Assembly (NCBI GenBank): GCA_947500385.1
Contig: CANMSA010000006.1
Coordinates: 62,001 to 126,000 of the forward strand
Length of the DNA: 64,000 nucleotides
Direction: 5' to 3'
Source of the DNA: an uncultured Flavobacteriaceae bacterium
GTDB lineage: Bacteria > Bacteroidota > Bacteroidia > Flavobacteriales > Flavobacteriaceae
How positions within the stretch are numbered: the first letter of the stretch is position 1; each line of letters opens with the position of its first letter. The notes beneath the pieces were generated by a model, which was not told the DNA's origin, ran no database searches, and saw only the letters and a program-made list of their open reading frames with translations. Both the position numbers and the translations under genes were made by a program. This document shows positions 1 to 64,000 of this stretch, piece by piece.

Positions 1-286
1 GTTTTTCAAAATAACTGCCATCGAACAGCTCGGTGGTTTGTTCCTTGTTGACGATGGATACCGAGATGCTGATCCGCAATTGAAAGGGTTCCCGATAATA
101 ATATGTTTTTCGGGAACGATCGTATCCTACGAGGGCACTAAGACTCTTTAGCTGGTCGATCAGGGAAAATACGAGGCGTTCACTTATACCAATGCGACGG
201 GAGAGTTCCCTAGGGCTGCCGGTACGTTCTTCGGCAATAAGTAAGTGCAATTGTTGCAGTCGTTCCAAGTTTTTGATTGTTTTCAT
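1..286 (-). CDS. HTH-type transcriptional regulator, 3' end outside the window
   Basis: The reading frame is open from an ATG at 286 down to the window edge, giving the first 95 residues. The N-terminus (MKTIKNLERLQQLHLLIAEE) leads into a winged-helix/HTH_11-like segment around residues 25-50 (ELSRRIGISERLVFSLIDQL), the arrangement of small DeoR/YafY-type DNA-binding proteins. The rest is basic and beta-rich, with no recognised ligand-binding domain in the visible part. It is transcribed divergently from the TPR-AraC regulator. A pair of palindromic elements at 543-575 lies in the shared upstream region and could be its operator, but nothing links them directly. The regulator assignment is fairly safe; family and target are unknown. 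Confidence 0.7.
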   Translation of the reverse strand, partial: MKTIKNLERLQQLHLLIAEERTGSPRELSRRIGISERLVFSLIDQLKSLSALVGYDRSRKTYYYREPFQLRISISVSIVNKEQTTELFDGSYFEK

Positions 287-648
287 ATATGCGTTGTTTT
301 GGGTCCTTATCTATCGGTTGCTTTTTACTGCGCTTTGTTACATTTGATCTCGTTGGTCTTTTTAAACGGGCGATCGGCGAGTTTTTAAAATTTCCTTCAT
401 TTCAAAGGCGTAATTTGTACTGATCTGTAGGGCAGGTAGATGTGTTTTACATGGGATATTGGCTTTCATTTGCTGTGAGGGTTTTTTTAGATATCCTAAA
501 ACTAGTGGCTAAAAAGCATTTAGTCAAACGATTGCCATCGTCATTCATGAATTTGGAGTCTTAATTCATGAATTTCGTGTGGTTTCTCCAACATTGAGTT
601 ACAAACAAAGGTGGTTGGGAATTATTTTTACAATTGGAATACAAACGA
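287..648. other. divergent intergenic region
   Basis: This 362-base AT-rich stretch separates two divergent regulator genes. I see no coding frame of useful length. Its one notable structure is the duplicated palindrome at 543-575. The rest presumably holds both promoters, but no convincing TTG/TAnnTTTG pair was found. Confidence 0.6.
543..575. promoter_or_regulatory. two copies of a palindromic element, 21 bp apart
   Basis: The 12-mer ATTCATGAATTT occurs at 543-554 and again at 564-575. Its core ATTCATGAAT is a perfect palindrome, and the second copy extends to AATTCATGAATT. The 21 bp offset is two helical turns, which puts both sites on the same DNA face, as expected for cooperative binding of a dimeric regulator. 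It lies about 75-105 bp upstream of the TPR-AraC gene and 257 bp upstream of the divergent HTH gene. Its use as an operator is inference. Confidence 0.45.
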
Positions 649-2367
649 ATGGGAAGAAAAGGGTTTAAGAAAGTCTTTAGGGCAGTGCTAATCTTGCAGG
701 GAGTGTTTGGTTCTTATATCTCAGCCCAATCCACCGAAGCACTCGGTTTCCCAGATTCGTTGTTGAATTATACCTACAGGGAGCTGAGAGATATTTTCTT
801 ACCGATGGAGCGGGATTCGTTGGCTGCAATCCCCTATGTATTAGCGCATACCTATAAGGCAAAAAGAGATACAAGTAAGATGGCCTTAGTATGGTCCTAC
901 CGTAACCTAGGATATATATCAAATCCTAGGGTTGAGGCCATGTATATTGATAGCATGCTTCAGTTGACCGAAAACACTAGCAACTATGAATATCTTTCAA
1001 GAATTTATACGTCGGTTGGGATTTATTATAGGTTGAAAGGAGATTTCCATAATGCACTTCAGTATCATTTGCGGGCGTATGAACATAGTATAAAAAGTAA
1101 AAACAGAGTGTTGCAGGCGAGATCAAAATATAAAATTGCTGGTTTGAAAACTATTTCAGGAAATGGTGATGAAGCGATTGAGATGTGTAAAGAGTTGATA
1201 AGAGATTTTAGCGACAGTATTGAGTTTGACGTTTATCATGAGAAAAAAGGCTTTTTGAATGTTAATTTTAAAATATTTGAATGTTATCTAGCCAAGGAAG
1301 AATTGGATTCTGCAAGCGGTTATCTTGAAAAAGCAATAAAAAAAAGCGTGTTAATGGACTCCGCCTACTACTGGAAATTTCATTGTTACAAAGGAGTTAT
1401 GGCCTACAAAAATGGAGATTATGCTTCTGCAATTGACTTAATGTCTGAGAGTATTTTACATCGGACCGGAGTAGGCCTGTTTTACAATTACTACTACCGC
1501 GGAAGTGCTTATTTGGAGGCAGACTCCATAAGAATGGGCATAAGTGATTATCGGAAAGCAGATTCTATTGCGATAAGCAATAACATAAGTTACAGGGAGC
1601 GTTTGGTTATCTTTAAAAAAATAGCCGAATATTATGAGGAAATCGACAGTACGGAAAATGAATTAGCGTACATCAAAAAGTACTTAGAGATGGATAGTAT
1701 TATCGACCTGAGGTATGCTGTTTTTAAGAATAAAATTAAAAAAACATTTGATGCCCCCTTAATGCTTCAAAAGAAAGAAGTGGCCCTAGCCAAACTAGCG
1801 GCGAAAAATAAACAGTACAAGGGATATTGGACAATAACGGGAGGAACACTATTAGGGGTACTTGGGTTGTTGTTCCATAATATCCACAAAAGACGTCGAC
1901 TTAAAAAGCGTTTTGACACCTTGCTGGCAGATACAACAAAGGTACCAAGTGCTACCGTGAGCCGAAAAAGTAAAATAAATGGGATGTCACATGAGGTGGT
2001 GGAGGACATAAGATCGGCTTTGCTCCTTTTCGAACAAGAATTGGGGTTTCTCTCCAATGGGTTGAACCAAAACGCCTTGGCCAAACAACTGAATACCAAT
2101 CCGAACTACCTCTCACGGGTCATCAATGCCGATAAAAACAAAAACTTTACCGCCTATATCAATGATTTAAGGGTGTCTTATGCGATTTCCCAATTGCAAA
2201 AAGACTCGGAACTACGAAAGTATAGTATCAAGGCCATTGCCCAAGAAATTGGATTTAACAATGCAGAGTCTTTTTCCAAGGCCTTTAAAAAGACCACCGG
2301 CATGTACCCTTCTTATTTTATAAAGCAATTAGAAAAAGCAAAGGAATCAAAAAGTGTTAGGGGGTAA
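649..2367 (+). CDS. TPR-containing membrane-anchored AraC-family regulator
   Basis: From the ATG at 649 the product has 572 residues; a TTG at 634 would add five. The N-terminus looks like a signal peptide or anchor (FRAVLILQGVFGSYISAQ). Residues of about 30-380 are helical and Tyr/Ala-rich with TPR-like units. A transmembrane segment follows near 393-411 (YWTITGGTLLGVLGLLFHNI). The C-terminal ~120 residues are an AraC-type double HTH, with NALAKQLNTNPNYLSRVIN and a second helix pair ending GFNNAESFSKAFKKTTGMYP. This layout of periplasmic TPR, one membrane span and cytoplasmic AraC domain is common in Flavobacteriia, where such proteins act as one-piece signal-responsive regulators. The signal and targets cannot be told. 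Neighbouring genes look unrelated. Confidence 0.85.
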   Translation: MGRKGFKKVFRAVLILQGVFGSYISAQSTEALGFPDSLLNYTYRELRDIFLPMERDSLAAIPYVLAHTYKAKRDTSKMALVWSYRNLGYISNPRVEAMYIDSMLQLTENTSNYEYLSRIYTSVGIYYRLKGDFHNALQYHLRAYEHSIKSKNRVLQARSKYKIAGLKTISGNGDEAIEMCKELIRDFSDSIEFDVYHEKKGFLNVNFKIFECYLAKEELDSASGYLEKAIKKSVLMDSAYYWKFHCYKGVMAYKNGDYASAIDLMSESILHRTGVGLFYNYYYRGSAYLEADSIRMGISDYRKADSIAISNNISYRERLVIFKKIAEYYEEIDSTENELAYIKKYLEMDSIIDLRYAVFKNKIKKTFDAPLMLQKKEVALAKLAAKNKQYKGYWTITGGTLLGVLGLLFHNIHKRRRLKKRFDTLLADTTKVPSATVSRKSKINGMSHEVVEDIRSALLLFEQELGFLSNGLNQNALAKQLNTNPNYLSRVINADKNKNFTAYINDLRVSYAISQLQKDSELRKYSIKAIAQEIGFNNAESFSKAFKKTTGMYPSYFIKQLEKAKESKSVRG

Positions 2368-2454
2368 GGGGGCAAGAAAGTTATGGTTATTTGTGTTTTA
2401 CTACCTGTTTAGCCAATTATTTTCCCTTAATTTTATACATCAAATACTGCATAT

Positions 2455-3351
2455 ATGAAATTTGGAAAAGTAGACCACCCGGAACGGATCGATTTTAGCT
2501 TCCCTGCCGATCACCCAGACACGGAGGTGATTTTGGGGAAGTACAAAAACGATGACCCCGTCAACGTATTTGTGGGTTGCGCCAAATGGAACCGTCAGGA
2601 CCTTAAGAATTTCTATCCACGCGGTACCAAAGACGAACTACAGTATTACTCCTCCCAATTCAATAGTATTGAGCTCAATGCTACCTTTTACCGTATTTTC
2701 CCTGGGGAGCAATACGAGAAGTGGTATGACAAAACCCCTGCCGATTTTAAGTTTTTCCCCAAGGTCTCCCAAGACATTAGTCATTTACGCAGATTAAACG
2801 ATGCCGTGTACCCTATTGTGGATCGGTATCTAGACGTTACATCCAACTTAAAAGACAAGTTGGGTACCATCTTTTTACAGATGCATGGGAATTTCGGACC
2901 TAAAAATTGGGACCGGGTCGTGCGTTTTGTGGAATATTGGCCGAAAGAGTTCCCCTTGGCAATGGAGTTTCGGCATACCGACTGGTTCAACGACGAAAAA
3001 GTTTCGAATGAGTTGTACCACCTTTTGGAAGAAAACAACATCGCCAATATTCTGGTCGATACTGCTGGCCGGCGTGATATTATGCACATGCGTTTGACCA
3101 ACAACGAAGCTTTTGTACGCTATGTAGGGGCCAACCACGAAAGCGATTATACCCGCTTAGACGATTGGGTCGACCGCCTGACCGATTGGAAAGAGAAAGG
3201 ATTGCGGCACATTCATTTTTTTGTACATCAGAATATGGAATTGGAGTCTCCATTATTATCGGCCCGTTTTATTGCCAAATTGAATAAAAAGCTGGGTTGC
3301 GATCTGCAAATTCCGAAAACGCTCCACAATTCTGGTCCGACCCTATTTTAG
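2455..3351 (+). CDS. DUF72 (YecE-like) family protein
   Basis: The product has 298 residues. It carries the DUF72 signature: an early FVGCAKWNRQDLKNFYP segment, then FNSIELNATFYR, FKFFPKVSQDISH, an LGTIFLQMHGNFGP strand and LAMEFRHTDWF. DUF72 proteins are predicted TIM barrels related to YecE, with no firmly established reaction. The start is an ATG preceded by AT-rich leader. The thioesterase gene follows 45 bases downstream on the same strand, so the two may be co-transcribed. Family assignment is strong; function is unknown. Confidence 0.9.
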   Translation: MKFGKVDHPERIDFSFPADHPDTEVILGKYKNDDPVNVFVGCAKWNRQDLKNFYPRGTKDELQYYSSQFNSIELNATFYRIFPGEQYEKWYDKTPADFKFFPKVSQDISHLRRLNDAVYPIVDRYLDVTSNLKDKLGTIFLQMHGNFGPKNWDRVVRFVEYWPKEFPLAMEFRHTDWFNDEKVSNELYHLLEENNIANILVDTAGRRDIMHMRLTNNEAFVRYVGANHESDYTRLDDWVDRLTDWKEKGLRHIHFFVHQNMELESPLLSARFIAKLNKKLGCDLQIPKTLHNSGPTLF

Positions 3352-3396
3352 CCTCTTTTTCTGTAGTAATTTTGTGGTACTTAAACAGTAGACACC

Positions 3397-3795
3397 ATGA
3401 ATTTTCACACCAGAAAATGGGTAAAACCAGAAGATTTAAATGCGAACGAGACCTTGTTCGGAGGGCGCGTACTGGCTTGGATAGATGAAGAAGCGGCCCT
3501 TTATAGTATTATACAACTCGAGAATAAAAAGGTAGTGACCAAGTATATGTCCGAAATCAATTTTATGAGTACGGCTACCAAGGGCGATATTATTGAAATC
3601 GGTATCGGAGTCATCAATTTTGGCAAATCTTCCTTGAACCTTAATTGCGAAGTTCGAAACAAAATGACACGGGAAACCATCGTGACCGTCGATAATATCA
3701 TTATGGTCAACTTAGGGGAAGATGGGAAACCCAAGCCCCATGGCAAGACCAAAATCGAATATGTAAAAGACCGGTTGGGGGATAAGGAAGACTAG
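3397..3795 (+). CDS. acyl-CoA thioesterase (hotdog fold, YciA/BACH type)
   Basis: This is a 132-residue single hotdog domain. The segment ETLFGGRVLAWIDEEAALYS matches the conserved hotdog helix of YciA/cytosolic acyl-CoA hydrolases, where an Asp/Glu on the helix is catalytic. VVTKYMSEINFMSTATKGDI and the following beta strands complete the fold. The expected reaction is hydrolysis of acyl-CoA to free acid and CoA in the cytoplasm. Length is typical for the family. It ends four bases into the convergent dipeptidase gene. Confidence 0.85.
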   Translation: MNFHTRKWVKPEDLNANETLFGGRVLAWIDEEAALYSIIQLENKKVVTKYMSEINFMSTATKGDIIEIGIGVINFGKSSLNLNCEVRNKMTRETIVTVDNIIMVNLGEDGKPKPHGKTKIEYVKDRLGDKED

Positions 3796-5093
3796 TTTTT
3801 TTGCATCCTAGCGGCCACTGCTTGTACCTCATCCAAGACACGTAAGAGGTTGCCGCCCCATAATTTCTGGATTTCGTCTTCGGTATAACCGCGTTTTACC
3901 AGTTCAAGGGTTACGTTAAAGGTTTCGGAAGCGTCGTTCCAGCCAGCCACGCCGCCACCGCCGTCAAAATCGGAGCTGATGCCGACATGATCGATTCCGA
4001 TTAGTTCAACCATATAATCGATGTGGTTTACAAAATCGGCCACATTTACCGCTTCCGGGGCATCGGCCATATGCTTGACTTTTTGTTCCCCTAAGGCCCG
4101 TACTTTTGGATAATTCTCCATCAAAGCCGCTTTTTGTGCATCGGTCAGGGTAGGGAAGTCCTTGAATTCAAACCATTCGATTCCCATGGAATCCGCCACG
4201 GTTTGGTATACCTCTTTCATGAAAGCAGTGCGTTTATCGTTCTTTTCCGTGTTTAAATAGGCGCCAAAAGCGACCGTTTGCACCACGCCACCATTTTCCT
4301 TGACCAATTTTAACTGATCATCGTCTAGGTTCCTACTGTGGTCACACAAGGCACGGGCCGACGAATGTGAGGCAATGATGGGTGCCTTGGATAGGGAGAT
4401 CATTTGATCTATCGCCGCCTTGGACGGGTGCGAAATATCAATCATAATGCCAAGTCTATTCATCTCTGAAACAGCTTTTTTACCCATGTCACTTAAACCA
4501 TTATGTAACCATATGCTATCTGCTTCCCCCGTGTTCGAATCAGAAAATTGACTATGACCATTGTGGGCCAATGAAATGTATCGGGCACCCATTTCATGGT
4601 ATGCTTCGAATTGGCTTAGATCTTCGCCGATAGGGTACGCATTTTCAACCCCGATCATGGCGACTTTTTTCCCTTCGCCATTAATTCTGCGAACATCTTC
4701 GGAGGTCAGGGCCAAGCCAATTTGATCCGGTGCAAATTCCTCGCAAAGCCGATGTATGGCGTTAAACTTCGCCATGGCATTGTCTTTTGCTTTGGCGTAC
4801 CCTTCTGTATTGAGGGAGTCTTGCCCCGTATACACGATCAACCAGACTGCATCCAAACCACCTTGTTCCATTTTTGGCAGATCTACCTGGGTTTTTAGCA
4901 ATTGTGAGTAGTTGATACTGTCCGTAAAATTCTTGACATTGATATCGTCATGGGTATCAATGGTAATTGTTTTTTCGTGAATTTTCAAGGCCCGCTCTTC
5001 CAGGCTTACTTCAGGGACTTTTGGTGCTTCCTGACAGGAAAAAAATGCTAAGGTTGAAATAGTTACAAGGCAAAAACGGATGTGATGGTTCAT
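3792..5093 (-). CDS. membrane dipeptidase (peptidase family M19), lipoprotein
   Basis: The 433-residue product starts with a lipoprotein signal peptide whose likely acylated Cys is residue 20 (STLAFFSC). The M19 zinc-site pattern is visible: TIDTHDD (HxD pair), VAMIGVENAYPIG (bridging Glu), YISLAHNGHSQFSDS, MIDISHPS and IIASHSSARAL (His ligands), with HVGISSDFDGGGG near the end. Family members are metallo-dipeptidases that hydrolyse L-Xaa-D-Xaa or L,L-dipeptides. This one should be anchored in the envelope, facing the periplasm. It is convergent with the thioesterase gene (4 bp overlap) and divergent from the kinase operon. Confidence 0.92.
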   Translation of the reverse strand: MNHHIRFCLVTISTLAFFSCQEAPKVPEVSLEERALKIHEKTITIDTHDDINVKNFTDSINYSQLLKTQVDLPKMEQGGLDAVWLIVYTGQDSLNTEGYAKAKDNAMAKFNAIHRLCEEFAPDQIGLALTSEDVRRINGEGKKVAMIGVENAYPIGEDLSQFEAYHEMGARYISLAHNGHSQFSDSNTGEADSIWLHNGLSDMGKKAVSEMNRLGIMIDISHPSKAAIDQMISLSKAPIIASHSSARALCDHSRNLDDDQLKLVKENGGVVQTVAFGAYLNTEKNDKRTAFMKEVYQTVADSMGIEWFEFKDFPTLTDAQKAALMENYPKVRALGEQKVKHMADAPEAVNVADFVNHIDYMVELIGIDHVGISSDFDGGGGVAGWNDASETFNVTLELVKRGYTEDEIQKLWGGNLLRVLDEVQAVAARMQKN

Positions 5094-5297
5094 CTTACAA
5101 AATTTTTATACCTACAAATAAAGCGATTTGACAACAGAATAAGGGCATTCGGTAACATTTAATTGCCAGCTCTGCATAAATAAGGGATTTTTAGGTTTAG
5201 AAGATAGTAATTATGAAAGAAATGAAAACATAGCTGTAGGAAAGAACAACTGCTTTTTTAATCCCAAATTGAAGTGTAGAATTAAATCAATCCCCCA

Positions 5298-7082
5298 TTG
5301 AAATCTAAAGACCTACTTTCCCGAATTACCCAAGTCGAGCATTTATTGAACGAGTTTTCCTTTGATGAATTGAGTTCCCACGAGGCGACACAGCTCAAAA
5401 AGACTTTTGACAATTTCAAATGCCAATTGGAGCAGAAGCTTCAAACTGCTGCCATTCCTTCCAAAACGACCAAGAAAACCCCATTAGCGGCCAAGGTAGA
5501 TCAACCGGCCGGCGCAACCAACAAGAGCGATAACAAAGAAGCCATGCTTGTGGCCCATGTGAGCCATGAAATACGCACCCCGTTAAACGGCATCATCGGT
5601 TTTGCGGATCTTTTGAAGGAAGATGCCCTTACCAGTCAACAGCTCGAAAGGGTCAATGCCATTCAAACGGCATCTTATTCTTTGATGGAGGTCATTAACG
5701 AGTTGTTGGAATTTTCGAAGCTGTCGGCTCAAATGGAGCCGTTTGAAGCGGTTCACTTTAACTTTTTCAGTTTGGTACGCGATGTACTGTACCTCTGCAA
5801 TACCCTTATTGTGAGCGATCAAGTGGCGCTGGAAGTCGATATCGACGCGGCCATTCCGGAAGTCTTGATCGGAGACCCGGCGAAGCTAAGCCAGATACTG
5901 CTCAATTTGCTGGGCAATGCCATCAAATTTGTGGAAAAAGGGGAGATACGCTTAACCATTGTTCCAAAGCGGGAGAAAAATGGAGAATGGCTGTTAGATT
6001 TTACCGTTGCGGATAGCGGTATAGGCATTTCGGATGCCCAATTACCTTTCATCTTTGAGTCCTATCGGCAAGTAGGTGAAAATACCAAGGAGAAGTTCGG
6101 AGGTACAGGACTAGGCTTGTCTATCGTAAAGCAAATTATTGAAAACTTGGGAGGCGATATCCAAGTGGCCAGCACCCTGGGGGAAGGCACCACTTTCAAC
6201 TTCCAATTGCTTTATAGGGTCGGGGATGCCGCCAAATTAACCGAAAGACGTACCGATCAACAATACTTACTGGAGGGAACAAAACTTCTCAAAGGAACCC
6301 AAATACTTGTTTTTGAAGATAATACGCTCAACCAGCGTCTTATTGAACAACGATTGCGAAAATGGGGCTGCATTGTTCATGTAACCGATAACGGATCTTA
6401 CGGACTTCATTTGCTTGAAGAGCATGCCATAGAGCTTGTATTGCTCGATTTGAGAATGCCGGGTATGGACGGTTTCGAGGTTGCCTCGCACATACGAAAC
6501 AACCCCAACGCCCGAATTAAAGAGGTACCGGTAGTTGCTCTAACGGCCGATTTTACGATTCAGGATAAGAAAAAGTCCAATGAATTCGGAATCGATGACT
6601 ATTTGCTAAAACCCTATAGTCCCGATGAGCTGCTGCTCAAACTCATAAAAAACAAAAATACCATGGACAACCTAGCCCCGAATGACGGAATCACTTTGAA
6701 CCCATCCATTACCGAGACATCTAAAACCGCTGAGGGGTTTAACCTAGATGCGATTCTAGCCGATTGCATGGGAGAAGTAGGCCTTCTGGAAGAGTTGGTA
6801 CGATTGTACAAGCAGAACGCCTTAGAGTTTATGGGAGCCGCAAAGCTGCACCTGCAACAAGGGGATTTTAAGTCATTGGAATTTGTTTTGCACAAAATTA
6901 AATCGGGCTTGGCCATGATGCAGACCCATGGTTTGTTTTCGATCGTGTCGCAAATGCATAGCTGTAGTAAAACCAACAAAGACCTGAAACATCTCAATTT
7001 CCTTTTTAGCTGTTTTTTGGAGGAATACCCTGTGGTAGAAGCAAAAATAGACAAAGAGTTAAAACGCCTAAAGGGCCTATAA
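5298..7082 (+). CDS. hybrid sensor kinase with receiver and Hpt domains
   Basis: The start is TTG at 5298; the first in-frame ATG would remove about 80 residues. The 594-residue product opens with a short coiled coil and has no recognisable sensor or membrane domain, so it is probably cytosolic. The HisKA box HVSHEIRTPLNG has the phospho-acceptor His90. The ATPase domain shows LLNLLGNAIKF, VADSGIGIS and FGGTGLGLS. A receiver follows with Asp384 (LVLLDLRMPGMDG). The C-terminus is an Hpt module with His532 (FVLHKIKSG). A full His-Asp-His relay therefore sits in one chain, and the next gene supplies a final Asp acceptor. It is the first gene of the exopolysaccharide-type operon and presumably controls it. 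Confidence 0.92.
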   Translation: MKSKDLLSRITQVEHLLNEFSFDELSSHEATQLKKTFDNFKCQLEQKLQTAAIPSKTTKKTPLAAKVDQPAGATNKSDNKEAMLVAHVSHEIRTPLNGIIGFADLLKEDALTSQQLERVNAIQTASYSLMEVINELLEFSKLSAQMEPFEAVHFNFFSLVRDVLYLCNTLIVSDQVALEVDIDAAIPEVLIGDPAKLSQILLNLLGNAIKFVEKGEIRLTIVPKREKNGEWLLDFTVADSGIGISDAQLPFIFESYRQVGENTKEKFGGTGLGLSIVKQIIENLGGDIQVASTLGEGTTFNFQLLYRVGDAAKLTERRTDQQYLLEGTKLLKGTQILVFEDNTLNQRLIEQRLRKWGCIVHVTDNGSYGLHLLEEHAIELVLLDLRMPGMDGFEVASHIRNNPNARIKEVPVVALTADFTIQDKKKSNEFGIDDYLLKPYSPDELLLKLIKNKNTMDNLAPNDGITLNPSITETSKTAEGFNLDAILADCMGEVGLLEELVRLYKQNALEFMGAAKLHLQQGDFKSLEFVLHKIKSGLAMMQTHGLFSIVSQMHSCSKTNKDLKHLNFLFSCFLEEYPVVEAKIDKELKRLKGL

Positions 7083-7463
7083 ATGATACCTATGCAAAAG
7101 AAAAGGCTTTTGTTGGCCGAGGATGACGAGCTGTTGGCTTCCCTTTTGAGTTTCAGGCTCAAAAAAGGAGGTTATGAGGTGTTGAATTCCTATGATGGGA
7201 AGCAAGTAAAGGAATTGCTAGGGCAGGGGTTGCCCGATATTATCGTGAGTGATATTATGATGCCCTATTTTTCAGGTATTGAACTGATCGATTATGTTCG
7301 CAATGAATTGGCTTCGAAGATTCCCATCATTATCATTTCCGCTGCCGGAAACGAAGAAAACGTATTAAGCGCCTTTGAACTGGGGGCAAACGATTTTATT
7401 TCAAAACCCGTAAGTCCTTCTGAACTAATGGTCAGGGTCGCACGGGAACTGAGTAAACCATAA
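7083..7463 (+). CDS. single-domain response regulator (CheY-like)
   Basis: The 126-residue product is a lone receiver. The acidic pocket is LLLAEDDE, the phospho-acceptor is Asp57 (IIVSDIMMP), and the conserved Thr/Ser and Lys positions are in IIIISAAG and FISKPVSPSEL. It has no output domain. It begins immediately after the kinase stop codon, so it is the natural end point of the kinase-receiver-Hpt relay. Without a DNA-binding domain it most likely acts by protein contact. The HEAT protein encoded one base downstream is the obvious candidate partner, but that is inference. Confidence 0.92.
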   Translation: MIPMQKKRLLLAEDDELLASLLSFRLKKGGYEVLNSYDGKQVKELLGQGLPDIIVSDIMMPYFSGIELIDYVRNELASKIPIIIISAAGNEENVLSAFELGANDFISKPVSPSELMVRVARELSKP

Positions 7464-7464
7464 T

Positions 7465-10400
7465 TTGAAGATAACCAACCTAACATACCACAACTATCCG
7501 CTCATAAGCGCTCCAAAGATCCATACGGATCTTTTGTGGGATCTTACACTCTTGTTCGTAAGCATCGCCGTTGTTTACTTCATTGCTATTTTCTTTTTCA
7601 AAAAACGCATCTCCAGAATCGCAAAAAAAAGAAAGGTCCTCAAAAAAGAGTTCTCACCCATGATCAGTGAATTTATCTTTTTGGAGGCTGATGCCACCAA
7701 GGATGAAAAAAGCAGGAATGTCGCATTAAAAGTGGAAATACGCGAATTGCTGAAAAACGACTTTAATCGTAAAACGGTGGCCGAAATACTGCTCGATTTA
7801 CGGAAAGATGTTGCCGGGAGTGCCCAAAAACAGTTGTTCGAACTCTATAAAGATTTAGGTTTGGACAAAGCTTCTTACAAAAAGCTACGCAGCTGGCGAT
7901 GGGAAACGATTTCCCAAGGTATTCGTGAATTGACAAAAATGCAGGTTGCCGAATCCTACAGTTTCATTACCCGGTTTATCAATGACAAACGCGGCACGAT
8001 ACGAAAACAAGCTGAGATGGCGGTGGTTACCCTAAAACCTGAAGGGCTTAATTATTTTTTAGATACCACTAAACACAGGATTTCGGAATGGCAGCAGTTG
8101 AAACTGATGGAAGTGCTAGCGAACAAAGAAAACTATGTGCCGCCCAGTTTCAAGGTTTGGCTAACTTCCAAAAACAAGTATGTGGTATTGTTCGCACTGC
8201 GACTCATCAAACATTATGATCAAAATGATGCCAATGCAACCATCATTGAATTGGTAAAGCACAAAAACAATCGAATTAAAAGAGAGGCCATTGACTGTAT
8301 CAACAGCTTTCACATTACGGATGCGCTGGAGACCCTGAAGACTGTTTTTTGGAAATGCACTCCCGATATTAAAATTGCCATCTTGGACGCCATCGGGAAT
8401 ATTGGAAAAGAAGCAGATATTGATTTTCTTCAACTTATTGAAAACAAGGAATATAGCTTCTCGGTGAGAAGTAAGGCTTTAGCAGCAATCAATATAATTT
8501 CACCGGAGACCATAATGCCCACGGAAGGCATATTGGATACCCAAGGGTATGAAGTTCCCCAAGATATCAGTTTGAAAAAGTTGGAGGTTATGGAACCGGA
8601 AAATTCATTGGACGAGTACGTGGAGAAATCGCCCATACGCCCAACGGATGAAAATGGGGATGTTTCTTCACAACCGGAAGAAACAGCACCCGTTGATGCA
8701 ATTGTGCAAAAGGAGATGCCATTAATGACCAGCGATTCAGATAACCCAGCGGTGCGGAAAATGGAAGAGAAGGTTATTCCGGATCCAAATGCAAACGATC
8801 AGGTAGCTGAAAACGAACCATCGGAAGAATGCGAACCTACCGTGCCAGAAGTGCCGCAGGAAGATGATAAAGCAGCCGCCTCACTTGCGGATTTACTCGA
8901 CACCATCGTGGTTGATGCCACACTGACCATAGGTTCAGAAGAACCGAACCCAAACAAAATAGCCCAAGATAAACCTGAAATGCCAAGCGACATGGAAGAC
9001 CTGCAACCCCTTGATGAAAATACGGAAGCACCGATCAACGATCCGGAAGAATCGAATGAATTTACAACTGATTTTATACCCCTAGTGGTAGATGCGTTGA
9101 ACACAGAGGAAGAAGTTGCGATGTCAGAACCAAAAAACGATATAGGAGCTATAGCAGAAATGCCCGTTTTTTATGAAGTAATAGACGTACCGTCAAAGGG
9201 CAATAATGCCGAAGCATCCGAGGTATTACGGTTTGATATTACCAAGGAGGACATGTATTTCATCCCACTGGTAACGGAAGATATTTCGATACCCATACAA
9301 CCACACCAGGGAGACGATGAAAAGAAAAGGACGGTGCTCGAAGGGATAGAGGTAATCTCTGAAGAGGTGAAGGGTGAGGAAAAAGAAATGACGGCCCATC
9401 AGATAAACATAGCGGAACTTGAGGTACTGTTTGAAGAAGTACGCAGGGAAGCACCCGACGGACCAATAGCAGGGATTCCTTTGCATGAAATACCGGTTGT
9501 CTATGAGACGATTGTAAACAATAAGAAAGCTGAAACGATCAAAAACCTACCAATGAAAGCAATAGATCCCTTAGAATTAACGGTCATTTATCAGGTAGTA
9601 CACGCTAGTTCATTTAATGGCTACGGGTCCGTTGAGGAATTGTTAGAGGCACATATTCCTCCGTCCGAACTTTCTCCAAAACTCCATTCCCAAGGAACAA
9701 AAAAACCTGTTTTTAAGTCTTTAGAAGAGGTTTTGGAAGCACAGTGTACTCCGGAATTGAGTAAAAATATGAAGGAAGGCCAAACATCAATGGCGACCGA
9801 GCCTCCTGCAACACAAGAAGCGGCAACCGTTGAAAAAACTTCCCAGGACGGGTTGAACGAAACGGAAGAGATCCGGATCGCTTTGGAAAGCCCCATGGAT
9901 GAGGAGAGCATTGTAGAAGAGGTCCCAACCACCGAAGCAGGGTTTGTTCCGAATACTGCAGAGGAAAAAGGGGTAAAAGAGGAGGAAGGTACTGCGGAAG
10001 ATACGGGGTTGAAGAAAGAAAGCACACGTTCAAAGGAAGAAGAACCTCAGGAACCTATTTTATCGGAAGAAACCATTGCGAACACCGAAGTGCAAGAAAG
10101 GCTCGAAACGACCGAAGAGGAAATCGAAGAAATCGGCACCATAGAATTGGAACTCACCGGAATGCCGGAATCGGTAGAAATGGAGGATGAAATCGCGGAG
10201 CAAGAGCTTCCTGATTGGTTGTTAGAAGAGATTGCGGAGCCCAATGTACGGTCTGTGAACAAAGATGAAATAAAAACAGAAGGTCCGGAATGGGAGGCGA
10301 AAGTGCCTAAAATGATGGATGATATTCAATATTATTTGCGGTATATACCCGAACCTGTGTTATATGACAGCGAAATTTCGGAAACCATGCAGCTTTTGGA

Positions 10401-11028
10401 CGATATTGAATTCTTTGGGGATGAGCGCGAACTTCCCTTGTTGGAAGAACTGATGTCGACGGAGAAGAAGGAAGTTACCCATGAACGGCTACAAGATATT
10501 ATAGCACGTTTTCGCGGCAACATACCACCAACGGACGATGGTATTTTTAAGCTTACACCACCTTACAGCATTTTTCAAGAGTTTTTTCGCCATTGTGATA
10601 CCGAGTCAAAATTGATCCTTCTGGCGGAGGTGACCGCTGTCGGTGACGAAAAGGAGGTGTATTTTCTAGAACGGCTCCTAGATGATCCCGAACCTAGAAT
10701 TCGCGCAAAAGCCTCCGAGACGCTGGCAATGCTTAAAGAACGGTTGGCCATAGCCAATCCAAGCGCGGAAATGGGTGCCGCCGCCAAAATCTATTCTGAA
10801 AGCGAAAAGATGAGCAATAGTGAATACCAGCAATTGCTCAACGAAATGCAGATTAATCCGCCGGTGGAGTCCGATATTTTTGAAATAGACTTTGAACTCT
10901 CCCCTGAAGGAGAAACCTATGCTGATGATGTGATCCGTGGTGTTAAGGAATCCCCTGACAGCGGCAATTCCTTTTTGAACATATTTAGAAAATTTAATAC
11001 AAAGTCACGATCAAAACGTAATGGATAA
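7465..11028 (+). CDS. membrane-anchored HEAT-repeat protein with a long acidic linker
   Basis: The start is a TTG one base after the receiver stop. The product has 1187 residues. A transmembrane segment lies at about 22-46, followed by a basic stretch (FFKKRISRIAKKRK), so the bulk should be cytoplasmic. Residues of about 70-345 are helical HEAT-like repeats. About 360-960 is a Glu/Pro/Thr-rich, low-complexity region with recurring hydrophobic patches. About 965-1187 returns to folded HEAT-like sequence (EVYFLERLLDDPEPRIRAKA). HEAT arrays bind proteins, so a scaffold joining the receiver to the glycosyltransferase is a reasonable guess. The last eight bases overlap the glycosyltransferase start, which suggests coupled translation. 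No enzyme motif was seen. Confidence 0.8.
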   Translation: MKITNLTYHNYPLISAPKIHTDLLWDLTLLFVSIAVVYFIAIFFFKKRISRIAKKRKVLKKEFSPMISEFIFLEADATKDEKSRNVALKVEIRELLKNDFNRKTVAEILLDLRKDVAGSAQKQLFELYKDLGLDKASYKKLRSWRWETISQGIRELTKMQVAESYSFITRFINDKRGTIRKQAEMAVVTLKPEGLNYFLDTTKHRISEWQQLKLMEVLANKENYVPPSFKVWLTSKNKYVVLFALRLIKHYDQNDANATIIELVKHKNNRIKREAIDCINSFHITDALETLKTVFWKCTPDIKIAILDAIGNIGKEADIDFLQLIENKEYSFSVRSKALAAINIISPETIMPTEGILDTQGYEVPQDISLKKLEVMEPENSLDEYVEKSPIRPTDENGDVSSQPEETAPVDAIVQKEMPLMTSDSDNPAVRKMEEKVIPDPNANDQVAENEPSEECEPTVPEVPQEDDKAAASLADLLDTIVVDATLTIGSEEPNPNKIAQDKPEMPSDMEDLQPLDENTEAPINDPEESNEFTTDFIPLVVDALNTEEEVAMSEPKNDIGAIAEMPVFYEVIDVPSKGNNAEASEVLRFDITKEDMYFIPLVTEDISIPIQPHQGDDEKKRTVLEGIEVISEEVKGEEKEMTAHQINIAELEVLFEEVRREAPDGPIAGIPLHEIPVVYETIVNNKKAETIKNLPMKAIDPLELTVIYQVVHASSFNGYGSVEELLEAHIPPSELSPKLHSQGTKKPVFKSLEEVLEAQCTPELSKNMKEGQTSMATEPPATQEAATVEKTSQDGLNETEEIRIALESPMDEESIVEEVPTTEAGFVPNTAEEKGVKEEEGTAEDTGLKKESTRSKEEEPQEPILSEETIANTEVQERLETTEEEIEEIGTIELELTGMPESVEMEDEIAEQELPDWLLEEIAEPNVRSVNKDEIKTEGPEWEAKVPKMMDDIQYYLRYIPEPVLYDSEISETMQLLDDIEFFGDERELPLLEELMSTEKKEVTHERLQDIIARFRGNIPPTDDGIFKLTPPYSIFQEFFRHCDTESKLILLAEVTAVGDEKEVYFLERLLDDPEPRIRAKASETLAMLKERLAIANPSAEMGAAAKIYSESEKMSNSEYQQLLNEMQINPPVESDIFEIDFELSPEGETYADDVIRGVKESPDSGNSFLNIFRKFNTKSRSKRNG

Positions 11029-12451
11029 CGATGTTTTTCAAATAGTCTTACAATATATAAACGCGGTGTTTTTCACGTTTACGGTGGTATTGTTTTCAAT
11101 GTTCACTATCATGGGCTATTTGTCAACTCGAAATTCGATCCATTATCGCAACAAAAATAGCTTCAGCGATCTTTCAAAGGTGATGGCGTCGCCTTTGGCA
11201 CCCAGTATTACCATCATTGCACCTGCCTATAACGAGGGGCTTACCATCGTAGAGAATATACGTTCGCTCATGTCGTTGCGCTATGTGAATTATGAGGTAA
11301 TGGTCGTAAATGATGGTAGCAAAGATGATACGCTTCAAAAGATGATCGATGCCTATGATCTTTATGTGATTGATCAAAAAATAGACCCAAATTGGAAATC
11401 AAAACCCATACGGGGTATTTACAAGTCCAAGCATCGCTCTTTCTCCAAACTCACCGTCATCGATAAGGAAAATGGAGGCAAATCAGATGCATTGAATACG
11501 GGGATGGCGCTATCATCGAACCAATATGTAGGCTGTATCGATGTAGATTGCCTACTATTGCCCGACGCTTTGTTACATGTTGTGAAGTCGTTTTACCAGC
11601 GTTCTGAAAAACGCGTAATTGCGGTAGGTGGCGTTATTCGTGTTGCCAATTCTTGCGTAATTCAAGGAGGGCAGTTAGAGGAAATACGGTTGCCTACGAA
11701 CTGGTTGGCACGTTTTCAACTGTTGGAATATACGCGATCGTTTATTCTGGGACGTATGGCCTGGGGACGCATTGATAGTTTGCTCATTATTTCAGGTGCC
11801 TTTGGCTTTTTCGACCGTGAGATCGCGATGGCCGTCGGGGGGTATGATACGAACACGGTTGGTGAAGACATGGAGATTGTTTTTCGGATGCGGCGATACA
11901 TGCACGACCGTAAGCTACCCTATACTGTGGAGTATATTCCAGATTCCCTTTGTTGGACAGAGGTGCCCGAAGATCTTAAAATTCTGGTAAACCAACGAGA
12001 TCGTTGGGCCAGGGGAAATTTGGAGACCTTAAATACGCATAGAGACATGTTCTTTAACTCCAAGTACGGCCGCTTGGGATTGATCAGTTATCCTTATTGG
12101 TTTTTCTATGAATGGTTGGCGCCGATACTAGAGTTCTTCGGCGTTATATCCATCGTGCTGTTTTATTACTTAGGAATATTAAATCTTAGTTTTTTCTTGG
12201 CCATAACGGCCGCCGTCTATATGTACTCGGTCATGTTTTCGTTTTACGCGATTTTATGGGATGTGTACTCGTACAACGAATACAAAAAAACGAAAGACAT
12301 TCTAATATTGATGTTCTGTGCCATTATAGAGCCTTTTACCTTTCATCCCATTGTGGTTTGGGCTGCGATTCGCGGGAATTACAAAAAACTATTTAAAATC
12401 AAATCGGGCTGGGGATCCCAAGTCCGAAAAGGGTTTGCAAAAGCAACCTAA
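11021..12451 (+). CDS. processive family-2 glycosyltransferase
   Basis: The 476-residue product has one or two N-terminal membrane spans (about 8-35), a cytoplasmic GT-A domain, and three or so spans at about 360-435. The GT2 motifs are intact: APAYNEG near 67, VVNDGSKDDT, DVD at 174-176, the acid pair in VGEDMEIVF (Asp283), and QRDRW at 325-329. The last is the hallmark of processive enzymes such as PgaC and cellulose and hyaluronan synthases. It should polymerise a sugar and thread it through the inner membrane. Substrate specificity cannot be read. Its neighbours are an LTA-synthase-like protein and an outer-membrane barrel, as expected for polymer export. Confidence 0.9.
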   Translation: MDNDVFQIVLQYINAVFFTFTVVLFSMFTIMGYLSTRNSIHYRNKNSFSDLSKVMASPLAPSITIIAPAYNEGLTIVENIRSLMSLRYVNYEVMVVNDGSKDDTLQKMIDAYDLYVIDQKIDPNWKSKPIRGIYKSKHRSFSKLTVIDKENGGKSDALNTGMALSSNQYVGCIDVDCLLLPDALLHVVKSFYQRSEKRVIAVGGVIRVANSCVIQGGQLEEIRLPTNWLARFQLLEYTRSFILGRMAWGRIDSLLIISGAFGFFDREIAMAVGGYDTNTVGEDMEIVFRMRRYMHDRKLPYTVEYIPDSLCWTEVPEDLKILVNQRDRWARGNLETLNTHRDMFFNSKYGRLGLISYPYWFFYEWLAPILEFFGVISIVLFYYLGILNLSFFLAITAAVYMYSVMFSFYAILWDVYSYNEYKKTKDILILMFCAIIEPFTFHPIVVWAAIRGNYKKLFKIKSGWGSQVRKGFAKAT

Positions 12452-12460
12452 ACCATTCGT

Positions 12461-14818
12461 ATGAATACAAGTGTCATAGATAGATATACCTTAAAACACT
12501 ACACCCGATTAATGATTTCATTTTTTGGTTGTTTGGTAGTGCTTTCTATTGCGCAATACAGCATACTCTATTTTAAAGGGGTTGTCGATAGTATTCTAAA
12601 TACCAGCTTTCTAATAGCCTTGGTGCATCAAATTGGTTTTGCCTCGATTACGGGGGTCATATTGGCCTTTCCTTTTAACTTCTGGGAAAATTTTAGACCC
12701 AGATACGGTTTTAATCTGGTGTTTGTGGCCTTGGGGCTTTTGCTGGTCACCGAAGCGATGTTAATTGCCTATTACTGTACCTCTTTGGTGCCCTTGGGTT
12801 CTGATATTTTAGGGTATAGTTGGGGTGATATCATGATTACCGTTTCAAGTTCTGGCGGTTTTATGATTGCGTTGTATCTACTGATCGCCATAGCGCTTTT
12901 GATCGCGTTGTTTTTTGGGCTGTATAAGCTTACCTCTAAATTCTACCATCGCATCAGCAGAATGTATCCTTTTACCATCATTCTTTTCTCGCTGTTCGTG
13001 GCCACCTTGTTCACCGAAGGAAAACCGATCAATCAAAATAAAACCCAATACCTCGCCCTAAATTTGTATTCCACTTCTACCGAAGACCATTCGTATGTAG
13101 CAGAAGTGGAGTATCCGCTGATTAAGCGACCTGAAATGGCCGATGTGTTGGGGGAATACTTCGAACTAAAAGAAACCAAACCCAACCTCGTATTCATTAT
13201 GGTAGAGGGGCTTGGGCGTGATTTCGTAGGGGAAGGGGCCGAATACGGCGGGTTTACGCCATTTTTAGATTCGCTCACGACCAAATCGCTCTACTGGGAA
13301 AATTGCTTGAGCAATACCGGACGTACCTTTGGGGTGATTCCTTCGTTACTGGGATCCTTACCATTTGGAAAAAGCGGTTTTATGGAGTTGGAATCGTATC
13401 CCAACAAGCTTACCCTCTACGGGATTCTGAAGAATAATGGTTACCATACCTCTTTTTATCAAGGGACCAACAGCTCCTTTGACAATGTGGAGAAATTCTT
13501 GAGAAGTGAAAATATTGATTTTGTATTGGATAAATCAGGTTTTGGTAAAAACTACCAAAAACAGGCGGAAGACGCCGCAGGTTCTTCATGGGGCTATCCG
13601 GATTTAGAACTGTTTAAGAAGAGTATGAGCTTCCCCAGGCAGGCCGCCCAACCAAGGATGGAGGTTTATATGACTATTAGTACGCACGAACCGTTTATAC
13701 CACCGCGAATGGATTTCTACAGCGGTGTAGTCAAAAAATGTATGCTCAAAGGCAATTTTGATCGGAAAAAACGCAAGGTAATCGAAAAGAACGATGGGGT
13801 CTTTGCCAGCCTCTTGTATACGGATGATGCGGTCAAATGGGTGTTCGACGCCTATAAAAAACAACCAAATTATGAGAATACCATTTTCATCGTAACCGGA
13901 GACCACAGATTGATCCCGATACCACAAAGAAACAACCTTTCCCGGTTTCATGTCCCCTTGATTATCTATAGTCCGTTACTCAAAAAAACAAGAAAGATGA
14001 GCTCGGTCTCGTCCCATTTCGATGTTACTCCAACCATTCTATCCTTATTGAACAATGCCTATGAAATGAAAATGCCCAAAAAGGTTGCGTGGATGGGAGC
14101 GGCCCTTGACATGAACGAAGGGTTCCGGTCGATCAAGGACATTCCCCTAATGCGTAATAAAAACGAATTAAAAGAGTTTGTAAGTGGCACGAGCCTTTAC
14201 ACCGATGGGGACGTGTTGGAAATCGATGAAAATATGGATTTAAGTACTTCTTTTGGTGGTAGTGCCAAAGTAGAAAGGCGATTGGAGGATTTTAAAGGGA
14301 TGAACGCCTATGTGACCATGAACAACAAGATCATCCCAGACAGCCTGTCTATTTTTAATATTCAAAAGGAAAAGTTTAAAGAAAGTGAGATCGTATGGGT
14401 CAATAGCAAATTTAATGGTAAAAACTTTGACAAAGCCTATATCACGGCAAGAGAGCTGGCCTTTGATAAAGATTATGAAAAGGCACTCTTGCTATGCCGC
14501 TTTATTCTATCGGAGGTTCCGGGACATATCGATACCAAGGTGTTAATGGGGAGGATCAATGCATGGAACGGCAAATACAATACGGCTGTTAAAATACTGA
14601 GGGAGTGCATTCAAATGGTGCCCGACTATGTAGACTCGTATGCCGCCTTGTTCGATGTGTATTTCTGGTCGGGTAGGAACAAAGCGGGATTTGAGCTGAT
14701 CGAAGAAGTACAACAAAATAGTTCGGGTGCCGATGAGATAAAAGATAAGATTGCAAGGGCACGACGGGAATACGGAAAACGAAAAGCAATTGCCGCTGCG
14801 GCCTTGAACAATAATTAG
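12461..14818 (+). CDS. LTA-synthase-like (sulfatase-fold) membrane phosphotransferase with C-terminal TPR
   Basis: The 785-residue product has about five N-terminal membrane spans (to ~190), then a periplasmic alkaline-phosphatase/sulfatase-fold domain. VFIMVEGLG carries metal-ligand Glu249. TGRTFGVIPSLLG has the presumed nucleophile Thr289. ISTHEPFIPP and IVTGDHRLIP match later metal motifs. LTA synthases and OpgB/EptA relatives use this fold to move phosphoglycerol or phosphoethanolamine onto glycans. The C-terminal ~120 residues add a TPR-like module (LMGRINAWNGKYNTAVKIL, 695 onward) that closely resembles one in the next gene product. I infer modification of the polymer made by the neighbouring GT2; hydrolase activity remains possible. 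Confidence 0.82.
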   Translation: MNTSVIDRYTLKHYTRLMISFFGCLVVLSIAQYSILYFKGVVDSILNTSFLIALVHQIGFASITGVILAFPFNFWENFRPRYGFNLVFVALGLLLVTEAMLIAYYCTSLVPLGSDILGYSWGDIMITVSSSGGFMIALYLLIAIALLIALFFGLYKLTSKFYHRISRMYPFTIILFSLFVATLFTEGKPINQNKTQYLALNLYSTSTEDHSYVAEVEYPLIKRPEMADVLGEYFELKETKPNLVFIMVEGLGRDFVGEGAEYGGFTPFLDSLTTKSLYWENCLSNTGRTFGVIPSLLGSLPFGKSGFMELESYPNKLTLYGILKNNGYHTSFYQGTNSSFDNVEKFLRSENIDFVLDKSGFGKNYQKQAEDAAGSSWGYPDLELFKKSMSFPRQAAQPRMEVYMTISTHEPFIPPRMDFYSGVVKKCMLKGNFDRKKRKVIEKNDGVFASLLYTDDAVKWVFDAYKKQPNYENTIFIVTGDHRLIPIPQRNNLSRFHVPLIIYSPLLKKTRKMSSVSSHFDVTPTILSLLNNAYEMKMPKKVAWMGAALDMNEGFRSIKDIPLMRNKNELKEFVSGTSLYTDGDVLEIDENMDLSTSFGGSAKVERRLEDFKGMNAYVTMNNKIIPDSLSIFNIQKEKFKESEIVWVNSKFNGKNFDKAYITARELAFDKDYEKALLLCRFILSEVPGHIDTKVLMGRINAWNGKYNTAVKILRECIQMVPDYVDSYAALFDVYFWSGRNKAGFELIEEVQQNSSGADEIKDKIARARREYGKRKAIAAAALNNN

Positions 14819-14832
14819 AGAAATACAAAAGA

Positions 14833-16146
14833 GTGATTTTTAAGCGACTTATATATACGACCTTGTTCTGTTTCCTGCTGCAGGTAAATTTTTCGAGTGC
14901 GCAGGAGCTTGCCTACAACGATGCCAGGGCCCTTGCCTTTGAAGGAGATTTGCCGGCTGCCAAGGGGTTACTGGTAGGTATGGAAGAGGATCATGTAGAA
15001 AATGGACGGTCGGTTTCTTTGCTTGGCAGAATTTATAGTTGGGAAGGGAACTATGAAAAAGCCCGTAAACTATTTAATCGGATTACCTCGGAAGACCGTA
15101 CAAATACAGATGCATGGCTTGCGGCCATTAAGAACGAGTTGTATGCAAAAAATGATGCCACGGCCTTAGGGCTGGCCAATAAAGCACTGTACTACCTGAA
15201 AGACCACCCAGAAATCGAACGGCTGAAGCAAGAAGCCATAGTGCGCATTGAAAACAAGGAATATCCACCCTTGCTTCCCGACGAGGGCATCGATTTCTCA
15301 AAAAGATCAAAGAAACGTTCAAAATCCAAAGTCGATGACGCTGCCCCGGTAGAGGAGGTAGCAGAGGAAGTAGTAGAAGAACCGGCCCCAAAAACCATTG
15401 TAGAAGACAACGTATTCAACAACCGGGTAGGGGTTCGCAATGCCTTTACTGTTTTTGATGCCATCTATGATCCAATGATTTATTCGAGCGTTTCGTATCG
15501 CAGACAAACCTTGGCGGGCAGTATCATACCAAGGATCAACTATAGCAACCGCCTTAACAAGCATGGCATTCAATATGAAATCGACTTTTATCCCAAGTTC
15601 TCAAAACGGTTTTATGCCTATCTGAACTATGGTTACTCCAGTGCTTCCATTTATCCAGGGCATAAAGTAGGCGGTGACCTTTATGCGAACTTGCCGGGGG
15701 CCTTCGAGTTTTCGGCCGGTGCCCGTTACATTAGCTTTGCAACGAAGAATGTTTCCGTGATTACCAACTCGTTGGGGCATTACAGGGGCAATTACTATTT
15801 CTCTTTACGCTCCTATATTACCCCATTACCCGATAACTTGACCCGCGTTTCCGGGAATTTATTGGTACGAAAGTACTTTAGGGATGGTGAGAACTTCTTT
15901 GGCGTCAATGTGGGTATGGGGTATTCGCCCGAGTTACGACAGCTGCGAGATGGCGATGAACTCCTAGCGGAAACCCTCTTGTATATAGAATCGCAACGGA
16001 TGAGCCTTCAGTATCAGTTTACTCCAAAGAAAAGCAAGAACATCTATATGGCGAATTTAGGGGTGTCTCGACAAGAGTTGTCCTTTGATACGGGCATGTT
16101 CTTTTGGTCTTTATCGGCGGGAATTACCTATAGCGTAAAGTTCTGA
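14833..16146 (+). CDS. TPR plus YaiO-family outer-membrane beta-barrel protein
   Basis: The start is a GTG 14 bases after the previous stop. The 437-residue product has a signal peptide (LFCFLLQVNFSSAQ). A TPR region spans about 25-140 (LLGRIYSWEGNYEKARKLF from residue 63), followed by a charged linker with KRSKKRSKSK and a Glu/Val-rich run. From ~190 onward it is alternating beta strands ending in a C-terminal Phe (LSAGITYSVKF), as in outer-membrane barrels. The pattern matches the YaiO family. A periplasmic TPR joined to a barrel is also how PgaA exports poly-GlcNAc, so this is the likely outer-membrane exit of the operon. Confidence 0.85.
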   Translation: MIFKRLIYTTLFCFLLQVNFSSAQELAYNDARALAFEGDLPAAKGLLVGMEEDHVENGRSVSLLGRIYSWEGNYEKARKLFNRITSEDRTNTDAWLAAIKNELYAKNDATALGLANKALYYLKDHPEIERLKQEAIVRIENKEYPPLLPDEGIDFSKRSKKRSKSKVDDAAPVEEVAEEVVEEPAPKTIVEDNVFNNRVGVRNAFTVFDAIYDPMIYSSVSYRRQTLAGSIIPRINYSNRLNKHGIQYEIDFYPKFSKRFYAYLNYGYSSASIYPGHKVGGDLYANLPGAFEFSAGARYISFATKNVSVITNSLGHYRGNYYFSLRSYITPLPDNLTRVSGNLLVRKYFRDGENFFGVNVGMGYSPELRQLRDGDELLAETLLYIESQRMSLQYQFTPKKSKNIYMANLGVSRQELSFDTGMFFWSLSAGITYSVKF

Positions 16147-16251
16147 TGACGAATAATCGATGAACTACATCGTTTAGAAGACCCTTAACAAATAGTTAAC
16201 CTTTCTATCCGGGGTTTTCACAACAGAATTAATTGGGTACACCACAATTTA

Positions 16252-16282
16252 TTGTTTTCAAAGAACGTTAATATTATGTTTA
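16252..16282 (+). promoter_or_regulatory. candidate Bacteroidota promoter for the tandem small ORFs
   Basis: TTG at 16252-16254 is followed, after exactly 20 bases, by TATGTTTA at 16275-16282. This fits the flavobacterial pattern TTG-N~19-TAnnTTTG with one mismatch at the last base. The first small ORF begins 75 bases downstream. It is a pattern match only. Confidence 0.4.
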
Positions 16283-16356
16283 TGATGTATTACTTGATAC
16301 CCATATCGGTAGTACCGAATCAAAAATCTTAAATATTAACTTAACCTAGAAACGGA

Positions 16357-16455
16357 ATGCTCTACGACACCTACGGAGAGGAATATCTAAATTTCCTTCA
16401 AGATCTAAACGAAATTTTAAGTTTAAACGAGTTGGTAGAGTTAGACTATATGTAG
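16357..16455 (+). CDS. small ORF 1 of a tandem pair (32 aa)
   Basis: An ATG at 16357 opens a 32-codon frame ending in TAG: MLYDTYGEEYLNF, then LQDLNEILSLNELVELDYM. It is acidic and probably helical, with no signal peptide. The core YLNFLQDLNEIL is nearly repeated in the second small ORF (YLNFIEDLNEIL), in the same position relative to the start and with different flanks. That is hard to explain unless both are translated. No family is recognised. It follows the exopolysaccharide-type operon, precedes a strong terminator and has a candidate promoter of its own. Confidence 0.6.
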   Translation: MLYDTYGEEYLNFLQDLNEILSLNELVELDYM

Positions 16456-16492
16456 TCTGGCCCTGCGTCCCGATTCCCTAAACCCTACAATT

Positions 16493-16594
16493 ATGGCTAA
16501 ACAAAATCCAGACAATGCAGCTTACTTAAACTTCATTGAAGACCTGAACGAAATCTTGACCGATTTTGAAATTAACAAATTAAACTATTCTTAG
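16493..16594 (+). CDS. small ORF 2 of a tandem pair (33 aa)
   Basis: An ATG at 16493, 37 bases after small ORF 1, opens a 33-codon frame ending in TAG: MAKQNPDNAAYLNFIEDL, then NEILTDFEINKLNYS. It shares the 12-residue core Y-L-N-F-[LI]-[QE]-D-L-N-E-I-L with ORF 1. Both then continue with a short acidic, hydrophobic tail containing a Tyr in the last two residues. No signal peptide or membrane segment is present. A bidirectional terminator starts about 20 bases after the stop. Function is unknown. Paralogy within the pair is the main evidence for coding. Confidence 0.62.
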   Translation: MAKQNPDNAAYLNFIEDLNEILTDFEINKLNYS

Positions 16595-16615
16595 GCCCTT
16601 TGAACCAACGCCTAT

Positions 16616-16652
16616 AAAAAAGACCCTAACTGTAAAAGCTAGGGTCTTTTTT
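16616..16652. terminator. bidirectional intrinsic terminator
   Basis: GACCCTA (16622-16628) pairs perfectly with TAGGGTC (16640-16646) around an 11-base loop. An A-run lies on the left and a T-run on the right, so the hairpin has a U-tract in both transcripts. It can serve the small ORFs on the plus strand and rpoD, which ends at 16671 on the minus strand. Confidence 0.85.
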
Positions 16653-16670
16653 ATTGGAGCCATTTAAGGG

Positions 16671-17534
16671 CTATCCCAAATAGGTTTTGAGCATTTTGCT
16701 ACGCGAATTGTGCCGTAGTTTGCGAATGGCCTTTTCCCGTATTTGACGTACCCTTTCCCTGGTAAGGTCGAAGGTGAGCCCTATTTCTGCCAGGGTCATT
16801 GATTGCTGGTCTCCGATACCGTAATACAACTTTACCACATCGGCTTCCCTTGGTGACAAGGTTTCCAAAGCGCGGTTAATTTCGGTATTTAAGGATTGTT
16901 GCATCAATATATTGTCTGGTTTGGGAGATTCCCCTGCACGCAGTACGTCATACAAATTGGAATCTTCCCCTTCCCGTAAGGGCGCATCCATCGATACATG
17001 CCGGCCAGAGTTCTTAAGCGATTGTTGCACTTCGTTTACGGTCATCTCTAATTCCTTGGCAATCTCTTCGGCCGAAGGAGGACGCTCATGCGCCTGTTCT
17101 AAATATGAAAATGTTTTTTTGATTTTATTGATAGATCCAATCTTATTCAAAGGCAGGCGCACCACGCGCGATTGTTCGGCGAGTGCCTGCAGGATCGATT
17201 GCCTGATCCACCAGACGGCGTAGGAGATAAATTTGAAGCCGCGGGTTTCATCAAAACGTTTTGCCGCTTTTACAAGGCCCACATTGCCTTCGTTGATCAA
17301 GTCGGGAAGCGTTAGTCCCTGGTTTTGGTATTGTTTGGCCACCGATACAACGAAGCGAAGGTTGGCCGTTGTTAATTTTTCTAAGGCGATCTGATCGCCA
17401 TCTCTAATTTTTTGAGCCAGTTCAACTTCTTCACTGGCGGTTATCAAGTCGATTTTACTGATATCTTGCAGATACTTATCGAGTGATTTTGATTCCCGGT
17501 TAGTTACCTGCTTGATAATCTTTAGTTGCCTCAT
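16671..17534 (-). CDS. rpoD: primary RNA polymerase sigma factor (RpoD/SigA)
   Basis: The 287-residue product has the short form of the Bacteroidota housekeeping sigma factor, which lacks the long N-terminal region 1.1. Region 1.2 is [20 protein letters not shown]. Region 2 contains [36 protein letters not shown] and the -10-binding helix [15 protein letters not shown]. Region 3 includes [14 protein letters not shown]. Region 4.2 is [20 protein letters not shown]. In this phylum RpoD recognises TTG/TAnnTTTG promoters rather than the E. coli consensus. The upstream region holds a duplicated 14-bp element (17594-17660) that may take part in its control. Confidence 0.96.
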
Positions 17535-17593
17535 ATATGCTTATTTGATTTTGGTATTGTACAAGTTCTCAGTATACATTTTTTAAAGGTCTT

Positions 17594-17660
17594 ATCCAAA
17601 GGATTTAAGGTATTATTATACATGTTTTATACCCATTTCGCGAATAATCCAAAGGATTTA
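17594..17660. repeat. 14-bp direct repeat upstream of rpoD
   Basis: ATCCAAAGGATTTA occurs at 17594-17607 and at 17647-17660, offset 53 bp (about five helical turns). Each copy contains the inverted pair ATCC-AAA-GGAT. The copies lie in the 189-base divergent region between rpoD and the FAD oxidoreductase gene, so a protein binding both could affect either gene. The repeat is certain; its role is inference. Confidence 0.5.
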
Positions 17661-17723
17661 GATCATTTAAAGCATATTCGTTCAGCTTGTATTATTTTTA
17701 CGAAAACAGGGATTTGATCGGAT

Positions 17724-18965
17724 ATGGCGAAACAAAAAATTGCAATTGTTGGAGCGGGGCTTAGTGGTTTAATAGCGGCAGTTTGTCTTGAAAAGCATGG
17801 GTTTTCTCCTACAATTTATGATAGTAGCGACCGCATCGGTGGACGGTTGCGCTCGGATATGTATGAAGGGGTCGCCTTGGATTATGGCTTTCAGGTGTTG
17901 TTGACGGCCTATCCCATGGCACAGAAGTATCTTGATTATGAACAGTTGGATCTGAAGCGGTTTCTTCCAGGTTCTTTGTTGTTCAATAAACAGAAACGTT
18001 CTAAAATTGGCGACCCTTTGCGGGCCGGGTCTTTTTTAATCCCCACTGTCTTCTCAAGGGTCGGTTCGCTGGGTGATAAGTGGAAGATATTTCGTTTAAC
18101 AAAAAGTTTAAAGGAAAAGACACTTCCCGAAATATTCAAATCCCCGGAAATGACCACTTTTCAGTTTCTTTTGAATCATGGTTTTTCAAAGCGGATCATC
18201 GCTTCCTTTTTCGTTCCTTTTTTTTCTGGAATATTTTTAGAGGAGCAATTGAATACCTCTTCGCGAATGTTCCAATTTGTGTTTAAGATGTTTGCCGAAG
18301 GGGATGCGGCCGTACCGGCGAACGGGATGCAGGAGATTCCCAAACAACTGTATGAAAGATTGAATGCCACTACTGTTCATTTCGAACAAAAGGCAACGAA
18401 GATTGAAGACACTACCATCCACTTCGAGAATGGAAACTCGGCCACCCACGATTTTATTCTTATTGCGACAGACCCATCCCTATTGTTAAAAGAGCTGGCC
18501 CCAACACCTGTACGGTGGCACAGTACTCAAACCCTCTACTTTAAAAGTACCTCCCCAAGCACCATTGGCGAGGCCATTATCGGCCTATTTTCGGATGCGG
18601 ATACTTTGGTGAACAACATTCATTACGTGACCGATGTACTTTCTGTACCCGGCGGTTCAAATCAGATACTTTCGGTTACGGTGGTGAAAGAACATGGACT
18701 TTCGGAGGTAGAATTGCTTGCGAAGGTCAAAACCGAACTAATGGAACATTGCGGGTTGGAGAATCTCGATTTGATTCGAAGCGATAGCATTCGGAAGGCG
18801 CTCCCTAATTTGACATCGGTTGCTTTGGAAAGTAGAATTACACAATACTCCGATAGTATTTTCTTGGCCGGTGACCACTTGGCGAATGGTAGCATCAATG
18901 CCGCCATGCGTTCAGGAGAGCTTGCCGCTAACGCCATTTTAAACCAAATACAACAACGCTCATGA
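17724..18965 (+). CDS. FAD-dependent amine-oxidase-like oxidoreductase
   Basis: The 413-residue product starts with a dinucleotide-binding motif, IAIVGAGLSGLIAAVCLEKH, then SDRIGGRLRSD, the FAD-contact segment of the flavin monoamine oxidase/protoporphyrinogen oxidase superfamily. The C-terminus has the second FAD motif (DSIFLAGDHLANGSINAAMR). It has no signal peptide, so it should be cytosolic. Substrate is not evident; relatives include carotenoid desaturase-like and PPOX-like proteins. Its stop overlaps the next start by four bases, so the pair is translationally linked. Confidence 0.85.
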   Translation: MAKQKIAIVGAGLSGLIAAVCLEKHGFSPTIYDSSDRIGGRLRSDMYEGVALDYGFQVLLTAYPMAQKYLDYEQLDLKRFLPGSLLFNKQKRSKIGDPLRAGSFLIPTVFSRVGSLGDKWKIFRLTKSLKEKTLPEIFKSPEMTTFQFLLNHGFSKRIIASFFVPFFSGIFLEEQLNTSSRMFQFVFKMFAEGDAAVPANGMQEIPKQLYERLNATTVHFEQKATKIEDTTIHFENGNSATHDFILIATDPSLLLKELAPTPVRWHSTQTLYFKSTSPSTIGEAIIGLFSDADTLVNNIHYVTDVLSVPGGSNQILSVTVVKEHGLSEVELLAKVKTELMEHCGLENLDLIRSDSIRKALPNLTSVALESRITQYSDSIFLAGDHLANGSINAAMRSGELAANAILNQIQQRS

Positions 18966-19471
18966 GCAAAAGGCAACTTAAAAAGTATTTGAACGACCTG
19001 CCTAAAAACGAATTGGAGGAGCAGATGCTGGATCTCTATCAGCGTTTCCCTGTGGTAAAACAATATTACGATTTTGTATTCAACCCCAAAGAAGAGAAAC
19101 TTATACAAGAGGCCAAAACCAAAATCTCGAATGAGTATTTCCCCATACGTCGAAAAAGACCCAAGGCACGGAGGTCGGTGGCCCAAAAGTTCATCAAGCA
19201 TTTTGTAAAACTGGGTATGGAAGCCCACCTGGTCGCGGATCTGATGCTGTACAATCTAGAAATCGCACAGACTTTTTCTACCAATCGCAACTTGCCGGAT
19301 AGCTTTTTCAAGAGCATGTTGAATTCTTTTGAAGAAGTGGTGCATTTTGTTTCGGTAGAAGGAGTATTGCCTGAATTTCAAAAACGTATTCTGACCGTAT
19401 ATGGGTTTGCCCAAACGGAAGAATGGCCTTTTGAAGAGGGTTTTTCGAGAGTTTTGGATAGCATTGATTAA
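18962..19471 (+). CDS. DUF6155-like conserved protein
   Basis: The 169-residue product begins MSKRQLKKYLNDLPKNELEE and contains FVFNPKEEKLIQEAKTKI and a basic RRKRPKARRS segment. This pattern resembles the DUF6155 family as I recall it. It looks wholly helical and cytoplasmic, with no signal or catalytic motif. The ATGA overlap with the FAD oxidoreductase upstream suggests one transcript. The hydroxyacid dehydrogenase gene follows 35 bases later. Function is unknown. Confidence 0.7.
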   Translation: MSKRQLKKYLNDLPKNELEEQMLDLYQRFPVVKQYYDFVFNPKEEKLIQEAKTKISNEYFPIRRKRPKARRSVAQKFIKHFVKLGMEAHLVADLMLYNLEIAQTFSTNRNLPDSFFKSMLNSFEEVVHFVSVEGVLPEFQKRILTVYGFAQTEEWPFEEGFSRVLDSID

Positions 19472-19506
19472 GACGGCAAACGAGTATTAAAAAGAATCAT
19501 ACCCAT

Positions 19507-20436
19507 ATGGCATTGGTAATTTGTAGACAGGATACGAAAATTGAACAGTGGAAGAAGGCCCTGAAAACGGCGGCACCCGATATGGAAGTGTATAGCTGCT
19601 TGGAAGACCATCCAAAGGAAAAGGTGAAAATGGCTTTGGTCTGGAAGCACCGGCCAGGTAGTCTGAAGCAGTATTCGAACCTGGAGTGTATCGCTTCTTC
19701 GGGGGCAGGGGTCGATTTTATTTTTGAAGATAGCGAAGCACCTAAAAACTTGCCCATTACGAGGGTCATAGACCCCATCTTGGCCGGTGATATGGCCGAA
19801 CATGTGATGGCGCTGGTTTTTGCGTATTTAAAAAACTTGAACCAATACAAATTAGACCAAACACAAAAAAATTGGAATCCCCGTGCCTATGCTCGCATCA
19901 AGGATTTTACCATAGGCATTTTAGGCCTCGGAACCCTTGGCAGCGTTTTGGCTAAAGATTTGGTGCATGTTGGGTTTAGGGTACAAGGCTGGTCGCAATC
20001 CCAAAAATCGATCCGCTCGGTAAAGGCTTTCTGCGGGAAAACAGGTTTAGACGCATTTTTAGCGACCACTGATATTTTGGTTTGTTTATTGCCCTTGACC
20101 CCGAATACCAAAGGTATTCTGAACAAGGAACTGCTTGGGAAACTTCCCAAGGGAAGTTATTTGATCAATGTGGCACGCGGGGGGCATTTGATAGACAAAG
20201 AGTTGCTCGCGGCCCTGGATACCAATCACCTCAAGGGGGCCGCACTTGATGTGTTTCATGAAGAACCCTTAGGCGAAGGGCATCCCTTTTGGTCGCACCC
20301 GAAGGTGCATATTAGTCCGCATTGTGCAAGCGTCTCCGATACCGATTCGGTAGTACCTCAAATTGTGGAGAACTACAGAAACTTAATGAGCGGTAAATTG
20401 CTTCAAAACATAGTTTCCATGGACAGAGGCTATTAG
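19507..20436 (+). CDS. glyoxylate/hydroxypyruvate reductase A-like D-2-hydroxyacid dehydrogenase
   Basis: The 309-residue product has the D-2-hydroxyacid dehydrogenase layout. The NAD(P)-binding glycine motif is FTIGILGLGTLGSVLAKDL. The substrate loop is LVCLLPLTPNTKGILNKELL. YLINVARGGHLIDKE carries the catalytic-region Arg, DVFHEEPLGEGHPFWSHP the Glu, and VHISPHCASVS the catalytic His. The FHEEPL/HPFW segment is characteristic of the GhrA branch, which reduces glyoxylate and hydroxypyruvate with NADPH. It is cytosolic. Physiological substrate is not shown by context. Confidence 0.88.
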   Translation: MALVICRQDTKIEQWKKALKTAAPDMEVYSCLEDHPKEKVKMALVWKHRPGSLKQYSNLECIASSGAGVDFIFEDSEAPKNLPITRVIDPILAGDMAEHVMALVFAYLKNLNQYKLDQTQKNWNPRAYARIKDFTIGILGLGTLGSVLAKDLVHVGFRVQGWSQSQKSIRSVKAFCGKTGLDAFLATTDILVCLLPLTPNTKGILNKELLGKLPKGSYLINVARGGHLIDKELLAALDTNHLKGAALDVFHEEPLGEGHPFWSHPKVHISPHCASVSDTDSVVPQIVENYRNLMSGKLLQNIVSMDRGY

Positions 20437-20566
20437 GTCCGTGAAAAAAAACTTGCGGTCTATTTACGCTTTAATATTTTTCTGAAGGGGAAAAATCCAG
20501 TAATTTTGCAAAATTCGGGTCGAAGTAAACGAGACCCTGTTCGCTATTTTAAAACCAACTACCTGC

Positions 20567-22075
20567 TTGGAAATACAAAAAACATCGTCGGAGAAAACAC
20601 TGTATGATTACCAGATCGAAGACTTGAATACCATTTTCAAGCACCTTGATGAGGAGAAGTCGGGCAACTTATTGTATCAACTTCCTACCGGGGGAGGTAA
20701 AACCGTGGTGTTTTCAGAAATTGCCAAACGTTATATCAAACAGAATAACAAGAAGGTAATCGTTCTTACGCACCGAATTGAACTAAGTGTTCAAACTTCC
20801 AAAATGCTAAATGGTTTTGGTGTCAACAACAAAATCATCAATAGCGGTGTAAAAGAATTACAGGACCAAGATGAGTTTATGTGCTTTGTTGCAATGGTCG
20901 AGACTCTGAACAATCGCCTGCAAGAAGAGAAGATCGAGATCAACAATATTGGGCTGGTCATCATTGATGAAGCACACTACAATTCGTTCCGTAAGCTGTT
21001 CAAATATTTCGAGAATTCAACGATTTTAGGGGTGACCGCCACTCCCTTGAGTTCCAATATTAAACTTCCTATGAAAGACAACTATCAAAAGTTGATCATC
21101 GGGGAGTCCATTACCTCATTGATCGAGAAAAATTTCTTGGCAAAGGCCAACATGTACAATTACGATGTAAGCCTGCAAAGCCTAAAACTGGGAATCAATG
21201 GTGATTATACGGTTAAATCGTCTGATGAACTGTATGGGAACCACAACATGTTGGGCAAGTTGGTGAATGCGTATAATGAGATCGCCAAAGGAACCAAGAC
21301 GCTTATTTTCAATAACGGTATCAATACCTCCATTTATGTGTATGAGACCTTTAAAAAAGCGGGCTATAATATTCGCCATTTGGACAATAAAAATACCGCT
21401 GCCGAGCGAAAGGAGATCCTAAGTTGGTTTTCTGAGACTCCAGGGGCGATCTTAACCTCGGTCAGTATACTTACCACCGGTTTTGACGAACCCTCGGTAG
21501 AAACGATTATTTTGAACAGGGCAACCCGTTCGTTGACCCTTTATTTTCAGATGATCGGGAGGGGGTCTAGGGTAATGCCGAATAAAGACGAGTTCACCGT
21601 TATCGATATGGGGAACAACATTGCCCGTTTCGGAATGTGGAACGCCCCGGTCGATTGGCAAGAAATTTTCCATTTTCCCGATTTTTATCTTGAGAACATC
21701 AAAAACGATGAGGATATTGAACGAGAATTCGTTTATGAGATGCCGGCGGCGCTAAGGGCGGAATTTTCAAAATCGACGAATATCGAGTTTGATATAAAAG
21801 AGGAATATAAAAAGATATTTGCCCAAGGGCTGCGATCAAAAGTGGTACTGGAAAGAAGTATTGAACAACACGCCCAGATCTGTGTTGAGAATGCGGAGGA
21901 TGTTTTTGACGCCCGTATACTTGCCAAACAGCTGAAGGAAGAAATCGCGTATCGCGTTCGGCAATATTCGTATTGCATCATGAACAACACAAAAAATTAC
22001 AAAGAATGGCTCGAGGAAGACTATGAACGTCGGTTGCGTTCGAGTATTTCTAAAAAGTTTGCTGCCAAAATGTAA
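20567..22075 (+). CDS. superfamily 2 DEAD/DEAH-box helicase
   Basis: The start is a TTG at 20567 (MEIQKTSSEKTLYDYQIEDL). The next in-frame ATG would delete the Q motif and Walker A, so TTG is needed. Of 502 residues, motif I is LPTGGGKTVVFSEIA, motif Ia IVLTHRIELS, motif II VIIDEAHYNS, motif III LGVTATPLSS, motif V LTTGFDEPSVETIIL and motif VI QMIGRGSRVMPNK. The C-terminal ~150 residues have no recognised domain. The core resembles RadD/YejH-type repair helicases, but specific function is unassigned. Neighbours look unrelated. Confidence 0.9.
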   Translation: MEIQKTSSEKTLYDYQIEDLNTIFKHLDEEKSGNLLYQLPTGGGKTVVFSEIAKRYIKQNNKKVIVLTHRIELSVQTSKMLNGFGVNNKIINSGVKELQDQDEFMCFVAMVETLNNRLQEEKIEINNIGLVIIDEAHYNSFRKLFKYFENSTILGVTATPLSSNIKLPMKDNYQKLIIGESITSLIEKNFLAKANMYNYDVSLQSLKLGINGDYTVKSSDELYGNHNMLGKLVNAYNEIAKGTKTLIFNNGINTSIYVYETFKKAGYNIRHLDNKNTAAERKEILSWFSETPGAILTSVSILTTGFDEPSVETIILNRATRSLTLYFQMIGRGSRVMPNKDEFTVIDMGNNIARFGMWNAPVDWQEIFHFPDFYLENIKNDEDIEREFVYEMPAALRAEFSKSTNIEFDIKEEYKKIFAQGLRSKVVLERSIEQHAQICVENAEDVFDARILAKQLKEEIAYRVRQYSYCIMNNTKNYKEWLEEDYERRLRSSISKKFAAKM

Positions 22076-22166
22076 AGCATTTACTTTTCTAATTTATGGT
22101 GCTGAAACCGGCATAATGCTCCAAATCGTAACGAATGGGACTGGTATATCTTGATTGGATACATTT

Positions 22167-23426
22167 ATGGGCTTGGGTGTAGTTAAGAAACTTCTGGTAA
22201 TTGGCTTTACATGGCCAGAGCCCTCCTCAACGGCTGCGGGCAATCGAATGGTGCAATTGCTGCTTTTTTTTAAAAAGGAAGGGTACCAAATAACTTTTGC
22301 AAGTTCCGCAACGGAATCTGCTCGATCCTTTGATCTTGAATCCCTAGATATCGATTGTGTTCCGATTCTTCTAAATCATACCAGCTTTGACCGGTTTGTG
22401 AAAGAACTACAGCCGGACACAGTGATTTTTGATCGTTTTCTGACGGAAGAACAGTTTGGTTGGCGGGTAGCGGAATGTGCTCCAAATGCCCTGCGTATTC
22501 TAGATACGGAAGACTTACACTCGTTACGCTTAACAAGGGAGCAGGCCATTAAATCGGGCACCGGTTATTCTACAAACACATGGCTTGAAGCCGATATCAC
22601 CCTTAGGGAAGTGGCCAGTATTTATCGCTCGGATCTTTCTCTGATCATTTCGGATATGGAGATCGACTTGTTGCGGCATAGTGCAAAAATAGATGATTCG
22701 TTGGTACTTCACCTACCATTTATGCTACCCCAATTAGACGAGAATACCATAGCGGACTGGCCCGATTTTGAGCGGCGCGATCATTTTATGTGCATTGGTA
22801 CGGGAAGGCATGCACCCAATGTGGATGCCATCAATTGGCTCCGGTCAGAAATTTGGCCGTTGATCCGTCGGCAACTTCCCGAGGCCGAAGTACATATTTA
22901 TGGTTCGTATCTACCGCAACAAGTGCTTGAAATGCATCGGCCTGCGATCGGTTTTTACGTCATGGGAGCGGTCGCCGATGTGGAAATTACGATGGGCAAA
23001 TACAAACTGAATCTCGCACCCCTGCGATTTGGTGCCGGCATCAAAGGAAAACTACTTGATGGCATGCGGTATGGTCTTCCAGGTATTACTACCAAAATTG
23101 GTGCGGAAGGAATGCACGGCGCGCTTCCATGGAATGGGGGTATTGCAGATCAAGCCGGGGATTTTGCCAAAGCATCCGTAGCGTTGTATCAGAATCGATC
23201 TGCCTGGAAAAGTGCCCAACAACATGGTGTGGATCTTATTAATTCGAGATATAACGCCGCTGATTTATCCAAGACACTGCGGCAACGAATCACACATATC
23301 GAAGCGAACCTTAAGGCACATCGCACGCAAAATTTGATAGGAAGGATCTTGCAGCATCAAACACTTAGCGGTACCAAATACCTTTCCAAATGGATTGAAG
23401 AAAAGAACCGAGATGTTGAAAAGTGA
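22167..23426 (+). CDS. glycosyltransferase (GT4-like, GT-B fold)
   Basis: I chose the ATG at 22167 (419 residues); a TTG at 22155 would add four. The N-terminal half starts KKLLVIGFTWPEPSSTAAGN, typical of a GT-B donor/acceptor domain. The C-terminal half has FMCIGTGRHAPNVDAINWL and KYKLNLAPLRFGAGIKGKLL then GMRYGLPGITTKIGAEGM, the usual GT4-type nucleotide-sugar site. It is cytosolic or peripheral. Donor and acceptor are unknown. It overlaps only the upstream, probably untranslated, extension of menB. Confidence 0.82.
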   Translation: MGLGVVKKLLVIGFTWPEPSSTAAGNRMVQLLLFFKKEGYQITFASSATESARSFDLESLDIDCVPILLNHTSFDRFVKELQPDTVIFDRFLTEEQFGWRVAECAPNALRILDTEDLHSLRLTREQAIKSGTGYSTNTWLEADITLREVASIYRSDLSLIISDMEIDLLRHSAKIDDSLVLHLPFMLPQLDENTIADWPDFERRDHFMCIGTGRHAPNVDAINWLRSEIWPLIRRQLPEAEVHIYGSYLPQQVLEMHRPAIGFYVMGAVADVEITMGKYKLNLAPLRFGAGIKGKLLDGMRYGLPGITTKIGAEGMHGALPWNGGIADQAGDFAKASVALYQNRSAWKSAQQHGVDLINSRYNAADLSKTLRQRITHIEANLKAHRTQNLIGRILQHQTLSGTKYLSKWIEEKNRDVEK

Positions 23427-23482
23427 TTCGATTTTTAACCTGTGAAATAGTATCTTTAACCAACTATTTCTATTACCAAAAT

Positions 23483-24325
23483 ATGAAAAAAGCCAACTGG
23501 AAGATTGCTAAGGAATTTGAAGACATTACGTATAAGAAAAGTGATGGTGTAGCGCGTATTGCGTTCAATAGGCCCAATGTGCGCAATGCCTTTCGTCCAA
23601 AAACTACGAGTGAATTATACCAGGCCTTTTATGATGCCCAGGAAGATACCTCGATTGGTGTGGTTTTGCTCTCGGCAGAGGGGCCTTCCACAAAAGACGG
23701 AGTGTATTCGTTCTGTAGTGGTGGGGACCAAAGGGCCAGGGGGGAACAGGGCTATGTGGGAGAAGATGGGATGCACCGGTTGAATATTTTGGAAGTACAG
23801 CGCCAAATTCGTTTTATGCCCAAGGCCGTAATTGCCGTGGTGCCCGGATGGGCGGTCGGTGGTGGCCATAGTTTACATGTGGTGTGCGATATAACATTGG
23901 CCAGCAAGGAACATGCTATTTTTAAGCAGACCGATGCCGACGTTACCAGTTTTGATGCGGGTTACGGATCTGCCTATCTGGCAAAGATGGTAGGGCAGAA
24001 GAAAGCAAGGGAAATCTTCTTTTTAGGACGAAATTACTCGGCCCAGGAGGCGTATGAAATGGGAATGGTGAATGCCGTGGTGCCCCATGAAGCGCTGGAA
24101 GCAACGGCTTATCAATGGGCACAAGAAATTCTTGCAAAATCCCCCACCTCTATAAAGATGCTCAAATTCGCCATGAACCTTACAGACGATGGTATGGTAG
24201 GGCAACAGGTTTTTGCGGGCGAAGCGACACGTTTGGCCTATATGACTGAGGAGGCGAAAGAAGGCCGAAACGCCTTTCTAGAAAAACGAAAACCCAACTT
24301 TGGTGAAAACAAATGGCTCCCCTGA
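23483..24325 (+). CDS. menB: 1,4-dihydroxy-2-naphthoyl-CoA synthase
   Basis: I chose the ATG at 23483, giving 280 residues, the normal MenB length; the frame stays open upstream but no conserved sequence begins earlier. ITYKKSDGVARIAFNRPNVR and FCSGGDQRARG match the crotonase fold and oxyanion segment of MenB. VPGWAVGGGHSLHVVCDITL and TDADVTSFDAGYGSAYLAKM are family signatures, and the C-terminal FLEKRKPNFGENKWLP is very typical. It closes o-succinylbenzoyl-CoA to DHNA-CoA in menaquinone synthesis. Menaquinone is the usual respiratory quinone in this group and a possible electron acceptor for the CO dehydrogenase encoded further on. Confidence 0.96.
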   Translation: MKKANWKIAKEFEDITYKKSDGVARIAFNRPNVRNAFRPKTTSELYQAFYDAQEDTSIGVVLLSAEGPSTKDGVYSFCSGGDQRARGEQGYVGEDGMHRLNILEVQRQIRFMPKAVIAVVPGWAVGGGHSLHVVCDITLASKEHAIFKQTDADVTSFDAGYGSAYLAKMVGQKKAREIFFLGRNYSAQEAYEMGMVNAVVPHEALEATAYQWAQEILAKSPTSIKMLKFAMNLTDDGMVGQQVFAGEATRLAYMTEEAKEGRNAFLEKRKPNFGENKWLP

Positions 24326-24330
24326 TACCC

Positions 24331-25428
24331 TTACGTTGGATCGGGATTCGCATTCATCGTGATAGCGGTTTTACGCCATTTAAAAGGAAGGAAAAACAAA
24401 ATCCCTCCCCAGAATACGGTACATAGAACGATGTGTTGAATAGGTTGTTCAAAAATATATCGGATTCCCAAATCAGCAGCAAAAAGCACGATATAAAGAC
24501 CGGGACTGTATAGCAGTAGTGAGCGTAGGGCTATTTCATTGGTTTCGGTTTTGTGATCATATTGAAGTGTCAACCAGTGCCCTTTCCTTAACTCTTCCGT
24601 CTGAAATACCAGCTGCTTATTCCAGTTTAAGAGTCCGGCTAATTTTCGCATCATACCCATTGATCCTCTATCCCAAGTACTTGTAATAGGGGTTGCAGGC
24701 CAATTCAAGAATACCAATAGATATATCAATATATCGTCTAAAAAATGGCCAAAACGCTCCTTTGTAATCGTAAAAAGAAAGGTATGGAATACTAAAATCA
24801 GCCAAAGCGCCCAAGCTTGCTTTCTTCGGAACAATAGCAACATACCAATGACAATTTCGGCCAGCATCGATCCCCAAGAAATCAACTTGGCCGCTAGCCC
24901 ATCCGGAAACAAATTGGCAAAAGAGCTATAAAAATCATTTTCGATCGCAACTACCATCCAATTGTGCATGTATTGCCCGGACCACCAATCCAACTGCAGT
25001 ACCTTGTTTACCGCTGCCCCTAAATACACCAAGCTTAACTGAATGTAGAGGAACCAAGGGGTCTTGTCTTTATTCGTCAATCCCGCGAGCAAAAATGCGC
25101 AAGCGCAAATAAAGAGGTGGTTCCTAAAAATAGCCCTGGAAGCCATGAGTGCGACGAATATCACGGTACCTAACAGGATCGCCATGGTTCGTACTTTAAT
25201 ATTGAGGAACAAAAGACTTCCAGAAACAATAAAGGTGGTTTTAAGAATGTACTCCAGCAAACCCGGGAACTGCCGCAAGGAATCAAGAAAGCTGAGGAAC
25301 GGTAGGTATGGATCTCCCAGATAACTATAGAAACTATTGATCAGTAGCATCGCAAAAAGCAATTTGCACATTAATAGCACGTTCGGCCGCATGGCCGTCT
25401 CGGCCGTATACCATGGGAGGTATCTAGT
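24331..25428 (-). CDS. HTTM-like polytopic membrane protein
   Basis: From an ATG at 25428 (MTRYLPWYTAETAMRPNVLL) the product has 365 residues. This start overlaps the stop of the upstream gene; the longer frame adds 16 residues. There are about eight membrane spans. The sequence LDWWSGQYMHNWM, long loops with LFHTFLFTITKERFG, and the overall layout recall the HTTM (gamma-carboxylase-like) or DoxX-like membrane families. No catalytic motif is certain. It is paired with the 118-residue protein upstream and converges with menB. Confidence 0.65.
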   Translation of the reverse strand, partial: TRYLPWYTAETAMRPNVLLMCKLLFAMLLINSFYSYLGDPYLPFLSFLDSLRQFPGLLEYILKTTFIVSGSLLFLNIKVRTMAILLGTVIFVALMASRAIFRNHLFICACAFLLAGLTNKDKTPWFLYIQLSLVYLGAAVNKVLQLDWWSGQYMHNWMVVAIENDFYSSFANLFPDGLAAKLISWGSMLAEIVIGMLLLFRRKQAWALWLILVFHTFLFTITKERFGHFLDDILIYLLVFLNWPATPITSTWDRGSMGMMRKLAGLLNWNKQLVFQTEELRKGHWLTLQYDHKTETNEIALRSLLLYSPGLYIVLFAADLGIRYIFEQPIQHIVLCTVFWGGILFFLPFKWRKTAITMNANPDPT

Positions 25429-25780
25429 CATTTGGAAACTTGTTTGGGAAATACCAAGTTTTGGTAGGATGACCATTGGTCTCGTAGGTGACGGTTACCT
25501 GGGCATTATCCTCTTTTCCGTAGGTGGTCTCATAGGTTTCTATCAAATCGAAAATATTCTGGATCGTTCGTGACTCCCATCCTCGATTCTGATATCTGTA
25601 TCGCTTTCCTATGGCACTTTTAGACAGTGGAATTCCTTCGACCTGCACGGCAATATCATAGAACGTTTGTTCATCATAAGGTGCCCAACAAAAGTACCGT
25701 TCTGGCACAAAACGGGCATACCCTATCATAATGACTTGCACTGCCAGAAAAGATATACCGACGAGTTGATTGATTTTCAT
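25424..25780 (-). CDS. small membrane-anchored protein of unknown function
   Basis: The 118-residue product has one N-terminal hydrophobic segment (LVGISFLAVQVIMIGYARFV), then a soluble domain with CWAPYDEQTFYDIAVQVEG and VTVTYETNGHPTKTWYFP. I do not recognise the family. Its stop overlaps the start of the HTTM-like gene, so the two proteins are probably made together and may form a complex. The soluble part should lie outside the cytoplasm. Confidence 0.7.
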   Translation of the reverse strand: MKINQLVGISFLAVQVIMIGYARFVPERYFCWAPYDEQTFYDIAVQVEGIPLSKSAIGKRYRYQNRGWESRTIQNIFDLIETYETTYGKEDNAQVTVTYETNGHPTKTWYFPNKFPND

Positions 25781-26222
25781 TTTAAACAGTTGTATCCAAC
25801 AAGTTATATCGAAAAGTAGTTTAAAATACTCCGCGATTCGATTGCTTACTATTCTAAAAGTGTAGGGGGAGGGTAATGTTATGCTTCAAAAATAACAAAA
25901 ATAGTGACAATTTTTTTTGCTAGTGGCCCCAAACTAAAAAGAGTCCTGACGTTTGGGTCAGGACTCTTTTACGAGAACACTATATGAAAATGAAAAAATT
26001 TAACGCTTTGTATTAATTACACTGTAAACATAGCCCGGTGGTTGGTAAAAAGAAAAATATTGTTGTGAGAACCGCTAAAGTTGTGGTGAAGTTTCCATAA
26101 TATGTTATTTGCTTTTTTAACTCACGCTATATAGGACTAAAAGGAGGGGCCTTATTTTAAAAATAATGAGCTATTGGTGTAACTAAATACGCTTTAAAAG
26201 CTTCTAACCATGTAAAACGAAC
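25781..26222. other. divergent intergenic region with an orphan hairpin
   Basis: These 442 bases separate divergent genes. No ORF longer than about a dozen codons with a credible start was found on either strand. The notable structure is the perfect hairpin at 25937-25970, which terminates no visible gene. An unannotated small RNA on either strand would explain it. Confidence 0.55.
25936..25971. terminator. perfect 14-bp hairpin with U-tract in both directions
   Basis: AAAAGAGTCCTGAC (25937-25950) pairs without mismatch with GTCAGGACTCTTTT (25957-25970) around a six-base loop. A/T runs flank it on both sides, the form of a bidirectional intrinsic terminator. Both flanking genes point away from it, so no known transcript ends here. 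Confidence 0.7.
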
Positions 26223-27140
26223 ATGGGAAAAAGGCGAAGGCGTATTTTGGGTGTTGCATTTCTTGCGCTATCTACGCTAGGATTTATTGGCGTTCATTGG
26301 GTAGCACCCTATGCACTTTTACGCCCTGGCAGAGTTCATTTAGATATCAGTCCGGCTGATTATGGCGCTACAAGTGAATCGATACGGATTACTTCTGAAA
26401 AAGGAATTGAACTGGCCGGGTACTGGATTTATCCCAAAGAAAGACGAATTCGGGGAACCCTCATATTTGTACACGGAGTTGGGGGGTGTAAGGAACATTT
26501 TGTACCTCTTGCGTGTGCAATGGCCGAGAAAGGTATTGCCTCGGTGGTTTTTGATGGCAGGGCACATGGCGACAGTAGTGGCCAATACTGTACCTACGGC
26601 TTTTACGAAAAGAAAGATGTAAGTGCCATAGTTGATTTTATCGAGGAAAAGCAATTGAATGTTCCCTTGGGTATTTGGGGAAACTCCCTCGGTGGCGCCA
26701 TCGCCATACAAGCCTTGGAACGGGATAAGCGGATACAATTCGGCATTATTGAAAGCACCTTTACCGATTTAAGTCAAATTGTATATGACTACAAAAAACG
26801 ATATTTAAAGGGCCTTGGCATACGTTGGGTATCGGAATATGCCCTTGACCGAGCATCGAACATAGCACGTTTTGATCCTCGGCAAGTACGCCCTATAGCA
26901 TCCGTTAAAAATATTGAGCAGCCTATTTTTATGGCCCATGGAGACAAAGACAAAAATATTGCTTTTGAATACGGGCAAGTACTCTTCAAAAATCTAAAAA
27001 GTATCGAAAAAACGTGGTATACGGTAGAAGGCGCCGGGCATATGAATCTTGGGATGAAAGGAGGGGATGCTTATCGACATGCTGTAGATACTTTTATAGA
27101 AGCGCAGTTACTATCCCTAACTAAGCGTCCTATCCAATAA
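26223..27140 (+). CDS. alpha/beta hydrolase, membrane-anchored
   Basis: The 305-residue product has one N-terminal hydrophobic segment after a KRRRR cluster (LGVAFLALSTLGFIGVHWVA), so it is likely anchored with the enzyme outside the cytoplasm. LIFVHGVGGCKEHFVPLA holds the oxyanion region. The nucleophile elbow is GNSLGG. The acid is in MAHGDKDKNI and the His in VEGAGHMNLG. This is the serine aminopeptidase S33/hydrolase-4 type layout. Substrate is unknown. It stands alone, 106 bases before the LRR gene. Confidence 0.85.
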   Translation: MGKRRRRILGVAFLALSTLGFIGVHWVAPYALLRPGRVHLDISPADYGATSESIRITSEKGIELAGYWIYPKERRIRGTLIFVHGVGGCKEHFVPLACAMAEKGIASVVFDGRAHGDSSGQYCTYGFYEKKDVSAIVDFIEEKQLNVPLGIWGNSLGGAIAIQALERDKRIQFGIIESTFTDLSQIVYDYKKRYLKGLGIRWVSEYALDRASNIARFDPRQVRPIASVKNIEQPIFMAHGDKDKNIAFEYGQVLFKNLKSIEKTWYTVEGAGHMNLGMKGGDAYRHAVDTFIEAQLLSLTKRPIQ

Positions 27141-27246
27141 ACCGGTACATGCTCAGATTTAAGCCAATTTCCTGATAACCTTGTCTTAGCTACTCGATTG
27201 GGGGATAAGCAGGTTTTGGCGTACTTAACTATAAATCAAGGACAAT

Positions 27247-29085
27247 ATGGCCATCATAGCTGATGTCAGGGAAAGATGGGGGCGAAAGAAAAGGCATAAA
27301 CAAATAACACGAGCTATTGAATACCCTGCTTATCTGTTTAGGGACGTACATGTGGACTTAAGTGGGATGCGGGTTACGGCTAAGGACCTTGAACATTTTA
27401 TCCCCATGATCAAACAAAAACACCCGGAACTGGTACATCTTTCTTTGGACCGCAATGGGCTTACCGAACTGCCCGCTGCGATAGGCCAATTGAACATGCT
27501 ACAGACGCTTTCTTTAAAAGAAAATAAATTAACGGCATTGCCACCTACCATAGCGGAACTGAACCAACTTGTTACCCTCAAAGGTTCATATAATAAGCTC
27601 CTAAGCCTGCCCCCGGAGATTACACGACTCGATGCACTTGAAATATTGGATTTGCATAAAAACCAAATTTCGGCCTTGCCCGATGACCTAGGAAGTATGA
27701 ACAAACTATATAGATTGAACTTAGCCCACAATGCGCTACGGGAAGTACCGGAGTCCTTGACCCGATTGGGAGCGAACACTCCAGCAGGAGTAGGACAAGC
27801 CGAGTTAGAAATACAAAACAACCCCTTAACGGCGCAGACTCGGAGTTTTTTGGATTCTTTTGGGCTGAATTACCGGATTCAGGTCAGCTACAACATGGCG
27901 GCCTATCATTCTATTTTTGATCCCAATGCCGTGTTGAAAGAACTCTACGGCGAGGGGACCTACCGGGAAAAGGCCAAAAAGCTAAAGATGCTGAAGGTTG
28001 GCGGTACCTTTCAAAACGGCAGGGGTGAAACGATTCCGGCGCAAACAGTAATCAGGGAGTTTCTGGTAAGAGTACCCGCAAAGGATGGCAGTATCAACGA
28101 GGAACATAAAAAAATGACCGTCCGTATTTTAGACCGCCTACTGGGCACTTCCTCGAATGAAGAGAAATGCGGAGACCTCCAGACCATGGCGACGGCATTG
28201 GGCGATTGCGAAACGAACGTCAAAAGTCTTTTGGACCAACTGTACATCGGGTCCATGGGCCGGGAAGCATTGGAGCAACTTGAATTCGGTTCCCGGGACT
28301 ATTCGATTTTGGCCAGGGAAGCCTTGGAACGGTCCATTACCCGGCGTGCGAAGGAATTGAGGGCTACCGGGCAAGTTGTTTTCCGGGACAACGAACTGGT
28401 AGAACAGATGCAGGGGCTTACCAATGCGCTATTTTTGGACTTGGGCGAAGGGCACCCCGATAACAAGTTGCGCATACATTTCGGGGAAGGGGAACGACCG
28501 GCACCCTTACCATCAAAAACGAACTATATCACCTTTGCCTTTCAACGGGTAGGGCCGGAACTCGCCGATGCGTTTGCCAAAATGTGCTGTATGACGGGCG
28601 AAAGTGGCCTTCCCATGCGTACTGAGAATGATGCCTTCATTTTCCATGGAGGCAAATTAGACTCGATGGTAAGATCACTCGTACAGAGTATCACCGGCGA
28701 GGAAAGCCCCCATCAGGCGAAACTGGAGTCGTACCGGAAAGCGGTACAGGAAACACTCGGGGACACGGAGCTTTCCAGTGCGTACGATAACGAAGCGGTG
28801 ATGGCATCTGGGCTCGTGGACGTCGACGGCCAGGTTGAGGAACTCTCCCGTGTTTTGGACACCACAGCGGATCCAGATTCGGCATATGAACAATATCTTC
28901 AAGAAAAAAAAGAACAAATCGAGAAGTTGGCCCAGACTATTGGTGAAAGTAAAACCAGCGAATTTCAGGGTTTGGGTGCACCGGCCGCCGCTCCAATGGG
29001 CCATTCCGGGTCGGAAGTTCCATCACCGCCGTCCCCTTCCCATAGAACCGGTCAGGGGACATCCCGCCGAACGCCCGGCTTTTGA
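27247..29085 (+). CDS. leucine-rich-repeat protein with an E3-ligase-like (NEL-like) C-terminal region
   Basis: The 612-residue product has no signal peptide. Residues of about 35-190 contain at least five 23-residue LRRs (LVHLSLDRNGLTELPAAIGQ; LETLDLHKN-type units). The repeat cap NNPLTAQTRSFLDSFG then IQVSYNMA resembles the end of LRR domains in SspH/IpaH/YopM proteins. Residues of about 235-480 are helical. ALGDCETNVKSLLDQL (Cys321) aligns by eye with the catalytic-cysteine helix of NEL ubiquitin ligases, but the Asp two residues after that Cys is Thr here. A KCGD at 308-310 offers a CxD alternative. The last ~60 residues are Pro/Ser/Gly-rich. LRR is certain; ligase activity is speculative. 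Confidence 0.7.
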   Translation: MAIIADVRERWGRKKRHKQITRAIEYPAYLFRDVHVDLSGMRVTAKDLEHFIPMIKQKHPELVHLSLDRNGLTELPAAIGQLNMLQTLSLKENKLTALPPTIAELNQLVTLKGSYNKLLSLPPEITRLDALEILDLHKNQISALPDDLGSMNKLYRLNLAHNALREVPESLTRLGANTPAGVGQAELEIQNNPLTAQTRSFLDSFGLNYRIQVSYNMAAYHSIFDPNAVLKELYGEGTYREKAKKLKMLKVGGTFQNGRGETIPAQTVIREFLVRVPAKDGSINEEHKKMTVRILDRLLGTSSNEEKCGDLQTMATALGDCETNVKSLLDQLYIGSMGREALEQLEFGSRDYSILAREALERSITRRAKELRATGQVVFRDNELVEQMQGLTNALFLDLGEGHPDNKLRIHFGEGERPAPLPSKTNYITFAFQRVGPELADAFAKMCCMTGESGLPMRTENDAFIFHGGKLDSMVRSLVQSITGEESPHQAKLESYRKAVQETLGDTELSSAYDNEAVMASGLVDVDGQVEELSRVLDTTADPDSAYEQYLQEKKEQIEKLAQTIGESKTSEFQGLGAPAAAPMGHSGSEVPSPPSPSHRTGQGTSRRTPGF

Positions 29086-29106
29086 TACCACAAACGCATG
29101 GGAAAT

Positions 29107-30435
29107 CTACTCAAAAGCTGCAATAACTTCTCTTAAAAACCTCCCCGTCTCAAAATCAGGTTCCTCCGCCAAACCGGTACGTACAATGACCAAGTCTTTT
29201 GACGGAATAATGAATACACGCTGCCCTTGAAACCCGTTTGCCGAGTATAGATCTTCGGGAACCCCGGGGTACTTACCACCGGCATTTAGCCAAAAATGCC
29301 CCCCGTATACTTCTTCTGAGTGAGTGGTAGGTTTGCGAACATAGTCTACCCACTTCTCATCAAATAGTTGTTCCCCGTTCCAATTACCGTTGTGTAGGTA
29401 CAACAAACCGAACTTTGCCCAGTCTCGAGTGTTTGCCCAGCCATAAGAAGAACCTACAAAATTCCCTTCCATATCGGCCTCTATGAGCATCGAATGCATC
29501 CCTATTTTATCGATCAATGCCTCGTACGGAAAATCAAGATATTCCTGATGGGTAGCAAATTGTTTTCGCAAAATACCTGATAATAGGTTGGTGGTGCCCG
29601 ACGAGTAATTCCATATTTCGGTCGGGGCGGCCAAGGCTTCTTTGGCAGCTTGCTTTTTGGACATGTCCGCATCCAAGAACAACATTTCGGTAACGTCTGA
29701 AATACTGGCATAATCTTCATCCCAGGCCAAGCCGCTTTGCATCCGCAACAAATGGTTCAAGGTAATATTCTTGCGATCATCGTTTTGCCATTCAGCCACT
29801 GGTGCAGGCATATCAATATCGATCTTGCCCTGGTATTCTAGGATTCCATATAAGGTTGCAAGTACACTTTTGGTCATAGACCATCCTAAAATAGGGGTCT
29901 TCTCGGAAAACCCGTCCACATAGCGTTCGGCTACAATTTGATCTTGGTGTACCACCAATACGGTGCGTGTTTTTTGTACTTCCGCATTGGCAAAAGCATT
30001 GGAAACAGCCGCCTCCAATTTCGCATAATCAACATTCCCTAGGACGGTGTCAACTTTTCCATTCGTGCCATAGGGGAAGGGTAATTGATTATCCAGGGTA
30101 GAACGTTGCGGCTGCGGCAACACTTTGGAGGCATCATAGTCTTCGTTCACAAGTACACATCCTAACCCATCCCGGTCTACGGCCGTTCGTTCCATCAGCC
30201 CAAATACTTGCGCGGAAACTTGGCGGTCCGTAGCGCTGGTTGCTGCCAGTTTGATTAGCGGCATGTTGTTTTCATTATTGGTAATGTAGGCATAGTCGTG
30301 CCCTCCGATGAAATGACTAGAGGCCATATTCTTGGAGGCGTATCCCGCGATAATATTTAGTTTTGGATACTGCCAAAAAGCAACCAGCGCTACGATAAGT
30401 AGCAATACCACTAAAATTCGTTTAAATGTTTTCAT
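29107..30435 (-). CDS. class C beta-lactamase-family serine hydrolase
   Basis: The 442-residue product has an N-terminal anchor (RILVVLLLIVALVAFWQYP) and a beta-lactamase/penicillin-binding fold. The catalytic SxxK motif is in LGWSMTKSVLATL. The second motif is YSS in IWNYSSGTTNLLSG. A late VYGGHFWLNAGGKYP segment occupies the KTG-like/HxG position. Family members include esterases, D-aminopeptidases and true beta-lactamases, and sequence alone does not separate them. It converges on the LRR gene with 21 bases between. Confidence 0.87.
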   Translation of the reverse strand: MKTFKRILVVLLLIVALVAFWQYPKLNIIAGYASKNMASSHFIGGHDYAYITNNENNMPLIKLAATSATDRQVSAQVFGLMERTAVDRDGLGCVLVNEDYDASKVLPQPQRSTLDNQLPFPYGTNGKVDTVLGNVDYAKLEAAVSNAFANAEVQKTRTVLVVHQDQIVAERYVDGFSEKTPILGWSMTKSVLATLYGILEYQGKIDIDMPAPVAEWQNDDRKNITLNHLLRMQSGLAWDEDYASISDVTEMLFLDADMSKKQAAKEALAAPTEIWNYSSGTTNLLSGILRKQFATHQEYLDFPYEALIDKIGMHSMLIEADMEGNFVGSSYGWANTRDWAKFGLLYLHNGNWNGEQLFDEKWVDYVRKPTTHSEEVYGGHFWLNAGGKYPGVPEDLYSANGFQGQRVFIIPSKDLVIVRTGLAEEPDFETGRFLREVIAAFE

Positions 30436-30584
30436 GGAGCGTTAATTGATTAAAACCGAATGGGTGAAAAGGGATGTTGAAAAACGATCATCTTCCCAAA
30501 AATTCTAAAAATAGATCAATTTGTAAAACAAAGGAACATATTTCCTAATTTGTAGTCCTTTTAAACCTTAAACATACCACACAA

Positions 30585-31676
30585 ATGGGCAATAGAAGAT
30601 CATTTCTGAAGAAATCAGGACTTTTTGTAGCGGCAAGCTCCTTGCCGATTTCGGTATTTTCGATTCCTAGGAAGAAGCAGAAACTTGGAGTGGCTTTGGT
30701 TGGTTTAGGGTACTACAGTACCGATTTATTGGCCCCGGCTTTGCAGCTCACCGAACATTGTGAGTTAAAAGGAATTGTAACGGGCAGCCCGGAAAAAGTA
30801 CCGGTATGGCAGCGAAAATATGGTATTGAAGACCACAATGTATACAATTATGAAAATATGCATACCATCGCGGACAACGATGAGATCGATGTAGTGTACA
30901 TCGTTTTGCCCAATAAGTTACACCTGCCCTATACGCTCATAGCCGCAAATGCAGGAAAACATGTATGGTGCGAAAAGCCCATGGCGACCACCGTAGCGGA
31001 GTGTGAGCAAATGATAACGGTTTGCCGTAAGAATAAGGTGCAACTAACCATTGGATATCGCATGCAACACGAACCGGTTACACAGACCGTGATCGGATGG
31101 CGGGAATCCAAACCCTATGGGACGATTAAAAATATCTATGCCGAGGCGGGTTTCGTGAATCGTGCGAATGACCCAAAACATTGGAAAGTCAATACCGAAC
31201 TGGGAGGAGGGGCCATGTTCGATATGGGAGTCTACCCCTTGAATGCGACCCGATACGTAACGGGTTTAGAGCCCATAGCGGTCAGTGCTACCCAGGAAAA
31301 CACCCGTTCCCATATTTTTGATGCCGATGAAACCACTTTTTTTAATTTGGAATTTCCGAATGGAATAACCGCTGAATGTAAGACCACTTTTGCCCAAAGT
31401 ATCAATACCTTGAAAGTGGATTGTGAAAAAGGGTGGTATGCGTTAAGCCCGTTTCAGGCATATAGCGGGGTTAGGGGGGAAGCCAGTGATGGCAGAATTC
31501 TACAACCTTTCAAAGGCAACGAGCAGGCGACCCAAATGGATGATGATGCCTTGGCAATACTAAACAATACGGAAGATAAGATAGTTGTGCCGGGAATGGA
31601 AGGGCTGAAAGATATTAGAGTGGTCGAGGCGATCTTTGCTTCGGCTGCCGATGGTGGAAAACGAATAACCCTGTAA
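30585..31676 (+). CDS. Gfo/Idh/MocA-family oxidoreductase with Tat-type leader
   Basis: The 363-residue product starts with NRRSFLKKSGLFVAASSLP, a twin-arginine leader like that of periplasmic glucose-fructose oxidoreductase. The Rossmann motif is VALVGLGYYSTDLLAPAL. The family EKP motif is in AGKHVWCEKPMATTVAECEQ. GGGAMFDMGVYPLNATRYVT is the usual catalytic-domain signature. It should carry a tightly bound NAD(P) and act on a sugar or sugar-derived substrate in the periplasm. The pirin gene follows three bases later, so they probably share a transcript. Confidence 0.9.
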   Translation: MGNRRSFLKKSGLFVAASSLPISVFSIPRKKQKLGVALVGLGYYSTDLLAPALQLTEHCELKGIVTGSPEKVPVWQRKYGIEDHNVYNYENMHTIADNDEIDVVYIVLPNKLHLPYTLIAANAGKHVWCEKPMATTVAECEQMITVCRKNKVQLTIGYRMQHEPVTQTVIGWRESKPYGTIKNIYAEAGFVNRANDPKHWKVNTELGGGAMFDMGVYPLNATRYVTGLEPIAVSATQENTRSHIFDADETTFFNLEFPNGITAECKTTFAQSINTLKVDCEKGWYALSPFQAYSGVRGEASDGRILQPFKGNEQATQMDDDALAILNNTEDKIVVPGMEGLKDIRVVEAIFASAADGGKRITL

Positions 31677-31679
31677 TGC

Positions 31680-32555
31680 ATGTCGAATATTGGTTTAATT
31701 ATTGAAGAACGAAGTCGGGATATTGGCGATTTTTTGGTGGGAAGGTTGATTCCTTTTCGAAAAAAACGCATGATAGGTCCGTTTATATTTATAGATCATA
31801 TGGGGCCTACCCAGCTCGGTCCGGAGCGGTATATGGATGTAGATCAGCACCCCCATATAGGACTCGCCACCCTTACGTATATGCTTGAAGGCGAACTGAT
31901 GCACGCCGATAGCATTGGTACTGAACAACGAATAGCGCCGGGTTCGGTTAACTGGATGGTTGCCGGGAAAGGAGTCTCCCATACCGAGCGTACCCCGGAT
32001 GATTTGCGAAATGGGCGTCGGTTTACGGCCCATGGGTATCAAATTTGGGTAGCCCTACCAAAGGCTTTTGAAATGATGTCACCTGAGTTTCATCACATTG
32101 AAGCGACCGCATTGCCCAGTTGGTCCGATGGGGCGGCCCAGTTCAAATTAATAGCAGGGGAGGGTTTTGGAAAAAAATCAAGTGTGCCCACACATTCGCC
32201 GCTTTTCATGATAGAGGTGAAAACAACGGCGTCCTATGAACTTGTAATAGAAGATCAGTTAAAGGGGGAAATAGGCATTTGTATCGTTTCTGGGCAGATA
32301 CAAGCTTGTGAACAAGTTATAGAAAAAGGTAACATCGTTGTTTCAAAGGTCGAAGATACTTGTGCTGTACGGATAGCCGCAAACACACATTTGTTATTGT
32401 TTGGTGGACAACCCCTGCCGGAAGCGCGACATATTTATTGGAATTTTGTTTCTTCCGACCCTGATAGAATTGAGGCGGCCAAAAGCGCATGGGCAAGCAA
32501 AACCTTTCCGATGATGGCAGATGACCGTAGCTATGTGCCGCTACCCGGTAACTAG
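31680..32555 (+). CDS. pirin-family bicupin protein
   Basis: The 291-residue product has the pirin N-terminal cupin: FIFIDHMGPTQLGPERYMDV, DQHPHIGLATLTYMLEGELM with the metal-binding His residues, then PGSVNWMVAGKGVSHTERTP. The C-terminal half is a second, less conserved cupin. Some bacterial pirins act as quercetin dioxygenases, others as regulators of metabolism; nothing here chooses between them. It is cytoplasmic, has no signal peptide, and is adjacent to the oxidoreductase. Its last 15 bases overlap the convergent DUF2452 gene. Confidence 0.9.
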   Translation: MSNIGLIIEERSRDIGDFLVGRLIPFRKKRMIGPFIFIDHMGPTQLGPERYMDVDQHPHIGLATLTYMLEGELMHADSIGTEQRIAPGSVNWMVAGKGVSHTERTPDDLRNGRRFTAHGYQIWVALPKAFEMMSPEFHHIEATALPSWSDGAAQFKLIAGEGFGKKSSVPTHSPLFMIEVKTTASYELVIEDQLKGEIGICIVSGQIQACEQVIEKGNIVVSKVEDTCAVRIAANTHLLLFGGQPLPEARHIYWNFVSSDPDRIEAAKSAWASKTFPMMADDRSYVPLPGN

Positions 32556-32951
32556 GCGTTCCCACATTTTATCGGGACCAAGCCGAAAACTGCCTACAAA
32601 ATCAAAATTGCATTCCTCTGGGGATAAGATGGAGAGAAAGGTAGTTTGGTCTTTCGCGCGATACAAATGATATGTTTTACCCGTGATCGGTTCAAAACTG
32701 TATTTTGCACCGTAGACCAAATTATTATATTCAAACTGCTCCATCATTTCTTGGTATTGCAGTTGAATAGCCTCATAACGTGCTTTGAATTCGTTGTTGG
32801 CAGAAACGATATTGGTGTTTTTCCAGGTAGTAACGTCGGGGGGGACTATTTTAGGCGCTGCAACCCCGGAAGCGTATGGCAACAGACTGCCATTGTAGGT
32901 TTGCGTTTCCGCATCAAATACAACCGAATCTGGCTTTTTTTCTTTCTTCAT
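32541..32951 (-). CDS. DUF2452 family protein
   Basis: The ATG at 32951 gives a 136-residue product starting MKKEKKPDSVVFDAETQTYN. The open frame runs further upstream, but that part has no family character. The segments LPYASGVAAPKIVPPDVTTW, a helix EAIQLQYQEMMEQFEYNNLV and FEPITGKTYHLYR fit DUF2452, a small conserved family of unknown function common in Bacteroidota. It looks cytosolic. It is divergent from the 3D-domain lipoprotein gene. Confidence 0.82.
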   Translation of the reverse strand: MKKEKKPDSVVFDAETQTYNGSLLPYASGVAAPKIVPPDVTTWKNTNIVSANNEFKARYEAIQLQYQEMMEQFEYNNLVYGAKYSFEPITGKTYHLYRAKDQTTFLSILSPEECNFDFVGSFRLGPDKMWERLVTG

Positions 32952-33042
32952 AGGGTGTAAATTTAAGAAATATGCGATGGTTGGCCACTGAAAAAAGGTA
33001 CATTTATTTTGCCGCAACAACCATGATCATTATCTTCAATGG

Positions 33043-33495
33043 ATGTTCAGAAACAATAATGCAATCGGTTTGAGAGGGCTAGTTGGCTTGTTGGGAGTCC
33101 TATTTCTCTTAACAGCATGCACAGAAAAAACGGAAGCGTTTTACTGGAAAGAAATTGAAGTTACCGTTTCTGCCTTTAATTCTGTTGTTTCACAAACCGA
33201 TGGTTCGCCGACCATAGCTGCTTGGGGAGATACATTGCGACCCGGTATGAAATGCGTCGCGGTGTCAAGAGATTTACTGACCTTGGGCCTCGACCACAAT
33301 ACCGAGATTAAAATCGAAGGACTGGATAGTTTGTACGTCGTTAAGGATAAAATGCACCACCGTTGGAACAATAGGATAGATCTATATATGGGAACTGACG
33401 TAAAAAAGGCTCGTAACTGGGGCAAAAAGAAATTAACGATTCAATACCGGGTAAAAAAGGACAGTCTCAAACCATCAAATGAAAAAACGAATTAA
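33043..33495 (+). CDS. 3D-domain (double-psi barrel) lipoprotein
   Basis: The 150-residue product has a lipoprotein signal peptide (LLGVLFLLTAC). VTVSAFNSVVSQTDGSPTIA, then a PGMKCVAVSRDLLTLGL segment, matches the 3D domain, a double-psi beta barrel found in MltA lytic transglycosylases and related wall proteins and named for conserved Asp residues. Further matches are a VVKDKMHHRWNNRIDLYMG strand pair and a KKLTIQYRVKK end. A role on peptidoglycan is likely but the exact reaction is not known. It is the first gene of a four-gene overlapping operon with an amidase and an M14 peptidase. Confidence 0.75.
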   Translation: MFRNNNAIGLRGLVGLLGVLFLLTACTEKTEAFYWKEIEVTVSAFNSVVSQTDGSPTIAAWGDTLRPGMKCVAVSRDLLTLGLDHNTEIKIEGLDSLYVVKDKMHHRWNNRIDLYMGTDVKKARNWGKKKLTIQYRVKKDSLKPSNEKTN

Positions 33496-33910
33496 GAACA
33501 ACCCCTACCTCTTTGGGAGCCTATTTTTATTGATATGTGCGTTTACCCAAAAAACCTATTGCACCCAGGGCGATTGTGGTATTTTTGGCTCGGGTTTTCT
33601 AGCTTTTGCGACAGGTTGGCTTGGCGTGTTGGTCGGGGGCGCCTATGTATGTTGGCTTGCGAATCCTTTTCTGATTGTATCTTGGTTTTTTTTGAAACGC
33701 AGGGCGCTTGTTGCACTTATTTTAAGTAGCATTGCGCTGTCAATTGGCGTATCTTTTCTTAGCTTCGATGAAATTATGATCAATGAAGCCGGGCATTATG
33801 GCGCTATTGAGGGATATGCGCTGGGCTATTGGCTATGGCTCGCTAGTCAAGTATTGGTTGTAATCGGCAGTCTATGGTATATGTTTATAAAGAAAACGCC
33901 TAAAAAATGA
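33479..33910 (+). CDS. small polytopic membrane protein
   Basis: The 143-residue product overlaps the previous gene by 17 bases and the next by four. It has about four membrane spans (FGSLFLLICAFT, FATGWLGVLVGGAYVCWL, LVALILSSIALSIGVSFL, LWLASQVLVVIGSLWYMF). No family is recognised. Overlaps at both ends suggest it is made together with the amidase and 3D-domain lipoprotein, possibly as a membrane partner. Confidence 0.75.
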   Translation: MKKRIKNNPYLFGSLFLLICAFTQKTYCTQGDCGIFGSGFLAFATGWLGVLVGGAYVCWLANPFLIVSWFFLKRRALVALILSSIALSIGVSFLSFDEIMINEAGHYGAIEGYALGYWLWLASQVLVVIGSLWYMFIKKTPKK

Positions 33911-34584
33911 AATCAAAACTCTTTGCCATTGTTTGTATAGCTGTTTTATATGCGTGTTCTGGAACCAAAAGAATTATTAGTAAACCCATCATTTTTGATG
34001 AGGAACGAATACGGCTAACCCAAGAATATATTCGTGAGCATTATGAAAGAGAAACCGAGTCTGTGACCATTGATCCAAGAATGATCGTGCTACACTGGAC
34101 GGTCATCCCCACCTTGGAGGGAGCATTCGATGCCTTTGAAGATGCACGATTGCCAAGTTGGCGTCCCGATATTAAAAATGCAAGTGCGTTGAATGTGTCG
34201 GCTCATTTTCTCGTAGATCGTGATGGTACCATCTATCGCTTAATGCCCGAAACAACCATGGGCAGGCACGTGATAGGTCTGAATTACTGTGCTATTGGAG
34301 TAGAAAATGTAGGGGGCGGAGAGGAACACCCGTTAACAGCGGCCCAACTAAGGTCAAATATTTGGCTGGTAAAACACCTCGCCAAAAAATACCCGATCGA
34401 ATACCTTATTGGCCATTATGAGTACCCCAATTTTGAAGGACACCCTTTATGGTTGGAACGGGATGATGGTTACAGAACCAAGAAAGAAGATCCCGGACCG
34501 GACTTTATGCAAAAAGTACGCAAAGCGACACAACAGTATAACTTTAAACCAATCCCAGTCAAATCAGTTTCTCATGAGAATTAA
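33907..34584 (+). CDS. N-acetylmuramoyl-L-alanine amidase (Amidase_2)
   Basis: The 225-residue product has a lipoprotein-like leader (FAIVCIAVLYACSG). The Amidase_2 zinc site is visible: MIVLHWTVIP (first His), SAHFLVDRDGTIYRLMPE (second His in the usual HF.VD.DG motif), then GLNYCAIGVENVGG and IGHYEYPNFEGHP. These enzymes cut between MurNAc and the stem peptide of peptidoglycan. As an envelope lipoprotein it would act in the periplasm. It overlaps both neighbours, and the M14 peptidase after it would process peptides. Confidence 0.88.
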   Translation: MKSKLFAIVCIAVLYACSGTKRIISKPIIFDEERIRLTQEYIREHYERETESVTIDPRMIVLHWTVIPTLEGAFDAFEDARLPSWRPDIKNASALNVSAHFLVDRDGTIYRLMPETTMGRHVIGLNYCAIGVENVGGGEEHPLTAAQLRSNIWLVKHLAKKYPIEYLIGHYEYPNFEGHPLWLERDDGYRTKKEDPGPDFMQKVRKATQQYNFKPIPVKSVSHEN

Positions 34585-36052
34585 ATTGTTGCTATTTCTT
34601 TTATCGACCTCTTTTAGTTTCCTTTCGGCACAGGAGGAGAATTTGACTGCTGCCCTTTATGACAGTTACAAGGAGTACAAGGAAACCACTTTGAACAAAC
34701 GGCGCATCAAACACCACGAATTGCAGCCGCTGATTACCGAGTATCGAAAAAATCCAAAATTTACCGTGAAAACGGTTGGGAAATCAATTGAAGGACGTGA
34801 CCTCGATTTGATTAGTATCGGAAATGGTGAAACAAATGTGTTTTTATGGTCGCAGATGCACGGAAACGAGCCGACAGCGACCCAAGCCATCTTTGATATT
34901 TTTAAATTTTTGGACAGCTCGGATTTTATGGAGGAAAAGAAGTCGATCCTTAACAACCTGACCCTGCATTTTCTTCCGATGTTAAACCCGGATGGGGCGG
35001 AGGTATATCAGCGGAGAAACCGCTTGGGAATCGATATCAACCGCGATGCTTTGCGGTTACAATCTCCAGAAGGGCGAACCCTAAAGAGGGTACGGGATAG
35101 TTTGCAAGCCGATTTCGGTTTCAATTTACATGACCAAAGCACCTATTATAATGCAGAGCGTACCGATAAACCGGCTACAATATCTTATTTGGCTCCGGCT
35201 TATAACTATGATAAGGAGATCAATAAAGTACGGGGAAATGCAATGAAGGTGATCGCCTTTATGAATCGTATCATACAACGATATGCACCAGGGCAGGTCG
35301 GGAAGTATAACGATGATTTTGAACCGAGGGCATTTGGCGATAATATCCAGAAATGGGGAACCAGCACCATCTTGATAGAATCGGGCGGTTATGCTAACGA
35401 CGTGGAGAAACAGGAAATACGAAAGCTCAATTATGTTTCTATTCTTGCTGCGATCTATACAATCGCCAAAGGTAATTATGAAGCCATCGCTTTAGAAGAA
35501 TATTGGAAAATACCTGAAAACGATCGGAAATTATTTGATTTGAAAATTACCAATGCCACCTATCGAATTTCCGACAAACCTTACATACTGGATATTGGTA
35601 TGAATCGGCTTGAAGTAAATCGCAAAGATTTCAATAGTTTTTGGTATAGCAGTCGAATTATTGACCAGGGCGATTTGTCAACGTATTTTGGGTACGATAC
35701 CTTCGATGCTACAGGGTATACCATTCGAACAGGGAAAGTGGCCCCGGAAACCGTAAAAGGTCCCGCAGAGTTAACCCAACGCAACGTTATTGAAATGTTG
35801 AAAAAGGGATATACCTATGTTCGTTGTACCGACATCCCGAAGGAATGGGATTCCTCTCCACTGCCGATTCATTTAATCGGCAAAGCTTATAAAGTCCCCG
35901 AATATGTTTTGGAGGTAGGTGTGAACCCCACCTTTTTACTGGAGAAAGATGGAAGAATGGCATATGCCGTCATCAATGGTTTTTTGATAAACCTACTAGA
36001 AGAAACTGGAGAAGAACGGACTGTATTCAAAAACGGCATGCTTTATCGCTAA
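34574..36052 (+). CDS. M14-family zinc carboxypeptidase, secreted
   Basis: The ATG at 34574 gives 492 residues with a signal peptide (LLLFLLSTSFSFLSAQ). It overlaps the amidase stop by eleven bases; the longer frame is read through amidase sequence and is not used. VFLWSQMHGNEPTATQAIFD holds the HxxE zinc motif, LPMLNPDGAEVYQRRNRLGI and DINRDA the substrate Arg/Asn region, and FNLHDQST the third zinc His. ILIESGGYANDVEKQ supplies the late catalytic Glu. M14 enzymes remove C-terminal residues; in this operon the substrate may be a wall peptide. The C-terminal ~150 residues are an extra domain without a recognised fold. Confidence 0.87.
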   Translation: MRIKLLLFLLSTSFSFLSAQEENLTAALYDSYKEYKETTLNKRRIKHHELQPLITEYRKNPKFTVKTVGKSIEGRDLDLISIGNGETNVFLWSQMHGNEPTATQAIFDIFKFLDSSDFMEEKKSILNNLTLHFLPMLNPDGAEVYQRRNRLGIDINRDALRLQSPEGRTLKRVRDSLQADFGFNLHDQSTYYNAERTDKPATISYLAPAYNYDKEINKVRGNAMKVIAFMNRIIQRYAPGQVGKYNDDFEPRAFGDNIQKWGTSTILIESGGYANDVEKQEIRKLNYVSILAAIYTIAKGNYEAIALEEYWKIPENDRKLFDLKITNATYRISDKPYILDIGMNRLEVNRKDFNSFWYSSRIIDQGDLSTYFGYDTFDATGYTIRTGKVAPETVKGPAELTQRNVIEMLKKGYTYVRCTDIPKEWDSSPLPIHLIGKAYKVPEYVLEVGVNPTFLLEKDGRMAYAVINGFLINLLEETGEERTVFKNGMLYR

Positions 36053-36149
36053 AACACACCGTTGCATGCCTTTTTCGTTGTAAGCCAGTTTCCCTGTTTG
36101 AACACCTATTTTGAACGGTGACAAGGGTCATTGGCTGTTCCTTTAGATA

Positions 36150-36317
36150 TTAGAATGCAAATTGGCTGCTTACATAGTCTATATGGCCCAGCATACATAC
36201 GAATAAGGCGAAAATGGTTGCTATAATTCCGGAGAACAAGCACAAAATGGCATATTTGTAAGTATTGGATAAATTTCCTACCGCACTTTCCTTAATAATC
36301 ATGTTCACAGTTTTCAT
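36150..36317 (-). CDS. 55-aa single-span membrane protein, copy A
   Basis: This frame runs from ATG at 36317 to TAA at 36150. The product starts MKTVNMIIKESAVGNLSNTY and has a hydrophobic span of about 22 residues (YAILCLFSGIIATIFALFVC), then a short polar end. It has exactly the same length as the gene upstream on the same strand and shares M-x(3)-N-x-I-x(3)-S, an Asn-x-Tyr-Lys before the span, and Leu-x-Leu-Phe in it. No family is recognised. The pair-wise resemblance is the main support for coding. Confidence 0.6.
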   Translation of the reverse strand: MKTVNMIIKESAVGNLSNTYKYAILCLFSGIIATIFALFVCMLGHIDYVSSQFAF

Positions 36318-36418
36318 ACCTTCTAAATTTTAGTTTGTGTTTACAAGACTAAATTATAAAGGAACCAACTAGTATTGGTCACTATCAAAAGTGAAAAAAT
36401 ACTCCCTGAAAATGGGGG

Positions 36419-36586
36419 TCAATAACCAAATCGTATAGTGGTCTGTGGGCCATAAGCCAAAAGAATGGCCAACATGCACATGAGCATTACAAAGATGGTG
36501 GTGAACAATAAGAGGGTAGTGGCTTTGTACCAATTTGGCATACCATTTAACGAACTGTTTCGAACAATAAGGTTGAGTACATCCAT
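36419..36586 (-). CDS. 55-aa single-span membrane protein, copy B
   Basis: This frame runs from ATG at 36586 to TGA at 36419. The product starts MDVLNLIVRNSSLNGMPNWY, spans the membrane once (LLLFTTIFVMLMCMLAILLA), and ends in a short polar tail with GPQTTIRFGY. It lines up without gaps against copy A over all 55 residues, with shared Asn5, Ile7, Ser11, Asn18, Tyr20, Lys21 and the Leu-Phe pair. The two are separated by 101 bases. Function is unknown. Confidence 0.6.
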   Translation of the reverse strand: MDVLNLIVRNSSLNGMPNWYKATTLLLFTTIFVMLMCMLAILLAYGPQTTIRFGY

Positions 36587-36732
36587 GATTTCCGCATTTT
36601 GGTATTCGTTTTAAAACGAACAAGATTAAACATCATCATAGTCTTTAGGATGTAGGTGGTCAATTTAAGATAGGGTTCTCGTCTATAAAACAATCGATAT
36701 ACCAAAAACCCTACCGCTAATTCTCATAACAT

Positions 36733-36764
36733 AAAAAAAGGAGGGCCTTCGCTCTCCTTTTTTT
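36733..36764 (-). terminator. intrinsic terminator of the OmpA-family gene
   Basis: GGAGGGC pairs with GCTCTCC (one G-U) around a four-base CTTC loop, inside flanking A and T runs. It lies 33 bases beyond the stop of the OmpA-family gene and would end its minus-strand transcript in a U-run. The symmetric runs would also work on the plus strand. Confidence 0.8.
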
Positions 36765-36796
36765 GTGTTCAACTACCGTATGTATTGGTATGATGC

Positions 36797-37624
36797 CTAT
36801 AGGCTCTCTGCATCTAAAAGGGCAAAGAATTTATCCAAATTTGGGATAATTACAATTTTGGTACGACGGTTTATTGCTCTATTTTCCTTGGTGTCGTTAT
36901 CCGCAAGGGGTACATAACTACTTCTTCCTGCCGCAATCATCTTTGAAGGGTCTACACTGTATTTATCCTGCAAGATTCGTACAATGGAAGTTGCCCGCTT
37001 AACACTCAAATCCCAGTTGTCCTGAAACATTGCGGTATTAATCGTTTTTGAATCGGTATGACCTTCTACCATTACTTCCATACTTGGTTCGGAATTGATG
37101 ACTTCGGCAAGCTTCCCGAGAACGGTATTCGCTTTGCTGCTTACTTTATAACTACCACTGTTGAATAACAACTTATCAGAAATGTTGATCATCACAACGG
37201 TCTTGTCGATATCAACATTGATATCGTCTTCCTCGTCGGCAATCGACTTTTTAAGGTGGTAAGACACGGCCAAATTCATAGAATCCTGAAGGGTCTTGGC
37301 TTGTGCCAGCTTCGCCGGGTCGACTTTGGTTAAAGTAGTCCTCATTTTGGCTTTGGTATTGTTGCTCATCACGGCAACATCATCTACAGAGCTATACTGG
37401 GTATCGTTGATTTCTTTTAGGGAGTTAATTTTATCGTTGTACTCGGCAACACGGGCTTCAATCTTAGAAACTTTCGTTTCCAATTCTTCTTTTTCGACCT
37501 GGGTCTTAGTCAGGACACTTTTAGTTTCTGCTAAATCCGTCTCCAGGGCCACATATTTCTTTTTGGATACACAAGAAGCCAATACGACAACAGATAAAGC
37601 ACTTATAAAAATTGATTTTCTCAT
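36797..37624 (-). CDS. OmpA-family lipoprotein with coiled coil
   Basis: I chose the ATG at 37624 (275 residues), giving a clean lipoprotein signal (SIFISALSVVVLASC); the longer frame adds 12 residues before it. Residues of about 25-75 form a coiled coil (DLAETKSVLTKTQVEKEELE). The C-terminal ~120 residues are an OmpA-like peptidoglycan-binding domain: VMINISDKLLFNSGSYKVSS, MEVMVEGHTDSKTI, WDLSVKRATSIVRIL and ENRAINRRTKIVI. It should tether the outer membrane to peptidoglycan, as Pal does. It is a single-gene unit with its own terminator. Confidence 0.92.
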   Translation of the reverse strand: MRKSIFISALSVVVLASCVSKKKYVALETDLAETKSVLTKTQVEKEELETKVSKIEARVAEYNDKINSLKEINDTQYSSVDDVAVMSNNTKAKMRTTLTKVDPAKLAQAKTLQDSMNLAVSYHLKKSIADEEDDINVDIDKTVVMINISDKLLFNSGSYKVSSKANTVLGKLAEVINSEPSMEVMVEGHTDSKTINTAMFQDNWDLSVKRATSIVRILQDKYSVDPSKMIAAGRSSYVPLADNDTKENRAINRRTKIVIIPNLDKFFALLDAESL

Positions 37625-37751
37625 TTTGTATGCGTTTAATTTAACGATTTCTGTAACCATATACGTGGCAAACGCAGGAAAGGATGTTTTAAATTAAAAT
37701 AGTTGTTTCAAGATGCTTTTTGATGGTAGGTATCCGAATTATCATGAGAAT

Positions 37752-37784
37752 AAAAAAGGAGCGTTGTGATAGCGCTCCTTTAAA
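37752..37784 (-). terminator. intrinsic terminator of the VWA lipoprotein gene
   Basis: AAAGGAGCG (37755-37763) pairs with CGCTCCTTT (37773-37781) around a nine-base loop, followed on the minus strand by a run of T. It lies about 20 bases after the stop of the VWA gene. Confidence 0.8.
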
Positions 37785-37802
37785 TTGTTTATTTGGCTAT
37801 TC

Positions 37803-38897
37803 TTATTCGCAGCCACCGGTAAAACCGTTTGCATTGAATTTGGTTTGCACTCCTCCTTGACGACTGCCGTCTTTTACTTGAATGGCGAGGTTGTTTTCAC
37901 CGCTGCCATCTCTTTTTGGACTGCAATATTCGAATAAGTAAAAACTGTTGGCTTGTTGGGAAACCCTGAAAGAAATATCGTTGAAAGTAGTTTCTAATTC
38001 TTCCTTGTTTCCCGCAAAAACACTAAAGGTTTTTCCAAAATCGGTCAAAACCTGTGTGTCGATTTCACTTCCCAATCCGATTGTGAAGAATGAAATGTTC
38101 GGATTTGCATTGTCGACTTTTTGTTGCGCTTCTTCTCTAGTGAAGCGAGACGCCTGATCGGTACCATCTGTAAAGAGGACTACCGAAGCGGCTCCGATTT
38201 TGCCTCCCTGCGTACTGGCGCTCAGTAGTTCGGTTGCCCGATCCGTAGATTTAATGACCGCACCATACAGGTCGGTAGAGGGATCGTTGCTGATATCGGT
38301 AGTAATGCCGTTCACCGCCCCTAAAAGATCATCTTTATTGGGTGTGAGATCATTAAGTAAATGTAGTTCGTTCTCGCCGTCAAACCAGTAAATGGCCATT
38401 TGAAAGGCTTCCGAAGTGGTCGAAGGCATTACGTTATTGATGAAACTGGCCGAAGCGGTTTTGAGCTCATCCAAGCTACTGCTTAGAACACTATTGCTCA
38501 AGTCGAGTACCAGCAGGGTATTATTGGCAAAAACCTGTGAATTGGGTGAGATACGCGCAAACGATTCCGAGGCCGAAATAGTGTTAAAGCAATCGTCATT
38601 TCTTCCCTGTTCGTAAATAGTAAATTTATCGGCGGTGAGGCCAGGAACCGGATTTCCTTCGTTATCCGAAACTTTAAAGAAGATAGAAACCTTGCCGGGC
38701 AGGGTTACGAATTGATCTTGGATCGATAGCACTAAATCATTTTCCGGAAAATTAAGGCAATCATCCACGGGAATTCCTTTGCCCAGTCCTTCTTCTCCGG
38801 TATTGAGTCCAAAGTTTACATCATCATCGGCATTTCCGCAGGAGAATACCAATGTCACGGTACAAAAAAGGAGTAGTAGTTTGGAGTGTACTTTCAT
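37803..38897 (-). CDS. VWA-domain lipoprotein
   Basis: I chose the ATG at 38897 (364 residues, MKVHSKLLLLFCTVTLVFSC); two ATGs a few codons upstream are possible. The leader ends in a lipobox Cys. A domain of about 60-110 (FFKVSDNEGNPVPGLTADKF) is beta-rich. The von Willebrand A domain then shows the MIDAS DxSxS as LLVLDLSNSVLSSS, with VVLFTDGTDQASRF later. Such proteins bind ligands through a divalent metal. It is divergent from the IorAB-like genes, and no functional link is evident. Confidence 0.85.
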   Translation of the reverse strand: MKVHSKLLLLFCTVTLVFSCGNADDDVNFGLNTGEEGLGKGIPVDDCLNFPENDLVLSIQDQFVTLPGKVSIFFKVSDNEGNPVPGLTADKFTIYEQGRNDDCFNTISASESFARISPNSQVFANNTLLVLDLSNSVLSSSLDELKTASASFINNVMPSTTSEAFQMAIYWFDGENELHLLNDLTPNKDDLLGAVNGITTDISNDPSTDLYGAVIKSTDRATELLSASTQGGKIGAASVVLFTDGTDQASRFTREEAQQKVDNANPNISFFTIGLGSEIDTQVLTDFGKTFSVFAGNKEELETTFNDISFRVSQQANSFYLFEYCSPKRDGSGENNLAIQVKDGSRQGGVQTKFNANGFTGGCE

Positions 38898-39068
38898 TTT
38901 CAACATTTTTGGGTTCACCTAGCAGAACGATGCAAATCCTAATAAAGTATAGGGAAACGCAAAATCTACAGCCGTTTAACAATCCATTAACTTTTGCTTG
39001 GCTACATGACGTATGTATTTTTAATACCTTTCAGAAGTTTTACTGATCTCTAAACAAAACAACACTCT

Positions 39069-39530
39069 ATGCCAACGTATCAATTAAAAGTGAACGGAAA
39101 AGAAACCACCGTTGAAGCGAGCGATGACAGCCCGGTTCTGTGGGTACTACGAGACCACCTTAATCTGGTCGGAACAAAATTTGGTTGTGGAATTGCCCAG
39201 TGCGGTGCGTGCACTATTCATCTCGATGGCTCGGCTGTTCGCAGTTGCTCGCTTACCATGGCTTCTGTGGAAGGCAAATCGATTACAACGATCGAGGGTC
39301 TTTCAGACGATGGATCTCACCCTGTGCAGGAAGCCTGGAAAGAAGTAGATGTACCACAATGTGGGTACTGCCAAGCCGGTCAGATAATGACGGCATCGGC
39401 ATTCTTGGAACAAAACCCGAATCCGAGTTCGGAGGAAATCAAGACGGCCATGCACGGAAATATCTGTCGTTGTGCGTCGTATACAAGAATTCATAAAGCT
39501 GTTGCCAAGGCAGCGAAAAATATGGCCTAA
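39069..39530 (+). CDS. [2Fe-2S] subunit of an IorAB-like molybdenum hydroxylase
   Basis: The 153-residue product has the two-cluster layout of IorA/XDH small subunits. The plant-ferredoxin-type site is [17 protein letters not shown] with a fourth Cys in VRSC. The second site is [13 protein letters not shown] and GNICRCASY. It passes electrons from the molybdenum centre. It has no signal peptide and could be exported together with the Tat-signalled large subunit encoded 61 bases downstream. No FAD subunit is present, as in isoquinoline 1-oxidoreductase and other two-subunit members. Confidence 0.92.
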
Positions 39531-39591
39531 AAGTCAATTGTGTACCTAGCTCCCGGTATATTGGGGGCCCATTAAATTTAACTCGAACATT

Positions 39592-41835
39592 ATGTCTATT
39601 ACAGAAAATAAAACAACAGCATTTAATAGGAGGTCATTTTTGAAAACGTCTTCTTTGGCCAGTGGGGGATTGCTTATTGGTTTCAATCTTTTCCAAGCTT
39701 GCAAACCAGAGGTTGTAAAAGAGGCCGCAGTTGATCTAGCAAAACTCGATTACAAAGATTTCAATGCCTTTATTAAGATTGCCAAGAATGGTGCGGTCAC
39801 CATTTTTTCGCCAAATCCTGAAATTGGGCAAGGAGTTAAGACTTCGATGCCGATGATTATAGCCGAGGAATTGGAAGTGCCATGGGAAATGGTACATGTA
39901 GAGCAGGGTATTTTGGATACGGAACATTATACTCGTCAAGTGGCCGGTGGTAGCCAGTCCATTCGTCATGGATGGGACGCTTTGCGACAAACGGGCGCCA
40001 CGGCGCGTCAAATGTTGGTCAATGCCGCAGCTGCCCGATGGGGCGTTGACCCCTCGGAGTGCACGGTGAAAGATGGGGTGGTATCCAATACAAAAGGTGA
40101 GACCCTCGGCTACGGTGATCTGGTCGAAGAGGCCGCCCAGTTAGAGGTACCCGAAGAAGTTGCCCTAAAAGAACCCAAAGACTACACGATTATAGGAACC
40201 GACCGGGTGAATGTAGATATCGATGGGATTGTTACCGGAAAGCCGATGTTCGGACTTGATTATAAGGCTGAAGGGATGGTATATGCATCTGTTTTGAGAC
40301 CTCCTGCCTTCGGTCAAAAACTGGATACATTTGATGCTACGGAAGCCAAAGCGGTTCCAGGTGTTATCGATGTGATACGGATCGGGGAGAAGGCAAATGC
40401 CTTATTGAACCAAGAAGCAAAAAATTGGACCGCCATCTTAAGCAATAGCGATAAAGTGGTGGTGGTCGCAAAAGACACCTGGTCTGCGATTAAGGGTAAA
40501 AATGCCGTCAAAGCCACTTGGATTTCGGATTCTCCTTTGGAAAGTACCGAAATGCAAGACGAAAAACTGATGGGACTTTTAAATGGGAAAGCCTTTATGA
40601 ACTTGCGAAAAGATGGGGATGTGGAAAAAGCCTTTGCCCAAGCGGACAAAATCTTGGAACGTACCTATGAGTCTCCCTTCTTACCGCACAACTGTATGGA
40701 ACCTATGAATTTCTTTGCGAACGTTACCGCAGAGAGGATTCATTTGGTGGGGCCGGTACAGACTCCGGAATTTGCTGCCATGGGTGTTGCAGATATGCTG
40801 GGACGTGATGTAAAGCAAGTACATTTGGAAATGACCCGAATGGGCGGTGGTTTTGGAAGACGTTTGTACGGTGATTTTGTATTCGAGGCCGCTGAGATAT
40901 CGAATGCGCTTCAAAAACCGGTAAAAGTTGTTTCGACGCGGGAGGATGACATGACTACGGGCGTATACCGGCCGGCCATAAAATATCGAATCAAGGCCTC
41001 GGTCAAAGATGGCGCGATTACAGGGTATCACTTAAAAGAAGCTGCGATCAATAGCAATATGTACGGGTTGATTCCGAATTTTTTCCCAGCTGGTGCCATT
41101 GAAAACTACCAAGTGGATGTCGCAAATTATAGGAGTAACATCACTACAGGTGCATGGCGTGCGCCGTATACGAATTTCTTGGCGTATGCGGAACAGAGCT
41201 TTTTTGATGAATTGGCCGAGATGATGGAGGTTGATAAAATACAAATGCGTCTAGATCTTTTGGAAAAAGCCAAAGGGCATAATGATGAGCGAATTCAATA
41301 TTCTCCGGAGCGGATGCAAGAGGTGATCAAGACGGCTGTTGCAAAGTCCGGTTGGGGCAAACAACCAGAAGGCGTTTATCAAGGCTTTGTTTCCTATTAT
41401 TGCCATAATTCGCATGTGGCGGAAGTAGCCAATGTGCAGATAGAGGACGGTATGCCGGTAGTGAAGAAAGTTACTTGTGTCGTTGATTGTGGTATCGTGG
41501 TAAATCCCTTAGGGGCCAAGAATCAGGTTGAAGGTGGGGTCATCGATGGTATCGGACATTCAATGTACGGCAATTTCGGGTTTGAAGATGGAATGCCCAC
41601 AGCCATGAATTATGACCGTTATCGCTTAATTCGAATGAAGGAAGTGCCCGAAGTAGAAACCCACTTTATCCAAAATGAACTATCCCCGACTGGTTTAGGG
41701 GAGCCTACCTTGCCACCCGCCGGGGGCGCGGTAGCCAATGCCTTAAAGGCCGCAACAGGAAAGCGAATTTACAAACAACCGTTTATGGAAGACCCTGCTT
41801 TTTGGAAAACAACCGAAAAGCCTATCTTAGGATAA
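39592..41835 (+). CDS. molybdopterin-binding subunit of an IorAB-like hydroxylase, Tat-exported
   Basis: The 747-residue product starts with a twin-arginine leader (FNRRSFLKTSSLASGG; R13-R14) ending near a possible lipidation Cys36. Molybdenum-cofactor contacts include PNPEIGQGVKTSMPMIIAEE, RQVAGGSQSIRHGW, RMGGGFGRRLYGDFV and GAWRAPYTNFLAYAEQS. The catalytic Glu of the family is Glu704 in GLGEPTLPPAGG. It should hydroxylate an aromatic heterocycle or aldehyde in the periplasm using a molybdopterin cytosine dinucleotide cofactor. The substrate is not readable. The moeA, moaA and xdhC genes needed for the cofactor follow at once. Confidence 0.9.
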   Translation: MSITENKTTAFNRRSFLKTSSLASGGLLIGFNLFQACKPEVVKEAAVDLAKLDYKDFNAFIKIAKNGAVTIFSPNPEIGQGVKTSMPMIIAEELEVPWEMVHVEQGILDTEHYTRQVAGGSQSIRHGWDALRQTGATARQMLVNAAAARWGVDPSECTVKDGVVSNTKGETLGYGDLVEEAAQLEVPEEVALKEPKDYTIIGTDRVNVDIDGIVTGKPMFGLDYKAEGMVYASVLRPPAFGQKLDTFDATEAKAVPGVIDVIRIGEKANALLNQEAKNWTAILSNSDKVVVVAKDTWSAIKGKNAVKATWISDSPLESTEMQDEKLMGLLNGKAFMNLRKDGDVEKAFAQADKILERTYESPFLPHNCMEPMNFFANVTAERIHLVGPVQTPEFAAMGVADMLGRDVKQVHLEMTRMGGGFGRRLYGDFVFEAAEISNALQKPVKVVSTREDDMTTGVYRPAIKYRIKASVKDGAITGYHLKEAAINSNMYGLIPNFFPAGAIENYQVDVANYRSNITTGAWRAPYTNFLAYAEQSFFDELAEMMEVDKIQMRLDLLEKAKGHNDERIQYSPERMQEVIKTAVAKSGWGKQPEGVYQGFVSYYCHNSHVAEVANVQIEDGMPVVKKVTCVVDCGIVVNPLGAKNQVEGGVIDGIGHSMYGNFGFEDGMPTAMNYDRYRLIRMKEVPEVETHFIQNELSPTGLGEPTLPPAGGAVANALKAATGKRIYKQPFMEDPAFWKTTEKPILG

Positions 41836-41851
41836 GGATAAGATTCCTGCC

Positions 41852-42358
41852 CTAGGAGTTTAAGAAAAGCCCCGTATCCGAACACTGTTTTGATACGGGT
41901 TTTTTTTGCGTCGATTTTGTGCCTCGAAAACGTATAAAACGATAAAAGTATCTGAAATTGCCATTGTACCATATGGCAAAAATAAAGCTGGTATATATAA
42001 TCCACTCAGGGAGCATGGGCAACGCGTTCATATATGTTTTTAAAACGAGCACCCCTAAGGCAGTTAACGAAATTGCCAACGAAATCCATGTTCTCTTATC
42101 TTTCCTATTTAAAATAATCAGCAAAATGATCATCATTCCCATAAACGGTTTGGCATGGAGCAGTATGGGAACTAATTGTGCATTTTCGATATCAAAAAAT
42201 AGCACCACAGCACTCATATACGCGGTAAGACATAAAGGGCATTTGGGAATCAATATCAGTAAAACAGTGGAGAGGAAAGACATAGACCCATTGGCACCCG
42301 AGTTTTTTGAAGGTGCCGCCATCTTCGTTTTACAACAGGCGGTTTTTGCAGTTTTCAT
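41852..42358 (-). CDS. small membrane protein with a PKCPxC motif
   Basis: The 168-residue product begins MKTAKTACCKTKMAAPSKNS and has about four membrane spans, the first preceded by IPKCPLCLTAYMS. The Cys-rich N-terminus suggests metal or thiol chemistry, but no family is firmly recognised; a remote MerC-like relation is possible. The start lies nine bases after the moeA stop, so it is probably the third gene of a moaA-moeA transcript. The last ~10-15 codons run through the hairpin at 41869-41907, which acts as the terminator of the convergent hydroxylase operon. Confidence 0.65.
   Translation of the reverse strand: MKTAKTACCKTKMAAPSKNSGANGSMSFLSTVLLILIPKCPLCLTAYMSAVVLFFDIENAQLVPILLHAKPFMGMMIILLIILNRKDKRTWISLAISLTALGVLVLKTYMNALPMLPEWIIYTSFIFAIWYNGNFRYFYRFIRFRGTKSTQKKPVSKQCSDTGLFLNS
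41869..41907 (+). terminator. intrinsic terminator after the IorAB-like genes
   Basis: CCCGTATC (41871-41878) pairs exactly with GATACGGG (41892-41899), followed by eight T. It lies 34 bases after the large-subunit stop. On the other strand the same bases are the last codons of the membrane-protein gene, so the hairpin is inside a coding region there. Confidence 0.8.
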
Positions 42359-42367
42359 GAAGTGAGA

Positions 42368-43591
42368 TTACCACTTTGATCGATAAGATACAAAAGGATA
42401 CGTCTCATTCGCAAAAAATTGGCTCTTATTTTGCGGTAATACCAAAAAACCGTCGGTTTTTACAAGATTTGCAAAATCACCAGAACCATTTCCCTTTACA
42501 GCTTCTGCAAGTAAGGTACCATCCGATTGGCTCTCTATACTGGCCTCCAAAAAGTACACGAGGTCGGGTGTAAACTGTACGTCGTTTTTGAGTTTTACAT
42601 GGAGCGTTTCCGATGCAAGGTTCAATGATTTTTTAAGCCAAAATTGCAGGTACATATACACACACACGAAGGAGGATACCGGGTTTCCCGGAAGTGCGAA
42701 TATTTTTTTATCAGTGGTTGTACTGCCAAACCAAAAGGGTTTTCCGGGCCGTTGCTGTATTTTATGAAAATGCTTCTCAATGGCAAGTGATTCCAGGACT
42801 TCGGGCAGATAATCGAACTTCCCTTTCGAAACCCCACCGGTAAAAACAAAGAGGTCGTATTCTAACAGGGCTTTCGAAATAAGCTTTTGCATGACGGTTT
42901 TCTCATCGGGCAAATGCTGAAGGTCGGCAATCACGCCCCATTCTTTAAGGGTAGCCTGAATGCCATAGATGTTCGATCTGCGTATCTGATGCAACATAGG
43001 GGTGTCGGCAACCGGGACCAGTTCATCACCTGTAGAAAATATAATGGTTTTAGGAAGTTTACGAACCGCTAAATTGGCCTTGCCGACCGCCGCCGCAATA
43101 TTGATTTCAGCACTCGACAAACGTTTGCCCTTCGGAACGATAATGGTGCCCTCTGCGATGTCGATTCCTTTGAAGTGGACATTCTGTCGATTTTTGAGGC
43201 TATCCAAGAGTATAGAGGCCGTGGCGGCGGTAAGCGTTAAATCTTCATATCGAATTACCGTATCTACCCCTTTGGGCATGATGGCCCCGGTCATTACCTC
43301 AAGACAATTGGTATTTGTATGCAAGGTCATTTGCGGGTCGCCCGCAGCGGCGGTTCCTTCTATCGGGAAGGTACGTTGTCCTTTTTCGAATTGCTCGTAT
43401 TGAATGGCGATACCGTCCATTGTGACTCGATCAAAAGGTGGGAAGTCTCGATCGGCGGTTAAATCTTCGGCCAAGTAGGCACCAATGCATTGTTCCAAAG
43501 GTCTTGATTCAATCGGGAAATCTTCTTTGTGCGATTCAATGATCGCTAGCGCCTTTTCAAAGGGAATAAAAGTGTTTTTCATGCTATCCAC
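42368..43591 (-). CDS. moeA: molybdopterin molybdotransferase
   Basis: The 407-residue product has the MoeA domain order. LTADRDFPPFDRVTMDGIAI contains the family PxFDxSxMDG-type motif. AAGDPQMTL and LEVMTGAIMPKGVDTVIRYE follow. The gephyrin/MogA-like domain has IIFSTGDELVPV, then RRSNIYGIQATLKE and DLFVFTGGVSKGKFDYLPE, and a FALPGNPVSSFVCVYMYLQF tail. MoeA inserts molybdate into adenylylated molybdopterin in the cytoplasm. It overlaps moaA by eight bases, so the two are co-translated. Confidence 0.95.
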   Translation of the reverse strand: MDSMKNTFIPFEKALAIIESHKEDFPIESRPLEQCIGAYLAEDLTADRDFPPFDRVTMDGIAIQYEQFEKGQRTFPIEGTAAAGDPQMTLHTNTNCLEVMTGAIMPKGVDTVIRYEDLTLTAATASILLDSLKNRQNVHFKGIDIAEGTIIVPKGKRLSSAEINIAAAVGKANLAVRKLPKTIIFSTGDELVPVADTPMLHQIRRSNIYGIQATLKEWGVIADLQHLPDEKTVMQKLISKALLEYDLFVFTGGVSKGKFDYLPEVLESLAIEKHFHKIQQRPGKPFWFGSTTTDKKIFALPGNPVSSFVCVYMYLQFWLKKSLNLASETLHVKLKNDVQFTPDLVYFLEASIESQSDGTLLAEAVKGNGSGDFANLVKTDGFLVLPQNKSQFFANETYPFVSYRSKW

Positions 43592-44567
43592 CTATACTGC
43601 TCATGCTTTGTAGTGCCTCTGATTTATTTTTACGCTGTTGCTCAGCTTCAAATCCATCTTTGGGCTTTAAACGAACAATTTCCCGAAATTTATCGGCCAA
43701 TTCATCGTCGGTAACCCCCGTTCGCATATAATCACGAATATTGAAAACCCCATCATCATACAAACAGCTCTTGATTTCACCTTTGGAAGAAATTCGTAGT
43801 CTGTTACAGGTGTTGCAAAAGCTCCGTGTGAAGGCGGCAATAACTCCTATATTTCCCCGATAGCCTGGTACGTGTAGTAAATTTGCAGTATCCCCATGGC
43901 TACTGGGAAGTGGTTTCATAGCGGGGTAACGGGTTTTTAGATCAGCATGGATATCGCGTGCGCTGTACATTTCTATATTTTCCTTATACCCGCCGTTAAA
44001 TGGCATTTCTTCAATAAAACGAACATCTACAGGATGTTCTTTGGCCAATTCCGCCAAGGGAATAATATCTTGGGTATTGATGCCCTTCATAATCACTGCA
44101 TTCAGCTTTACTTTGAAGCCATTGTTAACCAGGAGATGAAAAGTCTGTAGCACCTTTTCAAAATCATTGCGTCTGGTGATTTTATGAAAACGTTCTGCGT
44201 CCAAAGAATCGATGCTCAGGTTTATTTTGGTAATCCCCAAGGCTTTTAATCGCACTATATGTTTTTGCAGCAAAGTACCGTTGGAAGTGATGTGAATGGA
44301 ATCATACGCTGCTAATTTGGCGGTATTCTCCAATAATTGCATAAAGTCTTTTCTTATAAAGGGCTCCCCACCGGTAAAACGTACTTTGCGAAACCCTAAT
44401 CCTCCTAAAACCCTAAGGAGTCGGGTTATCTCTTCGTAGCTAAGCAAGTGTTTTTTAGGCTCGTACGGGATACCTTCCGCGGGCATGCAGTAAAAACAAC
44501 GGAGGTTACAACGGTCGGTAACGGCGATGCGAACATAATCGATTGTTCTGTTATAAGAGTCTTGCAT
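43584..44567 (-). CDS. moaA: GTP 3',8-cyclase
   Basis: The 327-residue product carries the radical-SAM motif Cx3Cx2C in VAVTDRCNLRCFYCMP-like sequence near the N-terminus. VRFTGGEPFIRKDFMQLLE provides the SAM-contact GGEP. The C-terminal second cluster is FCNTCNRLRISSKGEIKSCL, the Cx2Cx13C pattern specific to MoaA. It converts GTP to 3',8-cyclo-GTP, the first step of molybdenum-cofactor synthesis. The usual C-terminal GG dipeptide is present (SSIGG). It is first in the moaA-moeA transcript and divergent from xdhC; moaC, moaD and moaE are not in the window. Confidence 0.96.
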   Translation of the reverse strand: MQDSYNRTIDYVRIAVTDRCNLRCFYCMPAEGIPYEPKKHLLSYEEITRLLRVLGGLGFRKVRFTGGEPFIRKDFMQLLENTAKLAAYDSIHITSNGTLLQKHIVRLKALGITKINLSIDSLDAERFHKITRRNDFEKVLQTFHLLVNNGFKVKLNAVIMKGINTQDIIPLAELAKEHPVDVRFIEEMPFNGGYKENIEMYSARDIHADLKTRYPAMKPLPSSHGDTANLLHVPGYRGNIGVIAAFTRSFCNTCNRLRISSKGEIKSCLYDDGVFNIRDYMRTGVTDDELADKFREIVRLKPKDGFEAEQQRKNKSEALQSMSSIGG

Positions 44568-44695
44568 GTGCTTTGGTATCTGGGACCTTATTTAATGCCT
44601 TCTAGCCTGTGTTTCGCTAAGAATAGTCAAGATAGCTATATTTTGGATATATTCGCTTTGAATAAGTTAAAAATGAAACTAGCTTTTCTAACGGA

Positions 44696-45799
44696 ATGAA
44701 GGAAATAAAGTCGATTATCAAGCTCTATAATACTTTGAAAGGTTCTGGGGAAAAATGTGCCATCGCCCAAGTCGTACGGGTAGAGGAATCTTCGTACCGC
44801 AGGGAAGGAGCACGAATGTTGGTATTTGAGTCGGGTGTTTTCGAAGGAGGTATAAGTGGTGGCTGTCTCGAAGGGGATGCCCTGCAAAGGTCCCAAATAG
44901 CCATTTTGAAACAACAGCCTTCTATCGTTACCTACGATACTTCAAAAGAGAAAGAAATAGGCGTAGGCCTGGGATGCAATGGTGTTATCGATGTATTGAT
45001 TTCCCCGATTACGGAAGAAGCGCCCTTAATGGGCATGCTACAGAAGTGTATTTCGGAACGGGGAGAGCATGTAATCGCCACGATTACCGCGCTTCGGGGA
45101 TTTGATACCGTTCAATTGGGTCAGAGTTTTTATTATGACGCCGATGCTTCTACCGTGAATGATTGTGCCGACCCTAGATTACAAGGTTTTATTCTTGAAA
45201 AGGTTACTGATGTACTGAAAAAGAACAAGTCAAAAACCTATGATTTTCAGGAAGGTACGGAAGCTGCCAGTATCTTTATAGAATTGATTCCTCCGCAATT
45301 CCATTTGGCCATCTACGGTGATAACTACGACGTATATCCTTTGTTGGAAATGGCCAGGGTACTCGATTGGGATGTAAGTCTGGTGGGTAACATTCAAAAG
45401 CTGAAGAAAGAAAAGTTGCAATCGGTGCAAGGCCTGTATCCCAAAGATGGTGAGGAACGCCCTGCAATCGACCATCGCACCGCCGTTCTTTTGATGGCGC
45501 ATGATTTCAAGACCGATGCGGCCAATTTGCAAACACTTATTAAAAGTGACGCTCCCTACATAGCTTCCTTGGGGCCTCGCAAGCGATTTGATAAAATGGT
45601 CCGGGAGTTTGAAGAAAGGGGTATCGTTTTCTCTCAAGAGGAGTTAGATCGTGTTTTTGCCCCCTGTGGACTTGAAATAGGGGCGAATACACCCGAAGAA
45701 ATAGCGACCAGCATTTTTGGGGAAATTTTAAGCGTGTTTTCAGGAAAACAGGGTGGGATGCTACGCACTAAAAAAGGACCTATTCACGAACGCGCCTAG
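44696..45799 (+). CDS. xdhC: XdhC-family molybdenum-cofactor sulfuration/insertion protein
   Basis: The 367-residue product has the XdhC/CoxI N-terminal domain: CAIAQVVRVEESSYRREGAR, then FEGGISGGCLEGDALQRSQI and VGLGCNGVIDVLISPI. A Rossmann-like C-terminal domain follows: FHLAIYGDNYDVYPLLEMAR, AVLLMAHDFKTDAANLQTLI and YIASLGPRKRFDKMV, ending IFGEILSVFSGKQGG. In Rhodobacter capsulatus XdhC binds the cofactor, lets it be sulfurated and hands it to the apo-enzyme. From position it should serve the IorAB-like enzyme, leaving the second XdhC-type protein (CoxF) for CO dehydrogenase. It ends exactly where the convergent gene ends. Confidence 0.9.
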   Translation: MKEIKSIIKLYNTLKGSGEKCAIAQVVRVEESSYRREGARMLVFESGVFEGGISGGCLEGDALQRSQIAILKQQPSIVTYDTSKEKEIGVGLGCNGVIDVLISPITEEAPLMGMLQKCISERGEHVIATITALRGFDTVQLGQSFYYDADASTVNDCADPRLQGFILEKVTDVLKKNKSKTYDFQEGTEAASIFIELIPPQFHLAIYGDNYDVYPLLEMARVLDWDVSLVGNIQKLKKEKLQSVQGLYPKDGEERPAIDHRTAVLLMAHDFKTDAANLQTLIKSDAPYIASLGPRKRFDKMVREFEERGIVFSQEELDRVFAPCGLEIGANTPEEIATSIFGEILSVFSGKQGGMLRTKKGPIHERA

Positions 45800-46768
45800 T
45801 TACCCGTTTGGTAACGCCTGTAAATCATATATGAGTAGTTTGGTACGTTTCAACGAATCTGGTTCGGGGAAACTAAGTGTTTTTTGATCCAAAAATTCAA
45901 GATTGGAATTCCCGATAACTACCGCTTGGTTCCCGTTGATACAAAAGGTCAAGGGTACCTTTAGCTCTTTGTTATCGCGATCTATTACCTCAATGGCCGT
46001 TATCCTGTCTTGTTGGGGGTTTAGGACCAGTTTTCGAAAATTATGCAAGGGAATCTGAAGCCCGTTTTGAATCCCGTATAAATGACCCTTGTAAAATTCA
46101 AGTCCATCGATACCCTGCGACTCCCCTTGTATATCCGGCTCGTTCAAAAAGGATTTGGTCGCAATGTCAATAACCCGTACGCCTTTCGAAAAACTCGCGA
46201 CGTACAGTTTGGTATTGTCTTCTGAAATAGCAATCCCATTTGGGGATTCAATTTCATTGGAGCGTATGAACAGCTTCAAAGAATCGGCATTTGGTGCCAG
46301 CGAATATACCGATGAATCAAATGAATCGGTCACATACAAAGTACCATCCTCCGCTAGTATTAAATCATTTAACAAATGCGTATGCTTTTCATCTTGTAAG
46401 TCATAGCGCTGTAGCAGTTTAGCAGACTTTAAATCAAACGTAAACAGGGAAGTCAAAGAATCGGGGACGGCGGCATAGGCGCCAAGTGCATGTACGAGAC
46501 CGCGTTGATCATCGACCAAAATGCCAACTCCAGGGGCATATCCATCTTGGTGGGCGGCGATAAAATCTTCCTGCTTTCCGGATGTTTCATCTACCCTAAT
46601 GATTTTTGATTTAGCAACACTGGTCAGGAAATAGGCACCTTCGTTTTTGGAATATGCAATGCCTTCAGGAACCAACTCCTTATCGTCTAACACGTAAAAC
46701 GTACGGGTATTATCTTCACAGCCAAAAAGAGTAAGGGTAACCGCAATGGCAATAATGAACCGGTTCAT
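45800..46768 (-). CDS. SMP-30/gluconolactonase-like beta-propeller lipoprotein
   Basis: The 322-residue product has a lipoprotein leader (IIAIAVTLTLFGC). The rest is repeated beta-propeller strands: LVPEGIAYSKNEGAYFLTSV, HLLNDLILAEDGTLYVTDSF and SPNGIAISEDNTKLYVASFS. This is the SMP-30/gluconolactonase/YWTD-like layout, and the Asp/Asn positions of the metal site are plausible but not complete by eye. Location is the envelope. Function and link to the molybdenum genes are unknown. Confidence 0.75.
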   Translation of the reverse strand: MNRFIIAIAVTLTLFGCEDNTRTFYVLDDKELVPEGIAYSKNEGAYFLTSVAKSKIIRVDETSGKQEDFIAAHQDGYAPGVGILVDDQRGLVHALGAYAAVPDSLTSLFTFDLKSAKLLQRYDLQDEKHTHLLNDLILAEDGTLYVTDSFDSSVYSLAPNADSLKLFIRSNEIESPNGIAISEDNTKLYVASFSKGVRVIDIATKSFLNEPDIQGESQGIDGLEFYKGHLYGIQNGLQIPLHNFRKLVLNPQQDRITAIEVIDRDNKELKVPLTFCINGNQAVVIGNSNLEFLDQKTLSFPEPDSLKRTKLLIYDLQALPNG

Positions 46769-46907
46769 TTATGTTGGATTAGCAAGAAGTTGTATATTTA
46801 AAAATACACAAATTGCACTGCGTATACCCGCTGCGTTCGGTTAAAACGGCGTTAAAATTTCAGGTGTGCAAAAAAGCGGTATTGATAAATAAAAGGGGCG
46901 GTTCTGC

Positions 46908-48479
46908 TTATTTGGTGTGTTTTTCATAGAGCGATTCTCCCTGGATCGGCCAAAATTGAAATTCAGGCAGCGTAAACTCTTTTGGGAGTTGTTTTTTGAA
47001 TGCTTCGAATTCGGTATGTTCAAAATCAATGTTCATAAATTCATACACTGAATCGGTGAGCTCCCGGTTCGCAAAAATCAATGCTCTTTTTGCATTATGG
47101 AACCCTCTTTTAATGGTGAGTAGGTGTCCCTTGTTCAATGTTTCCATTAAAAAAGTGGCATTATCATATGGCGTACTGAGGTCCATATCTCCTTGGATCA
47201 GCAGCAATGGGATATCATGCACCTTATGTAATCTAAACGCATCCTCTACTTTAGGGGACGGGCATATGTCCCTAGTAGCAGTATAGTGTTGGTTTATATC
47301 ACCCAGCCATTTGACGGCAGGTCGTTTTTTTAAAATAGCTTCCCGCTTTTTTGAAATCCCAAGACTATTGTTTACGAGCGGGTCGATCATGAGGGAACTC
47401 GAATTATAGATACGTCCATATGAGAGCATTGCCAAATACCTGAAATCACCATGGTACATTTCTGTGATATACTTGGGCCATGATTCTATTTCTGCACTAT
47501 AGGATTGCACCCTTGGGTTCAGTTTGTTGAACCGTAAATCGTCCGCACCGACCACGATCGTTACATCCCTGCCATCATCAAACCCTTTTAAGACTACGGT
47601 TTCTGGGTGCCGTTCCAAACGTTCGATCACCGTTTTGAAAGCTTCGACCAACCCAATTTTGGGTAGGCTTCTAGAAACATTGGGGTCTTGTTGTGCATAG
47701 GCCTCTATCTTTTCGAAAACTTCCCAAATCCCCTGAGGGTCATCATAGTTGTGATCTAAGGGTTCTACTCCTGAGAACAGGGCCCTATCAACATGTAATG
47801 GATAGCGTTGTATATATCCCAACGCCCACTGGGAGGCAAAACTATTGCCTATTAGTGCTATTTTCTCGGTTTTTAGATGTGTGCGTACCGCTTCGATATC
47901 ATCGACAAAATGGAGAATGTCGTACCCCCGTAGGTCTATCCCGTTTTTAGTATACACTGCAATACTTTCTGTATAGGCGGCTTTTCTTTTGTCGTTTCTA
48001 AGGTTGGGGTCGAAGGGTGTTTCCAAGCTACCGCCATTGTTCCATTTATATTTAAATTGCGGTATTTGCATTCCGGGAGTATCCGGGTTTCCACGTTGGT
48101 TAATGAGTATTACATCTCGGTTTTGGTTGACAAAATCCAATTCATAGCGCCATGCCTCCGCACGTTTGCCATCATAGAAAACTTTAACGGAATAGGGTTC
48201 TCCAGGTCCGGCTCCTAGAAAAACTACCGGTGGTAGGGTAGCGGTCCCCTTCGCTGGAAAATGAAAGAAGTGCAACGGTATTTTTCTACTAGTTTCGCTG
48301 TTCCGGTTTTCCGGTACGAACAGCATATTTTCAGTGCCCGTGAACGACCAATCATCGTCGGCAACATATACGGGTAGGGAAACAACAAAGTCATTTGAAT
48401 CTTTTTGGACGGTCGTGTACTGGCCTTGACCGTGGGCAGCTGGTAATATGAGCAGCAGGGTGAGAAACATGTTTTTCAT
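46908..48479 (-). CDS. secreted alpha/beta hydrolase (proline iminopeptidase-like)
   Basis: The ATG at 48479 gives 523 residues with a signal peptide (FLTLLLILPAAHGQ); the longer frame reads intergenic sequence. VVFLGAGPGEPYSVKVFYDG and DVILINQRGNPDTPGMQ match the oxyanion and strand regions of tripeptidyl-aminopeptidase/proline-iminopeptidase hydrolases. IALIGNSFASQWALG holds the GxSxx nucleophile. LLIQGDMDLSTPYD carries the Asp and KRGFHNAKR the His. Substrate is unknown. The AraC-type regulator gene lies 56 bases upstream on the same strand and may control it. Confidence 0.83.
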   Translation of the reverse strand: MKNMFLTLLLILPAAHGQGQYTTVQKDSNDFVVSLPVYVADDDWSFTGTENMLFVPENRNSETSRKIPLHFFHFPAKGTATLPPVVFLGAGPGEPYSVKVFYDGKRAEAWRYELDFVNQNRDVILINQRGNPDTPGMQIPQFKYKWNNGGSLETPFDPNLRNDKRKAAYTESIAVYTKNGIDLRGYDILHFVDDIEAVRTHLKTEKIALIGNSFASQWALGYIQRYPLHVDRALFSGVEPLDHNYDDPQGIWEVFEKIEAYAQQDPNVSRSLPKIGLVEAFKTVIERLERHPETVVLKGFDDGRDVTIVVGADDLRFNKLNPRVQSYSAEIESWPKYITEMYHGDFRYLAMLSYGRIYNSSSLMIDPLVNNSLGISKKREAILKKRPAVKWLGDINQHYTATRDICPSPKVEDAFRLHKVHDIPLLLIQGDMDLSTPYDNATFLMETLNKGHLLTIKRGFHNAKRALIFANRELTDSVYEFMNIDFEHTEFEAFKKQLPKEFTLPEFQFWPIQGESLYEKHTK

Positions 48480-48535
48480 TCCACAAAAATAGTGCGGGAA
48501 GGAACACCGGTCTTGTAGAATTGAGACAAGCCCGC

Positions 48536-49372
48536 CTACAGTTTCCAAAAAAGGATATCGTCGACGATTTCTAATTTTTCAAAGAGTTGTTTTGGTGTCA
48601 AATCGCTTCTATATTTAATATGATGGTTAAAGTCGGCTTGATCGTAGTACTGGCTATCAAGGGCGATTTTTGAGAGGTGTTTGGTATCCTTTTGTTTTTG
48701 AAAATTGAGCAAGGCCTTCCTAAACCGTATCACTGCAGTATACTCCTCGAGGGAATACCCAAGGTGCTTCTTGAACCTCCTTAAGAGGGTTCTGCGATTC
48801 ATATTCAATTGATGCGCAAGTGCGGATACTTTGATAGGTTCAGTGTTGTGTTGTAGTAAGTCAATGGCCTTTAATATCTCCGGAAATTCAAAAGACCGGT
48901 AACGTTCCATTAAAAAAGCATCCATCAAATCACGTTTACGCTCCAGGGAGGGGGTGTCGTAAACCACATCCAAACAACGTTCGAATGATTCCCCAAAAGC
49001 ATCGAACATGGAAAAGTGAAGTTGTAAAAGTATGGACAAAGGCTGATTTAAAAAATGATTGATCCCACCCGGATAGAATACAATGGCAAGCCTGTTCAAT
49101 GGACCATGGAAGGTAACTTCTTGATACTTATCTACCAGACCCACCAATAATTGGGTATAGCGATTATTCCGTTCAAAATGCTGTGTTCGATAGCGTCCTT
49201 TTGCGGTAGTGACCGAATTCCGATAAATACTTATGGTAGTCGTGATATTCTGGTAAAACGTAACCTTAGAATAAAAATTGGCGTCCGGGGAGGCATGCAC
49301 ATAATACCCTTTAATCCATTTTTGTAACAAGGGGATGGCGGGACGAATGAATTTCACATGACCAATTTCCAT
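48536..49372 (-). CDS. AraC-family transcriptional regulator
   Basis: The 278-residue product has a sensory N-terminal half without a clear cupin motif and a C-terminal AraC DNA-binding domain of about 165-270. The first HTH is VSALAHQLNMNRRTLLRRFK. The second is HLSKIALDSQYYDQADFNHH. The N-terminal DUF6597-like segments (FIRPAIPLLQKWIKGYYV; IVFYPGGINHFL) are common in Bacteroidota. It is followed by the alpha/beta hydrolase gene. The effector is unknown, and nothing ties it to the molybdenum genes beyond position. Confidence 0.9.
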   Translation of the reverse strand: MEIGHVKFIRPAIPLLQKWIKGYYVHASPDANFYSKVTFYQNITTTISIYRNSVTTAKGRYRTQHFERNNRYTQLLVGLVDKYQEVTFHGPLNRLAIVFYPGGINHFLNQPLSILLQLHFSMFDAFGESFERCLDVVYDTPSLERKRDLMDAFLMERYRSFEFPEILKAIDLLQHNTEPIKVSALAHQLNMNRRTLLRRFKKHLGYSLEEYTAVIRFRKALLNFQKQKDTKHLSKIALDSQYYDQADFNHHIKYRSDLTPKQLFEKLEIVDDILFWKL

Positions 49373-49403
49373 TCAAAAAGAGTTTTAAGTTGTATCAAAA
49401 CCT

Positions 49404-50579
49404 TTACGCGCGTCGTTCCCATAAAATGTTGCTTTCCCTTAGTTTGAAAACTTCTTCTTTAATGATGTTTATGGTTTTTTCTACTTCTTCTTTTGTAGTA
49501 TAACGCCCCATACTTAATCTCAAAGAAGCAAATGCTAAACTATGTGCCACTCCCATTGCCCTTAACACGTGTGACGGGGTAGTGGATGCAGAATTACAGG
49601 CCGATCCATTTGAAACGGCCAGCTGTCTGCTCAATGCACTTAAAAGATTGCTGCCGTCTACATATGGAAACGAAACATGTACCGTATTTGGTAATCGTGC
49701 ACCGACACCACTATTGGAAACTGCCAGTTCAATTGTAAGGAGCCCCTTTTCCAATTGTTCTCTAAGACTTTTTAAGCGTTCCGTTTCTTGCGGAAGGTCT
49801 TCGTAGACGAGAGTAATGGCCTTGGCCAAGCCTACGATCAGCGGCGTATTGATGGTACCGCCCCGTTGCCCTTTTTGTTGTCCTCCCCCTTGTATGAGGC
49901 TGGGTAGTGCCCCGTAATTTTCATTCTCTCTACAGTAGACCAGACCTATTCCCTTGGGCCCATAGATCTTATGCCCTGAAAAACAGGCAAAATCTACGAG
50001 GCTAAGAACCTGTGTGAGATCAATTTTGCCAAGGGCCTGGGTAGTATCCGAAAACAAACGACTTCCGTTTTCGTGAACCATGTGCGCAATTTCAGCTAAA
50101 GGCTGTACAATGCCCGTTTCATTGTTCGCAAACATAATGGACACCAATATAGTATCTGTCCGTAAGGATTTTTGTAAATCATCCAGTGATATTTGTCCGT
50201 CGCTATTCACATCCAAGTAGGTGATTTCACAACCCTCCGATGCCAGATGGGCACAACAATCTAATACCGCTTTATGTTCGGCTTTTGTGGTAATAATATG
50301 CCGCCCCTTGGTCCGCATTTTTTTTACCGTTCCTTTCAACACCATATTGATACTCTCTGTGGCCCCAGAGGTATAAATGAGACTGGTCGTCGCCACTCCT
50401 AACGCACTTGCAATACGAGCAGTAGCATCTTCCACGGCACTTTTAGCCAACCAACCATACGGGTGGTGGCCGCTCGAGGGGTTCCCAAAGTCCGAATTGA
50501 AATAGGGGAGCATGGCCGCCACGACTTCTTCACGACAAGGCGTGGTGGCATTGTAATCAAAATAGAGTTGGGCGTACAT
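49404..50579 (-). CDS. cysteine desulfurase (NifS/IscS-like)
   Basis: The ATG at 50579 gives 391 residues starting MYAQLYFDYNATTPCREEVV, the standard start of this family; the longer frame adds 20 residues of unrelated sequence. FGNPSSGHHPYGWLAKSAVE, a TSGATESINMVLKG segment, FANNETGIVQPLAEIAHM and the PLP lysine in CFSGHKIYGPKGIGL are present. The catalytic Cys is in AVSNGSACNSASTTPSHVL. It turns cysteine into alanine plus enzyme-bound persulfide. A NifS-type protein next to XDH maturation genes supplies sulfur to the XdhC-bound cofactor in R. capsulatus, and the same is likely here. Confidence 0.92.
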   Translation of the reverse strand: MYAQLYFDYNATTPCREEVVAAMLPYFNSDFGNPSSGHHPYGWLAKSAVEDATARIASALGVATTSLIYTSGATESINMVLKGTVKKMRTKGRHIITTKAEHKAVLDCCAHLASEGCEITYLDVNSDGQISLDDLQKSLRTDTILVSIMFANNETGIVQPLAEIAHMVHENGSRLFSDTTQALGKIDLTQVLSLVDFACFSGHKIYGPKGIGLVYCRENENYGALPSLIQGGGQQKGQRGGTINTPLIVGLAKAITLVYEDLPQETERLKSLREQLEKGLLTIELAVSNSGVGARLPNTVHVSFPYVDGSNLLSALSRQLAVSNGSACNSASTTPSHVLRAMGVAHSLAFASLRLSMGRYTTKEEVEKTINIIKEEVFKLRESNILWERRA

Positions 50580-50805
50580 TGTTCTCAGTTTTTTAACAAA
50601 GGCAAATTGGATACATGCAATCCGACGAAACCACATCAATAGGCATTAGACTTTCTATGCCGAATTGTTTACAGGAACTCCAGCTATGGAATTCATTTTT
50701 AAATATACATATTCTTACTAAACCGTAAAGTGGGGTATTAAATGCTACCCAAAAAGGGTTTTTCTTACTTGAAATTAGTAAATCATCACCTATGACTGCT
50801 TCGAA

Positions 50806-50836
50806 TTGTCAAATCAAAATAAAAACAATATATTTA
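50806..50836 (+). promoter_or_regulatory. candidate promoter of the cox operon
   Basis: TTG at 50806-50808 is followed after 20 bases by TATATTTA at 50829-50836, one mismatch from the flavobacterial TAnnTTTG. The coxM ATG is 33 bases downstream. The spacing is the same as in the candidate promoter at 16252. The surrounding 290 bases hold no gene. Confidence 0.4.
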
Positions 50837-50869
50837 TTGCATACCTCATAAATTAATTCCTAAAAAAGT

Positions 50870-51739
50870 ATGATTCCAGCTAATTTCACCTATCACAAGG
50901 CCTCTTCCGTAAAAGAAGCGATCGCCTTGGCGGAAACGCATGGGGATGAAGCGAAGTACATGTCTGGGGGGCATAGTCTGCTGCCCATGATGAAACTCCG
51001 GTTCGCCACTCCAGAGCACATTATTGATATCAGTAAAATAGAAGGCCTTTCCTATCTAAAGGAAGAAGGTGATGTTCTTAAAATTGGGGCTTTGACGACC
51101 CAAACGGAGATGGAACACGATTCGAACATTAAGGAACATTATCCAATTTTTTCCGATGCGATCAAGTTAACAGCCGACCCCTCGGTTCGAAACGTTGGAA
51201 CCATCGGCGGGAATATTGCCCATGGGGATGCTGCCAATGATCAACCTGCCCTGATGCTTGCTATGCGGGCGACGGTGGTTGCGGAAGGAACAGACGGACA
51301 GAAATCGATTCCCATCGATGAATTCTTTCATGGATTTTATATGACCGCTTTGGGACCTTCGGACGTATTGGTAGAGATTCAAGTTCCTAAAGCTACCAAG
51401 GGAAGTGGAGGCGCCTATCACAAGGTTGAACGCAAAGTAGGCGACTATGCCACTGCCGGGGTCGCGGTTTATGTAACGCTCGACAATGATGGGGTGTGCA
51501 GTCAGATTGGCATCGGCTTAACCAACGTAAGTGCCGTTCCTATGCGGCTAGACAGGGGAGAAGAACTCTTGCGAGGTAAGAAGATTACGGACGATTTAAT
51601 TGAACAGGTCGGGGCCATGGCCGGTGAGGATTGTGAGCCCACATCCGACTTGCGAGGATCGGAAGCCTATAAAAGGGCCATTGTTAACACCATTACCAAG
51701 CGCATGATTCGATTGGCATTGGAAAGAGCACAACACTAA
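50870..51739 (+). CDS. coxM: CO dehydrogenase medium (FAD) subunit
   Basis: The 289-residue product starts [20 protein letters not shown], close to characterised CoxM. The FAD-pyrophosphate loops are [14 protein letters not shown] (equivalent of AGGHS) and [20 protein letters not shown] (TIGGN). The C-terminal domain shows [19 protein letters not shown] and [20 protein letters not shown]. It takes electrons from the Fe-S subunit to FAD and on to the quinone pool. It is the first gene of coxM-S-L, in the canonical order. Confidence 0.93.
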
Positions 51740-51750
51740 AAAAAATTGAA

Positions 51751-52236
51751 ATGAAGCATACAATATCAATGACAATCAATGGGGCCCCTGTAACAGCGGA
51801 GGTAGATTCGCGCTTGCTTTTGGTCCATTTTATACGAGAAAACCTAGACCTCACAGGAACACATATCGGTTGTGATACTTCCAACTGTGGTGCCTGTACT
51901 ATTTTGCTGGATGGAAAATCGATAAAATCGTGTACCTATTTAGCAGTTCGTGCCGATGGCGCCGAGATTACGACCATTGAAGGTTTGGCGGCCGAAGGTA
52001 CCAATCACCCGTTACAACAAGCTTTTCATGACCAACACGGACTCCATTGTGGTTTTTGTACCCCGGGAATGATTATGCGTTCGGTAGATTTGTTAAAGAA
52101 CAATCCGAATCCTACCGAAGAAGAAATACGGTGGGGCATTTCGGGTAATTTGTGCCGCTGTACGGGCTACAATAATATTGTAAAGTCGGTACAACAGGCC
52201 GCAAAAGAAATGCAAAGCGAATCAGAATCAGTCTAA
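51751..52236 (+). CDS. coxS: CO dehydrogenase small ([2Fe-2S]) subunit
   Basis: The 161-residue product has two [2Fe-2S] sites. The N-terminal ferredoxin site has Cys41, Cys46, Cys49 and Cys61 ([17 protein letters not shown]...SC). The C-terminal site is [19 protein letters not shown] and [15 protein letters not shown]. This matches CoxS of aerobic CO dehydrogenases, which carries electrons from molybdenum to FAD. It follows coxM by 11 bases and precedes coxL by 18. Confidence 0.94.
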
Positions 52237-52254
52237 CCTCCTAAATAGAAAACT

Positions 52255-54612
52255 ATGTTTAAATGTAAAACATCGGCAGAGGTTGGCGGCATGGGCCACT
52301 CTGTAAAACGAAAAGAAGATGCCCGCTTTTTACACGGGAAAGGCAATTATGTGGATGACGTGAAACTACCAGGACAACTAACCATGGTGATGGTCCGTAG
52401 TCCGTATGCCTATGCCAAGATAAAAAGTATCAATAAGGAAAAAGCGTTGGCCATACCAGGGGTATTGGCCGTAATCACGGGAGAAGACCTGGCCCAGTAC
52501 AACTTGCATTGGATGCCAACACTATTATCCGATACGCAGATGGTATTGCCCACCGATACGGTGATGCACCAGTCTCAAGAGGTATGTGCGGTCATCGCTA
52601 CCGATCGTTATGTGGCCGTGGACGGAGCGGAAGCGGTCGAAGTGGATTATGAGCCGATGCAGGCCATCGTGGATCCTTTTAAGGCATTGGATGACGATGC
52701 CCCTCTGCTACGGCCCGATAAGGAAGGGCAAGAGGACAATCAAATATACCACTGGGAACGTGGGGATCGCGCGAAGACCGACGAGGTAATCGCCAATGCC
52801 GATGTTGTGGTCAAAGAACGCATTTATCTTCCAAGAATTCACGTAGCTTCTATTGAAACATGTGGTTGCGTAGCGAGTTATGATAAGGATACTCAGAAAT
52901 TGCTGGTCTACTTGACCACGCAGGCACCCCATGCCATTCGTACCGTGGTAGCGTTGGTGGCAGGACATGTAGGGTTGTCAGAGGAAAAAATACGAATCAT
53001 TTCTCCGGATATCGGAGGTGGTTTCGGAGGTAAAGTGCCGGTTTACCCAGCCTATGTGGTGGCCATTGCGGCGACCTTCCTGATCGGAAAACCGGTAAAG
53101 TGGATCGAAGACCGTTCAGAGAACTTGGTCAATGGTTTTGCACGGGATTATCATATGGATTGTGAACTCGCAGCTACCAAGGAAGGAAAAATACAGGCCT
53201 TTAAAGTTTCTACGCTGGCCGATCATGGCTATACCGATTCTTCGGCCAATCCGTCGAAGTATCCTACAGGAATGTTCTCGATTTGCACCGGATCCTATGA
53301 TTATGAGCATGCCTTTGCCGAATTGGACGCGGTGTACACCAATAAAGCACCTGGGGGAGTGGCCTATCGTTGCTCCTTTCGCGTAACCGAAGCCGTGCAT
53401 GCCATTGAACGAATGGTGGATAAACTCGCCGCTAAAATTGAGAAAGACCCTGCCTTGTTGCGTTTGGAGAATTTCATCAAGAAAGAGCAATTCCCCTATG
53501 ATTCCCCATTGGGTTGGAGCTATGATAGTGGGGACTATGAGGCAACGCTGAAAAAGGCGATGGACATGATCGGCTATGACAATTACAAAAAAGAACAGGC
53601 CGAAAAAAGGGCGCAGGGGAAATTAATGGGCATCGGAATCTGCACCTTTACGGAGGTTGTAGGCGCCGGACCCTCCAAAGATTTTGATATTTTGGGAATA
53701 GCGATGTTCGATAGTGCGGAGATTCGCGTACATCCTACGGGAAAAGCCTTGGCACGTTTCGGGACCAAATCGCAAGGGCAGGGTCATGAGACCACTTACG
53801 CCCAAATTTTGGCAGAAGAACTGGGAATACCCTATACCGACATTGAAATTGATGAGGGCGATACCGATACCGCCCCGTATGGTTTGGGAACCTATGCAAG
53901 TAGAAGTACCCCGACCGCTGGTGCCGCTGCGGCCATTGCCGCTCGTAAATTAAGAGATAAGGGAAAGAAAATCGCGGCGCATTTGTTGGAAGTGAGCGAA
54001 GAAGACATTGAGTGGGAAGTAGGTAAGTATTTTGTGAAAGGGGCTCCCGAAAAATCAAAAACCATCCAGGATGTGGCATTTGCGGCATATACGAACATTC
54101 CACCCGGAATGGAACCTGGTTTTGAAGCCACTCATTACTATGACCCACCAAATTTAACGTTCCCGAACGGGGCGTATATCTGCGTGGTCGAGGTAGAACA
54201 AGAAACCGGTGCTATTGACGTAAAACGTTTCGTCGCTATCGATGATTGCGGTAATATCATCAACCCAATGATCGTTGAAGGCCAGGTGCATGGTGGTTTA
54301 ACACAGGGTATCGCCCCGGCCATGTACGAGGGAATCGAGTATGATGACGAAGGGAATGTATTGAACGGAACCTTAATGGATTATCTAGTGCCCACCGCGG
54401 TAGAATCCCCTCATTGGGAAACAGGGCATACGATCACACCTTCACCACATCATCCGTTGGGCGCTAAGGGAGTTGCAGAATCCCCGACCGTTGGAGCACC
54501 ACCGGCCATTGCGAATGCCATTATCGATGCGTTGGCTCCGCTTGGGATCAAACATCTTGATATCCCGATTACCCCTGCCAAAGTGTGGGAAGCTATTCAA
54601 GCGCATAGTTAA
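52255..54612 (+). CDS. coxL: form I aerobic CO dehydrogenase large (Mo-Cu) subunit
   Basis: The 785-residue product carries the active-site loop VAYRCSFR with Cys373. This is the form I signature AYxCSFR; the Cys bridges Cu to Mo in the [CuSMoO2] site of the Oligotropha enzyme. Form II (AYRGAGR) is excluded. Cofactor contacts include DIGGGFGGKVPVYPAYVVAI, TKSQGQGHETTYAQILAEEL and LGTYASRSTPTAGAAAA. The catalytic Glu is Glu742 in GAKGVAESPTVG. Long blocks such as GKGNYVDDVKLPG, EVDYEP and ICTGSYDY follow Oligotropha CoxL. It oxidises CO plus water to CO2. Length is slightly below the ~809 of Oligotropha CoxL. Confidence 0.95.
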   Translation: MFKCKTSAEVGGMGHSVKRKEDARFLHGKGNYVDDVKLPGQLTMVMVRSPYAYAKIKSINKEKALAIPGVLAVITGEDLAQYNLHWMPTLLSDTQMVLPTDTVMHQSQEVCAVIATDRYVAVDGAEAVEVDYEPMQAIVDPFKALDDDAPLLRPDKEGQEDNQIYHWERGDRAKTDEVIANADVVVKERIYLPRIHVASIETCGCVASYDKDTQKLLVYLTTQAPHAIRTVVALVAGHVGLSEEKIRIISPDIGGGFGGKVPVYPAYVVAIAATFLIGKPVKWIEDRSENLVNGFARDYHMDCELAATKEGKIQAFKVSTLADHGYTDSSANPSKYPTGMFSICTGSYDYEHAFAELDAVYTNKAPGGVAYRCSFRVTEAVHAIERMVDKLAAKIEKDPALLRLENFIKKEQFPYDSPLGWSYDSGDYEATLKKAMDMIGYDNYKKEQAEKRAQGKLMGIGICTFTEVVGAGPSKDFDILGIAMFDSAEIRVHPTGKALARFGTKSQGQGHETTYAQILAEELGIPYTDIEIDEGDTDTAPYGLGTYASRSTPTAGAAAAIAARKLRDKGKKIAAHLLEVSEEDIEWEVGKYFVKGAPEKSKTIQDVAFAAYTNIPPGMEPGFEATHYYDPPNLTFPNGAYICVVEVEQETGAIDVKRFVAIDDCGNIINPMIVEGQVHGGLTQGIAPAMYEGIEYDDEGNVLNGTLMDYLVPTAVESPHWETGHTITPSPHHPLGAKGVAESPTVGAPPAIANAIIDALAPLGIKHLDIPITPAKVWEAIQAHS

Positions 54613-54829
54613 GAAGTTACAAACCTATCATGGAGCGCAAGTGTCAAGTTTTAATATTTGAATTTGGCACTTGATGCTTTCAATGCACCCACGGTGACGA
54701 TTCCAAATAGGTTTGTGTAGACTTTTTGTATATCAAATGCCTTGGTAAATACATTGAAATCCTGTATACTAAAGAAACAAAACTAAATACATGTTCCCGG
54801 CAGCGGGAAGAAACATTAATTGCTATTGT
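54613..54829. other. coxL-coxG gap with a 17-base word repeated later in the operon
   Basis: The 217-base gap holds no gene. TTTGAATTTGGCACTTG at 54657-54673 recurs with two changes at 56305-56321, in the coxD-coxE gap. A short inverted pair (CAAGTG at 54638, CACTTG at 54668) could form a weak hairpin. An internal promoter or RNA-processing site is possible but not shown. Confidence 0.4.
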
Positions 54830-55300
54830 ATGAAAGCACAACTAGAAAAATCTTTTGAGGTACCCCAGGGACAAGAATTGGTCTGGGATCACCTAATCGA
54901 CCCAAATAAAGTAATGGACTGTGTTCCTGGTGTTACTATTGACGAGAAAGTAGGGGACAATCACTACAAAGGCAAGGTAGGGATGAAGTTTGGGCCGATA
55001 GGGGCCAAGTACAATGCCGATATCTTTTATAATGAACTGGATGAAGCCAATCGTAAAATTGTTTTGACGGGAAATGGAGTGGATGTCAAGGGAAATGGAA
55101 ATGCAGAAATGACAATGACAATGAACATTACGGAGATAGATGGCGGCGGCTCTAAGTTAGATGCCATCATGGATGTAACGGTTAATGGTAAAATTGCCCA
55201 ATTTGGTTCTCGTTTGATTACAACAGTATCGAACCAATTGTTCAAGCAGTTTGTCTCTAATTTTTCAAAAAAACTTGCCGAGGCCGAGGCGTCTGCATAA
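54830..55300 (+). CDS. coxG: CoxG-like SRPBCC protein
   Basis: The ATG at 54830 gives 156 residues starting MKAQLEKSFEVPQGQELVWD; the frame extends 13 codons upstream without family features. It is a START/SRPBCC fold: WDHLIDPNKVMDCVPGVTID, YKGKVGMKFGPIGAKYNADI and FGSRLITTVSNQLFKQFVSN are characteristic CoxG segments. CoxG is reported to help recruit CO dehydrogenase to the membrane. Here it is the link between the structural genes and the maturation genes coxD-F. Confidence 0.9.
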   Translation: MKAQLEKSFEVPQGQELVWDHLIDPNKVMDCVPGVTIDEKVGDNHYKGKVGMKFGPIGAKYNADIFYNELDEANRKIVLTGNGVDVKGNGNAEMTMTMNITEIDGGGSKLDAIMDVTVNGKIAQFGSRLITTVSNQLFKQFVSNFSKKLAEAEASA

Positions 55301-55341
55301 CACTGCTATCATCGACTTCACTATGCTTAAAAACGACGCTC

Positions 55342-56217
55342 TTGAATACAGATATTGAAAGGCTTATTACAGATTTTTATGAGCACGATTATATTCTAAA
55401 TGAGGCTTTGGCAACCTCCATATTTCTTTTAAAGAACTTGGAGAAACCGCTGTTGTTAGAAGGGAACCCCGGGGTGGGAAAGACCATGCTTGGCAAAACC
55501 TTGGCCGCCCATTTAGATACTCCTTTAATTCGTTTGCAGTGCTATGAAGGTTTGGATGTAAGTACCACTATCTACGAATGGAATTACCAAAAGCAACTAT
55601 TGCACATAAAGCTTTTTGAGCAGGATACGGATAAAAAAGCTTTGGGAAATCGGATTTTTGGAATGGACTACATACTAAAACGGCCCTTATTACAGTCGAT
55701 CAGTGCCCAAAAACCAGTGGTACTGCTAATTGATGAAATTGACCGGGCCGATGAGGAGTTTGAAGCCTATTTACTGGAATTACTGTCAGATTTTCAAATT
55801 AGTATTCCAGAATTGGGGACGATAAATGCCGTTTCAAAACCCTTGGTGATTTTAACTTCGAATCGCACACGGGAACTGAGCGATGCGCTGAGAAGGCGGT
55901 GTCTATACCATTGGGTCGATTTTCCTTCAAAGGCCAAAGAAATCGATATTATCGCCAAGAAACTGCCCAATATAGAGGAAAATCTAGCTAGCCAGGTAGT
56001 GACGTTTATCCACAATCTTCGAAAATCGAGTCTGCATAAACCTCCAGGTATTGCAGAGTCTTTGGATTGGGCCAAGACACTGCTACTCATGAACGCCGCC
56101 AATATTACCGATGAGTTGGTGCAAAATACGATTGGTAGTGTACTGAAACACAAAGAGGATGTAGAATTTGTGAAAAACAAAACGGTCCAAGAATTTCTGT
56201 ACCCTATTGACTCGTAA
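55342..56217 (+). CDS. coxD: MoxR-type AAA+ ATPase CoxD
   Basis: The start is a TTG at 55342, 41 bases after coxG; no ATG lies before the conserved core. The 291-residue product has Walker A at 41-48 (GNPGVGKT), Walker B VVLLIDEIDRADEEF, sensor-1 VILTSNRTRELSDALRRRC and the arginine-finger region in that segment. CoxD in Oligotropha is a AAA+ protein needed to introduce sulfur when the [CuSMoO2] site is built. It usually pairs with the VWA protein CoxE, encoded next. The stop codon is inside the first unit of a heptamer repeat. Confidence 0.93.
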   Translation: MNTDIERLITDFYEHDYILNEALATSIFLLKNLEKPLLLEGNPGVGKTMLGKTLAAHLDTPLIRLQCYEGLDVSTTIYEWNYQKQLLHIKLFEQDTDKKALGNRIFGMDYILKRPLLQSISAQKPVVLLIDEIDRADEEFEAYLLELLSDFQISIPELGTINAVSKPLVILTSNRTRELSDALRRRCLYHWVDFPSKAKEIDIIAKKLPNIEENLASQVVTFIHNLRKSSLHKPPGIAESLDWAKTLLLMNAANITDELVQNTIGSVLKHKEDVEFVKNKTVQEFLYPIDS

Positions 56218-56276
56218 TCAGTAATCAGTAATCAGTAATCAGTACTCAGTAATCAGTACTCAGTACTCAGTACACA
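56214..56276. repeat. nine tandem heptamers (GTA[AC]TCA type)
   Basis: Nine contiguous 7-base units start at 56214. Units 1-4 and 6 are GTAATCA, units 5, 7 and 8 GTACTCA and unit 9 GTACACA. The first unit contains the coxD stop codon (TAA at 56215-56217). Heptanucleotide arrays can change copy number by slippage. The array is untranslated. Confidence 0.9.
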
Positions 56277-56336
56277 GTAGCAATTAACCATAAACACTTC
56301 TGAGTTTGAATTTGACATTTGTATTTGATTTTTTTT

Positions 56337-56373
56337 CATCTAACATCTAACATCTAACATCTAACATCCAACA
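56337..56373. repeat. five tandem heptamers abutting the coxE start
   Basis: CATCTAA is repeated four times (56337-56364), followed by CATCCAA (56365-56371) and CA running into the TTG start codon at 56374. It is unrelated in sequence to the upstream heptamer array but has the same period. A copy-number change would move any upstream promoter or leader structure by 7 bases relative to the coxE start. Confidence 0.9.
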
Positions 56374-57510
56374 TTGCAGGAAGTAACGAAAACATTTAGG
56401 GAACGCTTGATCGACTTTACCCTGTATTGTCGCGAACGACAGTTTGTTCTGGGGCCGCCAGAGACACGTGATGCGTTTGAAATAGCGGAACGGGGTTACT
56501 TCTTAGATCGAAAACTGTTTCAATATAGCCTAAAAGCCATTTACTGCAAACGAAAGGAACATTTCGACCGTTTTGATGAACTATTTGATCGATTTTGGAG
56601 TCGATATTACGAGGACAAACTAGCGCAGCAAAAAGCCGCTATCAAACACAAGAAGAAAGAACCCGATACCGCCACGGTCATATTTTTGGGCGCTAAATTT
56701 AACGTGCCCAAACCTCCCCGGGAAGAACAGGAGGCAAAGGAAACGGTGGGGGCGAACGAGAGCATTCGTTTACGAATGACGGATTTCTCGAAGGTAGATG
56801 TAACGGATAAGGAGCGTTTAGAGGAGCTGGCGGAAGAACTGTTTCATCAAATGAGTATGCGGTTTAAACGTCGTATGGAAAATGGGAATAAAGGGCAAAT
56901 TGCCATTCGCAATACGATACGAAAAGGTATTTCTAAAGGGGGAATGTTACTCGATTTAACCTATAAGAGAAAACGGAAAGAAAAACGAAAAGTAGTTTTC
57001 ATTTTGGATGTAAGCGGTTCTATGGATACCTATAGCTATTACTTACTACGATATGTACTTGTATTAAAAAAGTATTTTAAAAGCCTTGAGTTTTTTACCT
57101 TTAGTACCACTTTGACCCATGTGACTCCCATGTTACGTTCAAATAATGAGCAGCAAATTTTACGGGAGGTCGGTAAAAATGTACATTCATGGTCTAGCGG
57201 TACGAAAATAGGGGAATCGTTAACAGAATTCCTAGGGAGTTATGGGAGCAAGTTTTTAAGTCAAAAACATATTGTGGTAATTCTCAGTGACGGACTCGAA
57301 ACGGGAAGCGTAACACAGCTACAGGAAGCGGTTCGGACCATACGGCGTAAGTGTAAGACCTTGGTATGGTTGAATCCGTTAAAGGGCATGCAGGGCTATC
57401 AACCCATTCAAAAGGGAATGGTGAACGTATTACCGCATTTAGATGCGTTTGAATCGGCGCATAACTTGGATAGTTTATTAAAATTGGAAAAATTACTGAT
57501 GGATGTTTAA
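56374..57510 (+). CDS. coxE: VWA-domain maturation protein CoxE
   Basis: The start is a TTG at 56374, directly after the heptamer array. The 378-residue product has a helical N-terminal half with a conserved basic segment (RNTIRKGISKGGMLLDL). The C-terminal VWA domain has an intact MIDAS: DVSGSMDTYS (Asp212, Ser214, Ser216), the Thr in WSSGTKIGESLTEFL and the Asp in VVILSDGLETGS. In Oligotropha, CoxE works with CoxD and CoxF in assembling the Cu-Mo centre. It overlaps coxF by eight bases. Confidence 0.93.
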   Translation: MQEVTKTFRERLIDFTLYCRERQFVLGPPETRDAFEIAERGYFLDRKLFQYSLKAIYCKRKEHFDRFDELFDRFWSRYYEDKLAQQKAAIKHKKKEPDTATVIFLGAKFNVPKPPREEQEAKETVGANESIRLRMTDFSKVDVTDKERLEELAEELFHQMSMRFKRRMENGNKGQIAIRNTIRKGISKGGMLLDLTYKRKRKEKRKVVFILDVSGSMDTYSYYLLRYVLVLKKYFKSLEFFTFSTTLTHVTPMLRSNNEQQILREVGKNVHSWSSGTKIGESLTEFLGSYGSKFLSQKHIVVILSDGLETGSVTQLQEAVRTIRRKCKTLVWLNPLKGMQGYQPIQKGMVNVLPHLDAFESAHNLDSLLKLEKLLMDV

Positions 57511-58513
57511 CGAACTTGCCTTACAAATAGAAAAGCACCTGGCCCAAGGGTCTAATTTTGCCATTGCCCAGGTAGTAGACCGCATTGCACCCAGTTCCGG
57601 AAAGGTCGGGGACAAAGCACTGATTTTGGAATCGGGTGAGTTGATCGGTTGGGTAGGAGGGGGGTGCGTACGCGGCATAGTTATCAAAGAAGCAATCGAA
57701 GTAATTAAAACAAAGCGTTATCGGCGTGTTCGGATTTCCCCGGAAGGTGGAACACGGGAAACCGCAAATTATAAAGAATATGTTATGTCTTGTCAAAGCA
57801 AAGGAACCTTGGAAGTGATGATCGAACCGGTACTCCCACAACCAGAATTGGTATTGGTAGGCAAAAGTAATATAGCCCGCAAACTGTCTCAATTAGGGGC
57901 CGCAGCGGATTTTCGGGTGACGGTCATGGCCAATGCCATTGATGCGCAAATGTTTCCTACAGCGTACAAAGTAGTTGAGCAAGTTGACTTCTCCCAACTC
58001 ATCAATATTGCCAACGCATACATTATTGTTACTACCCAAGGCGAGAATGACGACATTTCCGTTAAAAAAGCCTTGGAATCGTCGGTACGCTATGTAGGGT
58101 TTGTTGCCAGTAAGAAAAAAGCGGAGGACATGCGGGTCTATTTGCAGTCGGTCGGACTTCCGAAAGAACGTATTGCACAATTGAAAAGTCCGGTGGGTCT
58201 GGATATCAATGCAAAACTGGCCAGTGAAGTGGCCATTAGCATTCTTGCGGAAGTGATCGATCATTTCCGAAACGGGAAGGCGGAAACTACAATGCCGATA
58301 CATGAAAAAGAAGTAACGAACAGTACTGAAACCTTGCCTTCACCCTCCGAAACGAAGTTTGCCGAAGAATATTACATCAACCCTGTATGCCAGGTACCGG
58401 TATCGAAGAGCAACCCCAAGCATATTGTTGAATACCAAGGGGAAAAAGTGTATTTCTGTTGTGATGGCTGCAAGGTAAGTTTTGAAAAGAATCCTGCTTC
58501 CTATATCAAATAG
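57503..58513 (+). CDS. coxF: CoxF: XdhC-family protein fused to a C-terminal YHS domain
   Basis: Residues 1-90 are the XdhC/CoxI N-terminal domain (FAIAQVVDRIAPSSGKVGDK; GWVGGGCVRGIVIKEAIEVI). Residues of about 110-260 are the Rossmann-like domain (LVLVGKSNIARKLSQLGAAA; YVGFVASKKKAEDMRVYLQ). After a Glu/Ser/Thr-rich linker, residues of about 290-336 form a YHS domain: NPVCQVPVSKSN with Cys296, and VYFCCDGCKVSFEKNP with Cys319, Cys320 and Cys323. YHS domains are metal-associated and occur in copper-transport proteins. CoxF helps finish the CO dehydrogenase active site, so a copper-handling role for the added domain is attractive but unproven. Total length is 336. Confidence 0.88.
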   Translation: MFNELALQIEKHLAQGSNFAIAQVVDRIAPSSGKVGDKALILESGELIGWVGGGCVRGIVIKEAIEVIKTKRYRRVRISPEGGTRETANYKEYVMSCQSKGTLEVMIEPVLPQPELVLVGKSNIARKLSQLGAAADFRVTVMANAIDAQMFPTAYKVVEQVDFSQLINIANAYIIVTTQGENDDISVKKALESSVRYVGFVASKKKAEDMRVYLQSVGLPKERIAQLKSPVGLDINAKLASEVAISILAEVIDHFRNGKAETTMPIHEKEVTNSTETLPSPSETKFAEEYYINPVCQVPVSKSNPKHIVEYQGEKVYFCCDGCKVSFEKNPASYIK

Positions 58514-58554
58514 TGTGTTTCCCTTAAAAGTGCTGCATGTTAAACAGTTAATTC

Positions 58555-60339
58555 TTAGATTTTGAAGCGTTCTTTTAATATTAAATAAACACTGGAGGTC
58601 CAGGTGTAACTGGGGTCGGAAAGGGGAGCTCCCGTAAAGGCTGCAAATCGTTCCGCAAACCCGTTTTTTTCAACCGTTTTCACATAGCGTTTGGCTAATT
58701 CTTTGGCCAATTCATCTTCTTCGCAAGCCAGCAGCCCTTCTATTATAAAAAGGTTTAATGGCGGCCAAATACAACCTCTGGTATAGGTGTTCTCATCAAA
58801 AAAGGGGCTTTTAATCGATTCGGTAACAATCCCAAAATCGGTGGTTAAGGCGCTTGTTTTAAAATTGGCCACCAAGGTTTTTCGAATATCTTTAGGCAAT
58901 CTCTCACCCAACATCATTGGGGTGTAATGAAGCACACTCTCCGCCTTTTGCCGATGTATTTCGGTACCGGACTTTTTATATAAAAATCGTTCTCCGTCCC
59001 AACAGCGCGCAATCAACGTTTGAACCATTTTTTTTGATTTTTCTTCCCAGTCTTTGGCCGCGTCCTTTTTTCCCAGTTTTTCCGCTATTTTGGAAAGCGC
59101 TTCCATTTGAAAGATCAGCATCATATTTACGTGCGGGTCTTCAACCGGAAATCCAATATCATAAATGGGCAAATGATCGAAGTTGTCGTTCCCATGATTA
59201 ATTTGTACCAGTCCGTTTTTATCGTCGTCCCGGTATTTTGTCCAAAAATGGGTCCATTTTTCTAGTTTTGGATAAAACACTTCCAATTTTGCGGTTTCCA
59301 AAAATGATGGATGCTGTTCCATCATTTTGAGCAGGGTCCAGCCATGCATTGGCTGTTTCAAATGACCCCAGCGTAGGTCATTTACGAAAATGGCATCCGG
59401 TAGGGCTCCCAAGTTGTCTTGTGAATCAAAAAGACATACGAGGTTATTCCACGCAACGGCAGGCTGATAGCGTGCCATAGCCAGTGCGTTGAAGCAATGA
59501 TCCCAACTCCAAATACCGTTCATCCAGGTTTTGGATATCATCATAGCTTCGAGCTTGTGATGGCCTTTTGGTTGAATAAGGCTAGACCAACTCAATGCCA
59601 ATGCATCATAAAACGACGGATTAAGTTCCGCTTCGGTTCCCTTGAAAGGCACAAGCCATTGGATATATTCCTGTTCCCTGATTTCTAGCAATTCTTCAAA
59701 AGGGGTATGGGAGGTGCGGGGTACATATTCACTTACATAGCGTTCCAGCGCGAATTCGAAATCCCCATCCGCATCGGGAGCAACAAGAATACGAAGATTC
59801 TTTTTGGGTATCAGCGGATTGTGAAAAGCTTTGCGTATTCCCAAATCTTTCCTTTGCATTTTGAACGTTCCCTTTAAAAGGGTGAAAACCATACGATGGT
59901 TACCGAGCATTAAGCGAAATTGGCGATCGTTGATAGGAAGTACTTCAACCGCTTTTTCATAACGCAGGCTAAAGTTTGTACCGTTGCCCTTGAATCGCAT
60001 GACGGTTTCTGTTTCATAACAGATTTGTACCGTACCGGTTTCGGATGTCAAGGAATAGTGATAGGGCGTTTGTTGGTAATTCAAAGGTTGTATTTCACCT
60101 TTACACAATAGGTCAAAGCGAAGCAGTTCCATAGACCCGGTGCGTGAGACATCGTGCAAATAGGCTGCCTTGGGTTCTTTGGTAAATCCGGTCCACCGTG
60201 AAATAGTCCAATAAGACCCTCTGTAACTAAACGGATATCGATACCCTTCGGTAAGCTTATCGGAAGCAGTTTGCTGTGCAGTGCTAAAAAGCCCAATAAT
60301 GGATATGAATAGAATTAAAAGTCTTTTTTCAATACACAT
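58555..60339 (-). CDS. six-hairpin glycosidase (trehalase/GH63-MGH-like), secreted
   Basis: I chose the ATG at 60339 (594 residues, MCIEKRLLILFISIIGLFST signal peptide); the longer frame adds 11. The alpha/alpha barrel is in the C-terminal two thirds. MNGIWSWDHCFNALAMARYQ has the WxWDxxF segment of GH63/GH37/MGH enzymes with its likely catalytic Asp. GALPDAIFVNDLRWG and NDNFDHLPIYDIGFPVEDPH follow. YTRGCIWPPLNLFIIEGLLA has the late conserved WPP segment. Substrate is an alpha-linked glucoside or mannoside. It is convergent with coxF and breaks the molybdenum gene series. Confidence 0.82.
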   Translation of the reverse strand: MCIEKRLLILFISIIGLFSTAQQTASDKLTEGYRYPFSYRGSYWTISRWTGFTKEPKAAYLHDVSRTGSMELLRFDLLCKGEIQPLNYQQTPYHYSLTSETGTVQICYETETVMRFKGNGTNFSLRYEKAVEVLPINDRQFRLMLGNHRMVFTLLKGTFKMQRKDLGIRKAFHNPLIPKKNLRILVAPDADGDFEFALERYVSEYVPRTSHTPFEELLEIREQEYIQWLVPFKGTEAELNPSFYDALALSWSSLIQPKGHHKLEAMMISKTWMNGIWSWDHCFNALAMARYQPAVAWNNLVCLFDSQDNLGALPDAIFVNDLRWGHLKQPMHGWTLLKMMEQHPSFLETAKLEVFYPKLEKWTHFWTKYRDDDKNGLVQINHGNDNFDHLPIYDIGFPVEDPHVNMMLIFQMEALSKIAEKLGKKDAAKDWEEKSKKMVQTLIARCWDGERFLYKKSGTEIHRQKAESVLHYTPMMLGERLPKDIRKTLVANFKTSALTTDFGIVTESIKSPFFDENTYTRGCIWPPLNLFIIEGLLACEEDELAKELAKRYVKTVEKNGFAERFAAFTGAPLSDPSYTWTSSVYLILKERFKI

Positions 60340-60703
60340 AGTGCCGGGTTTTAAATTCTTTACTGAAACCAATCAAAATTGATCAATATAGTCGGAATCT
60401 AGTACTAGTAAATAGACAAAAATTCTTTGAATTTATACAATTCAATAAGGTGTTGGAATATGTTCTTCTTTTATTGTGTTAAAGCATGGCGTTCCTACAA
60501 CCCGTTGATTTTTAATACCCTGCTCCAATCGTATCAAATGTACTGTTTCCTTTTTGATACCTTTCCTTTGTTACCGTCTTTCGGTCATGGGCAAATGGCA
60601 CTGCTTATAGGGGCGATATTGGAATTTTATACCTTTATGAACTCCATCTTTTAGGATGGGATAAGGTAACACCTCTAATCCTAAAAGTCCTATTTTTACA
60701 AAT
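60340..60703. other. intergenic region upstream of the MobA/MocA-like gene
   Basis: These 364 AT-rich bases lie between divergent genes. The only frame of any length (60427-60654, plus strand) is Phe/Tyr/Leu-rich with no recognisable family and is probably not a gene. I see no repeat or hairpin of note. Confidence 0.5.
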
Positions 60704-61312
60704 ATGGCCACTGAAGAAACATCCATTGCAATTTTGATACTCGCCGCTGGAGCGTCTAGTCGTATGGGGCGACCAAAGCAATTACTAGCTTGGAACGATA
60801 CTACGCTGTTGGGAAATGCCATCCAAAATGCCATAGCCTCCCAAGCCAAGCAGGTGGTCGTTGTGGTAGGCGCCAAAGGGAATGTCGTTGGTGCAGAGGC
60901 CGTTAAAAAAGGAGTGGTCAGTGTACACAATCCCCATTGGGAACAGGGCATGGGCAGTTCCATAGTTTGTGGCCTCAAGTACCTGCAAACGCAAAAGGTA
61001 CAATATGACGGTGTCCTAATTTTACTGGCGGACCAACCACTGATTGATACTCCCTACGTCAATGAAATGATTCGCAGCTTTCATGACCAGGCTGTTGGTA
61101 TTGTTGCTACCCGTTATGAGAAAAAGGCTGGCGTACCGGCCCTTTTTGGAAGTTCCTATTTTGAAAAGCTTACCTTACTAAACCAAGAACAGGGGGCTAA
61201 GTCACTTTTAAAAAAACATCGGGAGGATATCTTTTTGCTAGATGCGGGCATCGGTATTTCTGACATTGATACCCCTGAAGATTATGAAGGCTTGCGGCGG
61301 CGGAAACTATGA
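60704..61312 (+). CDS. mocA: MobA/MocA-family molybdenum-cofactor nucleotidyltransferase
   Basis: The 202-residue product has the nucleotidyltransferase signature IAILILAAGASSRMGRPKQL near the start, NPHWEQGMGSSIVCGLKYL, the acidic LILLADQPLIDTPYV and the AGVPALFGSSYFEKL loop of the MocA branch. MocA adds CMP to molybdopterin to make the cytosine dinucleotide form used by CO dehydrogenase and IorAB-like enzymes. Separation from the GTP-using MobA rests on context and is not certain. It lies just past coxF and one intervening glycosidase gene. Confidence 0.85.
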   Translation: MATEETSIAILILAAGASSRMGRPKQLLAWNDTTLLGNAIQNAIASQAKQVVVVVGAKGNVVGAEAVKKGVVSVHNPHWEQGMGSSIVCGLKYLQTQKVQYDGVLILLADQPLIDTPYVNEMIRSFHDQAVGIVATRYEKKAGVPALFGSSYFEKLTLLNQEQGAKSLLKKHREDIFLLDAGIGISDIDTPEDYEGLRRRKL

Positions 61313-61527
61313 ATAGGCTCTGGCCTTCTGTATTTCCCAATTTAACAAATCTCCTTGTGTTAAAAATCTTACAGTTGAGATACTGAAGTCATTTGTTTTC
61401 ACGTTATCATCCAACGAAAGCGATACAAATTGTTCCGTTCATCGAAAAAAAGGCACTTTTTGTATATAATCGGTGCAGGCGTTTAAACCATCACTGCAAA
61501 TCGCTATCCTACTTAAAAATATACCCC

Positions 61528-62499
61528 ATGAAAAAACAGACATGTATGCGCTTAACATTTGGCATCTTATGTATCATGACTTTCACTACGATATATGCAC
61601 AAGATGTTGCCACTATTAAAACTACCAGTGATGATATTAGCGAAAACCTTGATTTGGAAGCGGTGGCTTCCCTGTTCGGGGATACTGCGAATCTAGAGGA
61701 GTTTGAACAACAACTCAATGATCCTGAATCACCATTATCGAATCTTGATCTTAACGAAGATGGATATGTAGATTACCTACGTGTTGTGGAAACGGTTGAA
61801 GAGGACACTCATCTTGTTGCTTTACAAGCGGTCTTGGATAAAGACGTATACCAGGATGTGGCTACCATAGAAGTAGAAAAGGATACTCAAGGAACTACAC
61901 ATGTGCAGGTGGTGGGTAATACCTACCTGTACGGAACCGGATATATCGTACAGCCGATTTACGTGCATCGTCCGGTTATTTTTAGTTGGCTATGGCGTCC
62001 TGCTTATCGTCCGTATCGTTCGGTTTACTATTGGGGCCACTATCCAAAACACTATCGGGTTTGGAAACCATTCCGTCTTACCACCTATAAAAAAAATGTG
62101 TTGGTACATGTAAATGTGAAGCATACCTATCGGCGAACCACGGTTCGTTACAGCAAAACGGCGGTGCGCTTGCATACAAAGGTGCATCGCAACGACTATG
62201 CGGTTCGGTACCCACAAAAGGCACATTCGGTGCGCGTCACTACCGTACGCAAAACCAATGGCACTAACACAAGGGTTTCTACCGTACGCAAGACCAATAA
62301 TCCTGCCCAACACACGAGGATCGCAAGAGAAACCAGTAGCAAACGAAAAGCTATCGTGGTGAATAAGAACCCGAATGGTACACGAACGGTGAAAGCGGCC
62401 AGTGTAAAAAAGACTACCGTTAAAAAAAACGGTACCAATACGAAGGTTAGAAAAACCAAGGTTACAAAAAAGAAAGTCGTTAAAAAGAAAAAGAAATAG
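61528..62499 (+). CDS. secreted protein with EF-hand-like loop and very basic C-terminal tail
   Basis: The ATG at 61528 gives 323 residues with a signal peptide (LTFGILCIMTFTTIYAQ); the longer open frame has no family features. SNLDLNEDGYVDYLRVVE contains a DxNxDGxxD calcium-loop pattern near residues 73-81. A Tyr/Trp-rich segment (FSWLWRPAYRPYRSVYYWGH) follows. From about residue 190 the protein is rich in Lys, Arg, Thr and Val, with a recurring [RK]K-x-NGTNT-[RK]V unit, ending in eight-plus Lys. Similar small secreted proteins are common in Flavobacteriia, but I know no function. Confidence 0.8.
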   Translation: MKKQTCMRLTFGILCIMTFTTIYAQDVATIKTTSDDISENLDLEAVASLFGDTANLEEFEQQLNDPESPLSNLDLNEDGYVDYLRVVETVEEDTHLVALQAVLDKDVYQDVATIEVEKDTQGTTHVQVVGNTYLYGTGYIVQPIYVHRPVIFSWLWRPAYRPYRSVYYWGHYPKHYRVWKPFRLTTYKKNVLVHVNVKHTYRRTTVRYSKTAVRLHTKVHRNDYAVRYPQKAHSVRVTTVRKTNGTNTRVSTVRKTNNPAQHTRIARETSSKRKAIVVNKNPNGTRTVKAASVKKTTVKKNGTNTKVRKTKVTKKKVVKKKKK

Positions 62500-62518
62500 A
62501 CCGTTTAAAAAAAACGAT

Positions 62519-62557
62519 CAAAGACTCTTTAGGAAGAACCTTAAGGGTCTTTTTTTG
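62519..62557 (+). terminator. intrinsic terminator
   Basis: AAAGACTCTTTAGG pairs with CCTTAAGGGTCTTT, with G-U and one mismatch, around a five-base loop, followed by seven or more T. It lies about 20 bases after the basic-tail protein gene and ends its transcript. Confidence 0.8.
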
Positions 62558-62638
62558 TTTTTTGTGATGAGTTTGGCAAATTAGCAGGAATCGAAATCAA
62601 GAAATTATGGTAAATTCATGGCATTAATATGGTAAGTT

Positions 62639-63733
62639 ATGATGCTCAAAAAATCACTATCTCTGGCTGTTTTCGCCCTACTTCCCTTTAGTATCTTATT
62701 AGGACAGGACATGGGTTTTGAAGAATACAACCCGACATCTACGTTGGTGGTGGAGGGGGAGGAAGTACCACGCGCAAAGTTTCCCTTTATTGATGTACAT
62801 AGTCATCAACGTGATATGTCTCCTGAAGCCCTGAAAAAAATGATTGTCGATATGGACCGTATCAACGAGGGTATTATGGTGAATCTCAGCGGTGGTACGG
62901 GGAAACGAGTTCGGGATATGGTACAAAGTATCGAGGCCAACTTCCCGAACCGGTTCGTGGTTTTTGCCAACGTAGATTTTGACGGGGTGGGCAAGGCCGG
63001 TTGGGCTGAGAAGGCGGTTAAGCAATTAGAGCAAGATGTAAAAACCGGGGCAAAAGGGCTAAAAATTTACAAGAGTTTAGGATTGCGCTATAAAGATAGT
63101 GAGGGCAATCGTTTGGCAATCGATGACCCAAGATTGGACCCGATTTGGGCCAAATGTGGGGCATTGGGCATTCCTGTGTTGATCCACGCGGCAGATCCCA
63201 AATCTTTCTGGGATCCAATGGATAGTAATAATGAGCGGTGGTTAGAGTTAAAAACGCGCCCTAGAAGAAAACGCTCCGCTACCAATCCGGCACCCTGGCA
63301 ACAGATTATTGATGAGCAACATGCCATGTTTAAAAAACACCCCAAAACAAAGTTTATCAATGCCCATATGGGGTGGTATGCAAACGACCTTAAAAAGCTA
63401 GGTACTTTGTTAGACGAGATCCCCAATATGTCGGTCGGCATCGGGGCCATTATCGCAGAATTAGGCCGTCAACCAAAGGCTGCACATGCATTCTTCGTGC
63501 ACTATCAGGACCGGATTCTTTTTGGGAAAGATAGTTGGAAACCTGATGAGTTCCCAACGTATTTTAGGGTGTTGGAAAGTGATGATGAGTACTTTCCCTA
63601 TTATAAGAAGTATCATGCATTTTGGGCCATGTATGGGATGAACTTACCAGATGACGTTTTAAAAAAAGTGTATTACAAGAATGCACTTAACTTGATTCCT
63701 GGGTTAGACAAGAGCCTGTTCCCCTCTGAATAG
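62639..63733 (+). CDS. secreted amidohydrolase-family protein
   Basis: The 364-residue product has a signal peptide (LAVFALLPFSILLGQ); a second ATG follows the first at once. The metallo-hydrolase pattern is present: FPFIDVHSHQRDMSPE (HxH), a Lys in GAKGLKIYKSLGLRYKD, IPVLIHAADPKSFWD (His), KTKFINAHMGWYAND (His) and RILFGKDSWKPDEFP (Asp). This is the amidohydrolase_2/TIM-barrel type. Reaction is unknown; relatives include decarboxylases and hydrolases. The next gene, a polysaccharide deacetylase, follows 70 bases later on the same strand. Confidence 0.88.
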   Translation: MMLKKSLSLAVFALLPFSILLGQDMGFEEYNPTSTLVVEGEEVPRAKFPFIDVHSHQRDMSPEALKKMIVDMDRINEGIMVNLSGGTGKRVRDMVQSIEANFPNRFVVFANVDFDGVGKAGWAEKAVKQLEQDVKTGAKGLKIYKSLGLRYKDSEGNRLAIDDPRLDPIWAKCGALGIPVLIHAADPKSFWDPMDSNNERWLELKTRPRRKRSATNPAPWQQIIDEQHAMFKKHPKTKFINAHMGWYANDLKKLGTLLDEIPNMSVGIGAIIAELGRQPKAAHAFFVHYQDRILFGKDSWKPDEFPTYFRVLESDDEYFPYYKKYHAFWAMYGMNLPDDVLKKVYYKNALNLIPGLDKSLFPSE

Positions 63734-63803
63734 TACGTCTTTGTTTGGACCCAAGTCGATTGCCTATCGGGTTGAAAGATTTTTTTATTTTAAATAATTG
63801 ACA

Positions 63804-64000
63804 ATGAGGATTTTGTTTTGCTTCGTGTGTAGTATGGGTTTATTTTTGAATAACTCTTTTTCACAGCAAAACAACGAGGGCGTTGTATGGCCAAAAGGTG
63901 CCAAGGCCGCCATTTGTTTGACCTATGATGATGCCATGACCACCCATTTGGAATTTGGGCTTCCCGCATTGGATTCAGCAGGTTTGAAGGCTACCTTCTT
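63804..64000 (+). CDS. polysaccharide deacetylase (CE4/NodB), 3' end outside the window
   Basis: The first 65 codons are present. A signal peptide (ILFCFVCSMGLFLNNSFSQQ) is followed by GVVWPKGAKAAICLTYDDAM, the start of the NodB domain with the TYDD metal and catalytic Asp motif, then LEFGLPALDSAGLKATF. CE4 enzymes remove acetyl groups from chitin, poly-GlcNAc, xylan or peptidoglycan. The target cannot be told from this fragment. Confidence 0.85.
   Translation, partial: MRILFCFVCSMGLFLNNSFSQQNNEGVVWPKGAKAAICLTYDDAMTTHLEFGLPALDSAGLKATF

Follow-up and report, generated by a model that had tools for sequence, protein, structure and literature searches.

Exopolysaccharide synthases are mostly governed by c-di-GMP, this mode of control being usual but not universal, and the question raised by the locus presented here is how the synthesis of a matrix polymer could be switched without this second messenger. 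The analysed stretch of DNA (64,000 nucleotides, hereafter the window) belongs to the genome, 99.86% complete, of a marine bacterium, in which domain searches found neither a GGDEF nor a PilZ domain; the same searches were positive in 8 and 5 of 14 control genomes, respectively. Since no GGDEF and no PilZ were found, c-di-GMP control was rejected for this genome. At the scale of the phylum, 203 of the 392 sampled genomes, including that of the window, are devoid of any detected GGDEF, and the locus represents a concrete candidate for making and switching a matrix polymer there.

The locus consists of six open reading frames, all located on the + strand and separated by distances of 0, 1, -8, 9 and 14 bases; coordinates, strand and distances, checked in positions of the window, agree with the tight packing described in the first-pass annotation. 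Domains were assigned to the six products with Pfam and NCBIfam profiles. Sigma-70-like promoters show no excess (18, versus 22.1 in shuffles), the pattern TANNTTTG, which we take to be the Bacteroidota -7 element, is not in excess over chance, with zero occurrences of TANNTTTG between 5094 and 5297, and both an Rfam search and a PHROGs search returned nothing informative. On balance, we consider it probable that the locus encodes a synthase-dependent exopolysaccharide secretion system, in which a phosphorelay would be read by a HEAT protein acting on a glycosyltransferase of the GT2 type, while an LTA-like enzyme would modify the polymer and a YaiO-family barrel export it.

The first gene (5298..7082, + strand) encodes a hybrid histidine kinase of 594 amino acids organized as HisKA-HATPase-REC-HPt, recognized from Pfam/NCBIfam profiles and motifs, with zero membrane segments by hydropathy and an HPt domain scoring 24.6 bits, which is exactly the cut-off. 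It is followed by a lone receiver of 126 amino acids (7083..7463, + strand), in which the same profile collections identify the receiver domain only. The phosphorelay acceptors, found by motif, are all present, i.e., H89, D382 and H531 in the kinase and D57 in the receiver, and D57 and K108 of the receiver are invariant across 33 aligned homologues. Hybrid kinase, HPt and receiver are thus assembled as in a His-Asp-His-Asp phosphorelay, and the kinase would pass phosphate via its own receiver and HPt to the lone receiver.

The presumed synthase (11021..12451, + strand), is assigned to the membrane GT2 enzymes from Pfam/NCBIfam profiles and conserved residues, and the genome contains no other such match. 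It possesses D98, D174xD176, E282-D283 and Q325-R326-x-R328-W329, and DxD, ED and QxxRW are the motifs of processive membrane GT2 enzymes. Among 140 aligned GT2 rows (137 distinct), residues N71, E72, D98, D174, D283, Q325, R326 and W329 are kept in all 140 and D176 in 139. The processivity proposed at first pass is favoured by the retention of these residues, and the protein is best described as a putative processive synthase. Judging from its family and conserved catalytic residues, it would polymerise a hexose or hexosamine chain and extrude it across the inner membrane.

The last gene (14833..16146, + strand) encodes a protein that satisfies both profiles of the YaiO family, PF19413 with 217 bits (cut-off 23.9) and TIGR04390 with 187 bits (cut-off 32). 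In the structure model (pLDDT 86.6, pTM 0.59), a TPR region covering residues ~36-140 precedes a barrel of 14 predicted strands at residues 197-436. A Foldseek search with this model ranked PelBC first, BcsC (9b8a) second and the polysaccharide secretin 4y25, which we take to be PgaA, at rank 15, ordinary porins scoring almost as high as the exporters. The TPR-barrel exporter announced in the first-pass annotation is thereby upheld as a prediction based on modelling, with porins close behind. Considering the predicted fold and the co-occurrence with the synthase, the TPR region would guide the chain and the barrel export it. Among the literature matches listed, no study is devoted to the YaiO family, judging by title, and the locus suggests a role for this family.

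Between synthase and exporter lies the gene of an LtaS/sulfatase-fold enzyme (12461..14818, + strand), characterized from Pfam/NCBIfam profiles, hydropathy and alignment. Five membrane segments are indicated by hydropathy, and the catalytic domain, at residues 241-531, contains E249, T289, H409, D481 and H482, the metal-ligand and nucleophile positions being those of LtaS. Over this domain, the enzyme aligns with LtaS and VP1736 (3lxq, 4.4e-18; 2w8d, 3.6e-10), and its Thr occupies the nucleophile position. Of 61 aligned rows, 58 carry Thr or Ser at position 289 and none carries Cys, 60 have Glu or Asp at position 249 and 59 keep H482, while D481 and H409 are each kept in 49, so that 12 rows are devoid of D481 and 12 of H409. 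A sulfatase was rejected on account of position 289. Metal ligands, a Thr/Ser nucleophile and the lack of the sulfatase Cys point to a phosphotransferase of the alkaline-phosphatase fold which, at the outer face of the inner membrane, probably adds a phospho-alcohol group to the chain. The phosphoglycerol-like substituent put forward at first pass may be such a group, and phosphoethanolamine is judged at least as likely. A C-terminal TPR tail, scoring 25.4 bits for a cut-off of 25 and matching the TPR part of the YaiO profile, had escaped the first-pass annotation.

The relationship of this enzyme to lipoteichoic-acid synthase, together with the GT2-LTA fusions seen at 11 of 81 loci, would also fit a glycan that is short or lipid-linked, such as a teichoic-like product or a glycolipid, and that the LTA-like enzyme completes, the YaiO protein being then an outer-membrane anchor or an enzyme. 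We regard such a product as improbable, taking into account that the QRxRW motif of processive synthases is conserved in the GT2, that the YaiO protein resembles exopolysaccharide exporters, and that no LTA-like gene occurs within reach at 33 of the 81 loci. The LTA-like enzyme is an optional component.

Under the favoured reading of an exported exopolysaccharide, several known systems invite comparison. The PNAG system PgaABCD shares a processive-type GT2, PgaC/IcaA being the best NCBIfam match of the synthase, and a TPR-barrel exporter, 4y25 being among the Foldseek matches. However, the synthase remains below the PgaC cut-off (140 versus 422 bits), the deacetylase PgaB has no counterpart in a polysaccharide deacetylase domain among the six genes, the barrel has 14 predicted strands instead of the 16 of PgaA and BcsC, and a HEAT protein and a receiver stand in place of c-di-GMP control at PgaC-PgaD. 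The E. coli-type cellulose system similarly combines a GT2, a TPR-barrel exporter (BcsC) and a membrane-bound modifier of the alkaline-phosphatase fold, the phosphoethanolamine transferase BcsG, but the synthase reaches only 27.5 bits with the CelA profile (cut-off 699), no PilZ occurs in the window's genome, and the modifier carries a TPR tail or, in relatives, is fused to the GT2. Compared with LtaS, the LTA-like enzyme scores 54 bits for an equivalog cut-off of 970, belongs to a Gram-negative operon and bears the TPR tail. Membership in the Pga, cellulose or LtaS families was rejected, the equivalog cut-offs being missed. In the yaiO-yaiX-yaiP-yaiS cluster of E. coli, a YaiO-family barrel likewise neighbours a GT2 and putative modifying enzymes, but no HEAT, receiver or LTA-like gene is annotated there; YaiO from E. 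coli (257 aa) is weakly alignable with the exporter, and YaiP shares 24% identity with the synthase over 229 columns. A relation to FpgA, a type-2 glycosyltransferase of F. psychrophilum, was rejected, FpgA having 319 aa and a different context (PMC4293000), and so was a relation to pep25/lbp26 of F. collinsii (PMC9950754), set apart by names rather than by sequence. The system is undescribed among the literature matches listed, a coverage from which subscription journals and bioRxiv preprints are mostly absent, so that a description may exist.

The third gene (7465..11028, + strand; called with a TTG start codon, so the true start may differ) encodes a HEAT protein of 1187 amino acids, described from Pfam, structure prediction and hydropathy. 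At the N-terminus, a membrane helix precedes a basic stretch, with a predicted N-out/C-in topology, and the residues after the helix form the more basic side in 120 of 133 cases. Residues W209, Q211 and N237 of the protein are conserved. The HEAT domain reported at first pass is present, but most of the protein is not HEAT, since the helix and the predicted solenoid are confined to roughly the first 350 residues. An acidic linker of 612 residues as cut (25% D+E), bearing FIPLV and VxYE-like short motifs, is also present, together with a weak C-terminal HEAT match of 22.7 bits, just below the cut-off; a tandem-repeat search in the gene gave nothing informative.

Conservation across Bacteroidota identifies the constant part of the locus. 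The order of all six genes is exactly repeated in 18 of 80 fetched relatives (L039 among them with a shortened LTA ORF), and that of the last five genes in 8 others. The HEAT gene lies directly upstream of the GT2 gene in 78 of 81 loci, the exceptions being L048 and L106, cut by contig ends, and L073, with an overlapping HEAT start call, and again in 57 of 58 further loci, one of them a repeat of L092. The arrangement is therefore not due to chance, and its conservation beyond this genome is established. What had been presented as a six-gene system is not a fixed unit, kinase and LTA-like gene being variable; HEAT and GT2 are the core, with receiver and YaiO as usual companions. L081, a strain titled F. 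johnsoniae CI04, for instance has the order kinase-receiver-YaiO-HEAT-GT2. The locus occurs in 99 of the 392 sampled genomes, distributed in 54 of 179 genera, with GT2 in 99, YaiO in 98 and both in 97 (Fisher p 5.6e-89, treating related genomes as independent).

Within this core, the membrane-anchored, probably cytoplasmic HEAT protein, as constant partner of the synthase, would read the phosphorylated receiver and turn the synthase on or place it, which presupposes inferred binding of receiver to HEAT and of HEAT to GT2, and receiver-HEAT-GT2 gating. Alternatively, the HEAT protein could be a constitutive assembly or positioning subunit, the phosphorelay being merely co-operonic and acting elsewhere, on transcription or gliding. 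HEAT solenoids are general scaffolds, and the HEAT protein stays with the GT2 even at loci whose fetched stretch contains no receiver or has it in a downstream position (L156, L162, L169 and the f32 loci); a receiver is out of reach at 13 of the 58 further loci, with L147, L152, L168 and also L130 fetched up to the contig end. Yet the receiver is devoid of an output domain and, in 75 of 81 loci, is encoded upstream at a distance of no more than 6 kb, either adjoining HEAT or with YaiO in between; it is part of a larger receiver protein in L073, and persists while the kinase changes between loci. The operon kinases vary in their input domains (PAS, CHASE3 or GAF), HPt being found in 7 of the 8 scanned out of 50 listed. 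We therefore rate a purely constitutive subunit as rather unlikely.

Control through receiver and HEAT would substitute for c-di-GMP in the window's genome, as the first-pass annotation had supposed, and many relatives are consistent with it; the substitution is not universal, since some deep lineages encode a GGDEF protein next to the HEAT-GT2 pair, in addition to the receiver or in its place, which would act on the pair. In 14 of the 28 GGDEF-bearing carriers, a GGDEF domain is found no further than 6 kb from the GT2, sometimes in the receiver's slot and with an intact motif in several loci, so that HEAT-GT2 resembles a core whose inputs can be exchanged. These loci would fit a system controlled by c-di-GMP after all, with the receiver as an accessory, but GGDEF is undetected in the window's genome and in 71 of the 99 GT2 carriers, is less frequent in carriers (28/99) than in other genomes (161/293), and, in four f28 genomes where it occupies the position of the receiver, has lost its motif; PilZ, searched in the 28 GGDEF-bearing carriers, gave no match above the cut-off and one below. 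Such control seems very improbable. The GT2 tree, built from 123 of 139 rows by a short search with one very long outgroup, has a root too weak to order GGDEF and lone-receiver inputs.

Returning to the phosphorelay reading, a broader proposal can tentatively be formulated, which we hold to be possible rather than probable: the membrane-anchored HEAT solenoid would be a phylum-wide adaptor subunit of the polysaccharide synthase, reading exchangeable inputs, namely a phosphorylated lone receiver in most cases and, in some deep lineages, either a receiver-GGDEF fusion whose GGDEF domain is dead or an intact protein of the diguanylate-cyclase type. In the Maribacter clade, repeated FLP-V motifs mark an acidic linker that could cluster or inhibit synthases. 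If true, the adaptor would switch a processive glycosyltransferase directly, at the post-translational level and without c-di-GMP, and the receiver-HEAT-GT2 model is a testable proposal. The modifier-exporter cassette (LTA-like enzyme and YaiO) would be separately exchangeable; in the Maribacter clade, the identities of the LTA-like enzymes covary with those of YaiO (Spearman 0.84) rather than with those of the synthase.

The six forward-strand genes at 5298-16146 are borne out as tightly packed open reading frames, with gaps of 0, 1, -8, 9 and 14 bases, and the domains first proposed for them were confirmed with Pfam and NCBIfam: a hybrid histidine kinase (A, 5298..7082), a lone receiver (B, 7083..7463), a HEAT protein (C, 7465..11028), a GT2 (D, 11021..12451), an LTA-like enzyme (E, 12461..14818) and a YaiO protein built from TPR and a barrel (F, 14833..16146). 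The genome holding the window (6.03 Mb, 99.86% complete) contains one GT2-family and one YaiO-family match, and the closest named relatives of its GT2 occur in Maribacter and other Flavobacteriaceae. On the opposite strand, 3' of the operon, lies a 287-aa gene (16671-17534), presumably sigma-factor-like; in 15 of 20 Maribacter-clade loci an opposite-strand frame of 287-288 aa is likewise found no more than two genes past the operon, and therefore the genomic place of the operon seems conserved in this clade. Elsewhere in the window, the stretch 39592-58513 carries molybdopterin-enzyme genes with XdhC/CoxI-like and CoxE-like genes.

From a GT2-alignment scan of named genomes, the best 80 of 469 relatives, all Bacteroidota as judged from their names, were kept and form 81 loci together with the window. 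Conservation of the six-gene order, the check proposed in the first-pass annotation, holds in part: the whole order occurs in the window and in 18 of these 80 (in one of them, L039, the LTA frame is shortened), the last five genes keep it in eight more, and other arrangements occur elsewhere, e.g., with YaiO separating the receiver from HEAT or encoded on the other strand. Among the 81 loci, the HEAT gene stands directly upstream of GT2 in 78, a receiver protein shorter than 330 aa is encoded no further than 6 kb upstream in 75, and YaiO and the LTA-like gene are within reach in 77 and 48, respectively. The exceptions to HEAT-GT2 adjacency are two loci beginning at or near a contig end (L048, L106) and L073, which has a HEAT gene with an overlapping start call; the six loci without a small upstream receiver consist of four cut by contig ends (L046, L048, L106, L108), L073 with a larger receiver protein, and L105 with none. 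GT2 and LTA are fused in 11 of the 81 loci (L051, L060, L064, L066, L075, L078, L080, L085, L090, L091 and L092) into proteins of ~1120-1160 aa. A second HEAT-GT2 set immediately follows the first in L057 (~15430-19200), and second HEAT and GT2 matches within one genome also occur in G041, G059, G180, G188, G282, G310 and G371.

Across the phylum, sampled as 392 evenly drawn genomes with a GT2 threshold of E 1e-60, GT2 was found in 99 genomes (110 copies, 54 of 179 genera) and YaiO in 98, with 97 genomes common to both; YaiO lies within 10 kb of GT2 for 91 of 102 copies. Of the 110 GT2 copies, 77 have a HEAT profile match in the 3.5 kb upstream, the other 33 having none at E 1e-8. Thirty-one of these 33 and 27 other GT2 loci make up a set of 58 (L112-L169), in which L159 duplicates L092 and some genomes contributed two loci; also fetched were L170, a distant paralogue, and L171, a short additional stretch. 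A HEAT profile widened with divergent members, built from the same 58 loci that it then scored, detects HEAT upstream in 57 of them, including 30 of the 31 previously without a match, the lone exception being L130, whose GT2 is broken and lies close to the end of its contig. Pfam, which is independent of this profile, also places HEAT repeats before GT2 in L120, L126 and, below the cut-off, L128; it gives no family for the protein preceding the YaiO-like neighbour of GT2 in L127. In the 392-genome sample 21 of 98 HEAT matches do not adjoin GT2: 20 are weak (36-49 bits) and seem to represent HEAT proteins of other kinds, and one is strong (G397:C21, 121 bits, on a separate contig). The paralogue L170 (1134 aa) has no HEAT match within its fetched stretch.

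With respect to the input, GGDEF and PilZ gave no match in the genome of the window; of 14 control genomes, the same searches were positive in 8 for GGDEF and in 5 for PilZ. GGDEF occurs in 189 of the 392 sampled genomes, namely in 28 of 99 GT2 carriers versus 161 of 293 others. It lies within 6 kb of GT2 in 14 of these 28 carriers and in none of the other 14; such close matches are 15 of the 56 listed, in a count leaving out the four weakest, on other contigs. PilZ had no match above the cut-off in the 28 carriers, and one below. Depending on the locus, the GGDEF protein is differently placed: in one group (f28: L116, L122, L132, L133) a protein of receiver-GGDEF-receiver type, its domain order read from Pfam in L116 and L122 only, occupies the receiver's place directly before HEAT-GT2 and has lost the GGDEF motif in all four; in L115, L119, L120 and L126 a protein with an intact motif lies upstream of a normal receiver; in a second group (f32) an intact one occurs near GT2, downstream (L129, L130, L134, L135, L136) or upstream (L137), with no receiver in reach. 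The receiver is present in 45 of the 58 loci; seven of the 13 without it belong to f32, and L130 (of f32), L147, L152 and L168 are cut by contig ends. Since HEAT is kept beside GT2 while the receiver and GGDEF patterns differ, the HEAT-GT2 pair is constant across loci and the input varies.

The acceptor residues of a phosphorelay are present in kinase A, for which hydropathy gives no membrane segment. From a list of 50 operon kinases that includes the window's, eight others were scanned; all eight are of HisKA-HATPase-receiver type, seven with HPt, and their sensory inputs are PAS, CHASE3 or GAF. In receiver B, D57 and K108 are invariant across 33 sequences. The AlphaFold model of residues 1-351 of protein C (pLDDT 92.7, pTM 0.84) predicts a solenoid preceded by a long helix near the N terminus (21-71); its Foldseek matches include armadillo and HEAT proteins, many of them designed, and the PP2A scaffold, a resemblance of a general sort. 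In 120 of 133 homologues the flank following the membrane helix is more basic than the one preceding it, and therefore the solenoid is probably cytoplasmic; 5 of 138 homologues have no such helix by hydropathy. The acidic HEAT linkers of the Maribacter clade (L031-L049, L104 and the window, ~8500-10425) contain F[LI]P plus two hydrophobic-or-similar residues in 18 of 20; three of the 20 are not independent because the motif patterns were drawn by eye from them. This motif occurs in 32 copies versus 0.15 in shuffles, at 5.9 per 1000 aa versus 0.04 in unlabelled proteins of the same loci; a second, VxYE-like pattern has 12 copies versus 0.77, and a first, stricter pattern was found in 3 of 14 linkers. 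The repeated F[LI]P could possibly serve as a multivalent binding motif. Phosphate would pass from A to B, which would be read by C, which in turn would act on D; that this receiver-HEAT control is direct is, by a small margin, the likelier case. The kind of system is already known, and no description of the regulatory core was found in the part of the open-licence literature covered.

Downstream of this core, the system would synthesize and export a polymer, likely a synthase-made polysaccharide, to which E may add a phospho-substituent. The eight catalytic-motif positions of D are kept in 140 of 140 aligned rows (137 distinct); among E homologues, D481 and H409 are each missing in 12 of 61. 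Of 21 Maribacter-clade loci, 17 are complete (the other 4, broken or cut, were dropped), and across these 17 mean GT2 identity is 80%. Nine of the LTA-like proteins cluster closely, at 65-92% identity among themselves, and the other eight share 30-55% with that group and mutually, except the pair L031/L032 (91%). YaiO identities follow those of LTA (Spearman 0.84), the correlations with GT2 being weaker (LTA 0.36, YaiO 0.53); the partial correlation given GT2, receiver, HEAT and kinase is 0.83, and 0 of 2000 permutations, which ignore relatedness, reached the observed covariation. This covariation would fit a modifier and an exporter that are matched to each other in function, or neighbouring genes simply transferred together. 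Of the 32 separate LTA genes that adjoin YaiO in the same orientation, 29 encode a TPR tail, compared with 1 of the 5 remaining separate genes and none of the 11 GT2-LTA fusions. Where the LTA-like gene is missing, other occupants of its slot are anecdotal, in single loci: between YaiO and HEAT, a CotH-kinase family gene in L105 (7476-8792) and a weak polysaccharide-deacetylase match, below the cut-off, in L093. The neighbours scanned in LTA-lacking loci also gave one weak GH16 match, below the cut-off (L094), and otherwise housekeeping or regulatory genes.

The model of the putative exporter F (pLDDT 86.6, pTM 0.59) consists of 14 strands and TPR. Foldseek ranks PelBC first, BcsC second and the polysaccharide secretin 4y25 15th, with ordinary porins scoring close behind; among the 50 matches listed, OmpG entries have the top TM by target length (0.59-0.60). 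By sequence, the listed matches of the YaiO alignment to solved structures cover the TPR part only. In E. coli K-12 (L172, 5845-7873), IS2 interrupts yaiX, between yaiO and yaiP.
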